Source: Cephalotus follicularis (taxonomy: Eukaryota; Streptophyta; Magnoliopsida; Oxalidales; Cephalotaceae). Taken from it: a stretch of 64,000 nucleotides of DNA. Location of the stretch: assembly GCA_001972305.1 (NCBI GenBank), contig BDDD01005037.1, positions 3,562 to 67,561 on the forward strand, given 5' to 3'. Shown piece after piece: positions 1 through 64,000 of this stretch. Made by a program: the position numbers and the translations under genes. Positions within the stretch are counted from its first letter, which is position 1. Each line of letters opens with the position of its first letter. The notes under the pieces are model-generated. The model ran no database searches and was not told the origin of the DNA. It worked only from the letters and a program-made list of their open reading frames with translations.

Positions 1-587
1 CAATCCAAATAATCATTTAGAATGCATGAATGTAATGCAAGCAATAGTATAACCTACCTCTTAGCAACTGAGCTCGTAAAGCTCGGAAATCCTCTATCCT
101 TGATCGTTTTGCTCATCCTTGATCATTTCCTTTATCCTGCATGCACAACACATTTATGTTACACTCTACGCACGGAAACCAAGAACAGCCGTCATCGGAG
201 CTTCGGCCAGTTTCAGCCAACTCATTTAGCTCTGGAGAAACCCAAAAACAGGTTCCACATTAGACGATATGGCGCTGTCATGACCGACAGTGAGTCAACT
301 CACTAAGTCAACTCACCGGTCAACCACAGCCTCGGTCACAACCCAAAATTGCTTCACAACCATCAGTTCTACACGTCACTGCCACAGAATCGCCGTGACT
401 CGCCGTGACTCACTGTGTCACGGCCGGCCAGTGAGTTCAACTCACTGAGTTGACTCGCCGGTCGTCCTCAGCTCCGGCCAACACCATAAAAAGCATCACA
501 ACCATCATACAAACACATTCAAGCCCTTAACTCGCCGAGACTCGGCGCCAAAACCGCGGTCCAAGGCGGCAGTGAGTTGGCTCCACT

Positions 588-804
588 TAGGTGTATCCGG
601 CCTCCTAGGTGAAGACCGGACCTTCCCGCGATGCTAACCGGCGGTGGAACGCACGGCAGCGGTGTGACAGGGGTGACATCCGGCCGAATGACGCCAAACC
701 AGTCACTGAAATAGGTGTATCCGGCCTCCTAGGTGAAGACCGGACCTTCCCGCGATGCTAACCGGCGGTGGAACGCACGGCAGCGGTGTGACAGGGGTGA
801 CATC
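588..804. repeat. Two-copy tandem duplication, 124-bp period
   Basis: A 93-bp block starting TAGGTGTATCCGGCC at 588-680 recurs, apparently without change, at 712-804. The copies are separated by 31 bp. The near-perfect match suggests a recent local duplication inside the LTR-like segment. Confidence 0.85.
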
Positions 805-1002
805 GGGGAGAAGAAAACGGGCAGAAAAAGAAGAAAAGAGAGGAGAAGAAGGAAGGAGGCATACCGTCGGGGGTGGAGGCTCTGACCGGTGAGCTCCTGG
901 TCCGGCGGCGTCGTCTTCTCCGGCGCCGAGTCGCCCTCTCTCCATTTCTCTCCCACTGCTCTCTCCCGATATCTCTCTCTCTCGTCTGCCTTCTTCTAAC
1001 AG

Positions 1003-1027
1003 ACACGGGCGCCTTATGCGCCCGTGT
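1003..1027. other. Perfect hairpin, 10-bp arms
   Basis: Arms ACACGGGCGC (1003-1012) and GCGCCCGTGT (1018-1027) are exact reverse complements around a 5-base loop. It sits just after a CT-rich run. It could fold in RNA of either strand, but no function is shown. Confidence 0.7.
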
Positions 1028-1402
1028 GTCTCTTTTTTCTTTCTTTTAGATTTTGCTCCCCTTCTTGGTATTTACTGGCCAAAATACTAAGGCATGGGTC
1101 CCGTTTAATCCGAAAACGGCAAAATTAATTATCCGAAAGGGTACCAAAATAATCACAATAAAAATACGAACATAGGGACTTATTGTCACGCATTAAAAAT
1201 GGGCTTTATTAATCATTTTGGGCCTTATGATTTGCGGCTCCAATACGCGATGCCTTTTTATCAATTCGGGCTCCATCGGCTCAATACGGCCATACACTGT
1301 GCCAATATTAAAATAATTATTTATAAAATTTCGGGCCTTACATGCTCTTCCCATGTCAGTTTGCATGTGATTTCACCATTTATCACAAAAACAGAGCATG
1401 AA

Positions 1403-1556
1403 CCAGTCGGCTGCCCTTCCCTAGCAGTCAGCTGTTCACCTGGAAGTCTGTTGCCAAGTGTCACGACTGTTGACCAGTCGGCTGGTTCCTCACGCCAGTC
1501 GACTGCCCTACACCTCAGCCTAACAGTCGGCTGGTATATCGTACCAGTCGGCTGTC
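1403..1556. repeat. Array of CAGTCGGCTG-type palindromes
   Basis: About six units of the form CAGTCGGCTG or CAGTCGACTG occur within 150 bp, at irregular spacing. Each is a full or one-step-decayed palindrome centred on GTCGAC. The same core occurs in the LTR of element B (23799-24010). Confidence 0.7.
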
Positions 1557-1739
1557 GAAGCCAAAATTCCCACAATTATGCTTAGAATCACACTTCTAAA
1601 TGCTCTAAGTTAAATTAAATTCAAGATATCAACCAGGAAATTCACCTTTTATTAATTCAAGGTAAAACTACATCGAGGATTACAATAATACATGAAATCG
1701 AATTTCTGGGCATTACACATTGTATGCTAGGTTTAGTTC

Positions 1740-1907
1740 AATCATGAACATACTTGACCCAGAGGTTTCACCAGCAGTGGAGGCAAGGAACATTTTACAA
1801 TCCTTCTTCTAATGGACTGGCTTTCCACAATGGAAGTAAGCCTTTTCCTTGGCAAGCTTCTTAATCCTTTCCTTGTTGACTCTCCTAGTCGATTTGATGT
1901 ACTCGAG
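1740..1907 (-). pseudogene. Copia gag zinc-knuckle remnant
   Basis: Read on the minus strand this gives a basic stretch followed by YFHCGKPVH*KKDC. That is a decayed CX2CX4HX4C nucleocapsid knuckle: the first Cys is now Tyr, and a stop stands where family members have Trp. After it comes a Ser/Thr-rich linker typical of copia gag just before protease. It could be the distal gag of element G, whose gag start lies at 16255 in the same orientation, with element I inserted between. That link is inference, because roughly 190 gag residues between the two pieces are missing. Confidence 0.65.
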
Positions 1908-2076
1908 CGAATAGAGATGCAAAAGGAGTGAATGTAGCCCAAGAGGCTGAAATGGTAGTGAGGTCCATGACGAGTGGAATGGACAAGTGACCGATTGAAG
2001 GAACTAAAATGGATAAGTGACAGACTGTATGGATTAGGAATGAATGAGTGATTAATTGAATGGACTAAAAGATTTA

Positions 2077-4364
2077 TGTAACGACCCCGACCCGAGCTCA
2101 CTAATAGCTCAAAGCAAACTCCGAAGATCGGTTGCGTTACGTTGGGTGTGAAACGTTACATCCTTTGGTACTCTTCTCTAAAAGTACATTACATCATAAA
2201 TTTCATGTCTCGCAACATAATACATAATGTTAAATTGAAACTTTACACATAATCATCTTATATAAAGATGTTATAACCATATCGTTTGTCTACATTACAC
2301 AGGATCATTCTTTTACATAAACATATATTACAGCGGAAAAACTTTATTCCTATTACATAATAAAACATTAATGCAACATCATTGCATAGTCTTTCATTCT
2401 CAAAAACTCCTTCTTAAGAGCTTCCTCTAAGCTCGCAATCTCCATTCATTCATTTCCTGAAAACATTTTATTTGAAAACAACATTGAAAGGAATGAGCAC
2501 AAAATAGCTCAGTAATGTGTTTTTATAGTAAACACATTTCATCATAACATTTTTCTAGTCAATACATATAACTAGAACATTTCATAAAACATATCACTTT
2601 TCTAATTAATATCATAACTAGATCATTTCGTAAACATGAAAATCATAAAAACCTTAATGAACCCTTTACACCGCTTCACCGGGGCATTGTGCACTCCACG
2701 ATTACTATCCTTACATCACATGCATGTCCGCGAGCACTTTACGTTCCATTAACATTGAGCCTTTCGCTCCATTAACATTGAGCATTTCGCTCCATTCCCC
2801 TTGGATCGTAATCCAAGGGCGGTTCATTCATCATATACTTTGAGTGATCAGCTCAAAGCATTCATAAAAATCATTTCATAACATTTCCTTTACAATTCAT
2901 AAACTTTTCTCTTCATTTGAATATATGATTCAAATGAGTTTATAAAAAAAAACAGTTTTGCATAGCTTTACGAAAACTGATAATTCATATAGAAATAAGC
3001 ATTTTCAGATAAAACTCAAAACATAAACATTAAAGTAGACATGTTTAAGATTTCAGAAAGCTCAAGATCATAACAATTAGTTAAGAATTGAATCCTCTAT
3101 GAATTTTTGAAAGTGGCTGGTTCCATGAGAAAACATGGCATGAGAAGTAAAATGAATCACGGATTCTCGTCAAGAATTTGACATAATTTAGAGATACATA
3201 AAACATAACAGTTAAAGAGGACATCGTAAGGTTTTCAAAACATCTATCCATTTAATTTTTCATCAAGAAACGAGTAAGATGTGATTTAAAGAAGTTGCTG
3301 CATAATTCATGAATAAAACAGTACCCAAACAGCAGTTTTAAAACATAAATTTTCATCAAGAAAACGGTAGAATCTTGAAACATGAAAAGCATAACAGTTG
3401 AAGAGGACATCCTAACGTTTCCAAAACATCCAACCATTCAAAATTTCATCAAGAATTATACAAGATATCAATTGAAAAATCTACTGCATAATTGAAAGCA
3501 AAACAGGGAATGCTTTGTAGAGAATGGGTATAGAATTTCCTTACTTTTGCTTTAGAATTCCTTTCTCTTTTGCTCTCCACGAATTCTTCACTTCACTATC
3601 AGCAGGAACACTTTCTTTCTCAGCCAAAATGACTGAGTTTCAACACTCTTAGGCATTAAATAGAAGGATAGCTTGTGAGGTAAGTTTTCCCCCTCTCACA
3701 CACTCAACTCTCTCTCTTGGCAGCCCATGTGACAAAATTCCAACCAATCCAGGTGTTTACACCTGTTAGATTATCAGGTAACACTTCATATCATCCTTCC
3801 CTGGCCTGCCACGTGTCCAAAATTAAAGATTTTTACTCACAAAATGCCAAATAGTCAGATTTGCAATTCTGTCTGTACCTCAAAGCGTCGGCGGTTACGG
3901 CATTTTCCTTAGTTTTTTTTTACCTCTAACCCGACTAAAGCGCTGACGCTTTCTTACAAAGCGTCGACGCTTTAAGTCTTCGTCCAAGTCAACTGACACA
4001 TTTAACTTCAACGCGTCGACGTCTAAAATTAGGACATCGACCGTTGCCCAAAGCGTCGACGCTTTCAATAAAACCGTCGGCGCTTTAGACAGTTTTGTTA
4101 ACTTTAGCCTTTTAGATCGACGTTTTCAGCATGACATTCATCCAAAACAAATATCCAAATAAAATTTTCTTCTGGGGGCGCTGCCCCCTGAACCCCTGCC
4201 CGCTGACCAGGCAGCGGGACCCCCCGTCCGCTCACCGGTGAGCGGAACCCCCGTACTCCCCGAGCGTAGGGTCATGCTACGGGTCCCTTAAACTATTTGC
4301 CAATTTACACAGTAGCAATCATTTTCCATAATTAATATCTTAAATGGAAACTTGGGTCATTACA
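2077..4364 (-). repeat. 3' LTR of element A
   Basis: Matches 9536-11842 along its length with scattered substitutions; I see about two differences in the first 160 bp. Termini are TG...CA. It carries the GTCGAC-type array near its right end. Confidence 0.93.
3882..4125. repeat. Array of AGCGTCGACGCTT-type palindromes (A, 3' LTR)
   Basis: Roughly ten units resemble AAGCGTCGACGCTT or decayed forms such as GCGTCGGCG, GCTGACGCTT and CATCGACCG, spaced about 15-30 bp. Many variants differ from the palindrome by CG to TG or CA changes, as expected from deamination of methylated CpG. Confidence 0.8.
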
Positions 4365-4378
4365 ATCTACCCTTCTTA
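4365..4378 (-). other. Polypurine tract of element A
   Basis: On the minus strand AAGAAGGGTAGAT lies directly against the 3' LTR start. This is the expected place for the plus-strand DNA primer of reverse transcription. Confidence 0.75.
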
Positions 4379-4435
4379 CAAAAATTTTGTCCTCAAAATT
4401 TGTTATACATTAGACTTAAAAAGATGAGGGTACTC

Positions 4436-5621
4436 TCATCTCATGGTGTCTTCCAACTCCCAGGTGGCTTCTTCAACTTCGTGGTTTTTCCATAAAACTT
4501 TTACTAACAGAACAGTCTTGGTCTGCAGGACTTGTTCTTTGTAATCTAGGATCTCCACTGGTTGCTCGTTGTATGACAAGTCTTCATACACTTGAATAGG
4601 CTCAACTCTTAGAACATGAGATGGGTTGGCCATATATTTCCGTAATAGCGATACATGGAATACGTTGTGTACATGAGATAGACTTGGTGGCAAGGCAAGC
4701 CTATGCGCAACTTGTCCTATCTTTTCCAAAATCTCATATGGTCCAATGTATCGGGGACTAAGCTTTCCCTTCTTGCCAAACCGCATCACTCCCTTCCATG
4801 GAGATACCTTGAGATAAAACGTGATCTCCCAATTCAAACTGTAGCTCTCTCCGTCCCTTGTCCGCATAGCTCTTCTGTCTACTTTGCGCTGTTAAGAGGC
4901 ATTTCCGTATCAGCTTCACTTTTTCGGTAGTTACTTGTACCATTTCTGGTCCCAATAACTTCCGTTCTCCTACCTCTTCCCAACAGATAGGGGTTCGACA
5001 TCTTCGTCCATAAAGTGCTTCAAAAGGTGCCATCTGTATGCTTGCTTGGAAACTGTTGTTGTAAGCAAACTCAACCAGAGTGACATGCTGTTCCCAATTC
5101 CCTTGGAAATCTATAACACAAGCATGTAACATGTCTTCCAAAGTCTGTATAGTCCGTTCTGATTGCCCGTCTGTTTGCGGATGATACGTCGTACTGAAAT
5201 TCAACCTTGTACCCAAAGCATTCTGTAAACTCTTCCAAAAGCGTGACATGAAATGGGGATCTCGATCCGAAACGATCGATACCGGTACACCATGTAATCT
5301 GATGATCTCTTGTTCATAAATCCTTGCTAGTTGACTCAATGAATGACTGTCTTTGATCAGTAGAAAATGAGCCGACTTCGTTAAACGATCCACTATCACC
5401 CATATTGCATTATTCCCTTTAGCAGTCCTTGGCAGTCCTGTCACGAAATCCATACTAATATGCTCCCACTTCCATTCTGGTATGGGAAGCGACTGTAAGG
5501 TTCCTTTCGACAACTGATGCTCAGCTTTCACTTGTTGACAAACAAGACATGTTGACACAAAGTCTGCAATTTCTCTTTTCATATTATTCCACCAATAGAG
5601 ATCTCCCAAATCTCTATACAT
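4436..5621 (-). pseudogene. Element A integrase plus chromodomain
   Basis: The first segment (down to about 4820) has an integrase zinc-binding pair (CLVCQQVK), then the catalytic core with DFVTGLP, the DRLTKSAHF block and [12 protein letters not shown], as in Ty3 integrases. The second segment, in another frame, has [14 protein letters not shown] followed by a chromodomain ending [15 protein letters not shown]. The frame change falls near 4810-4830, just after residues ELGDHV, and looks like loss of one base. A stop at 5652 separates this region from RNase H. In chromoviruses the chromodomain tethers integrase to marked chromatin; here it is present but not translatable in one piece. Confidence 0.9.
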
Positions 5622-5651
5622 CTTTGTACTTCCAGGGTGTACGGAGAAATT

Positions 5652-7849
5652 TCAACTATGTGCTTCCATCATCAGTTCCTCTTTCAATTCTGCCTTATCT
5701 GGAACGCATAATCTTGTGTCGAATCTCAATACGTTGTCGGTTCCCAAGTTAAAGTGCGATACTTTTCCATTCTTCACTCCCTCTGCTATTTCCTTAAATT
5801 CCAAGACCTCAAACTGACTTTGCTTTATTCTCTCAACTAGAGAAGGTTGTGCTATGATTTGAAATAGGGAAGCCCCTTCTTCTTGTCTTATCACTTCCAA
5901 GTTCATTCGTTGGAAGTCCCTTATCAAATCTTCCTGTGTAGTGATCATCATCGCCAAGTTCCCCGTACTTTTTCGACTTAGGGCGTCTGCCACAACATTC
6001 GCTTTACCCGAATGGTATTGAATGGTGCAATCGTAATCTTTGATAAGCTCTAACCATCTCCTTTGCCTCATGTTTAACTACTTTTGGGTAAAAATATACT
6101 TGAGGATTATATGATCGGTGAAGATTTCACACTTCGCTCCATATAGATAGTGTCTCCAAATCTTCAGCGCGAAGATAACTGCAGCCAATTCCAAATCATG
6201 TGTAGGATAATTCTGTTCATGTGCTTTAAGCTGTCTGGAAGCATAGGCAATCACTTTTCCTTGTTGCATCAGCACGCAACCAAGTCCTTTGTGAGATGCA
6301 TCACTATACGCCACAAAACTTTCTGATTCCGTTGGTAATGCTAATATCGGGACATTCATCAGTCTTTCTTTCAACTCCAAGAAACTCTTCTCGCATTGGT
6401 CAGACCATTCAAACTTTACATTCTTCTGTGTCAACCTCGTGAGTGGGTTCGCAATACGAGAGAAATTCTCAACAAACCTTCGATAATAGCCTGCTAGTCC
6501 CAGAAAACTCCGTATCTCGGCTACTGAGGTAGGTCTCTGCCATTCTCTTATCGCTTCTATTTTAGTGGGATCCACAGAGATGCCCTCCCGTGTGATCACG
6601 TGTCCCAATAAGGATACCTCTTCTATCCAGAACTGGCATTTGCTGAACTTAGCGTAGAGCTGCTCCTTCCGCAGTATATGTAGTACACGGGTTAAATGCT
6701 CTTCGTGCTCCTCCCTACTCTTTGAGTATACTAGGATGTCATCAATGAAGACTATAACGAACTAATCCAAAAATTCATTGAAAATCTTGTTCATCAAACT
6801 CATAAACACTACTGGAGCATTTGTCAATCCAAACAACATTACCAAAAACTCGTAATGCCCATATCTTGTCCGAAAAGCAGTTTTCGGTATATCCTCTTTC
6901 TTAACTTTCACTTGATGGTAGCCTGATCGAAGATCAATCTTTGAGAAGTATCGAGCATTCTTGAGTTGATCAAACAAGTCATCAATCCTTGGTAGTGGGT
7001 ACTTGTTCCTAATGGTGACTTGATTCAACTCTCAGTAGTCAATGCAGAGTCTCATTGTCCCGTCCTTCTTTTTCACAAACAATACCGGTGCACCCCATGG
7101 TGATACACTTGGTCGGATAAATCCTTTATCCAAAAGCTCTTGTAATTGATCCTTCAATTCTTTCAGCTCAGCTGGTGCCATGCGGTAAGGGCTCTTTGAA
7201 ATAGGAGCTGTTCCCGGTACCACATCAATTGTAAACTCCACTTCTCGATCCGGTGGCATACCCGGTAAATCTTTAGGAAAAACATCGGTGAACTCCTTAA
7301 CAACATGTAACTCTTCTATCTTGATCTTCTCTTTATCGGTATCCATCACATAGGCAAGATAGCCTTCGCATCCTTTTTCCAACAATCGCTTAGCTTGCAT
7401 CGACGATATGATCTTTAAGGGTTCACTGGCTCCCATGCTTCGGAAAACAAACTCAAGTTGTTCCGGTAAGGAAAACCTAACTTCCTTCTTAAAACAGTCA
7501 ACACTAGCATGATTCGCTGAAAGCCAATCCATGCCTAGTATGATGTCAAACTTTAGGATTGCTAGAGGTACTAAGTCTACTAGCATCATCCTATCACATA
7601 ATATTAGGTCACATGACTTGTGCACTTTATCAGCCACCAAAGTATTACCACTTGGAGTTTCAACAGCTAAACCTATCTCCAAATCTTGTGATGGGGGACT
7701 TAAATATCGTGCAAAAGATAAAGACACAAAAGAATGCGTTGCCCCCGTATCAAACAATACATATGCAGATCTAGAGCATACGGGAAAAGTACCTGTCACC
7801 ACGTCATTGGGATTTTCCACCTCCTCAGCCGTCATGGCATAGGTTCTTG
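5652..7849 (-). pseudogene. Element A protease, reverse transcriptase, RNase H
   Basis: Domain order on the minus strand: protease with [11 protein letters not shown] (about 7770-7730) and ILGMDWL; reverse transcriptase with [38 protein letters not shown] and catalytic FIDD (about 6740); RNase H with [14 protein letters not shown] and a [12 protein letters not shown] block. All parts share one frame but are cut by stops at 7032 (TGA after IDY), 6762 (TAG after NEFLD), 6078 (TAG after IFTQK) and 5652 (TGA). Two of these sit where the family normally has codons one C-to-T step away. Confidence 0.92.
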
Positions 7850-8876
7850 CTGGTGCTCTTTGTTGCTGGGCTCCGTTCCCTCCTTGTCCTCCCGTCTTCG
7901 GTTGGGTGCAGTGATTGGACATATGTCCTTCTTGCCCACAGTTGTAACATCTGATCACCCTTTGATTTGGAGTTTGATTTGATCCTTGTTGACACACTTT
8001 AGCTAAGTGTCCTTGCTTTCCACATCTGTAACACACACCTGTCCCATATAAACATTTTCCATGGTGTCTTTTCCCACATTCTTGACAAATTTTTGTGTCC
8101 TGTCCTCCATCGGACCTTGCTTTCTTATTCTTGATATTGGAGGATTCACCAGCCTTCCTCTTCCCGTATCCTTGCTTCGTCCATTTTTGCTGACATCTTT
8201 TGCTATCAATCTCAATCCTCAACGCACATTTCAAAACCGCGTCGTACGTCTGCAGGTCTTGTGCTATCACCAGCCTTCGGATATAAGGCTTCAAACCATA
8301 AGAAAATCTAGTAGCCCTTCTCTCTTCTGTGGACACTAGATGAGTTGCATACCGGGACATCCTTGCGAAATTTGCCTCATATTGAGCCACTGTTTCAGAC
8401 TCACCTTGTTCCAATTGGAGAAAATCTTCCTCCATCTTATCTTTCAAAGCTTGCGGAAAATATTTGTTCATAAATATTTCTTTGAACTCTTCCCACGTCA
8501 TCACCACTCTTTCTCGACACGTCTTGGTTCTCTCAACCATACACCACCATTGATCCGCCTCTCCATCCAACTTGTATATTGAAAACTCTACTTTCTATCG
8601 GTCTGTGCAATCCGTTGCTCTAAAAATCTTCTCGTCCCCTTGGATCCATGCTTCCGCTTCCAAAGGATCGGTTGTTCCCGAAAAATTTTTTGGATTGTGC
8701 CTTGCAAACTGCTCTAGCGTCGGTCTTGATGGTGTATGCTCTTGATGATTATTGTCGTTGTTGTCGGCAATAACTTGAGCCAATCTGTTTAAAATTGCGC
8801 TCAACGAATTATCGTCCTCGTTGTTTTGTGCATTCGCGTTTCGCCTTTGTCCCCTTCCTCTTCTCGCGTCGGCCAT
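7850..8876 (-). pseudogene. Element A gag
   Basis: Starts MADARRGRGQRRN at 8876, the first ATG of the gag frame. The capsid-like part has the gypsy Retrotran_gag pattern (FSGTTDPLEAEAWI, then GEADQWW). Three zinc-knuckle-like blocks follow ([40 protein letters not shown]); the last two are clear CCHC motifs. An in-frame TAG at 8595-8597 interrupts capsid. Gag runs into protease without a frame change, so a single gag-pol polyprotein is likely ancestral. Confidence 0.9.
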
Positions 8877-9076
8877 CTAGTTAACATGTGTAGGTTAGTT
8901 CTTAATCTTAAGCAATTCTACTCATAGGCTAGCTAAAGCAGTTAAAGTCTAATGCTCAAGATCATACAAGGAAGTATTAGCTTTATTTATCTTATAAACT
9001 GTTATACATTTCCAACACTTCCTTCCACACATATGTCACATATAGACATTTTTACAAAATCTTGCTTATTGTTACC

Positions 9077-9463
9077 CTAGTCTTCATCACTAGGGGTATC
9101 ATCGTTAGGCACCTCCTGCTGAATCCGCCTCATCATCATTCGAAGATTCTCTCTCACACCAGTCATTACAATATCATTAAGTCCCCAGATATACCTCATA
9201 AGTACCCTAAGTCCAGATTTAATCTCTCTAAGGACTCCGTCTTTTCTATCTAACTCTTCATGGTACTCCACCTCCATTTGGTAAATATGCGTATAGAATT
9301 GTTCTCTATTATTTACCACCATTTGTCTTAACTCCTCCTTTTCCTCACGTAGTCGTTGGTTCTCAGCTATCACGGTTGGTACTCGCCAATGTACTGTTTC
9401 GGATGACCCGCAATGGGAGAATCCTGTATTAGAACTGGAATTTGATTCGCTCGTTGATGACAT
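9077..9463 (-). CDS. Leader ORF between 5' LTR and gag of element A
   Basis: An open frame of 128 codons starting MSSTSESNSSS lies upstream of gag in the same orientation, ending about 200 bp before the gag ATG. The frame is open eight codons further up, to a Met at 9487, but the Ser/Thr-rich start at 9463 looks more natural. The N-terminus is Ser-rich. The middle (AENQRLREEKEELRQMV and following) is strongly charged with heptad-like Leu/Met/Val spacing, suggesting a coiled coil. The C-terminus is acidic (NDDTPSDED). It is uninterrupted while gag-pol has five stops. I do not recognise the family; chance openness cannot be excluded. Confidence 0.5.
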   Translation of the reverse strand: MSSTSESNSSSNTGFSHCGSSETVHWRVPTVIAENQRLREEKEELRQMVVNNREQFYTHIYQMEVEYHEELDRKDGVLREIKSGLRVLMRYIWGLNDIVMTGVRENLRMMMRRIQQEVPNDDTPSDED

Positions 9464-9520
9464 CTGAAAATAGGTTAGCAAATACACAAATCATATCCTC
9501 GACACGTATCACAATTATCT

Positions 9521-9531
9521 CTCTGATACCA
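9521..9531 (-). other. Primer-binding site, element A
   Basis: The minus strand reads TGGTATCAGAG four bases inside the 5' LTR. It matches the 3' end complement of plant initiator-methionine tRNA, the usual primer for these elements. Confidence 0.9.
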
Positions 9532-9535
9532 TTAC

Positions 9536-11842
9536 TGTAACGACCCTGACCCGAGCTCACTAATAGCTCAAAGCAAACTCCGAAGATCGGTTGCGTTACG
9601 TTGGGTGTGAAACGTTACATCCTTTGGTACTCTTCTCTAAAAGTACATTACATCATAAATTTCATGTCTCGCAACATAATACATAATCTTAAATTGAAAC
9701 TTTACACATAATCATCTTATATAAAGATGTTATAACCATATCGTTGGTCTACATTACACAGGATCATTCTTTTACATAAACATATATTACAGCGGAAAAA
9801 CTTTATTCGTATTACATAATAAAACATTAATGCAACATCATTGCATAGTCTTTCATTATCAAAAACTCCTTCCTAAGAGCTTCCTCTAAGCTCGCAATCT
9901 CCATTCATTCATTTCCTGAAAACATTTTATTTGAAAACAACATTGAAAGGAATGAGCTCAAAATAGCTCAGTAAGGTGTTTTTATAGTAAACACATTTCA
10001 TCATAACATTTTTCTAGTCAATACATATAACTAGAACATTTCATAAAACATATCACTTTTCTAATTAATATCATAACTAGATCATTTCGTAAACATGAAA
10101 ATCATAAAATCCTTAATGAACCCTTTACACTGCTTCACCGGGGCATTGTACACTCCCCGATTACTATCCTTACATCACATGCATGTCCGCGAGCACTTTA
10201 CGCTCCATTAACATTGAGCCTTTCGCTCCATTAAGATTGAGCATTTCGCTCCATTCCCCTTGGATCGAAATCCAAGGGCGGTTCATTCATCATATACTTT
10301 GAGTGATCAGCCCAAAGCATTCATAAAAATCATTTCATAACATTTCCTTTACAATTCATAAACTTTTCTCTTCGTTTGAATAAATGATTCAAATGAGTTT
10401 AAAAAAAAAACAGTTTTGCGTGGCTTTACGAAAAGTGATAATTCATATAGAAATATGCATTTTCAGATAAAACTCAAAACATAAACATTAAAGTAGACAT
10501 ATTTAAGATTTCATAAAGCTCAAGATCATAACAATTGGTTAAGAATTGAATCCTCTATTAATTTTTGAAAGTGGCTGGTTCCATGAGAAAATAGGGCATG
10601 AGCAGTAAAATGAATCATGGATTCTCGTCAAGAATTTGACATAATTTAGAGATACTTAAAACATAACAGTTAAAGAGGAAATCTTAAGGTTTTCAAAACA
10701 TCCATACATTTAATTTTTCATCAAGAAACGAGTAAGATGTGATTTAAAGAATTTGCTGCATAATTCATGAATAAAACAGTACCCAAACAGCAGTTTTAAA
10801 ACATAAATTTTCATCCAGAAAACGATAGAATCTTGAAACATGCAAAGCATAAAAGTTGAAGAGGACATCCTAACGTTTCCAGAACATCCAACCATTCAAA
10901 ATTTCATCAAGAATTGGACAAGATATCAATTGAACAATCTGCTGCATAATTGAAAGCAAAACAGGGAATTCTTTGTAGAGAATGGGTATAGAATTTCCTT
11001 ACTTTTGCTATAGAATTCCTTTCTCTTTTGCTCTCCACGAATTCTTCACTTCACTATCAGCAGGAACACTTTCTTTCTCAGCCAAAATGACTGAGTTTCA
11101 ACACTCTTAGCCATTAAATATAAGGATAGCTTGTGAGGTAAGTTTTCCCCCTCTCACACACTCAACTCTCTCTCTTGGCAGCCCATGTGACAAAATTCCA
11201 ACCAATCCAGGTGTTTACACCTGTTAGATTATCAGGTAACACTTCATATCATCCTTCCCTGGGCTGCCACGTGTCCAAAATTAAAGATTTTTACTCACAA
11301 AATGCCAAAAAGTCAGATTTGCAATTATGTCTGTAGCTCAAAGCGTCGACGTTTTCCTTCTAAGCGTCGGCTGTTACGACATTTTCCTGAGTTTTTTTTA
11401 CCTCTATCTCGACTAAAGCGATGACGCTTTCTTACAAAGCGTCGACGCTTTAAGTCTTCGTCCAAGTCAACTGACACATTTAACTTGAACGCGTCGACGT
11501 CTAAAATTACGACATCGACCGTTGCCCAAAGCGTCGACGCTTTCAATAAAACCGTCGGCGCTTTAGACAGTTTTGTCAACTTTAGCCTTTTAGATCGACG
11601 TTTTCAGCATGACATTCATCCAAAACAAATATCCAAAAAAAAATTTCTTCCGGGGGCACTGCCCCCTGAACCCCTGCCCGTTGACCAGGCTGCGGGACCC
11701 CCCGTCCGCTCACCGGTGAGCGGAACCCCCGTACTCCCCGAGCGTAGGGTCATACTACGGGTCCCTTAAACTATTTGCCAATTTACACAGTAGCAATCAT
11801 TTTCCATAATTAATATCTTACATGGAAACTTTGGTCATTACA
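9536..11842 (-). repeat. 5' LTR of element A
   Basis: Partner of 2077-4364, TG...CA, about 2307 bp. Being the 5' copy in element orientation, it should hold the active promoter; no TATA box was assigned with confidence. Confidence 0.93.
11339..11603. repeat. Array of AGCGTCGACGCTT-type palindromes (A, 5' LTR)
   Basis: The counterpart of 3882-4125. It keeps units lost or altered in the other LTR, for example AAGCGTCGACGTTTTCC at 11340, so comparing the two LTRs shows unit decay since insertion. Confidence 0.8.
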
Positions 11843-13242
11843 GTTTAAGTGTTTGACATAATGGATTTTGTAGCGAATGATGATTGACAGACTGAATGAT
11901 TGATTGACTAAAGTGGTTTACTGGGTCCTAAGCTAGAACCTTCGGGCACTGGCTAGTGAATGTTTGAATGAATAATTGATTGCATAAAGGATTGACTGAA
12001 TGAATGATTGAATGTATGATCATGTAAATGATTTAATGACTGATGGGATGATATATATATATATAGTCAACTTCTGGATTCCCAGCTGAAATTTAAGTGG
12101 ACATGGATCGTATTGTTATTGTATCGTATCAGATCGTTACGGATCATTTCTGGACCAGGACCTTTGAAGGACTGGGAATGAACGAATGTTGAATGAACGG
12201 ACTATAATCAAATGGATTGTCATTGAATTGATTGTGAATGAACAGATTGAATGGTTACTGTTATGAAATGATTGTTGTATGACTAGCAAATTGGTCATCT
12301 GCATGCTGTGTGTGTTGATTGAGACAGAAAGGTGTGACCTTCAATGTGTCAGAACAATCTTTATTCCACTTTGATGGAACCTTGAAATGTTAATCGATTC
12401 AAGGGTTCCTACTATGCAGACTTATGAACTGATAAGACAAGGTTATGATACTTACCTAGCACACATCATTGACAACTGTGAGATGGTTAATGTAAAAAGG
12501 GGAAAGGACTTTCAGAGTCTTGAAATGCTCTAACTCTCATAAAGTTCTCTTTGCCACCTATAAACTGCAAGACGAAACAGATCTTTGGTCAAAAAATGAC
12601 TGAAACTGCATAGAATTGGACCAAAAGAGAAGATGAGTCTCTTAACTTAGCTCAAGATAGGGTCAAGTTTGGCCCCACTCATGGTTGAAACTGAGACCCG
12701 AAAGGCCAAAAGTCGCTTATTGGCCTCAGATTTGATATCAGAGTGTGCAATGGAGGCGTGTTGGTGACAACAATGGGAATGAACTAATAACAGACAAACA
12801 CTGTCTGAGACTAGTAAGCGAGATTATTATATTATATTGATGAAATGGTAATTGAATTGTTGTAAAACGTAGGGTTATGAGCTGAATGGCCTTGGATATG
12901 GAACAAATGATTGAGGAATGTACCATTATAGAACATATTGTTAAGGACTGTACCGTTACTGAATCGTATTGAACCGATATATTATGTCTGGATGGTGTGC
13001 GTGGTTAACTATTTATATATGCTAGTATGGGACGGTATATATATCTAGCTAACCTCTAGATGGTTAACTGTCTATATATGCTGGTATGGGACAGTATATG
13101 TATTTAGTTAGCCTCTAGACTGTCACCAGAAGGATAAATGTGTAATGATAACGTTATGGTAATGTCAGTGTATTGACAATGATATGGAAACAGTATCTTT
13201 CCTCGCCAGATCGGAGTCTAGAATCTCGGGACGAGATTCCCC
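11843..13242 (+). other. Non-coding part of element I
   Basis: No coding region is convincing here. The stretch is rich in gaatga/gattga words and has a short (AT)n at about 12051-12066. At about 12731 it has TTGATATCAGAGTG, a decayed look-alike of the initiator-tRNA primer-binding site, which would put the end of a 5' LTR near 12729. That reading is tentative because the flanking sequence does not visibly align with 13258 onward. Confidence 0.35.
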
Positions 13243-13257
13243 TAAGGGGGGGAGGAT
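13243..13257 (+). other. Polypurine tract of element I
   Basis: TAAGGGGGGGAGGAT lies directly before TATAATACCC, the decayed form of the common gypsy LTR start TGTAATACCC. The upstream words (TCTCGGGACGAGATTCC) also match the usual sequence after pol in Tekay-type elements. Confidence 0.7.
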
Positions 13258-13589
13258 TATAATACCCAAAATTTTATAATATAAAAATGGCTGTTGGACT
13301 GGACGGAATTGGATTAATGGAAATTGGGCTCAAAATGTGATACTGTTATTGGACTGTAAATTGAGTTAATGGATAAATGACATTTTGGGCCGAAATGTGA
13401 CAAATGGATAAATAGAGCCTTGGGCCAAATCTGGTCCAAGGGAAAGGAAGGAGAATTGGGCTTGAAATATTTATTGGGCCTATTATTATAAATGAAGGAA
13501 GGGAAAGTAGATATATTTATTAAAGGCCCGAATTAGTGTTGAAAGTGGTAGAATTGTGTAGCCAATTCTAGAGACTTCCTTGGACTAGT

Positions 13590-13597
13590 TATAAAAA
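13590..13597 (+). promoter_or_regulatory. Likely LTR TATA box
   Basis: TATAAAAA lies about 330 bp inside the LTR-like segment, followed by purine-rich sequence. This is a usual place for the RNA polymerase II promoter of a gypsy LTR. Confidence 0.5.
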
Positions 13598-13926
13598 GGA
13601 GAAAAGGGTGAGTGGTATGACTGTTGCAAATTTACGAGTGAAAGAGACAATGGGAGCTATCAAGGAATGAGCAAAGGGAAGAGGAATGGAGGAAGGATGC
13701 AGATTGAAGACAAGTGTGCTACAAGCTCTCGGATCCCAGATAGGTTCTACTACCTACTTAGTGTTAAACTGCTGTATGTAATATCAGGGAAATTGTGATT
13801 GCTTTGTCAGGATTAAATGAATAATATAATGCTAGAATGATTGGTTTGGTCTTTTAGTTCTTTAGAACTACTAGAAAGTGAGAATTGATGAATGGATAAA
13901 TACGTGTATTGATTTGAGAAAGCGCA

Positions 13927-15170
13927 TGCATCCTAGTACACCTTGTACGCATACTAGGCATGCTATGCGCCGAGCACAGTGTAGCACTTAAGCTCCTCAA
14001 CATCCATCCACTGCATGTCTGACATGCCATGCGTTACTATACTTACGCATTCGAGCATGGAATGAAAAGTGACTGAGCATGCCATTGTGAGTGTACCAAC
14101 CACCCAGGCGCTGAGCTCCCATACCCGAGCTGCCAGGGTGCCGAGGAGCCACTGCCCGAGCTGCCATAGTGCTGAGCTCTCCACAGTAGTATGCCCAAGC
14201 TGCCATGGTATGCCAAGGAGCCCCCTTCCTGAGCTACCATGATGTGTCGGGGTTGCACTGTGATGCCCGAGCTCCCTCCAGTGTGCGCCCGAGCTCCCAT
14301 ATCCGAGCTGCCAGGGTGCCGAGGAGCCATTGCCCGAGCTGCCGAGGTGCCGAGCTCCCATAAACGAGCTACCATAGGGCCGAGGAGCACAAGTGTTGAG
14401 CTCCTCTGGCTATACCCGAGCATGCGTCTTGCGAGTGTACGAGCATGATAGGGTCCCGACCTGGTCCTCTACATGCGTCCCATGCATGTGGAGCATGACA
14501 GCGGAGCCCTCCACTGTGGCGTACCTGAGCACTCCCCATGCATGCGTTCTGAGCATGGCTCTTCACTGTCCACTGGCACCCATCCTGGGGATGAGCCATG
14601 GCTGCCAGGCATGCGTCCAAGTATGCTTAGTGAGTGACTGAGCTCCCCAAAGCATGGTATGGCGCCAGAGCTCTCCACTTGGGCGCACAAAAGCCTTACA
14701 TGTCCTCTGGTAGGCGTCCAAGGATGCACCATAGCTCCCATACGTGCAATAAGGGGTCCTCTACCCATAGCTGAGGAAGCAACGCTATGCGCCTCACGAT
14801 TGCATTGTCCTCTGCCAAACACCCTAGGTGCCAAACGCCGGTGCTATCCTCTACCATGCGCCGAGGTGAAGAGCTCTCCACAGAAATGGTGCTGAGCACT
14901 GCCCTGTGAACATCCCGAGCACCCAGGGTGGTGCGTCCTAGTCCACCATGCGCCGTACATGCTGAGGAGCCATTGCCAATGCATCCGTGGAACATGCAGT
15001 GGACACCGAGCTCTCCCCATCGTGTGTGAGCAATGTCGAGCTCCCTAAGAGCATGTATCCATGCATGTGGCGTCATGATGATTGAGCTCTCCCCCTGCCA
15101 TGGCATCCGAGCTTGCCAGGATTGCATGCCGAGCATGCGACCGTGCAATGCCATGCATTCTATGGCTCCA
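13927..15170. repeat. GC-rich island of recurring CATGC and GAGCTC words
   Basis: About 1.2 kb in which CATGCG/CATGCA, GAGCTCC, GAGCTGCC and CCGAGGAGCC recur without a fixed period. It contrasts sharply with the AT-rich flanks. The low complexity creates long open frames on both strands whose proteins are repetitive and unlike any family I know. Not interpreted as coding. Confidence 0.6.
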
Positions 15171-15274
15171 GAGTAATAATGAATGGCCACCTTTTATGTT
15201 AATAAAATAAGATTAAATATAGTGTAAAGGGAGTGATAGAAATGATGGTTACAGATAAAGGAGTTTTATTAATA

Positions 15275-15376
15275 GATAAGTGCACAAATGATAAGTGCAG
15301 TAAAAAGGGGATGATAAGTGCAGTGAAATGAGAATGATGATAAGTGCAATGAAATGAGAATGGTGATAAGTGCAAC
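15275..15376. repeat. Tandem repeat, GATAAGTGCA units
   Basis: Five units begin GATAAGTGCA and continue with variants of gtgaaatgagaatgat, at a spacing of roughly 16-28 bp. Confidence 0.75.
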
Positions 15377-15507
15377 ATAAAAATATTATAGTATAATTAA
15401 TTTAGTGTAGGCAGACCCCACAGTGAAATTTTAATGTAAGTGTTATTGTACTGTTAATGTAATATTAGTGTAGTGTTAATATAGTGTCAATGTACTGTAC
15501 TGTGCCT

Positions 15508-15700
15508 GATCACCAATTGAGATGAGGTGACTGATCACCGACTGAGATGAGCCGTCAGATCACTAATTGAGATGAGCCGACAAGGCTATCTTTGAGATGA
15601 GCCTACGGGATCACCGAGATAGCCCAATGGATAACCAACAGAGATGAGCCGTCGGATCACCAACTGAGATGAGCCGACTGATCACCGACCTAGATGAGCC
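15508..15700. repeat. Tandem repeat, about 32-bp GATCACC...GAGATGAGCC units
   Basis: About six imperfect units follow GATCACCRACTGAGATGAGCCG. One unit is scrambled (gctatctttgagatgagcc), so the array is partly decayed. Confidence 0.8.
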
Positions 15701-16114
15701 ACACTGACTGTTACTGTTATTGTTATTATTACTGTATAGTGTACTGAATGACTGTTATTGATACTGTATAATGTTTATGCTCCTCTCCTCTGCCTATAAT
15801 GCCTAGAGCGCGTATATTGCTCTTCCTAAAGCCGAGGAACCTGAGGAACCGGTCTGCCTAAAATGAAATGTATATTCCTGTCCCAGATCCTCTACCTTAA
15901 CGTCTGGAGTGCGTTATTCCTCCTCCTTTAGTAGGGGATGCCAAGGAAGGATTTATTATGATGGTTAATGACTGTCAATGACTGTTAAGGAATGATACGA
16001 AATGGATCGTACTGTTATTGACTTCTAGTAGCGAATGAATGAAGTGTTATACTGTACGGTTATTATTGCATCTCATTGCATTGCATACTGCCTGCTACAT
16101 ATGCATCTCCATGC

Positions 16115-16255
16115 ATGAGTGGGTTGTACAGTCATCACATGAAACAATTTCATGCTCATGAGAATCAAGCGCAGATTGCCCTGCCAATCTAGGAAGTTTG
16201 GACCTTCCATCTTGTTTGTTTCTAGAACACGGGCAATGGCGATGCTGACTGCCAT
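16115..16255 (-). pseudogene. Element G gag, N-terminal fragment
   Basis: The start MAVSIAIARVLETN is followed by KMEGPNFLDWQGNLR, the copia gag opening (LxGxNFxDWxxNL). It matches the gag start of element D (ILETNKLEGPNFLDW). Similarity stops near residue 47 where element I sequence begins. The capsid remainder, zinc knuckle and pol are absent here; a knuckle scrap at 1740-1907 may be the lost part. Confidence 0.8.
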
Positions 16256-16458
16256 GAGTTAACAAAATATATATATGCAACCTAAAAAGGAAATAAAAGA
16301 GGAAATCAGCATATTATTCCAATTTTATGTTACAACCATAACACTTGATCTTTAGTGCTTATGATTCCTCCCACTATTCTAATTGTATCTCATACCCCCA
16401 TGTGGAATTTGGGAAGTCCAACCTCCTAGTGGGGATTAGAATCTATCTCAGCATATCA

Positions 16459-16770
16459 TGGCCTCAGCTGTTGGCATGACAAACCACAATACCCAAGATA
16501 GGTAGGCTCGCTTGCTAATTTACACGACGCAGGGTCCAACCCTCGCTATGTAAGATCCGATCATGAGTATGGTCTCAGCTGTTGGCATGAAAAATCATTA
16601 GAGCCAGAATAAGTCATTACCCACAATCCTCAAAGAAATGCACTCATTTTGAAACACCCACACGTGTACATGACCAAGTGCGAAAACATAGCCATTTCCT
16701 TGCAGTGCCTAGCACTACTATTGACATGGCAATGGTCATACTGCAGACCTTAGCTGATGGCATAATCTTC
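16459..16770 (-). repeat. Leader motif copies in element G
   Basis: Three copies of a self-complementary motif on the minus strand (positions 16459-16486, 16570-16597, 16746-16770), such as GCCAACAGCTGAGGC and GCCATCAGCTAAGG. The GCC and GGC arms flank an AGCT core. Element D has the same motif at the matching place before gag. Confidence 0.7.
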
Positions 16771-17730
16771 TATAATATGTCCATGCTATTCGATGAGAAT
16801 CATGGAAGGCCCACGTCAGGTCACCCACTTGTGTCCATGGCGTTAAGACTTATTATTTCGACTTTGGAGGTATTTGGTCTCACCAATTTTAGATTACCAA
16901 GCCATTAATTAATTCATTGGTTATCTTAGCCAATTCCAATTAATCACGACTGAGCATGCTTGTCATATTTAGCCCATCCATCTCATGCACCCTATGTCCA
17001 ACATAAAAGTAAAATGGCTAGGCTAGGAACTAAAACTATAAGTGATCACACGAGCCAATGTGATCACTCGGCCTCCTAGGTGAACTATTTAAAACTACTT
17101 TATTACAAAATGTACCATGTATATAAGGCCTTCATTTAGTCTTGTAATTTCCTTGATCTCCCTCTTCAAGTTCCTTTGGTTCTCCTCCTTTGATTACATC
17201 CAATGAATTAAAGAAAAGAATACAAAATAAGGGAGAAGAGAATTCTATCCTAGAGAGAATTAAAGAGATCAGGAATCATGGTGCACGTAAGCAACCTTAT
17301 TACAGACCAAATAAATCACAAGATAATAAAGCAAATTAAACCATCCACAAAAGAAACCAAAAGCTAGGTCAAGTCTAATTGCCTACCATCATGCATAAGA
17401 TATTCAAAATAAATATATCCAGTATATAAATTTGAATAAACACATAGAATTTTAATATTCGATGGCTAACCGATCCAATCTCATTAGTAGCCAAGAGGTA
17501 AAAATAACTCCCACTAGATTATTTAAAACCTAGCATCCCTTACTTTTAGTTCCAAACTATTTAATCATTTGGTCCAACAAATAAATTAAATCAAGTATTA
17601 ATACAGTTTAAATATTAGTTCCAAACTATATATTTTATTCTCTAAGAATTTACTGCATTATATAAGTGAACTACGTGTATATGTATATTAAATTGCTACC
17701 CAAATCACCTAGTATGTTCCTGTCCAACCC

Positions 17731-17948
17731 ATGCAGTAAAACTGCCAGAAACTGGGCAGAAAACACTGCAAGAAACTTGCAGAAATTTGTGCAAGAAAGT
17801 GTTAGTAACTGTGCAAAAAACTGCAGAGACTGCGCAGAAAATTCTACACTAAAACTTTAGTAAACAACCCAAATTTTCTGCACAATAACTGCCAAAAAAT
17901 TCTTCACTAAACAGTGCAGAAAATCTGCGCAAAAAATTCTGCACAAAC
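17731..17948. repeat. Array of TGCAGAAAATTCTGCA-like units in G leader
   Basis: Repeated words ACTGTGCAG, TGCGCAGAAAATTCT and AATTCTGCACA appear about ten times in 220 bp, many near-palindromic. The array ends where element B is inserted and a little of it continues after 25133. In the related element D the comparable leader position carries a GTCGAC-type array instead. Confidence 0.65.
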
Positions 17949-17956
17949 ATAGTTTT

Positions 17957-19017
17957 TGTAACACCCCCGGACGGCGGGAGTCGTCACGGGTCATATCATA
18001 CAGAACATATATGAACATAACATAGCCTATCTAATCATAACACTTCTTTATTAGCCAAAAACAGCCAAAAACGTGGCTAGACTCTCAAAAGGAAGCAAGA
18101 AGACATGCATACATATATGTCCTGATTCTATCCATAATCGTTTACAGATGTTATAAAACCAGTTTGTGACAAGTCTATGTGTATTACACACGTTAACAGA
18201 CTGATTAACATTATGACAGAACATATTAACATAGGAATTGAAACCAAAGGACAGTAAGAGCATAAAAACTGAATTTATGACATTGGAAAAAAACCATCAC
18301 TGGAGGGAACGAATTTAACTAACCTGTAATGGTATTGGAAACACAAAAATAGCAGAAGGAACACTACAAAGCAGTTGTGAAATGGCTGCACACAAGGATA
18401 AGAAGGAAACCAAACAAAGAGATACACAATATGCATAACAAACCAGAAGAATTCAACCTAAAAGAACAACAAAAGGAGTTGAGATTACCTCTGTAATGAT
18501 TTCACAAGGATTAGACAAACTCCAACAGTGTAGAATCGGCAGTGAAGGTGGAGAAAACAATGGCATGAACCAATACACTAGCATTCTTAAAACAAGAAGG
18601 AAATGAGTGATTTGGGGAATGAATAAGGAAGAAAGGAGGCAAGAATCTGTTGAATATGGAAAAGGGAGATTGAAGACGTGTGAGAGTAATGAGGGAGGGA
18701 AAGAATTCGGGTGAAGGAAGGAGAAGAATAGGAAATAAGAAGAAGAAAAGGAAAGAAAATGAAGAAAAAGGAAAAGAAAAATAAAAGGAAATAAGGACAT
18801 AATTAAAATAAATAAAATAAAAGGGTTTATAAAATAAAATGAATTGTTTTAATGAAATAAAATTTTGATAAAATAGGCCCAAACCCAACATAACATTACA
18901 TACCCAAAATTGGACTGGTATCAGTCAGCCCAAATCACATAAGCCCAAAACATAGGGCAACCAGACTTTAAAATTAAACAAAATTAAAAATCCCGAAAAC
19001 ACACACAAAATCCGTAA
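17957..19017 (-). repeat. 3' LTR of element B, twice deleted
   Basis: Matches the first about 110 bp of the 5' LTR, then jumps (near 18060) to sequence equal to 24165 onward, so about 1.66 kb is missing. It stops at TCCGTAA (19011-19017), where the 5' LTR continues for about 30 more bases to its CA end, and joins RNase H-linker coding sequence directly. Confidence 0.88.
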
Positions 19018-20683
19018 GGAACTCTGATTGCTTACCCTTTTCAACATTCTGGACTAAGGCCCAAAGCTCACCATCATCACTCTGAGCTGTCTTAATCCGA
19101 GATATAAGAGTAGGCTCTACATTCATCGCAGCAACATAACCTTCAGAGCCCTGAACATACAAATGTAAATCCATCCGCTCCATATCGGCTATCAACTGCG
19201 GCTGAGTAAGCAAAGCTGCTACCCTCCCAGAACTCTTCCGACTAAGAGCATCAGCTACCACATTTGCTTTACCAGGATGGTACTGAATGTTCAGATCATA
19301 GTCTTTCAGAAGTTCTAACCACCTTCTCTGACGCATGTTCAACTCTTTCTGCGTAAAGATGTACTTGAGACTCTTATGATCGGTAAAGACGTCACAAGTT
19401 TCTACGTACAAGTAGTGTCTCCAAATCTTCAACGCAAACACTACTACTGCCAATTCAAGATCATATGTAGGATAGTTCACTTCATAAGGCTTCAACTGTC
19501 TCGAAGCATAAGCTATCACATGACCGTGCTGCATCAGAACACACCCCAAACCCTTCTTAGAAGCATCGCTGTATATCTGGTATCCACCCGACCCAGATGG
19601 TAAACGAAGAATCGGTGCTGACACAAGACCATTCTTTAGTTTCTCGAAGCTTGCTTCTCGCTCCTCATTCCATTCAAACTTCGTTCCTTTCCTCATAAGC
19701 TGAGTTAGTGGTAAGGCTATAGAGGAAAAGCCTTCCACAAACCGCCTATACTATCCAGCCAAACCCAATAAGCTCCTAACCTCCGTCAGTGTGGTAGGTC
19801 TCGGCCATTTAGTAATAGCCTCAATTTTAGCAGGATCCACACATATACCTTCAGTCGTAACCACATGACCCAAAAACGCCACCTGTTCCAACCAGAACTC
19901 ACACTTTGAAAACTTCGCGTAAAGCTGATTCTTCCTCAGAATACTCAACACAATGCGAAGCTGTTCTTCATGCTCTTCCTTCGACTTGGAATACACAAGA
20001 ATGTCATCTATGAATACAATCACAAACTGATCCAAGTACTCATGGAACACCCTATTCATCAAATCCATGAAAACTGTCGGTGCATTGGTGAGTCCGAAAG
20101 GCATCACCAGAAACTCATAATGCCCATACCGAGTACGGAAAGCAGTTTTAAGCACATCTTCATCCTTTATCCGAAGCTGATGATATCCCGATCTCAAATC
20201 GATCTTCGAGAAATACCGAGCACCCTGGAGTTGATCAAACAAGTCATCAATCCTAGGTAGCGGGTATTTATTCCGAACAGTAATTCGGTTCAACTCTCGG
20301 TAGTCTATGCATAACCTCATAGACCCGTCCTTCTTCTTCACAAAAAGAACCAGAGCACCCCACGGCGAAACACTCGGCCGAATGAAACCCCGATCCAACA
20401 GCTCTTGCAACTGTTCCTTCAACTCTTGCAGTTCCAACGATGCCATTCTGTAAGGTGCCTTAGATAAAGGAGCCGCTCCAGGAATGAGTTCGATGGTAAA
20501 CTCCACTTCCCGTTGCGGTGGCAAACCCGGTAATTCCTTCGGAAACACATCAGAAAATTCTCGTACCACAGGACAGTCTTCAAGGCGAGGCTCAACCTTT
20601 GAGACATCCTTCACAACAGCTAAGAAACCTTCAGCGCCCTTAGCCACCAACTTCCTAGCCTTTAGAGCAGATATAACTTTCAT
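19018..20683 (-). pseudogene. Element B reverse transcriptase and RNase H
   Basis: Minus-strand frame with [59 protein letters not shown] and intact catalytic [10 protein letters not shown], then GLAG followed by a stop at 19751. The same frame continues with RNase [25 protein letters not shown] and [15 protein letters not shown], ending in the linker (DALSRKSSG...KGKQSEF). After that the frame runs into LTR sequence and terminates at 18974. Integrase is therefore removed by a deletion whose junction is at about 19018. Confidence 0.92.
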
Positions 20684-20727
20684 TTCTTTCCTAGTCTATG
20701 AACCCTGATAAAAAAAATCAGGACTGT

Positions 20728-22223
20728 TCACATCCCCAAAAAAACCCTCCGAGCATAGCAATCGATCGTAGCCCGATGACGATCCAACCAGTTCATTCCC
20801 AGAATCATATCGAAGTCATACATATCGATAGGCAAAAGGTCCGCATCACGAACCCGATCATCGAAAACAAGCAGACAAGAATAAAAGCACTCAGCAATCA
20901 CAACAGAAGAACTCGTAGGGGTCGAAAGAACCAAAGCTGGATCAAGCAACTGTGAAGACATCCCAAGATGCCGAACAAAAGACCTCGCTACATCCGAGTG
21001 GGTCGATCCAGTATCATACAAAACATAAGCCCTACGGTTACCAACATAAATAAAGCCTGAAACAGTACCTGGTGCATTAGTAGCTTGCTGTGTTGTGATG
21101 GCAAAGACACGACCTTCCACATTGCGCTGTCCATGATCTGCATTGTTCCCCTTCCTTTCCTTTGCACGAGGGTCTGGACAATCCTTCACGAAATGCCCTT
21201 TTTGACCACACACAAAACAGGCCCCGATAGCCTTGTAGCACACTCCCACTGGATGCTGTCTACCGCACACATCACACTTGGCAATCTGGACATCCGCAGC
21301 TCCCTAAGTCTGCCTCAAGTCATTACCGGGCTGTTGCTGTCCCCGGTTATCATTCCTCTTCCCACGCTTGCCATTTTTTCCTTATAATTTTGTCCAGAAC
21401 CTTGCCCTTGAGAATATCCTCTGTTTCTCTTTCTGTCACTCTCCTGTCGAGCTGCCTGGAAATCTAACCTTTCCAATTCTATGTTCTTCGTTGCATTGGC
21501 CACTTTAGAAACTTCAGCAAACCTGGTGTTGATCAGTTTACCCCAGAACTGATAATGCAACTTCCACTTGAACTTTTCTGCCTGCTCTAGTGCTGTCCCT
21601 GCCGCGGACCCAGCAAAACCAGCAAGCCTCGTGAAACGAGTCAGAAACTCTGTCACCGACTCTCCATCCTTCTGTCTGGTATTGATAAACTCTCTGGCGT
21701 AAGCCTCCTTATCAGTGGTGGAAAAATAATGCTGATAAAAGACCTCGCAAAACTCGGACGAGGTCAAAGTCTCCGCATAGTTGCCACCCTTAGCCAAATC
21801 CACAGCTTTCCACCATTTCTGAGCATCACCCTCAAGCTTGTACACAGCTAACTTAATCTTCTGTTCATCACTGCAGCCAAGCACATCAAAGATCTTATCC
21901 ATATGAGTAATCAAGTGCTCAGCCTCCACCGGAGTCATGGCTGAGCTGAAAGACTACGGTCTCTGCTTCTAGAACCGCTCAAGCCAGATATAAGTGGGCG
22001 TATCATTCCTGCCCCCAGCTTCTTATCCCAACTGAACATCAGCTGGAGCATCCTCAGCAATAACTGGCTCCCTACGGCCCTGGTTCTGATTCTGCTCACT
22101 CAACACGCGTCGTACCTCCTGAGCGACTACTTGACGTACAAGCTCCTCCATGGTAGGCTCATTTCTGACTTCCTGAGCCTCAACGGGTGCAGTCCTCCGA
22201 GCAGCGTTCCTTGTACATGCCAT
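20728..22223 (-). pseudogene. Element B gag and protease
   Basis: Gag starts MACTRNAARRTAPVE at 22223; several stops (about 21940-22025) follow the first 66 residues. The capsid part resumes with EGDAQKWWKAV and FINTRQKDGESVTEFLTRF. A frame change near 21300 leads to a zinc knuckle (CFVCGQKGHFVKDC) and protease (YVLYDTGSTHSDVARSF, MILGMNWLDRH). Another frame change at about 20700-20730 separates protease from RT. Three or more lesions make this a pseudogene. Confidence 0.88.
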
Positions 22224-22378
22224 CTACGAAAAGGCACCCAAAACATGAAACATCACAAGGAACAAAAACCAAAGTAGAAACATAACATAAAATCAAAATC
22301 GAAACAGCCTAACCCGGTGTCTACCCAATCTCACAGGTCCAACCTAGTTAGGTCTTCTAAGGAAAAAAAACCTAATTA

Positions 22379-22388
22379 TCTGATACCA
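22379..22388 (-). other. Primer-binding site, element B
   Basis: The minus strand reads TGGTATCAGA five bases inside the 5' LTR, complementary to the initiator-methionine tRNA 3' end. Gag starts only about 155 bp downstream, so B has no room for a leader ORF like that of A. Confidence 0.88.
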
Positions 22389-22393
22389 AAATC

Positions 22394-25128
22394 TGTAACA
22401 CCCCCGGACGGTGGGAGTTGTCACGGGTCATATCATACAGAACATATCTGAACATAACATAGCCTATCTAATCATAACACTTCTTTATTAGCCAAAAACA
22501 TGGCAGACTTAACTTAACATTAAAACTTAACAGTTAACCATTTTAAACATTTGCGGAAAAACTCAAAACATAAATAAGGTTCCAAATTTAAAATATAAAA
22601 CATAACCATCAGTGTTTATGACTACTAGACATAACATAGGGATCACACTCCTAGGGATCCAAAGACATAGGGTAGTCATCACTCTTTCACACTTTCCCCC
22701 CGCTGCTCCCGAAAACCTGCCGCATGGAAACAAAAACGCGGCTGAGCAAACCTCAGTACGGATAAGGGAAATAAAAATAGTAAACGATAATTTTAAAAGT
22801 AGTAAGATTTCAATAAAACTCATAATATAAATCTTAAGCAATTAAAACAGATACATAATCGTAAAATCACATTTATACTTCCATAAGATCAATATAACTT
22901 TCGAAACATTTATGAATCATTTCATAAAATCATTTACGAATCATAGGTCATAAAACACAAATCATACTGAGTCACATACATATCATATAACATAAATTTG
23001 GCAAGGGAGGCGCTAATTCCACATGCCCACTAGAATTGAAGTGTACGGCACTACACAAGTCAATTCTCACATAACATATATCCGATCACACCTCGGATCA
23101 TATCTCAGATCACATACACTAGAATCGATTCATACGCCTCTATCATACATAGCGGATCCATAAATCCACCTCATGGGATTTATTCATACACTCAGAGACG
23201 CTGTAGTCTAATCACACCGCTACGGAAGTGTCACGTCCCCGTGCCAGGCCCACGACGTGCCTATGGTACGCCCCATAGGTGGGTAAAATACTCAGTATTC
23301 ATTTCAAAAATATTGAATTATCAAAATCAATTTAAAATCACATAAAATATGCTTTCACAAAACATATCGAAAAACCGCTCACAAGGGTATCATAACATAC
23401 ATTTCATAACATATTGTATCATTTCATATCATATGTATAAAGTCGGAATCATTTAAAATGTTAAACCAACTTTATTTTCGAAACGTGTCAAAGTCATAAA
23501 ACATTATAAATTTCACAAACGAAGAAGCATATCAAAACTGTTTTCAGTTCGAAACATCAGATAGCCAAGGAACAGAAAATCCGTACCTTATGCGCTCACA
23601 AAGTACTTACGGATAGACGATTCAAACGAATTCCACTTGAAGCACAATAATCTAAAAGGCATCCAAAATCATACGTATAAGAGTCTAAGACACATCAGAA
23701 GCATTAAACAGACTCTTAACAGTGTTTGGAAAAGACTCGGATCGATTCAAGGAACAAACGAATCAAAACAATTGAAAACAGTACATTTCTGGGCAAAACA
23801 GTCAACTATTACAGAGCACCAGCCGACTGGGGAAGCTTGGCAGTCGACTATTCATAAGGTCCAGTCGACTACTCAAACCAGCATGCAGGCAGTCGACTGG
23901 TTCATACATCCAGTCGACTACTCAACCTAAGACAGTCGACTATGTTCATATGGCAGTCGGCTGTTCATCCAATCCAGCCGACTGTCCACAGGAACAGCCG
24001 ACTGTTCTGGATGACAGAACAGTAGGAAGCTAGACAATTCAATATAGAAATGAGTTCAAATGATTTCTACATTAAGCCAGAGACACATGGACATAATTAT
24101 ATGACATAATATGACATTTATATGTCTCAGAAACACACAAATGACAGGAAAACAACTGGACAGTGGCTAGACTCTCAAAAGGAATCAAGAAGACATGCAT
24201 ACATATATGTCCTGATTCTGTCCATAATATTTTACAGATGTTATAAAACCAGTTTATGACAAGTCTATGTGTATTACACACGTTAACAGACTGATTAACA
24301 TTATGACAGAACATATTAACATAGGAATTGAAACCAAAGGACAGTAAGAGCATAAAAACTGAATTTATGACATTGGAACAAAACCATCACTGGAGGGAAT
24401 GAATTTAACTAACCTATAATGGTATTGCAAACACAGAAACAGCAGAAGGAACACTACAAAGCAGTTGTGAAATGGCTGCACACAAGGACAAGAAGGAAAC
24501 CAAACAAAGAGATACACAATATGCATAACAAACCAGAAGAATTCAACCTAAAAGAACAACAAAATGAGTTGAGATTACCTCTGTAACAATTTCACAAGGA
24601 TTATAGAAACTCCAACAGTGTAGATTCGGCAGTGAGAGGTGGAGAAAACAATGGCATGAACCAATACACTAGCATTCTTAAAATAAGAAGGAAAGGAGTG
24701 ATTTGGGGAATGAATAAGGAAGAAAGGAGGCAAGAATCTGTTGAATATGGAAAAGGGAGATTGAAGACGTATGAGAGTAATGAGGGAGGGAAAGAATTCG
24801 GGTGAAGGAAGGAGAAGAATAGGAAATAAGAAGAAAAAAGGAAAGAAAAGGAAGAAAAAGGAAAAGGAAAATAAAAGGAAATAAGGAAATAAATAAAATA
24901 AAAGGGTTTATAAAATAAAATGAATTGTTTTAATGAAATAAAATTTTGATAAAATAGGCCCAAACCCAACATAGCATTACATACCCAAAATTGGACTGGT
25001 ATCAGTCAGCCCAAATCACATAAGCCCAAAACATAGGGCAACCGGACTTTAAAATTAAACAAAATTAAAAAGCCCGAAAACACACACAGAATCCGTAAAA
25101 TACATTTACGAACAGACAGGGTATTACA
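22394..25128 (-). repeat. 5' LTR of element B, complete
   Basis: About 2735 bp, TG...CA, next to the primer-binding site. It includes the CAGTCGACTG array missing from the deleted 3' LTR. Confidence 0.9.
23799..24010. repeat. Array of CAGTCGACTG palindromes (B LTR)
   Basis: About ten units of CAGTCGACT(A/G), CAGTCGGCTG or CAGCCGACTG in 210 bp, spaced mostly 15-25 bp. CAGTCGACTG is a perfect 10-bp palindrome; the variants differ mostly by one transition. Confidence 0.85.
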
Positions 25129-25457
25129 GTTTTTACTACAGAAATTTCTAACACCTAAAACCTAGTCCATCGTCCTTCTAAGGCCCTGTTTATGATCCTA
25201 AACTTCACCTAGGACTGTTTGAATGCCCCATGGGCCATAAACAACCCTTGTACATTGTCTTTGGATCAATAAACAATCCACTAGTTGGTTAATTACACTA
25301 GTTCACCTAATTGGTCCAACCAATTAAATCACACAATCCAATTATATAATTTTTAAATAAGTTAGGGTATAAGTTCCTTAACACTTTCGGCCACCATTTG
25401 ATTAACCAATTAAACCACCAAAAATAAAAATTCAAGTCCAATTGGAGTTAATTAGGA

Positions 25458-25470
25458 GGCTCTGATACCA
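25458..25470 (-). other. Primer-binding site, element G
   Basis: The minus strand reads TGGTATCAGAGCC, a full initiator-tRNA match, three bases from the LTR end at 25474. Confidence 0.88.
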
Positions 25471-25473
25471 CTT

Positions 25474-26607
25474 TGAAGGAAGCGTTTTAGGGTTATAGGT
25501 CATTTTAGGTCATAGGTCCATATAGTGCTCAACTTTGATTTTTCAATCAAAGTGACTCCATGTCAAGGAACACCCTGAAAATCTAAGTCCATAAATGTAC
25601 ATAACCATTTAAGGATCACTAATTAAAAACCAATTGAACAAATCAACACAAGCATGCCAAAGGAAACACACGGGTCAACCTAGGGTTCCCACAACCCCAG
25701 CTTTGGCTCCAAGCAAGAAAAGTACTAGGATTTGCCAAGCAAACCCTAGCACCCATGGGTTCCAAGCAACCACAAACCCTAAGGTTTCAAGAGAAACCCT
25801 AAGGGTTTGGCTAGGGTTCCACCTGAAACCAAAAAGGGTTCGACTAGGGTTTGCTAGGCAAACCCTAGCAACCCGAAGCCAAGAGAGAAAACAGAAGGAG
25901 ATAGGGTTTAGGTTACCTTGCCCTTGAAGACTCCTTCCATCAAGTTTTCCCTCTACACTTTGACTATGGCTCCTCCTCCTCCAAGCTCCAAGAACCCATG
26001 TCCAAGAGCTCCAAAAACCATGAGTTCTCTAAGGCCAAACTCAACACACAAACTTTGGAACTTCAATCACACACCATGTAAGTTTTCCAAGATCATGATG
26101 ACCTCTAAGAAAACTAGTTGTGTGGAGAGTTCCTAAACCCTAATTTAGTGACCAAGATATGTCAAGCTACATTACAATGAATATTGTAACTCCACGTAAA
26201 ATGATCAAGTAAAAAGATGGGAGAATATGTGTGTTTCCTTTCTTCAAAAACTCTTAGCTTTTTCTTCAAGGTCTAACAATGAAGGAGAAGAAAGGAAGAA
26301 GAATATGAGAGAAGAGAGTGCCCTTTTTGGTTTCAGCCGAAATTGAGAGTACATGAGAGAATGAGAATGAACACTAAGTCACATGCCCTTCACTTTATGG
26401 TATTATTCTCTCTTACAATGTGTGAGGCAAGCCATGCCTCACACCATACCTTCACAATGCTTTGAGTGTCTAGCACTCATAGCTAGAATTGAATTTGAAT
26501 TCAATTCTTTAAGGTTTGGCTGACACCCCACACACACACACACACACGAGACAAGGCCCATGCTCTCATCTTACACCCACATGCCATGGAGTGTAAAACA
26601 CACAATC
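25474..26607 (-). repeat. 5' LTR of element G, proximal piece
   Basis: Begins TGAAGGAAGCG on the plus strand, the reverse of an LTR end. Between 25680 and 25915 it contains about eight AAACCCTA/TAGGGTTT words resembling telo-box elements. It is interrupted at 26607 by solo LTR H. Open frames here are short and have no recognisable domain. Confidence 0.65.
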
Positions 26608-27913
26608 TGTAACACCCCCGAACGGTTGGGAGTGTTTACAGGACATATAACACTAAACTTATCAAAACATAAACTTAACTTTATTCAAATAACATGGTGG
26701 TTTTAAAACTGATAAACAGAATAACATAATCCTTAACATAAATTTCCAAATCCAAAATACTGTTCATAATACTGGCCTAAACATAACCATATAACAACTG
26801 AAACATAACAGGATCAAACTCCTAGGCGATCCTCTGATAAAGGGTTGACATTTCTCATCACACATTCCCTTGATGTTCCTGATAACCTGCCGCATAGAAA
26901 ACAAAAACACTACTTAGCAAACCTCGGTACGGATATAAAATATAAAACAATAAACGGAAATTTGAAAGACAAACAAATATCTGAACTTTAAAATCAGAAT
27001 TTTCATGCAAAACATGAATTAAATACTCTTTCATAAAGTAAAATAGAATATTCATATAAAACAATTGTTAAATCTCATAATTTTCTGAATGTCATAATTT
27101 TCCAAATTTCATAATTTCATACAGAGAATCCGAGTACATATATATATATATGCAAGGGGTTCGCGACGCCCACATGCCCGACGGAACGACGCGTACTGCA
27201 CTACACAATCAATTCCCATATCTAAATCCGAACAAAATTTCCTAGGGCCGACCCATACGCCTCTATCCGAAATATCACACTCAGGTGATCAAAAATTGGA
27301 TCCATAATCCTATTCACATGATATCAAAACAGTGAGAGACGTCGTAGACTGATCACACCCCCACGGATGGTGTCATGTCCTCCGTGCCAAAGAACATGCC
27401 TATGGGACCCCATAGGTAGGTATAAGTCTGTATGTCATTATTCCAAAATATTTTTTTACTCTAAAAACAATTCAAATCATAAACGGTTTTTCTGAACATT
27501 TCTGAACATATCCGAAATCATTATCATATCCGTATTATAAAAAGTCAACATACTTTTATAATCGAAAATGATACTCATTTAATTCCATAAATAATTAAAG
27601 GAGTTGAAAATAATAAAATCTACATTTTATTCATCAAAACTGAATTTATTTAAATAAAACCGAAAGAGATATCTGAGAACGAAAAAAATAAATATGTACT
27701 AAAAGCATAATTGAATTCATTTCATAAAACCGAAGGAAAAATACAAGAATAAAGAATCCGTACCTTAGCCGTTCAAACGCAAACTATTCCAAGAATGAAT
27801 CAAAATACTCAAAGAATCACCCTAATCTCCACCACAGATGTTTTAGAACCCTAAACATACCAACAAGATAGTGTTACAAACTATCAGACACATATTACAA
27901 TTTCCAAGAGGAT

Positions 27914-28155
27914 GAGCGTCGACGTTTACAACATAAGCGTCGACGCTAAAACAAGGCGTCAACGAAAATCACAACTAAGCGTCGTCAAAAAATGATAGTT
28001 TACGATGAAAGCGTCGACGCTCAAACAAAGCGTTGACGTTTAAGACATAAGCGTCAACAGGAAGCAAAAATAGTTGACGCTTTAACTCATGCAAGATGAT
28101 AAAAACAGTTTTTTCTATGAACAGGCGTCGACACATAAGGTATAGGCGTTGAAGC
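27914..28155. repeat. Array of AGCGTCGACGCT units in solo LTR H (first block)
   Basis: About nine units of AAGCGTCGACGCT and decayed versions (GCGTCAACG, GCGTTGACG, GCGTCGTC). The core matches that of element A although the LTRs are otherwise different. Confidence 0.8.
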
Positions 28156-28735
28156 ATTAGGTCGAAAACATAAAAACGCAGTGCTATACCAGTTGCAATC
28201 ATGAACAAAATCAAGTTTTCTTAACCATAAATCATAAAATTGTAATATGCAGGCTCTAAAACATGTCTTCTATGGTTGAAAAATACCAGCATAACATTTC
28301 AATGCATAAACATATGACTTACAGGTTACATATATCAATAACAACCTTTAAAATATGTTTCCTAGCATTGTATTGTTTAAGAGAGTTTTCATGGATTAAC
28401 AATGGAGTTTTTAACAATCTCTAAGTTTTCTATTCAGCAAAACGGTAACATAAAACGATAATGAAATCTGTAGCTTAACATACCTTCAAAAGATGTGAAA
28501 ACAGTGGAGAGAACAACGGCTATGGCTGTTTTTGGTTTGTAAAATAATGCAGATGATGGAGTTTTAAAAAGAGATGAAAATGGGTGATTCTAAATGGAAA
28601 AACATGAGGATTAAAGACATTTCTTCCATGCAGATATGCGTCCAACACAGATGGGAAAACAGATATCCGATTTATGGCAATAATCCCACCTTCCTTACAA
28701 AGCCACCGTCCATGCATGAATATGAAAAAATGGCT

Positions 28736-28876
28736 AAAGCGTCGACGGTCACGCAAAAGCGTCGGCACTTAACCCTTTTCAACTAAAGCATCGACGGTTG
28801 AAACAAGGCGTTAGCGCTTCACATATACGTGCCAAGGCGTCGATGGTTAAAATGATTGCGTTGACGCTTAACGCCT
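28736..28876. repeat. Array of GCGTCGACGG units in solo LTR H (second block)
   Basis: About six units such as AAAGCGTCGACGG, GCATCGACGG and GCGTTGACGC, set about 600 bp from the first block in the same LTR. Confidence 0.75.
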
Positions 28877-29007
28877 AGAAACGTAAAAAGAAATAAAGAG
28901 TTTTCAAAATCAACTATCAAACGGTCCAACGGAGCATAACACATATAGAATATGACAAAACGTAGCATATGACGATAAACGAATAGGCAACAAAACAAGA
29001 TATTGCA

Positions 29008-29882
29008 CAATCCTTTGACTTTGAATGCTTGTTTGTGGTGATGCCAAGTCTCCATCTTCATGTTGTGACAAGTGTCCAACAACCCTAGCATCCATGCAAA
29101 CTAGCATCTCCAAGATGCTATTCTCCCACCAAGTAACACGTATCCAACATATGTCACTTTTGGATAATCCGACCAGACCTGAAAGCCCGATTTAAAATCT
29201 GGTAATACGATATATTCCCAGAACGCCCTCAAGGCCCGGTACGATCATTTAAATAGTTCCCAGACTATTAAAATGATCCTGGAAGCATATCTAATATGTT
29301 TCTAGATCCGCAGAATTAATTTCACATTAATCTCCACGTCAATCGTCCGATTCCAGTTCAACCAACACTTTTTCCTGTCCACAGTAACAGTGCACTATTT
29401 CCTTCGTCATCCTTTGCTCCGACCGTGGCCTAAGGTAAGGATACGTGTCAACTCCAGTTTTTTCACAATGTCTATAAATTTGAAAACACATTACGACTAT
29501 TGGAAAACTTTCCCAGAAACCTAGTTTCCTGTCTGCCGGCACCTGGCCATGTATTTTCAAGTCCATAAGGAATATAGATACTATAGAGCTGATCACCCTC
29601 ACATCGAGTGTTACGATTCCATGTTGCGTACTCTCCTACGTTCAAATAGATCCCACGAGGCCCAAAGACCGTCCATTTGTAAGTCCCATGGGAGAACTGG
29701 GTAAGGCAGAGATCAAAGCCAGGTAGTCACTACATAATGCATAGCAACTGCTCAGGTCTAAGGAACAAGCAAGTCTAGCCATGGCCTACAAATCACCCAG
29801 TGCTTGTACACTACGACAACCGATAGGAATCTCTATAGACACTAGGTATGTGACTGTCCAAATAGGATTTCTATGGTGGGTC
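29008..29882 (-). repeat. 5' LTR of element G, distal piece
   Basis: Read in reverse, 29339-29882 matches the middle of the element D LTR. Shared anchors include CTTAGACCTGAG, GCTTTGATCTCT, the GGTCTTTGGG block and ATTAGATATGCTTCC-like words. It stops abruptly where D begins, at about position 400 of the LTR by comparison with D. D may have inserted into G, with the outer part of G lost or displaced. Confidence 0.7.
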
Positions 29883-32091
29883 TGTTAGATAGGGTGACCC
29901 GATAAGCCATTGGACGGGCTTATGTATCAGACCTATTTATGTATACAAATAGTCTTTTTCCATAAATATGACATGTGCTAATCTGTTTATATTAATTATG
30001 GCAATATCACTTGTGTTTTATCACTTAATCGAAGTAGTCTAAATAACCCTACATACACTTGTGATGCCCTGACATAAGGTTGGATGCCAAGTATAAAGGC
30101 AGTGAGATTGGCTACCTTATTCCTTATGTCGAATTAGTTCCAAGTCATAGGTTCACTTTGTGGGCATTAGTGAACCGGATAGACTTGCACGTATGTTTCC
30201 TGCTTTTGGGAATTGGGGGATGGATTATCTCACTACCATCTGTGTTGTGACACTAGGGCAAATACGGGGTGCACGCTGGGAACGTGTACACTGAACAGGA
30301 CCCGCGTAGGAGACACTATTTGGATAGTTGCTATTCTTGTGTCAGTAGTGACTCCTACTTGTTGCGGTTGTGTATAAGTGCTAGTCACTTAGCAAGTTCT
30401 CAAACTCGTCTGATCCTTAGACCTGAGTGACTACTCTATATTGTATGGAGATGGTTATGCTTTGATCTCTACCTTATCCAGTTCTTACACGGGGCTAGCA
30501 ATCGGGTGGTCTTTGGGTATAATTGAATATATATGAATAAAAGGGAGTGCGCAATATGGGATTGTCGTACATGAGCGAAGGTGATCGGCCCTATTATGGT
30601 CTAATTGTACTTTGGACTTATGAAATCCTTGGCCAAGGTTGAGGTGGACTGGAAATTGGATTTCCGAAGGGTCTACCAAAGGTCCTAGTAATAATCAGAT
30701 ATTTTAGCCATTGAGATATTATCTAGGTTTGACATGTATCCTTACCCTAGACCTCAATCAGGGCCAAGTCTGACGAGGGATTATAGCACACACGAACCGA
30801 CGACTCAGAAAGTCTCGTATTACGGTGGTGTGTAATAAATCATGAGAAAATTAATTAGACTAATTTTCATCTGGATAATATTGGATATTAGTCTGGAAGC
30901 ATTTTAAATAGGTTTGGGACCATTTATAATGGTTTAACCGAACCATAGGGGTATTTCGGTAATTTATGAACACCACCAATTTTAACCGAGATTTTAACAG
31001 GTCTCTACCTGATAATGATTTTTTCATAAATATATTGGAAATATTTAGTCTTGGTGACACTTATAGAATCAACTATTGGTTAGGTGGATTTTGCGAATTG
31101 TGTCATCGTTAAATGGTGACACATTTGCTTGATCTTATTTAATTAATATGCTATGGGATATGTGACATCACTAAAATGAGTACGACTCATTTAAGTAATT
31201 GTTGGTTTTTTTCTTGGAAAAGTGGACATGTGTTATATAAAGAATGAGTTGGACTCATTTTTGACACATGTAAGGCCACCCCACTAATAAAGGGATTGGG
31301 AACATGTTTTTCCTGTTAAGCGTCAACGCTTAGTGTCTAAGCGGGAAAATGAAATACAAAGTTCCCGCTCTTCTCTTGACAGGGCACAATGCCACAAATG
31401 ATACGGGCACGTCCTTCTCCCACTCCCAGACGTTTTTCCTTCTCATAGAAAAAAAGGGAGGACGTGGGTGAAGTGGTAAACGTGTTCTTAGAGAAAATGG
31501 CAGAAAAAAAAAGGAGAGTGACAATGTCGTGGGGTGCGATATTTTTTGTGTCAAAAACAGAGAACAAAATTGGCTTGGAGTCTGCAATTCCTCTCTTTTC
31601 CCTTCACTGATTTTTGTTCACCAAATTTGGAGCTAACCTAGGGTGGATTGTTATTGACGACCTCTATCAATTTCAACGTTCCCTTTGTGGGCATAGATCA
31701 TTAGTAAAACACAAATTGTATTATATAGCTGGACGGCTGCTGAAATTGGAGTTTGGGGTTTGGTACAGTAGGCTTTGCCGACTTGGAGGAACTAAAATCT
31801 TGGAGGGAGTCTTCTCAAGCGAGTACCGACAAAGACGAAGGAGCCATCACATTGTTATTGTTCCTATTGATTGTCTATGTCATTGTTTCATCACATAAGC
31901 ATGTATATGTGATGACTATTTGGTTATGATGTGATGTGGTGTTCCTTGGACCTGAAATTTGTAAAATTGGACCTGGTTTTACTATGGTGTTAAGAGTTTA
32001 TAAATTTGCTACCTAAACTGAAAATTTTATTTGCACCTCTTAACACCCTTGGTCAAGTTTTTGCCATGGGGATGAACTTCCATTCCCAAAA
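29883..32091 (+). repeat. 5' LTR of element D
   Basis: Start TGTTAGATAG is certain. The end is uncertain: a TTAACA terminus lies at 32040-32045, but the primer-binding site is only at 32093. The truncated partner cannot settle it. A small AAGCGTCAACGCTT palindrome lies at 31318. Confidence 0.75.
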
Positions 32092-32092
32092 A

Positions 32093-32104
32093 TGGTATCA
32101 AAGC
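32093..32104 (+). other. Primer-binding site, element D
   Basis: TGGTATCAAAGC differs by one base from the initiator-methionine tRNA complement (TGGTATCAGAGC). Confidence 0.8.
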
Positions 32105-32601
32105 CTACCAGTGAAATTGGATAGAATTCAAAATTATTTGTATTGTTGTCCAGTTTGAATTATCATTGGATGTTAATTTGAACATGTAAAGGATGCTTTA
32201 CATGTTGTTCCCAAAGGTGGAATGCAATTTGGAGTCCGTTTGACTATTTTCGTAGACACATGAAACTCATTGTGCATAACTTTGATTGTGTAGATTTTCT
32301 GTGCTTAATATGTGTAGGGAGTGTCTATTAGTTTGAGACAGTGGGAGCATTAGTGCAAACATTGTCTTGCTTCATGATACTCTTGCATGTAGTCCTTGGA
32401 TAATGCTTTTTGTTTCTAGTTTATGGACAATGGTTAAAGAATGGGTGAATTGCATAGGCCATTTGGTTTGAACTTGTGTTTGGAACCTACATAGTGCAAT
32501 TTTAGGTTTCCAAATGTTTGCTAAGTGTAGATGTTGGTGATGCCTAAGCCTAACCATTGAGAAAAGGTGCAGATTTTGGCATGGTGCCAATCTGCAGTAG
32601 T

Positions 32602-32813
32602 CTAACCGTCGACGGTTGGACTAAGCCCTGAGCTTAAGCGCTAATGAGAACGTTGAGCGCTAACGGTTTATATAAACTGTTGATGCTTAAGTGCCAAAGC
32701 ATCGACGGTTAGCCTAAAGCACGAACGGTTACTCAAGGCACTAACGGTTTGAAATAAACTATCGACGCTTAGAGTGTAACCAGCGACGCTTTAGACAAAC
32801 TGTCAATGCTTAG
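32602..32813. repeat. Array of AACCGTCGACGGTT-type units in D leader
   Basis: About twelve units alternate between AACCGTCGACGGTT, GCATCGACGGTT, GCGCTAACGGTT and TATCGACGCTT forms over 210 bp. The first unit is a perfect 14-bp palindrome. The array is about 500 bases after the primer-binding site, outside any LTR. Confidence 0.75.
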
Positions 32814-33650
32814 ATGGTAAAAATACATTGTTTGTAAAAATTTTGGAATTTTTGCATCAAAGAAATTAGAGGATAATTGATCATTGCTTGATTTAGTGGG
32901 AGTTAAACCCATAAACAACCTTTGATATTAAATTTTGTAATTGGTTATTATGAGAGGCATATGTGTATTGTTTTCGAAGTAATATTAGATATATGCTTTA
33001 ATACTCTTATGCACAATGGATGGCCTATAAGGGCAAGACCTAGCTTTGGTTTTCTTTTGTGGATGATTTTATCTGTTATTTATTAATGGTCTGTAATAAG
33101 GTGCCTACGTGCACCATTTAAATTTTCTCTTCTATCCTCTTTAGAATAGGGTCTCTTCTCTCTTTTTCTATGTATTCTCTTCTTTAAATGTTTTGTATGT
33201 AATTTTCATTTGGAATGTAACGTTGCATTTGTAAAAGAAGATCTTGCAAGCAAGGATGGAGAAGAGAAGAAGAGAAGTGCAAGACCATTGAAGGCCATGT
33301 ATGCATGCTGCTATATGTAATAGATAGATTTAATCATAACACCTAGGAAGACCGAGTAGTGACTTTGGGCTCAAGTTATTACTTATAGTGAGGTCCTTTC
33401 CATTCCATTGATTTATTTTAGAAATAAATCCAATGTGCATAAGAAGCATAGTCCTAATACACGTCATGCATGCAAAGCCGTAATTAATTGGAATTGGGTA
33501 ATGAAACCAATGAATTAATTAAGGGCTTGGTAAATTAAAAATATGAGACCTCAAATTCCCTCAACTAAATAATAAGAATGAATGTAGGAACCCATGGAGT
33601 GGTTCCCCGTGGCCTTCCTCAATCTTAGTTGAATGGTGTACCTGGGTTAT

Positions 33651-33960
33651 TAGTTTATCATGCCCTAGCTGAGGCTAGTAACCTGTGGGATGCTATGTCA
33701 ACGTCGGTGTTGGGCAATGCAAAAGGTGGCTATGTTTTAGCACCTGGACATGCCTACGTGTTGGTGTTAAAACTAGTGCATTCCAATGAAGATTGTGGGT
33801 GTTTAACTTATCTTGATTGTAATGGTTTGTTATGCCCTAGCTAAGGCCATATTGAATCGAGAAACCAAATTTTATGATTGGATCTTGCATTGGATGCAAA
33901 TTGGTAAGATAGCCTACACATTGGATATATTATGGTTTGTTATGCCCTAGCTAAGGCCAT
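33651..33960 (+). repeat. Leader motif copies in element D
   Basis: Three copies of TTATGCCCTAGCTAAGGCC (33651-33675 as a variant, 33823-33850, 33933-33960). The core GCCCTAGCTAAGGC is self-complementary except for one mismatched pair. The motif lies 200-500 bases before the gag ATG and recurs in element G. Confidence 0.75.
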
Positions 33961-34150
33961 AATATGATTGTGATGGATTCCAATCCCCACTAGAAAGTTG
34001 GACTTTTCGAGTTCCATATGGGGGTATGGAATACGATTAGAATAGTGGGAGGAACCATAAGCACTAAAGAACAAGTGTTATGGTTGTCATATATAAAAAT
34101 TAGAATAAATGCTAACTTATCTTTTATTTCTTTATCTAGGTTGCTAGAAA

Positions 34151-35060
34151 ATGGCTTTTCAATCTTCTATGTCCCGCATTCTAGAGACTAACAAATTAGA
34201 GGGCCCTAATTTTCTCGATTGGCACCACAACCTCAAGATCGTCCTAACGACCAATAAAATGGTGTATGTGATGACTGGTGGTCTCCTGCACTAGGTGCAG
34301 ACCCTACGCATGAGGAGTTGGACCGTCTGGCAGAGTGACTAGAGGACAATGAGCAAGCTCGTTGTTTAGCCTTTCTGGGAATGACACTGGAGCTGCAGCG
34401 CCAGCATGAGAAGATGGATTTCTTATCCGCTATACTACTCCATCTTCAAGAGATGTATGGGGCTGAGTCTAGGACTCAAAGGTTCAATTTCTCGCACAGG
34501 CTCATCAAGGCGCAGATGCCAGATGGAGCTTCAGTCCATGATCATGGATTGAAGATGATAGACATGATTGAGCAGCTCGCTCAATTAGGGTTTGTCATGG
34601 ACCACGATCTTTATGTGCATCTTATTTTTACGTCCATTCCTAAGTCGTTCTCATAGTTCTTAGTGAATTTTCATATGAACAAGATAAAACTAACTCTTAC
34701 TGAGTTAATTGCTATGTTGAGAACGGCTGAGGCCGATTTAGACTCTGGAAAGTCAAAGACCACTCCTTACTTCCTCCTACTTCTAGGTCTGCACAAGGAA
34801 AGGGCAGTGCCTCGTCTTCCTATAAAGTGAAGGGCGGTCCCGGGCCTATCAATACAAAAGGCAAGGATAAGAAGAAGCACAGAAGAAGAAGGGCAAGCTT
34901 GGAGCTAGTGGGCGCATTGCCACGAATTGTATGAAGCAGTTGGCGGCTGAGGGTGCCTGTTTTTAGTGTGGCAAGACTGGACACTGGAAGAAAGATTATC
35001 GGGTTGTAGTCTCTATTGATGCTTCGCATGGTGCAAGCACATTAGGTATGCTCATGATTG
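34151..35060 (+). pseudogene. Element D gag
   Basis: The ATG at 34151 opens a frame reading ILETNKLEGPNFLDW, the copia gag start. A stop follows after about 47 residues (VMTGGLLH*). The central capsid frame resumes at 34381 (QHEKMDFLSAILLHLQEMYG and MIEQLAQLGF) and stops at about 34656. A zinc knuckle is visible at about 34958-35000 as CF*CGKTGHWKKDY, with a stop inside and the last Cys changed to Tyr. Confidence 0.85.
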
Positions 35061-35079
35061 AACTAAATCTAGCTTTTAA

Positions 35080-36260
35080 TAGTAGTTCTTCATGGGTATT
35101 GGATACTGGATGTGAAAATAACCTATGCAATTCATTGTAGGGACTAAGAAAAGTTAGAAGGCTTGGAACTGGAGACTTGGACTTGCGGCTTGGGGATGTA
35201 TCTAGGATCATCGCTGAAGTTGTAGGGATTTATGATATTATGTTTGGTAATGGTTCTATATTAACTCTTAATCCTTGTTATTATGTGCTGAACATTGTAA
35301 GAAATATTATAAGTGTTTCATACTTATGTAATTTGGGCTTAGAGCTCAGATTCCAAGACATTCGATGTTTTGCATATTCTGACAATGTTTGTGTCGGCAA
35401 TGGTTTTATCGATAATGGATTATTTGTTTTAAATAGTGTACAATCTAAAATCATGTCCATTGAGCAAAATAATAAGAAAAGACATAGAGAAACTGAGTTA
35501 AATAAAACATATACTTGGCACTATAGACTTGGACATCTTAGTGATGCCAGGCTTACACAGTTAGTTAAGGATAATCTTTTGGATATCCAGGACTTGGAGT
35601 CCTATCCAACGTGTGAATCCTGCTTATTGGGAAAGATGACCAAATCTCCCTTCTCTGGGGAAGGAGAAAGGGCAATGGACTTACTTGGGTTAGTCCATAC
35701 CGACGTATGTGGTCCTATGTTGGTCAGTGCGCGAGGGGGTTATATCTACTTCAAACCTTTACTGATGATTTATCTAGGTTTGTTATGTGTATCTGATGAG
35801 ACACAAGTCAGAATCCTTTGAGAAATTTAAGGAGTTCAGACTTGAAGTAGAAAATCAGACTGGTATGTCAATTAAAATACTTCGGTCGCACCGAGGTGGA
35901 GAGTACATGTCAGCTGAATTCCTAGGTTATCTTAGAGATAACAAAATTCTTTCTCAATGGACACCTCCTGGAACACAAAAACATAACGGTGTGTCCAAAA
36001 GAAGGAATCGAACCTTGTTGGACATGGTTCGATCTATGATGTCTTTTACTGACATTCCCACCTATCTCTGAGGATATGCCCTAGATACAACTGCCTATAT
36101 CTTGAATCAGATTCCTTCAAAATGTGTACCGTCCACCCTATACCAGTTATGGTCAGGGAGGAAACCTGACCTGAGCCATTTAAAGGTTTGGGGCTATCCA
36201 GCTTATGTCAAGAGGCTTGACGAAGATAAGCTGCGAGCGCGGTCAGACGGTTGCTAGTTT
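35080..36260 (+). pseudogene. Element D protease and integrase
   Basis: Protease active site SWVLDTGC at about 35095-35115, with a stop soon after. Pre-integrase and the HHCC zinc region follow (TWHYRLGHLSDARL, CESCLLGKMTKSPF), then core pieces VHTDVCGPM and RSHRGGEYMS, and the HNGVSKRRNRTLLDMVRSMM helix that carries the catalytic Glu region. A frame change near 35790 splits the core. Further stops occur at about 36071 and 36255. Confidence 0.88.
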
Positions 36261-38190
36261 GTGGGGTATCCTAAAGAAACCAAAGGATACTTCTTCTACA
36301 ATCCTAGAGAACAAAGGATATTTGTTTCGCGAAATGCTGTGTTCCTAGAGAAGGAATACCTTCTTGAAGGAAACCGTGGGAGTCAAGTGGAACTCAAGGA
36401 GTTGCCACAAGTAGAGACCACGCAGGAAATGGAGGAGTTGGGGGTTGGACCTTCAACAGACATAGTTGAGATTGGATCTTAAGCTGAGAATGGATCTCAG
36501 TTAGGCAAAGCTTCTTTGAGGAGATCAGGCTGGATTTCATTAGCACCTGAGAGGTATGGTTTCCTCATGGATGGTACTGATGAGGTCAACATCATTGAAG
36601 ACGATGAACCTACAAGCTATCAGGAGGCAGTGCAGGGTACTGAATCTGACGCATGCTTATGAGCCATGAAATCTAAAATGGATTCCATGTACACCAACCA
36701 GGTTTGGAATTTTCTTGAAGCACCCGAAGGCATAGTGCCTATTGGCTGCAAATGGATATTAAAAAAGAAGATGAACGTGGATGGAAAAAATGAGACATAT
36801 AAAGCTTGATTTGTGGCGAAAGGGTATAGACAGTGACATGGTGTCGACTATACTGAGACATTCTCACCTATCGCCATGCTCAAATCCATTCGGATTTTGG
36901 TTGCGATTGCCGCTCATTATGATTATGAGATATGGAAAATGGATGTCAAGACGACATTTTTAAATGGGTGACTTGAAGAGGACATTTATATGTCCCAACC
37001 CGAGGGGTTTACATCTATCGAGCATCCACACATGGTGTGCAAGCTCGAACGGTCCATTTATGGACTTAAGCAAGCATATCGCAGCTGGAATATACATTTT
37101 GATGAAGCAGTTAAATCTTTTGACTTCATTAAAAATGTAGATGAGTCTTGTGTTTATCGAAAGCAAGAAGGGCCTAATATCACTTTCTTAGTGTTGTACG
37201 TGGATGACATCCTGCTCATTGGGAATGATGTAGGAATGTTGCCATCTGCGAAAGTATGGCTAGCTAAGAACTTTTCCATGAAGGATTTGGGAGAAGCCAC
37301 CAATATACTAGGTATTAGGATCTACATGGATAGGTCCAATAGGTTGCTTAGGCTTTCCCAAAGCCAGTACATCAGCAAGGTGCTGAAGAGGTTTAGCATG
37401 GAGAATTCCAAGAGAGACCTATTGCCAATAGGTGAAGGAATTCTACTTTCTCGAAAGATATCTCCACAGACAGCTGAAGAGAGAACACTCATGAGTCGGA
37501 TGCCTTATGCTTCTGCAGTATGGTTGATCATGTATGCCATGTTATGTACTAGGCATGATGTTGCAAATGCCCTGGGTATGGCAAGCCATTTTTTGTCTGA
37601 TCCCGGTGAGAAGCATTGGGAAGTGTCAAGGGAATCCTGAAGTACCTTAGAAGGACTCAGGATATCTTCTTGATATATGGAAAGGATAGTGAGTTGAAAT
37701 TGGAGGGCTATACAGACTCCAGTTTTGATAGTGATCCTGATGATCACAAATTAGTCTCTATGTATGTTTTTGTACTGAATGGAGGAGCTGTGAGCTGACG
37801 CAGTTCCAAACAGGAAACAAAAGTGGATTCCATAACAGAAGCCGAGTACATAGCAACCTTAGGTGCCGCCAAGGAGGGTGTATGGATGTGAAAGTTCATC
37901 ACTGAACTCGGGGTTGTTCCTATAATTAGCAATCCGATTATAATATACTGTGACAATAATGGGGCTGTAGCACAAGCCAAGGAACCACGGTCTCCCCAGC
38001 GATCCAAACACATCGAGCGACGCTATCATTTGATTTGATAGATCATTGGTAGGGGAGATATTCAGCTTGAGAGAGTCTCCTTAGGGGAGAGCACAGCAGA
38101 TCCACTGACAAAGGCAATGGGCACAAAGGCTTTGGAGCGTTATCGTGGGACGATGGGCTTAGGCTATAAGAGTGCATGGCTTGAGGGTCA
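36261..38190 (+). pseudogene. Element D reverse transcriptase and RNase H
   Basis: RT blocks: GCKWILKKKMNVDGK, YEIWKMDVKTTFLNG followed by a stop, SQPEGF, LERSIYGLKQA, and catalytic LYVDDILLIG at about 37190-37220. RNase H follows with YTDSSF, ITEAEYIATLGAAKEGVWM and YCDNNGAVAQAKEPRS, then HIERRYHLI, ADPLTKAMG and the usual tail before the polypurine tract. At least six stops and a frame change near 37630 are present. Position and order match copia pol. Confidence 0.9.
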
Positions 38191-38200
38191 AGTGGGAGAT
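38191..38200 (+). other. Polypurine tract, element D
   Basis: AGTGGGAGAT lies directly before the 3' LTR start TGTTAGATAG, the usual copia arrangement. Confidence 0.8.
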
Positions 38201-39980
38201 TGTTAGATAGGGTGACTCGACAAGCCATTGTATGGGCTTATGTATCGGAGCTATACAAACAATCTTTTTCCATATATATGACATGTGCTAATTTGTTTAT
38301 ATTAATTATGACAATATCACTTGTGTTTTATCACTTAATCGAAGTAGTCTAAATAACACTACATACACTTGTGATGCCTGACATAAGGTTCGATGCCAAG
38401 CATAGAGGCAGTGAGATTGGCTACCTTATTCCTTATGTCGAATTAGTTCCAAGTCATAGGTTCATTTTGTGGGCATTAGTGAACTGGATAGACTTACGCG
38501 TGTGTCACCTGCTTTTGGGAATTGGAGGATCGATTCTCTCACTACCATCTGTGTTGTGACACTAGAGAAAATACGGGGTGCGCGCTTGGAGCTTGTGCAC
38601 TGAACATGACCTGCGTAGGAGACACTATTTGGATAGTCTCTATTCTTGTGTCGGTAGTGACTTCTACTTGTTGTGGTTGTGTATAAGTGCTAGTCACTTA
38701 GCGAGTTCTCAAAATCGTCTGATCCTTGGACCTGAGCGACTACTCTATATTGTATGGAGACGGTTCTGCTTTGATCTCCACCTTATCCAGTTCTTACGCG
38801 GGGCTGGAAATCGGGTGGTCTTTGGGTATAATTGAATCTATACAAATATAAGCGAGTGCGCAATATGAGATTGTCACACCTGAACTAAGGTGATCTGCCC
38901 TATTATGGTCTAATTGTACTTCGGACTAATGAAATCCTTGGCCAAGGTTGAAGTGGATTGAAAATTGGATTTCCGGAGAGTCTACCAAAGGTCCTAGTAA
39001 TGATCAGATATTTTAGCCATTGAGGTATTATCTAGGGTTGTCACGTATCCTTACCCTGCACCTTAATCGGGGCCAAGTACGATCAGGGATTATACTACAC
39101 ACGAATCGACGACTCAAAAACTCTCGCTTTACGGTGCTGTGTAATAAATCATGAGAAAATTAATTAGATTAATCTTCCATCTAGATAATATTGGATATTA
39201 GTCTGAAAGCATTTTAAATAGGTTTGGGACAATTTAGGATGACTTAACCGAACCCTAGGGGTATTTCGGTAAATTATGAACACTACCGGTTTTAACCGAG
39301 ATTTTAAAGGGTCCCTACTCGATAATGATTTCTTCATAAATATGTTGGACATATTTAGTCGTGGTGACAATTATAAAATCAAATATTTGTTAGGTGGATT
39401 TTGTGAATTGTGTCATCGTTAAATGGTAACACATTTGCTTGATCTTATTTAATTAATATTCGAAGTGATATGCGGCATCACTAAAATGAGTATGACTCAT
39501 TTAAGTAATTTTTGGCTGTTTTCTTTGAGAAGTGGACATGTGTTATACAAAGAATGAGTTGGACTCATTTTTGACACATGTAAGGCCAGTCCACTAACAA
39601 ATGAAGTGCGAACGTGTTTTTCCTGTATAAGCGTCAACACCTTTAGCAAAAGCCACAACGCTTAGTGTCTAAGCGTGAAAAATGAAATACAGAGTTTGTG
39701 CTCTTCTCTTGACAGGGCACAACGTCACAAATGATGCGGGCACGTTCTTCTCCCACTCCCAGACGTTTTCCTTCTCGGAGAAAAAGAGGGCAGACGTGGG
39801 TGAAGTGGTAAGCGTTTTCTTAGAGAAAATAGCATATAAAAAAAGGAGAGTGATAGTGTCGTGGGGTACGATATTGTTGGCGTCAAAAACAGAGAACAAA
39901 ATTGGCTTGGTGCCTACGATTCCTCTCTTCTCCCTCACTGATTTTTGTTCACCAAATTTGGAGCTAACCTGAGGTGGATT
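38201..39980 (+). repeat. 3' LTR of element D, truncated by CACTA
   Basis: Collinear with 29883-31652 and stops exactly after GGTGGATT, where CACTACAAGAAAAAGGG begins. The remaining LTR sequence does not reappear on the far side of the CACTA element. Confidence 0.88.
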
Positions 39981-40260
39981 CACTACAAGAAAAAGGGTTT
40001 TTTTGAAACGCACCCTTTTGAAACGGTAGCTACCTTACATTTCAAAAGGGTGGGCCTTTTGAAATGGCTAAGACTTAACCGTTTCAAAAGGTATGCACAT
40101 TTTGAAACGAAACATTTCAACCGTTTCAAAAGGTGCGTATCTTTTGAAAAAGTAGACATTTACCATTTCAAAAGGTGCACCTTTTTGAAACGGCAGATGT
40201 CTATCGTTTCAAAAGGTATGCGCCTTTTGAAACGGTGATTCTCAACCTTTTCAATAGGTG
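39981..40260 (+). repeat. CACTA left terminus and subterminal repeats
   Basis: The terminal CACTACAAGAAAAAGGG is followed by about twelve copies of TTTTGAAACGG or its complement CCGTTTCAAAAGG, alternating in direction. In this superfamily such repeats are transposase binding sites. Confidence 0.9.
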
Positions 40261-40473
40261 CATCGAAATTACAATCTCAGTTACTTTCACAATCTGTGTC
40301 AAATCCGCACGTCCCCAATCTTTGTCTCTTACTCCAATCTCTGTCTCTCTCGCTCTCAACACCAACGGCAACGACCTCTCCTCCTCCTCTCCTCTCAATC
40401 TCAAAGGCACCTATCCTCTCTCTCAGTCATTACTCAACAGTTGATAGCGGACGATCGACAGAGCAAAACCATC

Positions 40474-40645
40474 ACGTCGTCGTGGTGCTTCGTGCTGAGG
40501 ATCGAGGACGGGTCCAGGAAGCACGCATTCATTGGGCTAGGGTTCGCGGAGAGGAACGAGGCCTTTGTTTTCAACATGACATTGTCGGATCACGAGAAGC
40601 ACATTAGGAGAGAGAACGAGGAGGCGGTGGAGACAGCGGTGGAAA
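40474..40645 (+). pseudogene. NECAP-like gene fragment, copy 1
   Basis: Translates as SSWCFVLRIEDGSRKHAFIG, then LGFAERNEAFVFNMTLSDHE and KHIRREN. This matches the conserved PH-like domain of adaptin-ear-binding coat-associated proteins (NECAP), which act in clathrin-coated vesicle formation. The segment aligns with copy 2 at 42847, but its 3' part of the exon is deleted and it runs into ATTTTTTTTGCTC, which in copy 2 is intron sequence. It lacks the rest of the protein and is not expected to work. Confidence 0.85.
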
Positions 40646-40838
40646 TTTTTTTTGCTCCTCTCTCCCATGATTCACTATTTAAGGTACTTTTACTTTGACG
40701 TGAACATGTTGTGACATTGTCTTTGTTTGGAACTATCTTCAGGAAATTTCAATGTCCTATTTCTTCTTTTATTTTAACAGGAAGCATTTTAATTCTTTAA
40801 TGTTTTTGGCTGTCGATTGGTGGATCCATTAACTACAG

Positions 40839-42565
40839 ATTTGAGAAATATGAATACTTTGGAGAAGGTATGAATTCCTGGCAGCATGCTATACTAATTT
40901 TTCTCGTGAGATACTATCAATAGGGACTTATTACTTGCATCCCATATTCTGCAATCCTCTTAAATATATGTACTTATGAATGATTCTGCAGATAATGAGG
41001 CAGAGACGAATCGAGAGAGGAGCCTTAACTCTTGCTTATGCTCATCTCAAATGCTTAAGATGTGGTCTAGTATGATGGTCTGGACTGGAATGCTAGTCTG
41101 GAATGCTACTTTGGTTGCTGGTCTGGTGTGGAGTTCAGTTGCCTACTAGTCTGAAATGATTCATTGGTTGCTGGTCTGGTGTGGAGTTAGCTGCCCGGTG
41201 GAGATGGCCCTTTTATGATGAAGTGATCTGTTGTGATGCCGTGTTTGTGGTGCTGGTTGATTGAGGCTATCTGCTAGTAGCCTACAGATCTGCCTGCTAT
41301 CTTGCATGCAGGTGGAGCATGCTGGGGTCAGTTGGGATGGTCTGCTACTGGTTTGGTAAGTTGGCTTGGTATCTGGAGCACAGCTGCTATGATGGTCTGT
41401 GTTGACGTTTAAGTCTCAATCCTTGTTTTGATGATAACCTATTTGCATCTAACTAAGTTGATTTATGTGCAAGGAATTACAAGTTGAATATCAAAGTCTA
41501 AATGCCATCTGCAGACAAAGAAGTCGACTCCTTTCCTAAAAGCATCGACTCCTTTCATTCCTTGTGTCATGTGGTCTGGTGGTAAGCCTTCAAACCTTAT
41601 GTAACTTGTTCTATATTAAGTAACCTGGAGTGTTTTTCATGTAAGGACAGCCTTGTGTTGTCTCAACTTGCTACGTACTGCTACTGCTGTTGGTCTCAAC
41701 TTGGATGTCTCATCATCAAAAGCACTGGTTGATTCACTCGATCAAGCAGTGGTAAGCTTTTATATCATTTCAAGTTTGCTTTGCTGGCACTGGGCCCTAC
41801 TCTTTTACTGTCAATGTCACCCAAAGAATCTGGCTTCTCGGTTTGATTCATATTAATCTTCTTGGTAGCTAGGTCACATTTTTTCCACTTTTGTGCGCAT
41901 ATTGGCTTGTCAAGCTTCTGAGTTGCTACCTAGTTGTTCTTTCCAGATTTTTAATTCATTAGTTTGTTCTATAGGAAACGTTGTGGTTTTATCTTAGTAA
42001 CATTTCATTTTCCTTTCTATAGAAAAAAATATTGAAACAAGCCTAATGGCTAACACAGGTTAATCGCATTACATTTTCCTTTTTCCTCCTGTCCTTTCTC
42101 TTTGTTAGTTCTTATTCAAAATAATTTTATTGGTCAGGGTGATGATCCATACTTCAACAAGCTAATCTGCATTCTGGCAACTAGATGCATGACGCAGGTA
42201 ATTTCACATGAATAATTGAATTAGTCTCAATATTGAGGCATCTCTAAAACAAATTGTTTTGCCTTGTAACTACATTTCAGGCGGTCTATTTCTGTAGCAG
42301 GGATCTCAGCCCTCCAGAATTTCATCATTATGGGATTGCATCACCGTTATATACTCATTTCACTTCTCCTATTAGAAGATATGTTGGTCAGTGAGAATGT
42401 TAGCTTTGTGATGCTTACTTTGGTGTTTGAATTATTGTAATTTGGGTTTTGTATTTTTCCTTCTTGCAGATGTCATTGTGCACAGGTTGCTTGCAGCGTC
42501 TTTAGGGATATGCAAGCTTCCACCAGTATTTCAAGACAGAAGTCAACTCACCAATGTCGCTGACA
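40839..42565 (+). pseudogene. RRP44/DIS3-like exosome nuclease fragment, six exons with introns
   Basis: Collinear exon pieces encode the RNB catalytic region of plant RRP44: 40839-40867 (LRNMNTLEK), 40992 to about 41063 (IMRQRRIERGALTLA), 41651-41751 (GLNLDVSSSKALVDSLDQAV), 42138-42197 (DPYFNKLICILATRCMTQ), 42281-42386 ([25 protein letters not shown]) and 42470-42565 (DVIVHRLLAASLGI, KLPPVFQDRSQLT). Most are bounded by AG acceptors and GT donors in phase, so the copy was taken from genomic DNA, not mRNA. The N-terminal PIN and OB domains, the catalytic Asp cluster and the S1 domain are absent, and other sequence has entered the second visible intron. It is a captured gene fragment, not a functional gene. 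Confidence 0.88.
41402..41566 (+). repeat. Fragment of SIRE-type LTR inside the RRP44 fragment
   Basis: TGTTGACGTTTAAGTCTCAA and what follows match, in the opposite orientation, the LTR end of element E (revcomp of 43770 leftward). The match includes a GTCGACTCC unit and ends near 41566. It is an older, truncated relative of E in an intron of the captured gene. Confidence 0.75.
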
Positions 42566-42846
42566 GTAAGAATTCTTCCCTGTTATAATTTGTTATGCTA
42601 GAAGCAAGAATTATCATATTGGTAGCTAGCGTGTATACCTAAATCACATAAAGTGGGAGTGACCGAGTGAGTGCAAGAGTCAGAAATCCAAAACAAGAGC
42701 TTATCAAGAGTGCGATTAGCTGCTCAGGGCCGTTACCATATATCATAATGGCTTGGTCAATATCTAAGGATGTAGTTACAAGGGAATTTTGATTAAGGGT
42801 ATCAGTAGCGAACACAAAAGTATTTAAGGCCTCGTCCTAGTACTTA

Positions 42847-43050
42847 GTGCTAAGGATCGAGGACGGGTCCGGGGAGCGCACCTTCATTGGGCTAGGGTTC
42901 GTGGAGAGGAATGAGGCCTTCGATTTCAATGTGGCGTTGTCGGATAACGAGAAGCACGTTAGGAGAGAGAACGAGGAGGTTGGTGGAGACAGCGGTGGTG
43001 ATTGTCAATATCATATTGACATTCACCCTACTGTCAATCATAGATTGAAG
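42847..43050 (+). pseudogene. NECAP-like gene fragment, copy 2
   Basis: Reads VLRIEDGSGERTFIGLGF, VERNEAFDFNVALSDNEKH and, after an acidic linker, HIDIHPTVNHRLK, a block typical of plant NECAP proteins. The exon ends AAG|GTGTAA, a plausible donor; a reading frame carried past it stops after one residue. It is roughly 85-90 percent like copy 1 by eye. It lacks the beginning of the gene and everything downstream. Confidence 0.87.
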
Positions 43051-43198
43051 GTGTAATTTTTTTGCTCTTCATTGTCTTGTTTTTTGGTGTATTTACCTTT
43101 CTGTTTTTAATTCATTTTGATGCAAATTGTGTTATCTTGTGGGTGACAGTCGACCCCCAAGAGTGCTCTGTCAACGCTTAATGAAACCTGAATAAACC

Positions 43199-43770
43199 TT
43201 TCCCGGGTCTTGTTCATTTAAAAAGACGTCGACTTCTTTTCAAAAGGCGTCGATGTCTTTTCTGGGAAATCTCCAGGTATTGACACATGAACATCACGTC
43301 GATTTCTTCTGTAAGAGTCGATGTGTTTTTTGGGAAATCCAGGTTGCTCTAGGAAGATGTCGATGTTCATTGAAAGGCGTCGATTCGTACGAACGTCGAT
43401 GTCTTTGCCTTTAGAAGTCGATGTCATTGCACGAAAATGTCCTGTAACTTTGGCACCTAAAAGCGTCGATGTCTTTGAGTTAGGGATCGACTTCTTTCGT
43501 ACGGACGTCGATGTTTTTGCCTTTAGAAGTCTTTGTCTCCTTGTGAAATTGTCCTGTAACTTTAGGCATGAAAGGCGTCGATGTCTTCTTGAAAGGCGTC
43601 GATGTCTTTCTGTACGGACGTCGACTTCTTCCCTGGAAGGTCAATGTCTTTTGTCCTGCATATAGTATTTTTGCTTTGGTACTTATTTTGTAATTCCTTG
43701 CACATCAAGTAGATTTGTTAAATGCAAATATGTTATCATCAAAACAAGGATTGAGACTAAATAGTCAACA
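43199..43770 (-). repeat. 3' LTR of element E with AAGGCGTCGATGTCTTT array
   Basis: On the minus strand it starts TGTTGACTATTTAGTCTC right after the polypurine tract. About fifteen motif units (GGCGTCGATGTCTTT, ACGTCGACTTCTTT and similar) occupy 43219-43650. It matches 48226-48803 at roughly 95 percent or better by eye. The outer end is short compared with the right copy. Confidence 0.85.
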
Positions 43771-43784
43771 ATCTCCCCCTTTTT
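43771..43784 (-). other. Polypurine tract, element E
   Basis: The minus strand reads AAAAAGGGGGAGAT directly before the LTR start TGTTGAC. Confidence 0.88.
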
Positions 43785-44415
43785 AATGATGACAAAAATT
43801 TGCTCAAAAGGCAAGAATTAAAGTTATACAATTTTAAGAAACATAAGAGAAAATAAATATGCAGAGATTATATTGAATATGCAATATTCAAATGAGTCAT
43901 AAGTTATGCTTCCTTGAACATTTTCTCCAAAAAGTGAGACTTTTCTCCAAGTTACCATTAACTTGAGAGCTTAAGCTCTAAACTCCCTTTTGTTCTCCCC
44001 CTTTGACGCTAACATATATTTTGAGCTTATTCTCCCCCTTTTTTGTATAGCATCAAAAAGTACTACAAAAAGGCAGAAAATGTTAGCTCCCCCTTAATAT
44101 AAGGAAGGGTGAAAAGAGTGAGAATAGGCATTTGCATAAAAATATCAAGGTATCGGCAATAAATATTAGAAACTAATTGAATAATGTCAATTGAATAAAA
44201 GAAACCACATTTATACAACATATTATATCATATACTCATTCATTCAATACCACAATTATATCATAAATCAAAAACATAAACATTAATTCACAACATCATT
44301 TCATGAAATTTAAACATTTTATTAATATCATAAAAACATTGTCTTTTACAAACAGAAAATACAATTGAACATCAAGGTTCAACAAAAAACAACAACAAAA
44401 ACAGCAACAAAATAG

Positions 44416-45768
44416 TCAAGATTCAGCAGGAGCAGGGGTATCAGAATCGGAGGATGAATCGCCTTCATCGCCCGAAGTATCTTCGCAATGATCGATAACC
44501 TTGGCGTTGGCAAGCTTACGTTCAATTCTTTTAAGACGCCTCTTAACGACTCTTAGATCGTAGTAGACGCCTTCATCAACATTTTCGTATTCCGAGTGAA
44601 GTATTTTATGATCTTCCGCCAAACTACCGAGTTGCATTTTGATTTGCTTAAATTGACCATCAAATGAGGCTTGCATGGAAGCAAACTGAGATTGCATGAG
44701 CTCCATCATCCTGTCAAAATCAGTGGTGGATAAGGAGCTTTGAGCTTGGGTAAGGGCAGTTTGTGCTTGAGCAGGGGCAGCTTGTTCTTGAGCTTCCCAA
44801 GGAGGGTTGTCCTCTTGCTCTTCCCTTGCAATCCTTGGAGCTTGATCTACTTTGGGACAATATGTCCAGATTCCTTCCTGCTTCTTCCACCCCATCCGAT
44901 TCAGTGTGCTCTTATTGTATGTGTCTTCCTTCTTTAGGTTTGTTGCAACCTCTCCTTCAAGTCGAATGTGAAAGTGTTGGAAGACTTTGGTGAGAATGGA
45001 TCCGAATGGTAGAACAGATTTCTTTTGGGAAAATGCTCTAACCATTGTCTTGAGCATGAGAAGAGGGAAACAAAACTCAATCTTTGAAAGAATGCACCAC
45101 ATAAGAAAGACTTGCATTCTTGACAACTTAGCATACCCTCCACCGGTGGGTAAGATTTGATGAACTATGAGATGGTGGAGAAGTCTATGATCTACTGACA
45201 AATGATTTGTGGTCAGTGCCATATTAGGATGCACATTTGGATCGTTAGGGTACAAAATCGACAAGATTTGGTTAGGGTGAAAACCCTCAACCTCCGGCCA
45301 TTTCTGGTGTTCAAAGACATAACGGCCGGTGTGTGGAATATGTAGTATGGAAGCTAGAATCCTAGCATTTAAATAGATTCTTTCTCCTTTAACAGAAGCA
45401 GTGAGGGCAAATTCTTCATTTTGGTTAGAAGCCATTCTAAGGTTAGAATAGAATTCTTTGACCAATTTGATATAGAAAGGGTCAGAGATTTGAACTAGAG
45501 GAATAAGATTGAGGTCCTCTAACCAAGATACGAAAGAAAATTCGGAGGAACAGAAGTTTAAATCAATGTTTCTCCCTCCCATAACCCTCTTGTCAACAAA
45601 GGCTACACTTCTCAAATGAATGGGGGCTTGCTCTTCGAATTCGGAATCCGATTGAAGAGCGGGGTCGGGAGATGGTTCTCTGATCTCTAGCCTCTGCTTT
45701 TTAGCAAATTTCGGAGGCTGAGATGAAGAAGCACCTTTCTTTTTGCCACCTTGTTTTGTCCGGACCAT
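44416..45768 (-). CDS. Third ORF (env-like position) of SIRE-type element E
   Basis: An uninterrupted frame of about 450 residues downstream of pol, the place of the env-like ORF in SIRE/Maximus copia elements. I chose the Met at 45768 (MVRTKQGGKKKGASSSQPP) because the 24 residues open upstream look like leader sequence. The N-terminus is basic. The central part (FYSNLRMASNQNE, VKGERIYLNARILASIL, IPHTGRYVFEHQKWPEVEG) resembles the conserved 'putative plant transposon protein' domain. A Gln/Ala-rich stretch, a coiled-coil-like region (MQSQFASMQASFDGQFKQIK) and an acidic Ser/Asp tail follow. I see no signal peptide or clear membrane span, so a true envelope role is doubtful. Function unknown. 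Confidence 0.82.
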   Translation of the reverse strand: MVRTKQGGKKKGASSSQPPKFAKKQRLEIREPSPDPALQSDSEFEEQAPIHLRSVAFVDKRVMGGRNIDLNFCSSEFSFVSWLEDLNLIPLVQISDPFYIKLVKEFYSNLRMASNQNEEFALTASVKGERIYLNARILASILHIPHTGRYVFEHQKWPEVEGFHPNQILSILYPNDPNVHPNMALTTNHLSVDHRLLHHLIVHQILPTGGGYAKLSRMQVFLMWCILSKIEFCFPLLMLKTMVRAFSQKKSVLPFGSILTKVFQHFHIRLEGEVATNLKKEDTYNKSTLNRMGWKKQEGIWTYCPKVDQAPRIAREEQEDNPPWEAQEQAAPAQAQTALTQAQSSLSTTDFDRMMELMQSQFASMQASFDGQFKQIKMQLGSLAEDHKILHSEYENVDEGVYYDLRVVKRRLKRIERKLANAKVIDHCEDTSGDEGDSSSDSDTPAPAES

Positions 45769-45972
45769 ATTGTCGAACAGGTGGTGTGCACAAGATAGAT
45801 ATAAAGAGAATGATAAAAACGAATGATTTGGACGACACAAAAACTGTTTTTGGTGATCGATAAGTGATCAGTGAGTGGTTTACGACCTAATAGAGTGATT
45901 TTTGACGAAAAATAAAGAGAGACGAAAATTTTTAAAAACGCAGAAATGGAGGCAAAGTACATAAATGAACAT

Positions 45973-46256
45973 GAGGTCGACTTTTTATGAAGAAGTCGAT
46001 TTATGAGAAAAAGACGTCGACGTTATTGTAAAAGAGGTCGATGCGTTCTTTAAAATAGAGCTGCAAAAACGGTGCGTTTTGAAAAGCATCGATGCATTTT
46101 AAAAGTAGTCGACGTGTTTTAGTGAAAAACAAAGGAGTCGATGTTTTTCAATAAGGATCGACGGCATTTTCATACGGCAGGATTTTTCCAGAAAAGGAGT
46201 CGATGCGTTTTAGCAAAGCATAAAATTTCCAGAAAAGAAGTCGACTCTTTTGTAAA
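45973..46256. repeat. GTCGA motif array between pol and third ORF of E
   Basis: About eleven units such as GAGGTCGACTTTTT, GACGTCGACGTT, GCATCGATGCATTTT and GAGTCGATGCGTTTT, spaced about 20-35 bp. They are outside the LTR but resemble its array units. Confidence 0.75.
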
Positions 46257-46355
46257 ACATACCAGAAAAATCAACCAAAAACAGAACAATAACCACTGAA
46301 AATCATCACATCAATTATGCATTCAATCAAACATATCATTCAAACATTATAAACA

Positions 46356-48164
46356 TCATTCAATCTCACATAAACCTAATTCTCCTCTAAACTTAGAAAA
46401 AGTGTTCTCATCTAAGGGTTTTGTGAAAATGTCCGCGACTTGTTCTTCGGTCGGGACGAAAACTAATTCTATATCACCTTTTTCAATATGGTCTTTAATG
46501 AAGTGATATCTAATGTCTATGTGCTTGGTTCTTGAGTGATGAACATGATTTTTTCCTAAGCAAATAGCACTAGTGTTGTCATACCTAATTGGTACTTTTT
46601 CAAAAGTAAACCCATAATCAAGGAGTTGTTGCTTCATCCACATTACTTGTGCGCAACAACTGCCCGCGGCAATGTATTCAACTTCAGTAGTTGAAAGAGC
46701 TACTGAATTTTGTTTCTTGCTAAACCAAGAAATGAGCATATTGCCTAAGAATCGACAAGTACCACTTGTGCTCTTTCTATCCACTTTATATCCTCCGAAA
46801 TCGGCATCAGAGTAAGTGTGTAGGTCAAATGATGATTTCCTAGGATACCATAATCCTAAGGTCGGTGTATATGCTAAATATTTGAAAATGCGTTTTACGG
46901 CATGGAAATGTGATTCTTTTGGACAAGCTTGAAATCTGGCACACAAACAAACACTAAACAATATATCCGACCTACTTGCCGTTAAATAGAGCAAAGATCC
47001 TATCATACTCCTATATAGTTTTTGATCGATTGACTTACCTTGCTCATCTTTGTCAAGCTTTGTTGTAGTGCTCATGGGTGTCTTGCTCTTTTTGGCACTC
47101 TCCATCCCAAATCTCTTAAGTAGGTCCTTGACATACTTTGATTGATTGATGAAGATGCCTTCCTCCAATTGTTTGACTTGAAGTCCGAGGAAGTAATTGA
47201 GCTCACCCATCATGCTCATCTCGAATTCCACCTGCATAATCTTAGCGAAGTTCTTGCACAAGTTTTGGTTAGTAGAACCGAATATGATATCATCTACATA
47301 CACTTGAAAAATCAAAATTTCATTTTTGAAAGATTTTGTAAAAAGTGTTATGTCAATAGTGCCTCTTTTAAAACCATTTTCAAGTAAATATCCACTAAGC
47401 TTTTCATACCAAGCTCTTGGAGCTTGTTTTAGTCCATATAAAGCCTTTGAAAGCTTAAAAACGTGATTAGGATAATGGGGGTTTTCAAATCCGGGAGGTT
47501 GTTCCACATACACTTCCTCCTTAATTAGCCCATTTAAAAATGCACTTTTGACATCCATTTGAAAAAGAGTAAAATCTTCAAAAGAAGCATAAGCAAGCAA
47601 CATACGAATAGATTCTAATCTTGCTACGGGTGCATAAGATTCATCAAAGTCAATTCCCTCTTCTTGGGAATAACCCTTAGCAACAAGTCTAGCCTTGTTC
47701 CTAATTACAATACCTTGGTCATCTACCTTATTCCTATATACCCATTTTGTACCTATTATATTTTGATTACTACGTCTAGGTACTAAGTTCCATACTTTAC
47801 TCCTTTCAAATTGGTTCAATTCCTCTTGCATGGCATTGATCCAATTTGTATCTTTTTCGGCCTCATTTATATTTTTAGGCTCGATTTGAGATAAAAAGGC
47901 AATATAATTATGATTAATGCTACTTCTAGTAGAAACATCTAATCTAGGGTTACCTATAATGGCTTCATGTGGATGTCCTCTTACCACCTTCAATGTTTGA
48001 TCATGAAGCGCCTCTTGATAGTCTTCTTGAGGTGCATCTCCTTCGGTAGATTCCTCCCTTTTAGCTTCATCTATATTAATCTTGCTAACACCATTTTCAA
48101 TGAAATCTACACAATCATCAACATTAACTTCTTTTGGAAGTTTTGGGTTAGATTCATCAAAAAT
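46356..48164 (-). CDS. Element E pol fragment: reverse transcriptase and RNase H
   Basis: Open from the N at 48165 to a stop at 46356. RT blocks: [71 protein letters not shown] and catalytic [12 protein letters not shown]. RNase [53 protein letters not shown] and [11 protein letters not shown]. No stop or frame change is present and the catalytic Asp pair is intact, unlike every other pol in the window. The N-terminal half of the polyprotein (gag, protease, integrase) is missing beyond the N. Confidence 0.93.
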
Positions 48165-48165
48165 N
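48165..48165. other. Single N at an element-internal junction
   Basis: The only ambiguous base noticed in the window. Left of it is the linker between integrase and RT; right of it is LTR array sequence. A lone N exactly at this jump suggests an assembly join, not biology. Confidence 0.9.
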
Positions 48166-48803
48166 AGAAAGGCGTCGATGTCTTTGTAGCTGATAGCCGT
48201 TGTAGTGCTTGAGCTAGCCGTTCCAGTTTTCCCGGGTCTTGTTCATTTAAAAAGACGTCGACTTCTTTTCAAAAGGCGTCGATGTCTTTTATGGGAAATC
48301 TCCAGGCATTGAGCCATGAACATCACGTCGATTTCTTCTATAAGAGTCGATGTGTTTTCTGGGAAATCCAGGTTGCCTAGGAAGACGTCGATGTTCATTG
48401 AAAGGCGTCGATGTCTTTCGTACGAATGTCGATGTCTTTGCCTTTAGAAGTCGATGTCATTGCACGAAAATGTCCTGTAACTTTGGCACCTAAAAGCGTC
48501 GATGTCTTTGAGTTAGGGATCGACTTCTTTCGTACGGACGTCGATGTTTTTGCCTTTAGAAGTCAATGTCTTCTTGTGAAATTGTCTTGTAACTTTAGGC
48601 ATGAAAGGCGTCGATGTCTTCTTGAAAGGCGTCGATGTCTTTCTGTACGAACGTCGACTTCTTCCCTGGAAGGTCAATGTCTTTTGTCCTGCAGATAGTA
48701 TTTTTGCTTTGGTACTTATTTTGTAATTCCTTGCACATCAAGTAGATTTGTTAAATGCAAATATGTTATCATCAAAACAAGTATTGAGACTAAATAGTCA
48801 ACA
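48166..48803 (-). repeat. 5' LTR of element E (inner end at the N)
   Basis: Matches 43199-43770 from CCCGGGTCTTG onward and ends AGTCAACA at 48803. The 60 bp next to the N (another GGCGTCGATGTCTTT unit plus tagctgatagcc) have no partner in the left LTR. No primer-binding site is seen, consistent with missing sequence at the N. Confidence 0.82.
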
Positions 48804-48902
48804 AAACCAATCGACGCCTTGGTTGAGTAACGCCTGAAAGAAGTGGAAATCATCAATTTGCAGCGAGATCTTCTGAAATTGCAAGCTCAACTGTTAATCA
48901 GG
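48804..48902 (+). pseudogene. Exon-like fragment of unidentified gene
   Basis: Gives RLKEVEIINLQRDLLKLQAQ LL in one frame after an early stop, with CAG|GTACAA as a possible donor at 48902. It looks like a coiled-coil exon captured by the CACTA element, but I do not recognise the source gene and it may be chance. Confidence 0.3.
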
Positions 48903-49912
48903 TACAATATACAATTTGCATATGTTGCATTCATGCATTCTAAATGGATTGAATGGATTGTTGTTATTAATTGATGATTGATGGTTGAACGAATGATTGT
49001 GTGCGATGGATGATTGTGTGCTGAGTATAGAATTTTTTGGGTTTCCATCTGTTCTTCGAACTCCCTTGTTAAGGTCAACGCGTCGACGCTTGGCTGATAG
49101 CGTCGACGCCTTGAAGTGATCAGTTGACACCTTGAGAATAGTGAGTCGATACGATATGTGTTTCTTCGTGATTCTATGCATTAATCAGCACAACACGTCA
49201 ATGCATAGCGTTTACGCATAACAATTGATAGCACAACGCGTTAACACGATTCATGATTGCTAGTTAACGCCTAAGGAAATGGACGAACACGTAAGTGAGT
49301 AACGTTAAACGCAACATAGCAGAATAGCGCTTAGCGTCGACACTTTAAGCATTGCAACAGCTGACGAGTAAAGCAGTGTCGACGCCTAAACCCTCTGTTT
49401 CGCCCAAAAATTGATTGGTTTCTCATGGGTTTCAATCCCAAATGATACTGGGCTAGCGCCCAAGGCTACCGAGCATACCTACACTACTGAATGCTGAGCA
49501 GACCTGCTCTTTTGAATGCCAAGCAGACCTGTCCTTAAGGCTGCCAAGCAGACCTACGCTACTGAATGCAGAGCAGACCAACGTCGAAAGGCAGAAGGCA
49601 GACTAAGTGAAATCTTCTCATAATACCAAGTGCTACGAAATTGGAATAGTATATTTCTACTTTAAATTGTGGTTGTTGAGGGCTAAGCCCATTTATAAAC
49701 TGTTGATTCCTCCTTCGGGAGTGTGGTTATATGTAAATTTTGTTTTCTTTACAAGGGGCATAGGTCCGATAAACGGATACTACATGCCCCATTTTCGTAA
49801 AATTCTAAAGTTTTAAAATTATAGCACTTTTGGATGATGAGATTTAAGGAATGAAAGGAAGGTGATCACGTGTCGGGTCATGGGGGTTTCCCTCATGGTT
49901 TGGGGCGTGACA
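48903..49912 (-). repeat. Gypsy-type LTR fragment with GTCGAC array
   Basis: The right end GGGGCGTGACA is the mirror of TGTCACGCCCC, a common gypsy LTR start on the minus strand. Inside, 49073-49391 holds about ten units such as AACGCGTCGACGCTT and AGCGTCGACGCC, and 49480-49600 holds repeats of GCAGACC with GAATGC. The left limit is uncertain. No gene is seen. Confidence 0.5.
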
Positions 49913-49950
49913 CACACACACTCTGTGTGTGTGCGTGTGTGCGTGTATAT
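49909..49950. repeat. CA/TG microsatellite
   Basis: A CACACACACACTCTGTGTGT run followed by GTGCGTGTG repeats. The switch from CA to TG makes a small inverted repeat. Confidence 0.85.
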
Positions 49951-50084
49951 GCACGCATGCATGTTGTTTTTTCTTATTTTGAAATTTGGATATGAAATTC
50001 TAACCAAGAGACTGTTGAGGTTGGTGATTAATTCAAAGGATCAGTCCTGTTTGTGGTTTGGGCTTGGCCCATGAATAGCCATAT

Positions 50085-50275
50085 GATAAGAAACTATTAG
50101 GGTTTCTTCACATATATATATGTTCTCTTGTATTGTGTGAGAGATTGTAACAAGAGAGAAGTGAGGAGACTATTGATCAATATAGTGAAACTCCTGTTGT
50201 TGGACGTAGCCCTAGATTGGGTGAACCAGGATAAATCTCGTGTTCTCTCTATTTAATATTTTCTTCTCTTCCGTT
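50085..50275 (+). repeat. Possible copia LTR end
   Basis: Contains GTTGGACGTAGCCCTAGATT and GGTGAACCAGGATAAATCTC, wording like the 3' part of many plant copia LTRs. Neither terminus nor a primer-binding site is seen, so it is a scrap at most. Confidence 0.35.
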
Positions 50276-50332
50276 ATATAATTGCTTGTTCAATAGGTAT
50301 CTATATTTATCATTCAGAGACTCCATCTGCAG

Positions 50333-50417
50333 ACAAGTTTTCTTATTAGATGATGAGGATGAAAAGGTTGAGGTAAAGCCCACTTCAAAAAAGAAGAAAC
50401 ACAAAAGCTCAGGGTGA
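50333..50417 (+). pseudogene. Exon-like fragment with acidic/basic tail, unidentified
   Basis: After a CTGCAG acceptor one frame reads VFLLDDEDEKVEVKPTSKKK KHKSSG and then stops. The acidic run then Lys-rich tail looks like a natural protein C-terminus. It could be another captured exon (possibly the end of the RRP44-like gene, since it lies downstream in the same orientation), but I cannot confirm this. Confidence 0.35.
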
Positions 50418-50946
50418 GGAAACTTGTCCTTTCTCAGTATGATTATGTCCACACATTCAGGTTTCAAGTCAACTGCAGTTTTAAAGAACTCCAATCAAGC
50501 ACTTCGACTCCTTTCTACTTCTGGCGTGTTAAGCAAGAACCGAAGAATTTGCTTGCCAATTTGTTGTTAAGCTGTAATATTGATTGTTTAGTGGCATCGT
50601 TTTTGGCTTCTTGGCTCTACCATGTGCACATGACTTAGAAGACACTAATGTATTATTGTTTTATGTACTTGCCTTTATATATATTTCTTCTAATTGCTAT
50701 AAAATTCCATCGAAGTTCCTTACTGTTTTTGGCTTTTTGTGAACTTGCTAGTATTCTTTTTGTCGATTGGCAGGATATATTGGCATTGTATATGCAAATA
50801 AGTGCACGTAGAATTATTGAAATCTATTCATAGATTTTGGGAATATATGATATTGGATTCAATAAAGATCTGATTGCCCTGAAGATGAGGAGATCAAAAA
50901 AATTGATTATAAAATATTTAAATGAATTTTATATTTTTTTATTTTT

Positions 50947-51053
50947 AAAAAAACCTTTTGAAACGGATTGAATCCATTTCAAAAGGCATGTTTTTCCATT
51001 TCAAAAGGCCTTTTGAAACGGTTTTGAAACGGAAAAATGGAAATTCAAAAAAC
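50947..51053 (+). repeat. CACTA right subterminal repeats, terminus lost
   Basis: Four or five copies of CCTTTTGAAACGG or CCATTTCAAAAGG match the left subterminal repeats. The expected end CTTGTAGTG is absent. Copia gag sequence starts within a few bases. Confidence 0.82.
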
Positions 51054-51060
51054 TGGCGTA

Positions 51061-51870
51061 TCAAAAGCCTTTCGAAGCCTTAGATGCCTGAACGTGCACT
51101 GCAGGAACAACTGCAACTTGTTTTTGCGCTCGCCTGGGTCCTTTGGCTCCTTTGGGCTTGAAGGCTACTAGCTGAGATGGTAGCACCCCCTTATTAGCCT
51201 TACCTTTTTTAGGATAAGACCTGCCCTTTCCAATGGACCTAGAGGACTGTCCCACCACCAAAACGGGCGTCTTTCCCCTCTTCATATTTGCCTCTGCCTC
51301 TCTTAACATGTTCAGGAGATCAGCTAGAGTGGCCTCCATCTTTTTCATATTAAATTTGGTTATGAAACCAGAAAATGAGTGAGGTAAGGAATGAATAATA
51401 AGATCAGTACTCAACTCATCATCCTGAATGATACCGAGAGCAGCAAAATGCTCAGTCGCATTGATCATTATGAGTATATGATCATTGACTAATGACCCTT
51501 CAGTCATTTTTGTACCAAAGAGCTCAGAAGTAAGCTAGAAACGAGCATTTCTGCTATTTTCCACGTATAGCTGACGGAGATGTAGCAGAATGGCCCTCGA
51601 ATTGTGTATCGTGTCATGCTGAAGCTGGAGGGCATTACTCATGGATGCCAACATGTGACACCTAACTTTGTTGTCATCCTCTACCCATTGCTTGTAAATG
51701 GCACGGTCTTCAGGAGAGGCCTCATCACCAAGCAGTGCTGGCATGGGTGCCTCCAAGACATAATCAATCCTTTTTGACCCCTAAACTATTGTGAGGTTCC
51801 TTAATCAATCAACAAAGTTTGGTCCTGTGAGCTTATTCTTCTCAAGAATTATAGCAAGGGGGTTTGTCAT
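51061..51870 (-). pseudogene. Element F gag, truncated
   Basis: The ATG at 51870 opens MTNPLAIILEKNKLTGPNF, the copia gag start, with stops in place of Trp and at one further codon (about 51780-51810). The body (MLASMSNALQLQHDTIHNSR, LLHLRQLYVENS) has another stop at 51535. It continues HSLPHSFSGFITKFNMKKME and ADLLNMLREAEANMKRGKT, a UBN2-type gag pattern. The frame stops at 51061 after KASKGF, where a zinc knuckle would normally follow. Confidence 0.87.
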
Positions 51871-52095
51871 TGCATGATCTACAAATATAAAAAATAAGAA
51901 AAATAAGTAGTAAAGTAGATATATCAATTTATTATGTTTAAAACCATAAAGATTTGGTCTTTAATCTTTAAGGTATCTCCCACTGTTTTGCGCGAATCCC
52001 ATAACCCTCATAATATGGGAGACGAGAAATAAAAATCCGATCTCATGGATCCTGCTTCCAAGTGGGAATCGGAGTCCCGCAACATGTTCACTACA

Positions 52096-52390
52096 ACCTT
52101 GAGCTTACCCAACAAGCAGCTGTGATCCTTGCGGTTAGGCAAGCTTTTTCCAACTATGCACAAGCATAGCTCCCGATTTTGTTTTGCCTCTAAATACAAA
52201 CGACCTTGGGTTTACCCAACATGTCAAGTGTCCTACAGTAAAGTATAACCCCCATCGACACAGTGGTGAATAAAAAACCAGACCCTTCGGTTTACCCAAC
52301 AAGGCCTGAAAATTAAATCATCTCTTTGCACATATCATGTCAATTGATATAGGTACCTAGCCTGAGCGCTAACCTTGGATTTAGCCAACA
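52096..52390 (-). repeat. Leader motif copies in element F
   Basis: Four copies of a hairpin motif whose best form is TTGGGTTTACCCAA (about 52207-52220); the others are at about 52100, 52287 and 52374 with one or two changes. TTGGGT and ACCCAA are exact complements around two bases. They lie in the untranslated leader before gag. Confidence 0.75.
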
Positions 52391-53816
52391 AGTTCAAACT
52401 CAGCCTAAGTCACCGATGCAGGAAGGCAACGACCGAGCACAATCTAGTACACAGTTCGTCATACACTTGATATTTATTAATTAGAGGGATTACAAGGTCA
52501 ACTATATTAGGCCAACCCATTAATAAATCAATTTACAGGCACATGGCATAATATGGAGAGGCCGTTGGAACCTCTAGCATAAAAGTTGACTTGCATCGCA
52601 TACATGACTAATCCTAATGGCAGATCACAGACTTTAACTACTGCAGCTTGCTTGAGCCCCAAACAAGCTACGGGTCTTATCCCTAGGTGTAATTATTATA
52701 AGCATACATTATATCCCATATATGTTATGCGTCTTGTAATATTCTTCCACCATTGCTTGAAAATTCTTGATCCCGCTTCTGCTGCTACTCTCGCTCATAA
52801 ATTACATAAACCTACTTTAAACTACGAAAACCTCGATATTAAGTCAAGTGGAGTTACAAGGAGGTAAGAAAGAATTAATGATGCAAAATCAGAAGGGAGA
52901 AGAGACATGCAAGTCCCAATTGAAAAAAAATATTACAATAAGCCCATTTTAAAGCAATAAATAGACCCACAACACTTGTAAATTATAAAACCATAAACTA
53001 TGTCACCATCATGCATATAATATTTTGATCTCATGAAATAACGATAAACAGTAATTGATTTGCCACTGAGAAACCAGTCAATAGATTGAGAATTTTAATA
53101 TGAGCCAAAAAGCTTAAAATTGAAAAATGACATCTCATGGCACTATTCATTTCCCGAGTCTAGAAAGAGTATTTACCTCGGATCAGTACTATACACTTTT
53201 GAGTTAGTTATACTATTCATATTGAGCCCACCATAAAGCAAGGCTCAAAATAAATGTCAATTTCGACAATTAGCGTTTGGAATCCTAAAGACAAGTTTCT
53301 GGTTTGGACCCTAAATCTTAGGATTTAGGGTTTGAAACCTCAAATCATAGGGCTTATGATTATGGTTTGAAACGCTCAAACCTAAACCTTGTCAACTTAA
53401 TCATCTCATGATTAATGAATAAAACAAAAACATTAAAAGTTAAAGTTTACACGTTGCATAAAAAAATCATCACTTAGGAAAAATATTATCAAAAACTTTC
53501 ATTAATTACAAAATTCATCCCATGAATTATCAAATTAATGAACAAGATTCCAAGACCACCATGAAACCCTTAAATGCCAAAATTTTGAGGTGTTTAGGGG
53601 GAGGGTTTGTGGAGGTCTTTTGGTGGTGATCCAAGAGACAAAATTATTCTCCTCCTCTTCTAGCCATACCCATATATCTCATATACAAACAATTCTTTAA
53701 AAAAGATTGGCGTGGTAACCTTACAAAACAAAGTGCCTAGAACATCAAAAACCAACTCAATTTCTTAATCAATTCAAGCAAATCAATATATCAACAACTT
53801 AGATGCATTAATTAGT

Positions 53817-53827
53817 CTCTGATACCA
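53817..53827 (-). other. Primer-binding site, element F
   Basis: The minus strand reads TGGTATCAGAG two bases from the LTR boundary, complementary to initiator-methionine tRNA. Confidence 0.88.
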
Positions 53828-53829
53828 TT

Positions 53830-55519
53830 TGTTGGAAAATAATTAGCTTGGTTATATAACAAGAAAAATTCCTTTAATATTGCTCTTTAGGGTTCGGATT
53901 TGAACCAAAAAATAACCAAGCAAAATTTTTTCATCCTACGGATCTATTAGTGCATTCTAAGTTGTTTACCAACCGTATCACCATATAAGATTAAAGGAAA
54001 TCTTAAGAAACATACTCTATGTAGTCTCTCCTTCTCTTCTTTTCAAGATCCAAAAAGCCTTCAAGGGTAGAAAAGCCTCCATGGAAGTCCACACCAAGTG
54101 ATCTCCAAATTATTCTTTTTCTTTCTTCTTACGAAACTCAAGCCAAAATTTATGAAGATGAACTCTTTCTCTCTCTCAATTTCGGCCAAGACTTGAATAC
54201 AAAATGGTCTTATCTCTTACTTATGCTAGTAAGTAATCATGAGAAGATAAGATTGAAAGAAAAAATATCTAGCCTTTCTTACTTAGCCTTTGAGTAATAT
54301 GACTAAGTCAATTATAAAAGCTAGTAATAATCATCTCATGATATAATTACTTAGTGTATTAACCTAATTCAGTTCCTTCACTTCCGGTATTAGAGATCGA
54401 CACTTGTATTGTGGATGACCCTATAGATTCACTATTATGCTGACCGTAGAATAAAATCGTGAATCTTGCGATTATCCAATTAGGTATTTTCCATCACGTG
54501 CAAAGTATTTTAATTGGTATTTCGAATTAAATAACTCTTTTTTATTCTTTTTCCTCTGAGACAGGTTATCAAACTATCTCAAGTATTCTACTGATCAGCA
54601 TCGACATCTAGCAATGCATACTGACCCCCAAGTAATATGATTTTGCCTTGAACCTTGAAATGCAGTTACGTGTATGTTCAATCCTTCCATCATCAATGCT
54701 CTAATTAAATATAGGGTACGGAAAGTGTCAAACCCCAATAATTTAATTTACGGAATACTTGATTTTTAGTTGTTTGCTAAAACCATACTATAGGTGCTCC
54801 CCTAATATGTATCAGTGATATCCGATACTCTTCGCGATATCATTACTGCCTTGGCCAAGGATTAATTTTTTCAACAACAATCGGTCTGAGCATAATATCC
54901 CTTTACTGGGAGCTATGGATCCATTCTTGCCCACTCACCTGTTTCCATGCATAAGATTGTCATACCCAATCAATGCCTGATACACCTCATGGTTAAAAAA
55001 TGTATTTAAGCATAAAATTTTACGCACAAGACACCTAGTGGTGGTTCATGTCTAAGGACCACTGACACTGCTGCTTTCTGGGAAGTCTGTTTGACACGTA
55101 GTAAAACTCCATATAAACTTTCCTTAAGCGAGTCATCTTCAGTGAACCGTTAATAAATGAGCACCCACGTGTATTACGATATAGTCACCACAATATGACA
55201 TGTGACATCAGTCACCCTCTATCGAGTTGGCATAGCACGTGCTGGTCTATCCGGATTTAGTATGCCCTGGGTACTAATCCTATGACCAGGAAAATTTAAG
55301 AATATAGTTCACCGACATTCCAATTCTCACATTATGATCTCATCATGAACTTGGTACTCGAACTTTAATCTCAGGACATTCATTATAAATAAAACATGCA
55401 TTAAAGTGATGTAAATGAACTCATGGCCATATAACAAAAACATATTTATTGATTAAAAGATCATTATACAGACAGGAATACAGTACAAGCAACTGACTAC
55501 AGGACTTATTCCTAACATA
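53830..55519 (-). repeat. 5' LTR of element F
   Basis: The plus strand begins TGTTGG and ends CCTAACA, so on the minus strand it runs TGTTAGG...CCAACA. The position next to the primer-binding site supports the right-hand element as a 5' LTR. No gene is seen within. Confidence 0.82.
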
Positions 55520-56148
55520 TTGACCTCCAGATAATATGAATATAACCTTGAACCTCGAATTACAGTTACTATAATCCTTCTACCGACAATGCTCAATTAA
55601 ACCTAGGGTAAGGAACATGTCAGGCCCTAACAGATGATTCATTAAAATGATACCGAAGGTAATTAGCTATCACGATCAAATTAGAAACTCTTTCTAATCA
55701 ACTGATCTCTGATATTGGAATCAACATTCTAATATATTTTCATCCTAGCCAGGAAATACTATAGCTAATAACCCTGATCATAAACTCCCTTCACTAGGAG
55801 CGGTAGATTCCATCTTGCTCGCTCACTTATCTTCATGCATAATCCACCATACCCAACTAATACCTGTGTACTCCTCATGGTTAGAAGACGTACCTAAGTA
55901 TCATCAAAGTATGCTATCTTATACATAAGACATCTAATGGTGCCTCAGGTCTAAGGACCACACACACTACTACAATACTGGAAGCCTGTCTGACATGTAA
56001 GTAAAACTCTATACGAGTCTTCCTACTGCGAGCCACTTCAGTGAACTTATAAAATAATGAGCACCACATGTGTGCCATATAGTCACTGCATGATGACTTG
56101 TGAGAACAGTCAACCTCTTCAACGAGCTGGCACACAACATGCTAGTCT
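55520..56148 (-). repeat. Diverged fragment of an F-related LTR
   Basis: Collinear with 54625-55260 of the F LTR: shared order of TGACC(T/C)CCA, ATATGA, CCTTGAACCT, CATGCATAA, CTCATGGTTA, TCTAAGGACCAC and GAGCACC(A/C)AC. It is much diverged. F may have inserted next to or into it. Confidence 0.7.
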
Positions 56149-59100
56149 TAACAGGACCCGTTCCCGCTCCACCTGGGGGACCCTGCTGGGGAAGGCACAC
56201 CTGCCAACAACCCTCCAAACCACAAACTACCCGACCAGACCAACCAAGATAACGCTATGGGTCTACTACGCAAGGGCCCGACGAGGAAGTCAGGGCTGGG
56301 AACGCGTAACACCACGAGGGATAAAAGAAAGGGCAGGGGACTTAAAGAAAACTATCGGGGAACATAAACTCACCGTTTCACTTAAGCCCGAGGAAACCCC
56401 ACAAGTGATCACATCAAACACCAAGGTTGGCTATAGGCCCGAGGAACCAACACTACGTTCCTCACCTCGGCAAATCAAACCCCTCAAGTGCTCAGGTTTC
56501 AACACGAACTATACATCTGTGGAACCCAAGTACTTCAAAATGTCTGAGGACTCGCCAAAAGCCCAGGGACACGCCTAAAGTCTGAGGACCCTCCAACATC
56601 CGAGGGCGCACGAAAATCTGAGGACCATCCACATCCAAGGACTCACGTGGCAACCAGGTTCCATGCACCCCTCACATCCGAGGACTGCCAACTAACCTAG
56701 TGGTCTGACATATACTTCCCTAGGACCTGAAACATGCTCGGACAACGACCGAGATGGTCAGACTCCCTACTGAGGAAGCCTGTCGCGCACCAAGGTCTAA
56801 CATAAGGTTGATCCAATGCCCGACCACTATCCTCAGCATCGACATACACCCTTATCTCATCTCAAGTGCTCGAAACTAAGGTCTACACCACCTAGAACCT
56901 TAACATCACCAAGGTAACATAAGCTAAGGAGAAAGATATATATATATATACATAAATATCATTTCGAAACATAAAGAAAATCATACACCAATCCTTCCAT
57001 AGGTCTTACATAAAAGTTTACAGAAAACAAAATACAAACAACCCCAAAAGATGTATGTCCCCAAGGCATGAAGGGCTAGCCGAAAAGGCCAGGGAAAACG
57101 CGTGCTCCGTGGTCTACCTCGTAAAAGTCCTTAAAGTGGTCCGACGAGGGAAAACTTCACATGTTCCTCAACTACAAAACAACATGGGAGGGGGTTAGTC
57201 CAAAGACTAGTGAGAGGGGAAAAGAAGCATTCCTTAAGCATCTGACGAGCGCTAAACGCTGAGCAAAAGGTTACGCCCAACTGGCCAACAAATAACCAAG
57301 GCTCATCAACCGAGGATACTCAACAAGAATCAATTAGACTACTTGGAGTATAAAATAGCAAAAGGTATATAAAAACAATAATGCTAAGGACAAAAGCAAG
57401 AGAGACAAGTAAAGCAAGTGTCCAAACCAACATCCCGAGGACCCAACAAAAAGGATCAGACTCCAAGGATCAAGTAGATCAAAGGAACACTGGTACCTGC
57501 CACATTACCTAAACCACCTCGGCCGGAGCCACCTCGGCCATATCCATACATCTTATGGCGGCAAATTTCATGGCCGTTGACAAGCCCCGTTCCCAGGCAC
57601 CCCCGCTCGAGGACGGCCGCGCCAGGTGGAAGGATCCCTCACCTGGATCCCTAACCAAAACCCAACAAACACCAAGGCTAACGCTAAGGCCTGGGCAGGC
57701 GTTAAAAACACACTGTCGAGGAGAGCCGGGCTCCCCAGGCAAACATACCCAGGGCAAAAAACGAGAAATACCCGAGCAGGGAAGAGAAAAGAAGGAAGGG
57801 TAAAACAGTAAAAGAACCCTTACTTAAACTATCCCCAAAGCTCACCGTTTAACTAAAAGGAATTCGCACAACACCCACTTAGAAAATGCACCGTTTAACT
57901 AAAGGGAACGCGCACCACACCCACTGCCCAAACGCACCGTTCCACTAAGGGAACAAGCCAGGGAAGGGAGCCAGGGCAGAGAACGCAACACTACGTCTTG
58001 CTTGGGGTCCCGGGCAGGAATGCAAACGCAACACAACGTAACACAGGCCAGGCCTGCGCCCTATCCTAAGACATGCCTTCCCAGGACAAACCATCCTCGG
58101 ACATGTCCTCATTGGACGAAAACACTTAACAAAGACTAAGCCTGGGATCAATACAAGGGCCCCGGGGACAAATGCCAAGTGCATGGGACAACCACCCGAG
58201 GTCCCACCAACACTCGAACAATAAGAAGGAGATAGAATCTCACCCCGGCCAGGTGCCCAGGGGATCCACAAGAGCTTACCCACTAAAACGCCTCCAGAGA
58301 CCGAGCTGGTCCGAGGTCGAGAGGTCGGGAAAAACTAAAGAAAACTACTAACTCCCGTTAACGCCTACAACATGCTAAACCCTAAATCCTAAACCCACCA
58401 GACCTCAGCTTAGGGTCAACCAACCCGAACTACAAAGTTAACCTAGGGTTTGACAACCGTGATCAAGACACCCTTTTCCTCCGGCATCTCAGCAGAGGCG
58501 CCATGCACGAAAGGCCCAAAGAGAAACACTGCAGTTTCACCAAGGCTAGGGCTGGGGAGACCTACTCCTCTGCCCAGGGTCCCACGAACTCACACGTCGT
58601 CCCTGCACACCCAAAAACTCTTAGCAAAAACAGCGCCAAGGCTGAGAGAACAACACAACAACAAGTATATATAAAACAAGAAAGAATTATATATACACGG
58701 TCACGGGCAAACTGCCGAGGACGCCCAACATCACAGAGTTTAACACAGTTACAAGAAAGTTTTACAAGGCATCGATATTAACAAAATCTATACGAAACCC
58801 CAAGAATGTCCCCAAAATGCATGAAGGTATCCGTGTCCTAGGAGCCATCCTAAGGTGCTGCGCCCGGCTTCTACCTCTCTTAACAAGCTGTCCTTAGTGG
58901 ATCTCAAGAACATTGTTGCCCCGCTCCCTCTGCACACAAAACTGAGAGGGGATTAGTCCATCTGAATAGTGAGTAAGATCAAAGAGTATCCTGGGCGACC
59001 CACTTCCACTGGGGTGCCAAGAATCAAGGAGAACGTGCACTGCCCCAACTAGGCCGAGAACAACCCATCTCCCCTGCTCAACAAAACAAGGTGGAGGTGA

Positions 59101-60631
59101 AAGTATACAAGGATATCGATAACAAAGAAAGTCCGAGGAGACGTCAGAGCTACCAACTCAATGACCGACCTCAAGGAAAGAAGATAAACAACAGTTTATA
59201 TATATAAGAACATGCCAAGGATCCAAGGATCAACAGAAGATAAACTCTAAGGATCAACAATGCTTAGGAGGACTACTGGTACTTTATCAAACACAAGCAC
59301 ATTCCACACACGCACATGCACAAACGACTCACACACTTCCATAGCCGGAACCACCTCGGTAGCATAAATAGCAAACTCCGTTGACGTTATATCAACGCAG
59401 TCATGGGCTACAAGATTGAACACATCCCTCATATACTCAATATAGATACCCACTTCCGGAGCACCACATGAACATCGGTGGAAGGGCTACGCAAGCACTC
59501 CTCCCCCGGAAAATCATACATTGGCACACCTTGCCACATGAACCTCGAACGAGGGGCTACGCAAGCCCACCCCCATCGGCAATCACGAGCTCAGCACTAC
59601 ACTAGGTGAACCTCGATCGAGAAGCTACCTCGTCGGCAATCACATAGAGTTAATATCGTACAAGGGGCCCGCGAATCACCGCTCAACTCCACCCTTGACG
59701 AGATAACAGAGGAGAACCTCGACTCAGAGGTAAGTGTATCACCACTTAGACCATCTCGTGCCGGAAATCTCATACAAAGCCAAGTAACCAACACCCAGTA
59801 ACCAGTATGCAAGGACAACAACACATGATATCAAATAAAGCGTGAATACGCAACAAGAAAGGGGAAACAACAAGTTCAACCCAGGCAAAGCAGTATTCAC
59901 ATGAAATATCAGCAAGATGATAGGAGAAGAAATCCTAGTCAAGATAATATCATGGAAGGGTATAAATTAGTAAACTCTCAGTTATCAATTGATAGAAGAA
60001 GAACATCCGGCTCACTAGTATCAACAGTTTCCTCAGCTAGCCCCTTTGTTGCGCGGGCTCCGAGCCTAGATCTTCCTCTGCAAGACCAACACACAACAAC
60101 GCTTAGCTACCAAGAACAATATTTCTGAAGCTATGCAAGAACCACATACAACCATAAAAACCAAGGCAAAGCTCTTCCTCGGCCTCAAGGGTCGTGCCTG
60201 CACCAACCAAGCGATGCACCAAAACAAACTGAGGAGAACTCTTACCTGCCAAATGTGTAGACGGGTGAAAGAAAGTTCCAACCTCAAACAGCGCTCAAGC
60301 TTCAGAAGAAAGATGAAGAAGAAAGATGGAAAATGAAGGCTCAAACTCCCAACTGCTTCTTCTAGCGTGAGATGATGGACATGATATCAACCAAAGTCAA
60401 CTCTTCAGCTTCCTAAGCAAGCTTTGCACATCTCTCAACACCAACTAATCCTCTCTTACAACTTAACCACAAACACAAACCATAGGTAACCATTGGGCCT
60501 CTACCAAGCCCAAAGCCAACAAACACTTAACCAAGAAGGAGAAGCCCAACCAACATAACCAAGCAAAAAAGAAAAAAAAAATTCCCCCAAGCCCAACATC
60601 AATTTATCCAAAATTAATGCGGGTCGTTACA
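56149..60631 (-). repeat. Gypsy LTR sequence: 3' LTR of element C and probably a second related LTR
   Basis: The right end GGGTCGTTACA (60631) adjoins a polypurine tract and is a certain LTR start on the minus strand. The left limit of the C LTR is unknown because its partner lies outside the window. Two blocks, about 57000-57560 and 58750-59360, show the same order of landmarks (GCATGAAGG, GAGGGG(G)TTAGTCC, ACTGGTAC, AGCCGGA(A/G)CCACCTCGG), suggesting two diverged LTRs side by side. No gene is convincing; open frames here reflect composition. Confidence 0.6.
56386..56705. repeat. Irregular array of CCGAGGAC-type words
   Basis: About ten occurrences of CCGAGGA, CTGAGGAC, CCGAGGGC or CCAAGGAC at roughly 15-45 bp spacing. 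This is a third motif type used as a loose array within LTR-like sequence. Confidence 0.65.
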
Positions 60632-60645
60632 ACCTCTCCCCCTTA
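60632..60645 (-). other. Polypurine tract, element C
   Basis: The minus strand reads TAAGGGGGAGAGGT directly before TGTAACGACCC. Confidence 0.88.
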
Positions 60646-60658
60646 AGGAATTTTGTCC

Positions 60659-61746
60659 TCAAAATTCCAACTCTGGTCCAGGGAACAAGTAAGGGTAACG
60701 TTCCCTCATCTGGTCCTCACGTTCCCAGGTAGCTTCTTCTGCTACATGGTTTCTCCATAAGATCTTCACGAAGGGAATACTCTTATTCCACAACACCTGT
60801 TCCCTTTGGTCCAAGATCTGCTCTGGGCTTCCTTATAAGCTAACACTGGTAGATCCTCTTCGGCCAACACCACTGGCTCAGTCAACACATGGGAAGGATC
60901 AGCAATGTACTTCCTCAGCACAGAAACATGGAACACATCGTGCACCCTGGCCGTCCCCTCAGGCAAAGCCAGACGATAAGCCACTAGTCCAATCCTTTGC
61001 AAAACCTCAAAGGGACCTATGTACCTTGGGCTAAGCTTCCCACGTCTGCCAAAATGAACAATCCCCGTATAAGGTGATACCCTGAGGAAAACCTTGTCAT
61101 CTACAGAGAACTCCAACCCCTTTCGGCGCTTGTCTGCATAGTTCTTCTGCCTACTCTGGGCTGCCCGCAGACGATCACGGATCACCTTCACCTTCTCTAC
61201 TGCGTCCCTGACCAACTCAGGTCCAAGCAACTGGCGTTCTCCCACTTCATTCCAACACAAAGGAGTTCGACAACGTCTGCCATACAACGCCTCATAAGGA
61301 GCCATACCAATGCTCGCTTGATAGTTGTTGTTATAGGCGAACTCAATCAAAGTAAAATGGTCATCCAAACTTCCTCGAAAATCCATGACACAAGCTCTCA
61401 AGATGTCCTCAAGAATCTGGATAGCACACTCAGACTACCCATCGGTCTAAGGATGGTACGCCGTACTGAGTCACAACTCCGTACCCAACGTCCTCTGCAA
61501 GCTCCGCTAGAATCTTGATGTGAAACTCGGGTCTCTATCCGAAACAATACTGCTGGGGATCCCATGTAACCTGATCATACTATCCACATACAACCGAGCT
61601 AACTTGTCCAAACCGAAGTCCTTCCTTATAGGTATGAAGTGAGCAAACTTGGTCAAACGATCTACTATCACCCAGATAGCATCATGCTTACTCCGTGTCC
61701 GAGAAAAACTAGTGACAAAGTCCATAGATATGTTGTCCCATTCCAC
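60659..61746 (-). pseudogene. Element C integrase and chromodomain
   Basis: Integrase core pieces on the minus strand: [18 protein letters not shown] and DRLTKFAHFIPI, then a cluster of four stops between about 61430 and 61510, then the C-terminal part with [24 protein letters not shown] and HDVFHVSVLRKYIADPSHVL. A frame change near 60840 leads into a chromodomain (VKILWRNHVAEEATWERED) ending at a stop at 60659. Element C is therefore a chromovirus of the same broad type as A but a different family by LTR. Confidence 0.9.
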
Positions 61747-64000
61747 ACTGGAATAGGAAGCGGTTGAAGAAGACCTGAAGGCTTCTGTCGCTCAGCCTTC
61801 ACCTGCTGGCATGTCAAGCACCTTGCCACAAACCTGGCAATCTCACGTTTCATGCCCCACCACCAAAAACATCCCCTTAGGTCACGATACATCTTGGTAC
61901 TTCCAGAATGCATTGACCAAGGAGAACGATGAGCTTCTTCTAGGATCTCCTGCTTGATCGTCTCAACATGTGGCACACATATCCTTTCCCAAAACATCAG
62001 AGCACCGTCACTCCTGATGTGGAAGTCAGTCTGAGAACCTTCTCTGACTTGCTTCAACAACTTGGCCAATCGCCAGTCCTTCTCTTGCAATCCTCGGATC
62101 TGCTCTTCCCAAACAGACCTCACTTGCAGAGAAGCCAAAACTGCTCCACTGTCTCCGGTAGACAGCTCTGTCCTCAAAGACCCCAACTGTTCCAACATTG
62201 GCAAGTAAGCCAACCGTATGTGAGCCAAGGAAACGGAGGACTTCCTGCTCAAGGCATCAGCAACCACATTGGCCTTACCAGGATGATACTCAATCGTACA
62301 GTCATAATCCTTGATGAGCTCGATCCATCTCCTCTGCCTCATGTTCAAATGTGGTTGAGAAGATAAATACTTCAAACTCTGTTGGTCGGTAAAGATCTGG
62401 CAGACCTCACCATACAGATAGTGACGCCATATCTTCAAAGCAAACACCACCACAGCCAACTCCAAGTCATGTGTAGGGTAACTGACCTCATGAACCTTCA
62501 ACTGCCGAGAAGCATAAGCAATAACCTTGCCTTCTTGCATCAACACACAACCAAGACCATGCACAGAAGCATCACTGTACACCACAAAACCAACCGCTAG
62601 AGAAGGAAGGGTCAACACCAGAGCTGATGTTAACTTATCCTTCAGCGTCTGGAAGCTCTTCTCACAGTCCTCTGACTAAACAAACTTCACATCCTTCCTT
62701 ATCAACTTCGACAAAGGAGTCGCTATAGTCGAGAATCCCTCCACGAATCTTCGGTAATAGCCAGCAAGTCCAAGGAAACTGCGCACTTCATGTACGCTCT
62801 TGGGTCTTTCCCAGGCCAACACAGCTTCAACCTTCCTCGGGTCCACTTCAACACCATGGCCCGAGATCACATGGCCCAAAAACACAACACTGTCCAGCCA
62901 AAACTCGCACTTACTGATCTTAGCATACAACTTATGATCTCTCAAGGTTTGGAAAATGATCCTCAGGTGTTCCTCGTGCTTAGCCATACTCCGCGAGTAT
63001 ACCATCACGTTGTCTATGAACACCACCACAATGGTGTCCAAGAAGGGTTGGAACGCACGGTTCATCAAATCCATGAAAAGTGCTGGTGCATTGGTTAAAC
63101 CAAACGGCATAACTGAGAACTCATAAAGACCATAACGAGATCTGAAGGCTGTCTTCGGTTCATCTTCTCCATTCACCTTCAACTGGTGATATCCGGACTG
63201 AAGATCTATCTTGGAGAACACACAAGCGTCTCGTAACTGATCAAACAAGTCATCTATCCTTGGAAAAGGATACTTTTTACGCACAGTGACCTAGTTGAGC
63301 TGCCTATAGTCGATACACAAACACATAGCTCCATCCTCTTTCTTCACAAACAGGACCGAAGCACCCCATGGAGAACTACTAGGTCGAATAAATCCTTTAT
63401 CCAACAAGTCTTCCAACTGTACCTTGAGCTCTTTCAACTCTACAGGTGTCATACGATAAGGAGCAAGGGATATAGGAGCCGCACCAGGGATCAACTCGAT
63501 CTCAAAGTCTATATCCCTGTCTGGAGGAAGACCCGAACTCATCTAGGAAGACATCGGGAAACTCACCAACCATAGGTATGTCCCCTACCACTGGCTTAGT
63601 CATCCGAGTATCCACCACCTGAGCTAGGAATCCTTGCGTGCCTTTATCCAAAGCCTTACGTGCAACCATAGCCGAGATCAACTTCAGAGGTGTCGAGCGT
63701 TGCTTGCAAACTAGCTCCATGCCTGACTCGTCGGGCAAACAAAAGGATACAACCTTATGCGAACAATCGACCACTGCCAGGTGCCTTACCAGCCAATCCA
63801 TGCCTAGGATGGCATCAAAGTCCTCAAACTGGAAGGGAATAAGGTCGGCTACAAAACTCTGTCCCTTGATCACAACATCACGACCCCTGTAGACTCGTTC
63901 TAAACGGTAACTCTGGCCCGTAGGAACAGATACGGCGATCTCTTCGTCCAAGGAACTCAACACTCCACATGCATGTATGCAAAATGCATGGGCAACAAAA
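61747..64000 (-). pseudogene. Element C protease, RT and RNase H, cut by window edge
   Basis: Protease C-terminal part (FEDFDAILGMDWLVRH) runs to a frame change near 63530. [11 protein letters not shown] then a stop at 63291, [34 protein letters not shown], and the catalytic box as FIDNVMVYS, so the second essential Asp is Asn. A stop at 62676 follows KDVKFV. RNase H ([25 protein letters not shown]) and the integrase zinc pair (CLTCQQVK) are open until a frame change at about 61745. Gag lies beyond 64000. The element is inactive. Confidence 0.9.

Follow-up and report, generated by a model that had tools for sequence, protein, structure and literature searches.

Why do LTR retrotransposons of different superfamilies within one plant genome carry arrays of the same short palindrome? 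The question is raised by a 64,000-nt stretch of DNA (hereafter the window, to which all counts refer) from Cephalotus follicularis, the Australian pitcher plant, a eudicot of the order Oxalidales. The window is full of LTR retrotransposons, and a preliminary description had noted irregular arrays of palindromes centred on GTCGAC in both its Ty1/copia and its Ty3/gypsy elements. It had offered three readings, namely host-factor binding sites, anti-silencing targets comparable to the VANC-bound repeats of VANDAL transposons, and spread by gene conversion. Here, we examined the excess of the palindrome, the spacing and composition of its units, and the elements that carry it.

Excess and confinement of GTCGAC

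GTCGAC occurs 34 times in the whole window, against 5.6 copies expected from dinucleotides, and is its top over-represented palindromic 6-mer. A comparison of GTCGAC density with shuffled sequence had been proposed in the preliminary description, and the excess held: with the second LTR copies masked, 28 copies were counted against 5.0 in shuffles, a number reached in none of 300 shuffles. In the same masked sequence, GTCGAC ranked first among the 64 palindromic 6-mers, and its densest cluster held 5 copies per 250 bp, compared with at most 3 in shuffles. The arrays, which span 3,048 bp when both LTR copies are counted, contain 32 of the 34 copies; the other two lie at 36843 and 41523, and the frequency of GTCGAC outside arrays is not elevated. 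At least one exact GTCGAC was present in all 11 stretches examined (Table 1), confirming that arrays exist at the places described.

Each stretch was also compared with 500 dinucleotide shuffles of its own composition, counting cores within one mismatch. The core count was reached in none of the 500 shuffles for 9 of the 11 stretches, in 1 for positions 49073–49391, and in 19 for the leader of copia D, the weakest array, which has a single exact core and three cores within one mismatch. A chance origin of the arrays was ruled out by the window-wide and per-stretch shuffles, and a general excess of GTCGAC by the near confinement of its 34 copies to arrays, with just 2 elsewhere. The array pattern matched 13 contigs in IMG/VR, which were set aside as probable chance matches. 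No tRNA genes were found in the window, and no promoter position was assigned in the LTRs, where TATA boxes were sought by eye and by pattern only.

Table 1. Positions of arrays, single units and element parts in the window (core, GTCGAC)
Feature	Position	Strand	Remarks
Array, LTR-like segment of uncertain family	1403..1556	.	CAGTCGGCTG/CAGTCGACTG palindromes; exact and one-mismatch cores
Gypsy A 3' LTR	2077..4364	-	TGTAATGACC...GTTACA
Array, gypsy A 3' LTR	3882..4125	-	3 exact cores, 8 within one mismatch
Gypsy A gag, protease, RT, RNase H, integrase	4439..8594	-	Domain matches
Gypsy A 5' LTR	9536..11842	-	Followed by PBS-like TGGTATCAGAG
Array, gypsy A 5' LTR	11339..11603	-	4 exact cores, 11 within one mismatch; longer than 3' LTR array by one 21-bp unit
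Gypsy B 3' LTR	17957-19017		Lacks ~1.7 kb present in 5' LTR, including the whole array
Gypsy B 5' LTR	22394..25128	-	TGTAATACCC...GGGTGTTACA, then TGGTATCAGA
Array, gypsy B 5' LTR	23799..24010	-	5 exact cores, 11 within one mismatch; CAGTCGACTG dialect
Array H1, LTR H	27914..28155	-	AGCGTCGACGCT dialect
Array H2, near LTR H	28736..28876	-	1 exact core, 5 within one mismatch
Single degenerate unit, copia D 5' LTR	31317..31332	+	AAAGCGTCGACGCTTT match
Degenerate array, copia D leader (not LTR)	32602..32813	+	One perfect AACCGTCGACGGTT
Units beside copia-E-like LTR fragment, opposite orientation	41523..41554	+	Palindrome matches
Array, copia E 3' LTR (Sirevirus-like)	43149..43660	-	3 exact cores, 16 within one mismatch
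Sirevirus polypurine tract of copia E	43773..43780	-	AGGGGGAG, then AT/TG at 3' LTR; agrees with published motif
Copia E env-like ORF, 483 aa, PF20167	44416..45867	-	Between pol and 3' LTR
Array between copia E pol and env-like ORF	45973..46256	-	4 exact cores, 9 within one mismatch
Copia E pol remnant (RVT_2)	46356..48242	-	Starts at truncated 5' LTR
Array, truncated 5' LTR copy of copia E	48228..48690	-	
Array, LTR-like fragment (49-kb fragment)	49073..49391	+	4 exact cores; fragment ends GGGGCGTGACA near 49912

Spacing and palindrome units

Spacing was analyzed in nine arrays, each taken once, which together hold 78 cores within one mismatch, 27 of them exact. Neighboring cores were 19–22 bp apart in 38 of 69 spacings (random placement: mean 6.4, maximum 17 in 2,000 trials) and exactly 21 bp apart in 23 of 69 (mean 1.6, maximum 8 in 2,000 trials). 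The 21-bp mode is present in arrays of both superfamilies; the regular spacing described earlier holds across Ty1 and Ty3, with a mode of 21 bp rather than about 20 bp. When palindromic 6-mers were taken window-wide with one mismatch, the share of 19–22 bp spacings was highest for GTCGAC (43 of 209 sites), the runner-up being ACGCGT (13 of 145). The combined autocorrelation of the nine arrays peaked at lag 21 (z 8.0; nine control stretches gave 1.7). A power spectrum was taken over eight arrays, with that of copia D left out, and gave periods of 7.0 (z 10.3), about 23.25 (z 8.3), 10.25 (z 6.5), and 21 (z 4.3), and the best period between 9 and 30 bp was about 21 only in the gypsy A and 49-kb arrays, other single arrays mostly lying near 10–11 bp. 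The 21-bp regularity is local, and phase breaks over whole arrays. The form 21k+7 accounts for 14 of the 24 spacings that are not near a multiple of 21 (for example, 23864–23892 and 1498–1526); we can account for these only as a harmonic of 21 combined with 7-bp slips, and phasing by two helical turns fails to cover them.

The 16-bp palindrome AAAGCGTCGACGCTTT was taken from gypsy A, whose 3' LTR array contains two perfect copies. Allowing at most 3 mismatches, it has 26 matches, compared with 0.10 expected, and these lie in gypsy A, H, the 49-kb LTR fragment, and copia D and E. Matches in copia sequence alone also exceeded shuffles, with two in copia D DNA (31317 and 32696; shuffle mean 0.013, maximum 1 in 300 shuffles) and three in copia E with its related fragment (41539, 43460, and 46083; shuffle mean 0.023, maximum 2), in agreement with the claim that the core is kept across Ty1 and Ty3. 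A second dialect, consisting of CAGTCGACTG and one-mismatch forms such as CAGTCGGCTG, was found in gypsy B and the 1.4-kb segment (14 matches against 0.94 expected). The flanks had been said to differ from family to family; this is so for gypsy B and the 1.4-kb segment, with their CAGTCGACTG, but AAAGCGTCGACGCTTT is common to gypsy A, H, the 49-kb fragment, and copia D and E. Twelve of the 78 cores read GTTGAC or GTCAAC (for example, at 27958, 28032, and 28053), which are products of CpG decay; these forms contain TTGAC, the core of the WRKY W-box, and W-boxes may be decay products of GTCGAC.

Carrier elements and known relatives of the arrays

The LTRs of gypsy A and B are built alike. LTR lengths of 2.3 kb (A) and 2.7 kb (B) fall within the Del range of 1.1–4.8 kb, and the two elements have similar LTR ends and primer sites; we take their TGTAA...TTACA ends and iMet PBS to be traits of Del/Tekay chromoviruses. 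Gypsy B encodes Ty3 gag, protease, RT, and RNase H domains. For the chromodomain that such elements carry at the integrase C-terminus, gypsy A gives a match to SH3_Tf2-1 (E 1.9e-25) and a weak Chromo match (E 0.011) that falls below the Pfam cut-off. A, B, and H are provisionally classed as Del/Tekay-type on LTR ends, primer site, and domains rather than on a tree, and the 49-kb fragment is taken as gypsy-type from its end only. LTRs B and H share a 971-bp alignment (65%), with the main array lying 463 bp from the aligned block in B and 438 bp in H, suggesting that core and place were kept while the arms changed. The families had been called unrelated; arrays do occur in Ty3 and in two copia lineages, but the gypsy LTRs are partly related through this B/H alignment, and the gypsy families appear to represent fewer independent origins than had been assumed.

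Copia E bears hallmarks of a Sirevirus-like element, namely a polypurine tract with attachment site, four such tracts after env, and an env-like ORF, the last being a trait of part of the genus. The identical tracts are clustered between env and the 3' LTR (43773, 43995, 44032, and 44087); the octamer AGGGGGAG also occurs at three other places (15089, 53596, and 60636). The PF20167 ORF is env-like and encodes a putative envelope protein. Its best-scoring match comes from Cephalotus follicularis (91% identical over 93% of its length); the best 120 of 323 matches are all from this species, in which the ORF seems to be highly multiplied. A protein search with copia E pol scored 7,984 proteins, and among the best 120 those named come from various plants; six pattern matches to pol in IMG/VR included no relative. 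The Sirevirus PBS TATCAGAGC belongs beside the 5' LTR, and the 5' LTR copy of copia E stops at 48228, followed by pol. This copy breaks off inside its array and continues directly with pol (48228–48242); the LTR end, primer site, gag, and integrase appear to have been deleted.

Copia D is distinct from copia E, the reverse transcriptases being 24% identical over 220 residues. Besides the features in Table 1, its 3' LTR has two units 21 bp apart, at 39628 and 39649 (at most 4 mismatches). It carries the polypurine-tract-like AGTGGGAG, a form described as common in non-Sirevirus copia elements (PMC2829016). The unit is thus carried by both superfamilies and by two copia lineages, weakly in D.

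Arrays of this type have a published precedent, which the preliminary description, citing VANC, had missed. Palindromic, high-copy, CpG-rich repeated-motif (RM) boxes, said to form a CpG island, are described from the LTR and from upstream of the env-like gene of Sireviruses (Bousios et al. 2010, PMC2829016). According to the accessible text of that paper, they are specific to Sireviruses, being present in 13 of 21 Sireviruses and in none of 30 classic Ty1/copia elements, in a data set described without Ty3/gypsy elements; a regulatory role was proposed, and a single common factor was not found. CGG-CCG is given there as the RM box signature, which is absent from Tnd-1, and a grapevine Sirevirus box, CGGTCGACCG, has the same GTCGAC core as the arrays described here. 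Copia E shares its element type and both array locations, the LTR and the stretch upstream of env, with the RM-box Sireviruses, but its arrays have no CGG-CCG signature, and their core is GTCGAC or GTCGAT with varied arms. Unlike RM boxes, the box is here, together with its spacing, also a feature of gypsy LTRs and of another copia element. The carriers gypsy A, B, and H are not Sireviruses, A and B having Ty3/gypsy domains and the H LTR being related to that of B, and no 21-bp spacing is reported for RM boxes in the accessible part of PMC2829016. A maize palindrome, CACCGGACNNNGTCCGGTG, occurs in structured regions of Copia and Helitron elements (PMC10760457); as far as that text is accessible, it is similar in being one palindrome common to different superfamilies of one genome, but differs in its core, in involving Helitron and Copia instead of Ty3 and Ty1, and in that no spacing is given.

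Our search for literature on GTCGAC with retrotransposons found no paper, nor, in coverage that mostly excluded subscription papers, any description of one spaced box common to Ty3 LTRs, Sireviruses, and other copia elements; the accessible part of a paper on virus-like attachment sites (PMC4963935) holds no sequences for LTR classification. While the array type is known from Sireviruses, the sharing of box and spacing with gypsy elements looks new, and the gypsy arrays call into question whether such boxes are a Sirevirus speciality.

Regulatory and other readings of the arrays

We lean, if only slightly, toward reading the arrays as cis-regulatory modules that a dimeric host factor would bind, that were acquired convergently, and that were remodelled partly by 21-bp units. 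A host DNA-binding protein would recognize the GTCGAC-centred dyad as a dimer, and adjacent sites two helical turns (about 21 bp) apart would place bound dimers on the same DNA face, where they could act jointly. The arrays would probably enhance transcription from the LTR and, in the Sirevirus, also of the env-like gene; several retrotransposon lineages of one genome would have converged on the GTCGAC site, with arrays growing and shrinking partly by 21-bp units. We infer the factor, its cooperative binding, and the effect on transcription from what was directly observed, which is the arrays with their spacing and common palindrome, indels of unit size in two of the LTR pairs, and a CpG density that is high in most arrays. 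A dyad spaced by two helical turns, in which arms are conserved while spacers vary freely, has the look of sites for a dimeric DNA-binding protein, and the placement in LTRs and upstream of env, as for the Sirevirus RM boxes with their proposed regulatory role, supports a regulatory reading. We counted in its favor the over-representation and confinement of the core, the 21-bp mode, the common 16-mer, the conservation of arms but not spacers between gypsy A, H, and 49 kb and Sirevirus E, the B and H arrays with one core at nearly one place but different arms, and the high CpG o/e, and against it the phase breaks, the GC below 0.5 in 9 of 11 arrays, the 21k+7 spacings, the likeness of spacers within arrays, the 5-bp indel of copia E, the two arrays without CpG enrichment (B and 1.4 kb), the location of one array in a leader, and the lack of a single common RM factor. 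Of the interpretations offered earlier, predicted host-factor sites fit best, while gene conversion is unlikely and a self-encoded VANC-like protein is unsupported in gypsy A.

The arrays could instead act as RNA, with transcribed palindromes forming hairpins that feed Dicer and silencing or serve a step of the RNA life cycle. RNA folding was compared with 60 shuffles per stretch in ten array stretches and three control stretches. Seven of the ten array stretches folded more strongly than their shuffles, with z of −2.8 or below (B −8.5; A −6.2 and −5.5; D −4.5; E before env −4.2; H1 −4.1; E 3' LTR −2.8), and maize Sirevirus palindromes are described as small-RNA hotspots in the accessible texts of PMC5311732 and PMC10760457. 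But H2, the 49-kb array, and the 1.4-kb array (z −0.5 to −1.7) folded no better than controls (−0.4 to −1.9), any dense palindrome array folds, and hairpins tolerate any stem, with no need of a fixed core and spacing. The authors of PMC10760457, in its accessible part, suspect a functional cost of structure loss and point to cis-regulation. We regard an RNA role as unlikely.

Another possibility is that the arrays are neutral by-products, 21-bp slippage repeats that formed in each family, with GTCGAC common to them by chance or by an old common origin. The sole indel longer than 1 bp between the gypsy A LTRs is a 21-bp unit inside the array (at 3894/11352), and the copia D pair has a 22-bp indel; the copia E pair has a 5-bp indel, which is not unit-size. 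The unit-size indels in A and D indicate that arrays change partly by whole units, the same length having been reached in separate lineages. Spacers within one array are alike above chance (0.34–0.55 compared with about 0.26 in five arrays tested), so part of the regularity comes from tandem duplication, and the relatedness of the B and H LTRs and the similar LTR ends and primer sites of A and B also agree with a neutral origin. Slippage, however, does not account for a core, a 16-mer, and a unit length that are the same in Ty3 and Ty1 elements, and GTCGAC is first of 64 palindromes yet not raised outside arrays. We compared 32 gypsy units (A, H, and 49 kb) with 25 Sirevirus E units over ten arm and six spacer positions, using 300 draws. 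The arms agreed above the null (0.376 against 0.258, sd 0.014), whereas the spacers of these Ty3 and Ty1 elements agreed only at chance level (0.220 against 0.244, sd 0.012), which also speaks against a neutral origin. Agreement of the arms with the B/1.4-kb dialect was at chance level (0.22–0.26), so that only the core is common there. A neutral origin seems about as improbable to us as a role in RNA.

CpG content bears on a further possibility, that a protein bound to the arrays and encoded by the host or by another element keeps the LTR free of CpG methylation. CpG o/e was 1.3–2.2 in 9 of 11 array stretches, compared with 0.59 outside arrays; arrays B and 1.4 kb were not enriched (0.65 and 0.62), and the stretch of two units at about 41.5 kb had a value of 0.43. 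As GC was below 0.5 in 9 of the 11 array stretches, we speak of high CpG o/e and not of CpG islands; the gypsy A 3' LTR array, for example, has a CpG o/e of 2.14 at GC 0.44, and the copia E arrays have 1.33 and 2.12, against 0.59 outside, at GC 0.44 and 0.37. CpG transitions between LTR pairs, which arose after insertion, affected 2 of 116 CpG bases in the arrays of A and E, compared with 9 of 112 elsewhere in the LTRs of A and B (Fisher p 0.03), a pooled test of small numbers that draws on two insertions with arrays and leaves out the older copia D pair (29 of 138). By part, transitions numbered 0 of 52 (array) and 7 of 94 (remainder of the LTRs) in A, 2 of 64 in the E array, and 2 of 18 in B; for A alone, array against rest, Fisher p was 0.05. 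The rarity of CpG transitions in arrays hints at less methylation.

Against such protection, the A array is not otherwise conserved, with 0.042 non-CpG differences per site compared with 0.027 in the rest of the LTR, and the 12 of 78 cores that are CpG-decay products suggest that some arrays are, or were, probably methylated. VANC-bound VANDAL repeats are likewise short motifs in mobile elements, with a binding protein encoded by the element, and the arrays resemble them as repeated short motifs that could recruit a protein. Gypsy A differs in having no extra ORF of at least 180 aa for a VANC-like protein, since all three of its ORFs of that size match gag/pol domains (smaller ORFs lie at 5655–6077, 141 aa, without a family match, and at 9080–9490, 137 aa); copia E has its PF20167 ORF. 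We consider anti-silencing quite unlikely. The same low credence goes to a bolder version, in which one host protein would read GTCGAC sites phased at 21 bp as a code in elements of both superfamilies, Ty1/copia and Ty3/gypsy, and keep their promoters CpG-unmethylated, a convergent, shared entry point for anti-silencing with the dialects GCGTCGACGC and CAGTCGACTG as escape variants.

CpG-rich LTRs are known from the Del lineage, in which, according to the accessible text, 5' CpG islands are present in all groups except I (eudicots) and II (Cruz et al. 2014, PMC4029996). These islands lie in the upstream half, vary in length, and were proposed to present a moving target for silencing. The Del-type LTR of gypsy A is likewise CpG-rich over a stretch of its upstream half, but unlike the island-bearing groups gypsy A resides in a eudicot, and its array, at GC 0.44, may miss the island criterion; no palindromic box is described for Del islands in the accessible part of that paper.

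Passage of arrays between families by recombination or gene conversion is highly improbable: the copia D leader and the gypsy H array share short blastn matches (75% over 44 bp and 66% over 125 bp), but such matches are expected between arrays that have unit and spacing in common, no array with the unique flank of one superfamily was seen inside the other in the window, and exchange of whole arrays between gypsy and Sirevirus, which would carry spacers too, was rejected given spacers that match at chance beside matching arms.

If the arrays are indeed regulatory, a host factor docked by both superfamilies would act as a shared switch of LTR activity; its identification would allow the co-regulation of unrelated elements in one genome to be tested. 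The arrays provide exact probes for this, namely the 16-bp palindrome, the two dialects, and the 21-bp spacing.

Two observations concern the surroundings of copia D. An inverted match of 70% over 1.1 kb links 16277–17407 with 32997–34144, in the copia D leader region, and GTCGAC is absent from the 560 bp at 17400–17960 next to it. The sequence that follows the aligned end of the copia D 3' LTR (39981 onward) starts with CACTACAAGAAAAA, which we take to be like the end of a CACTA transposon.
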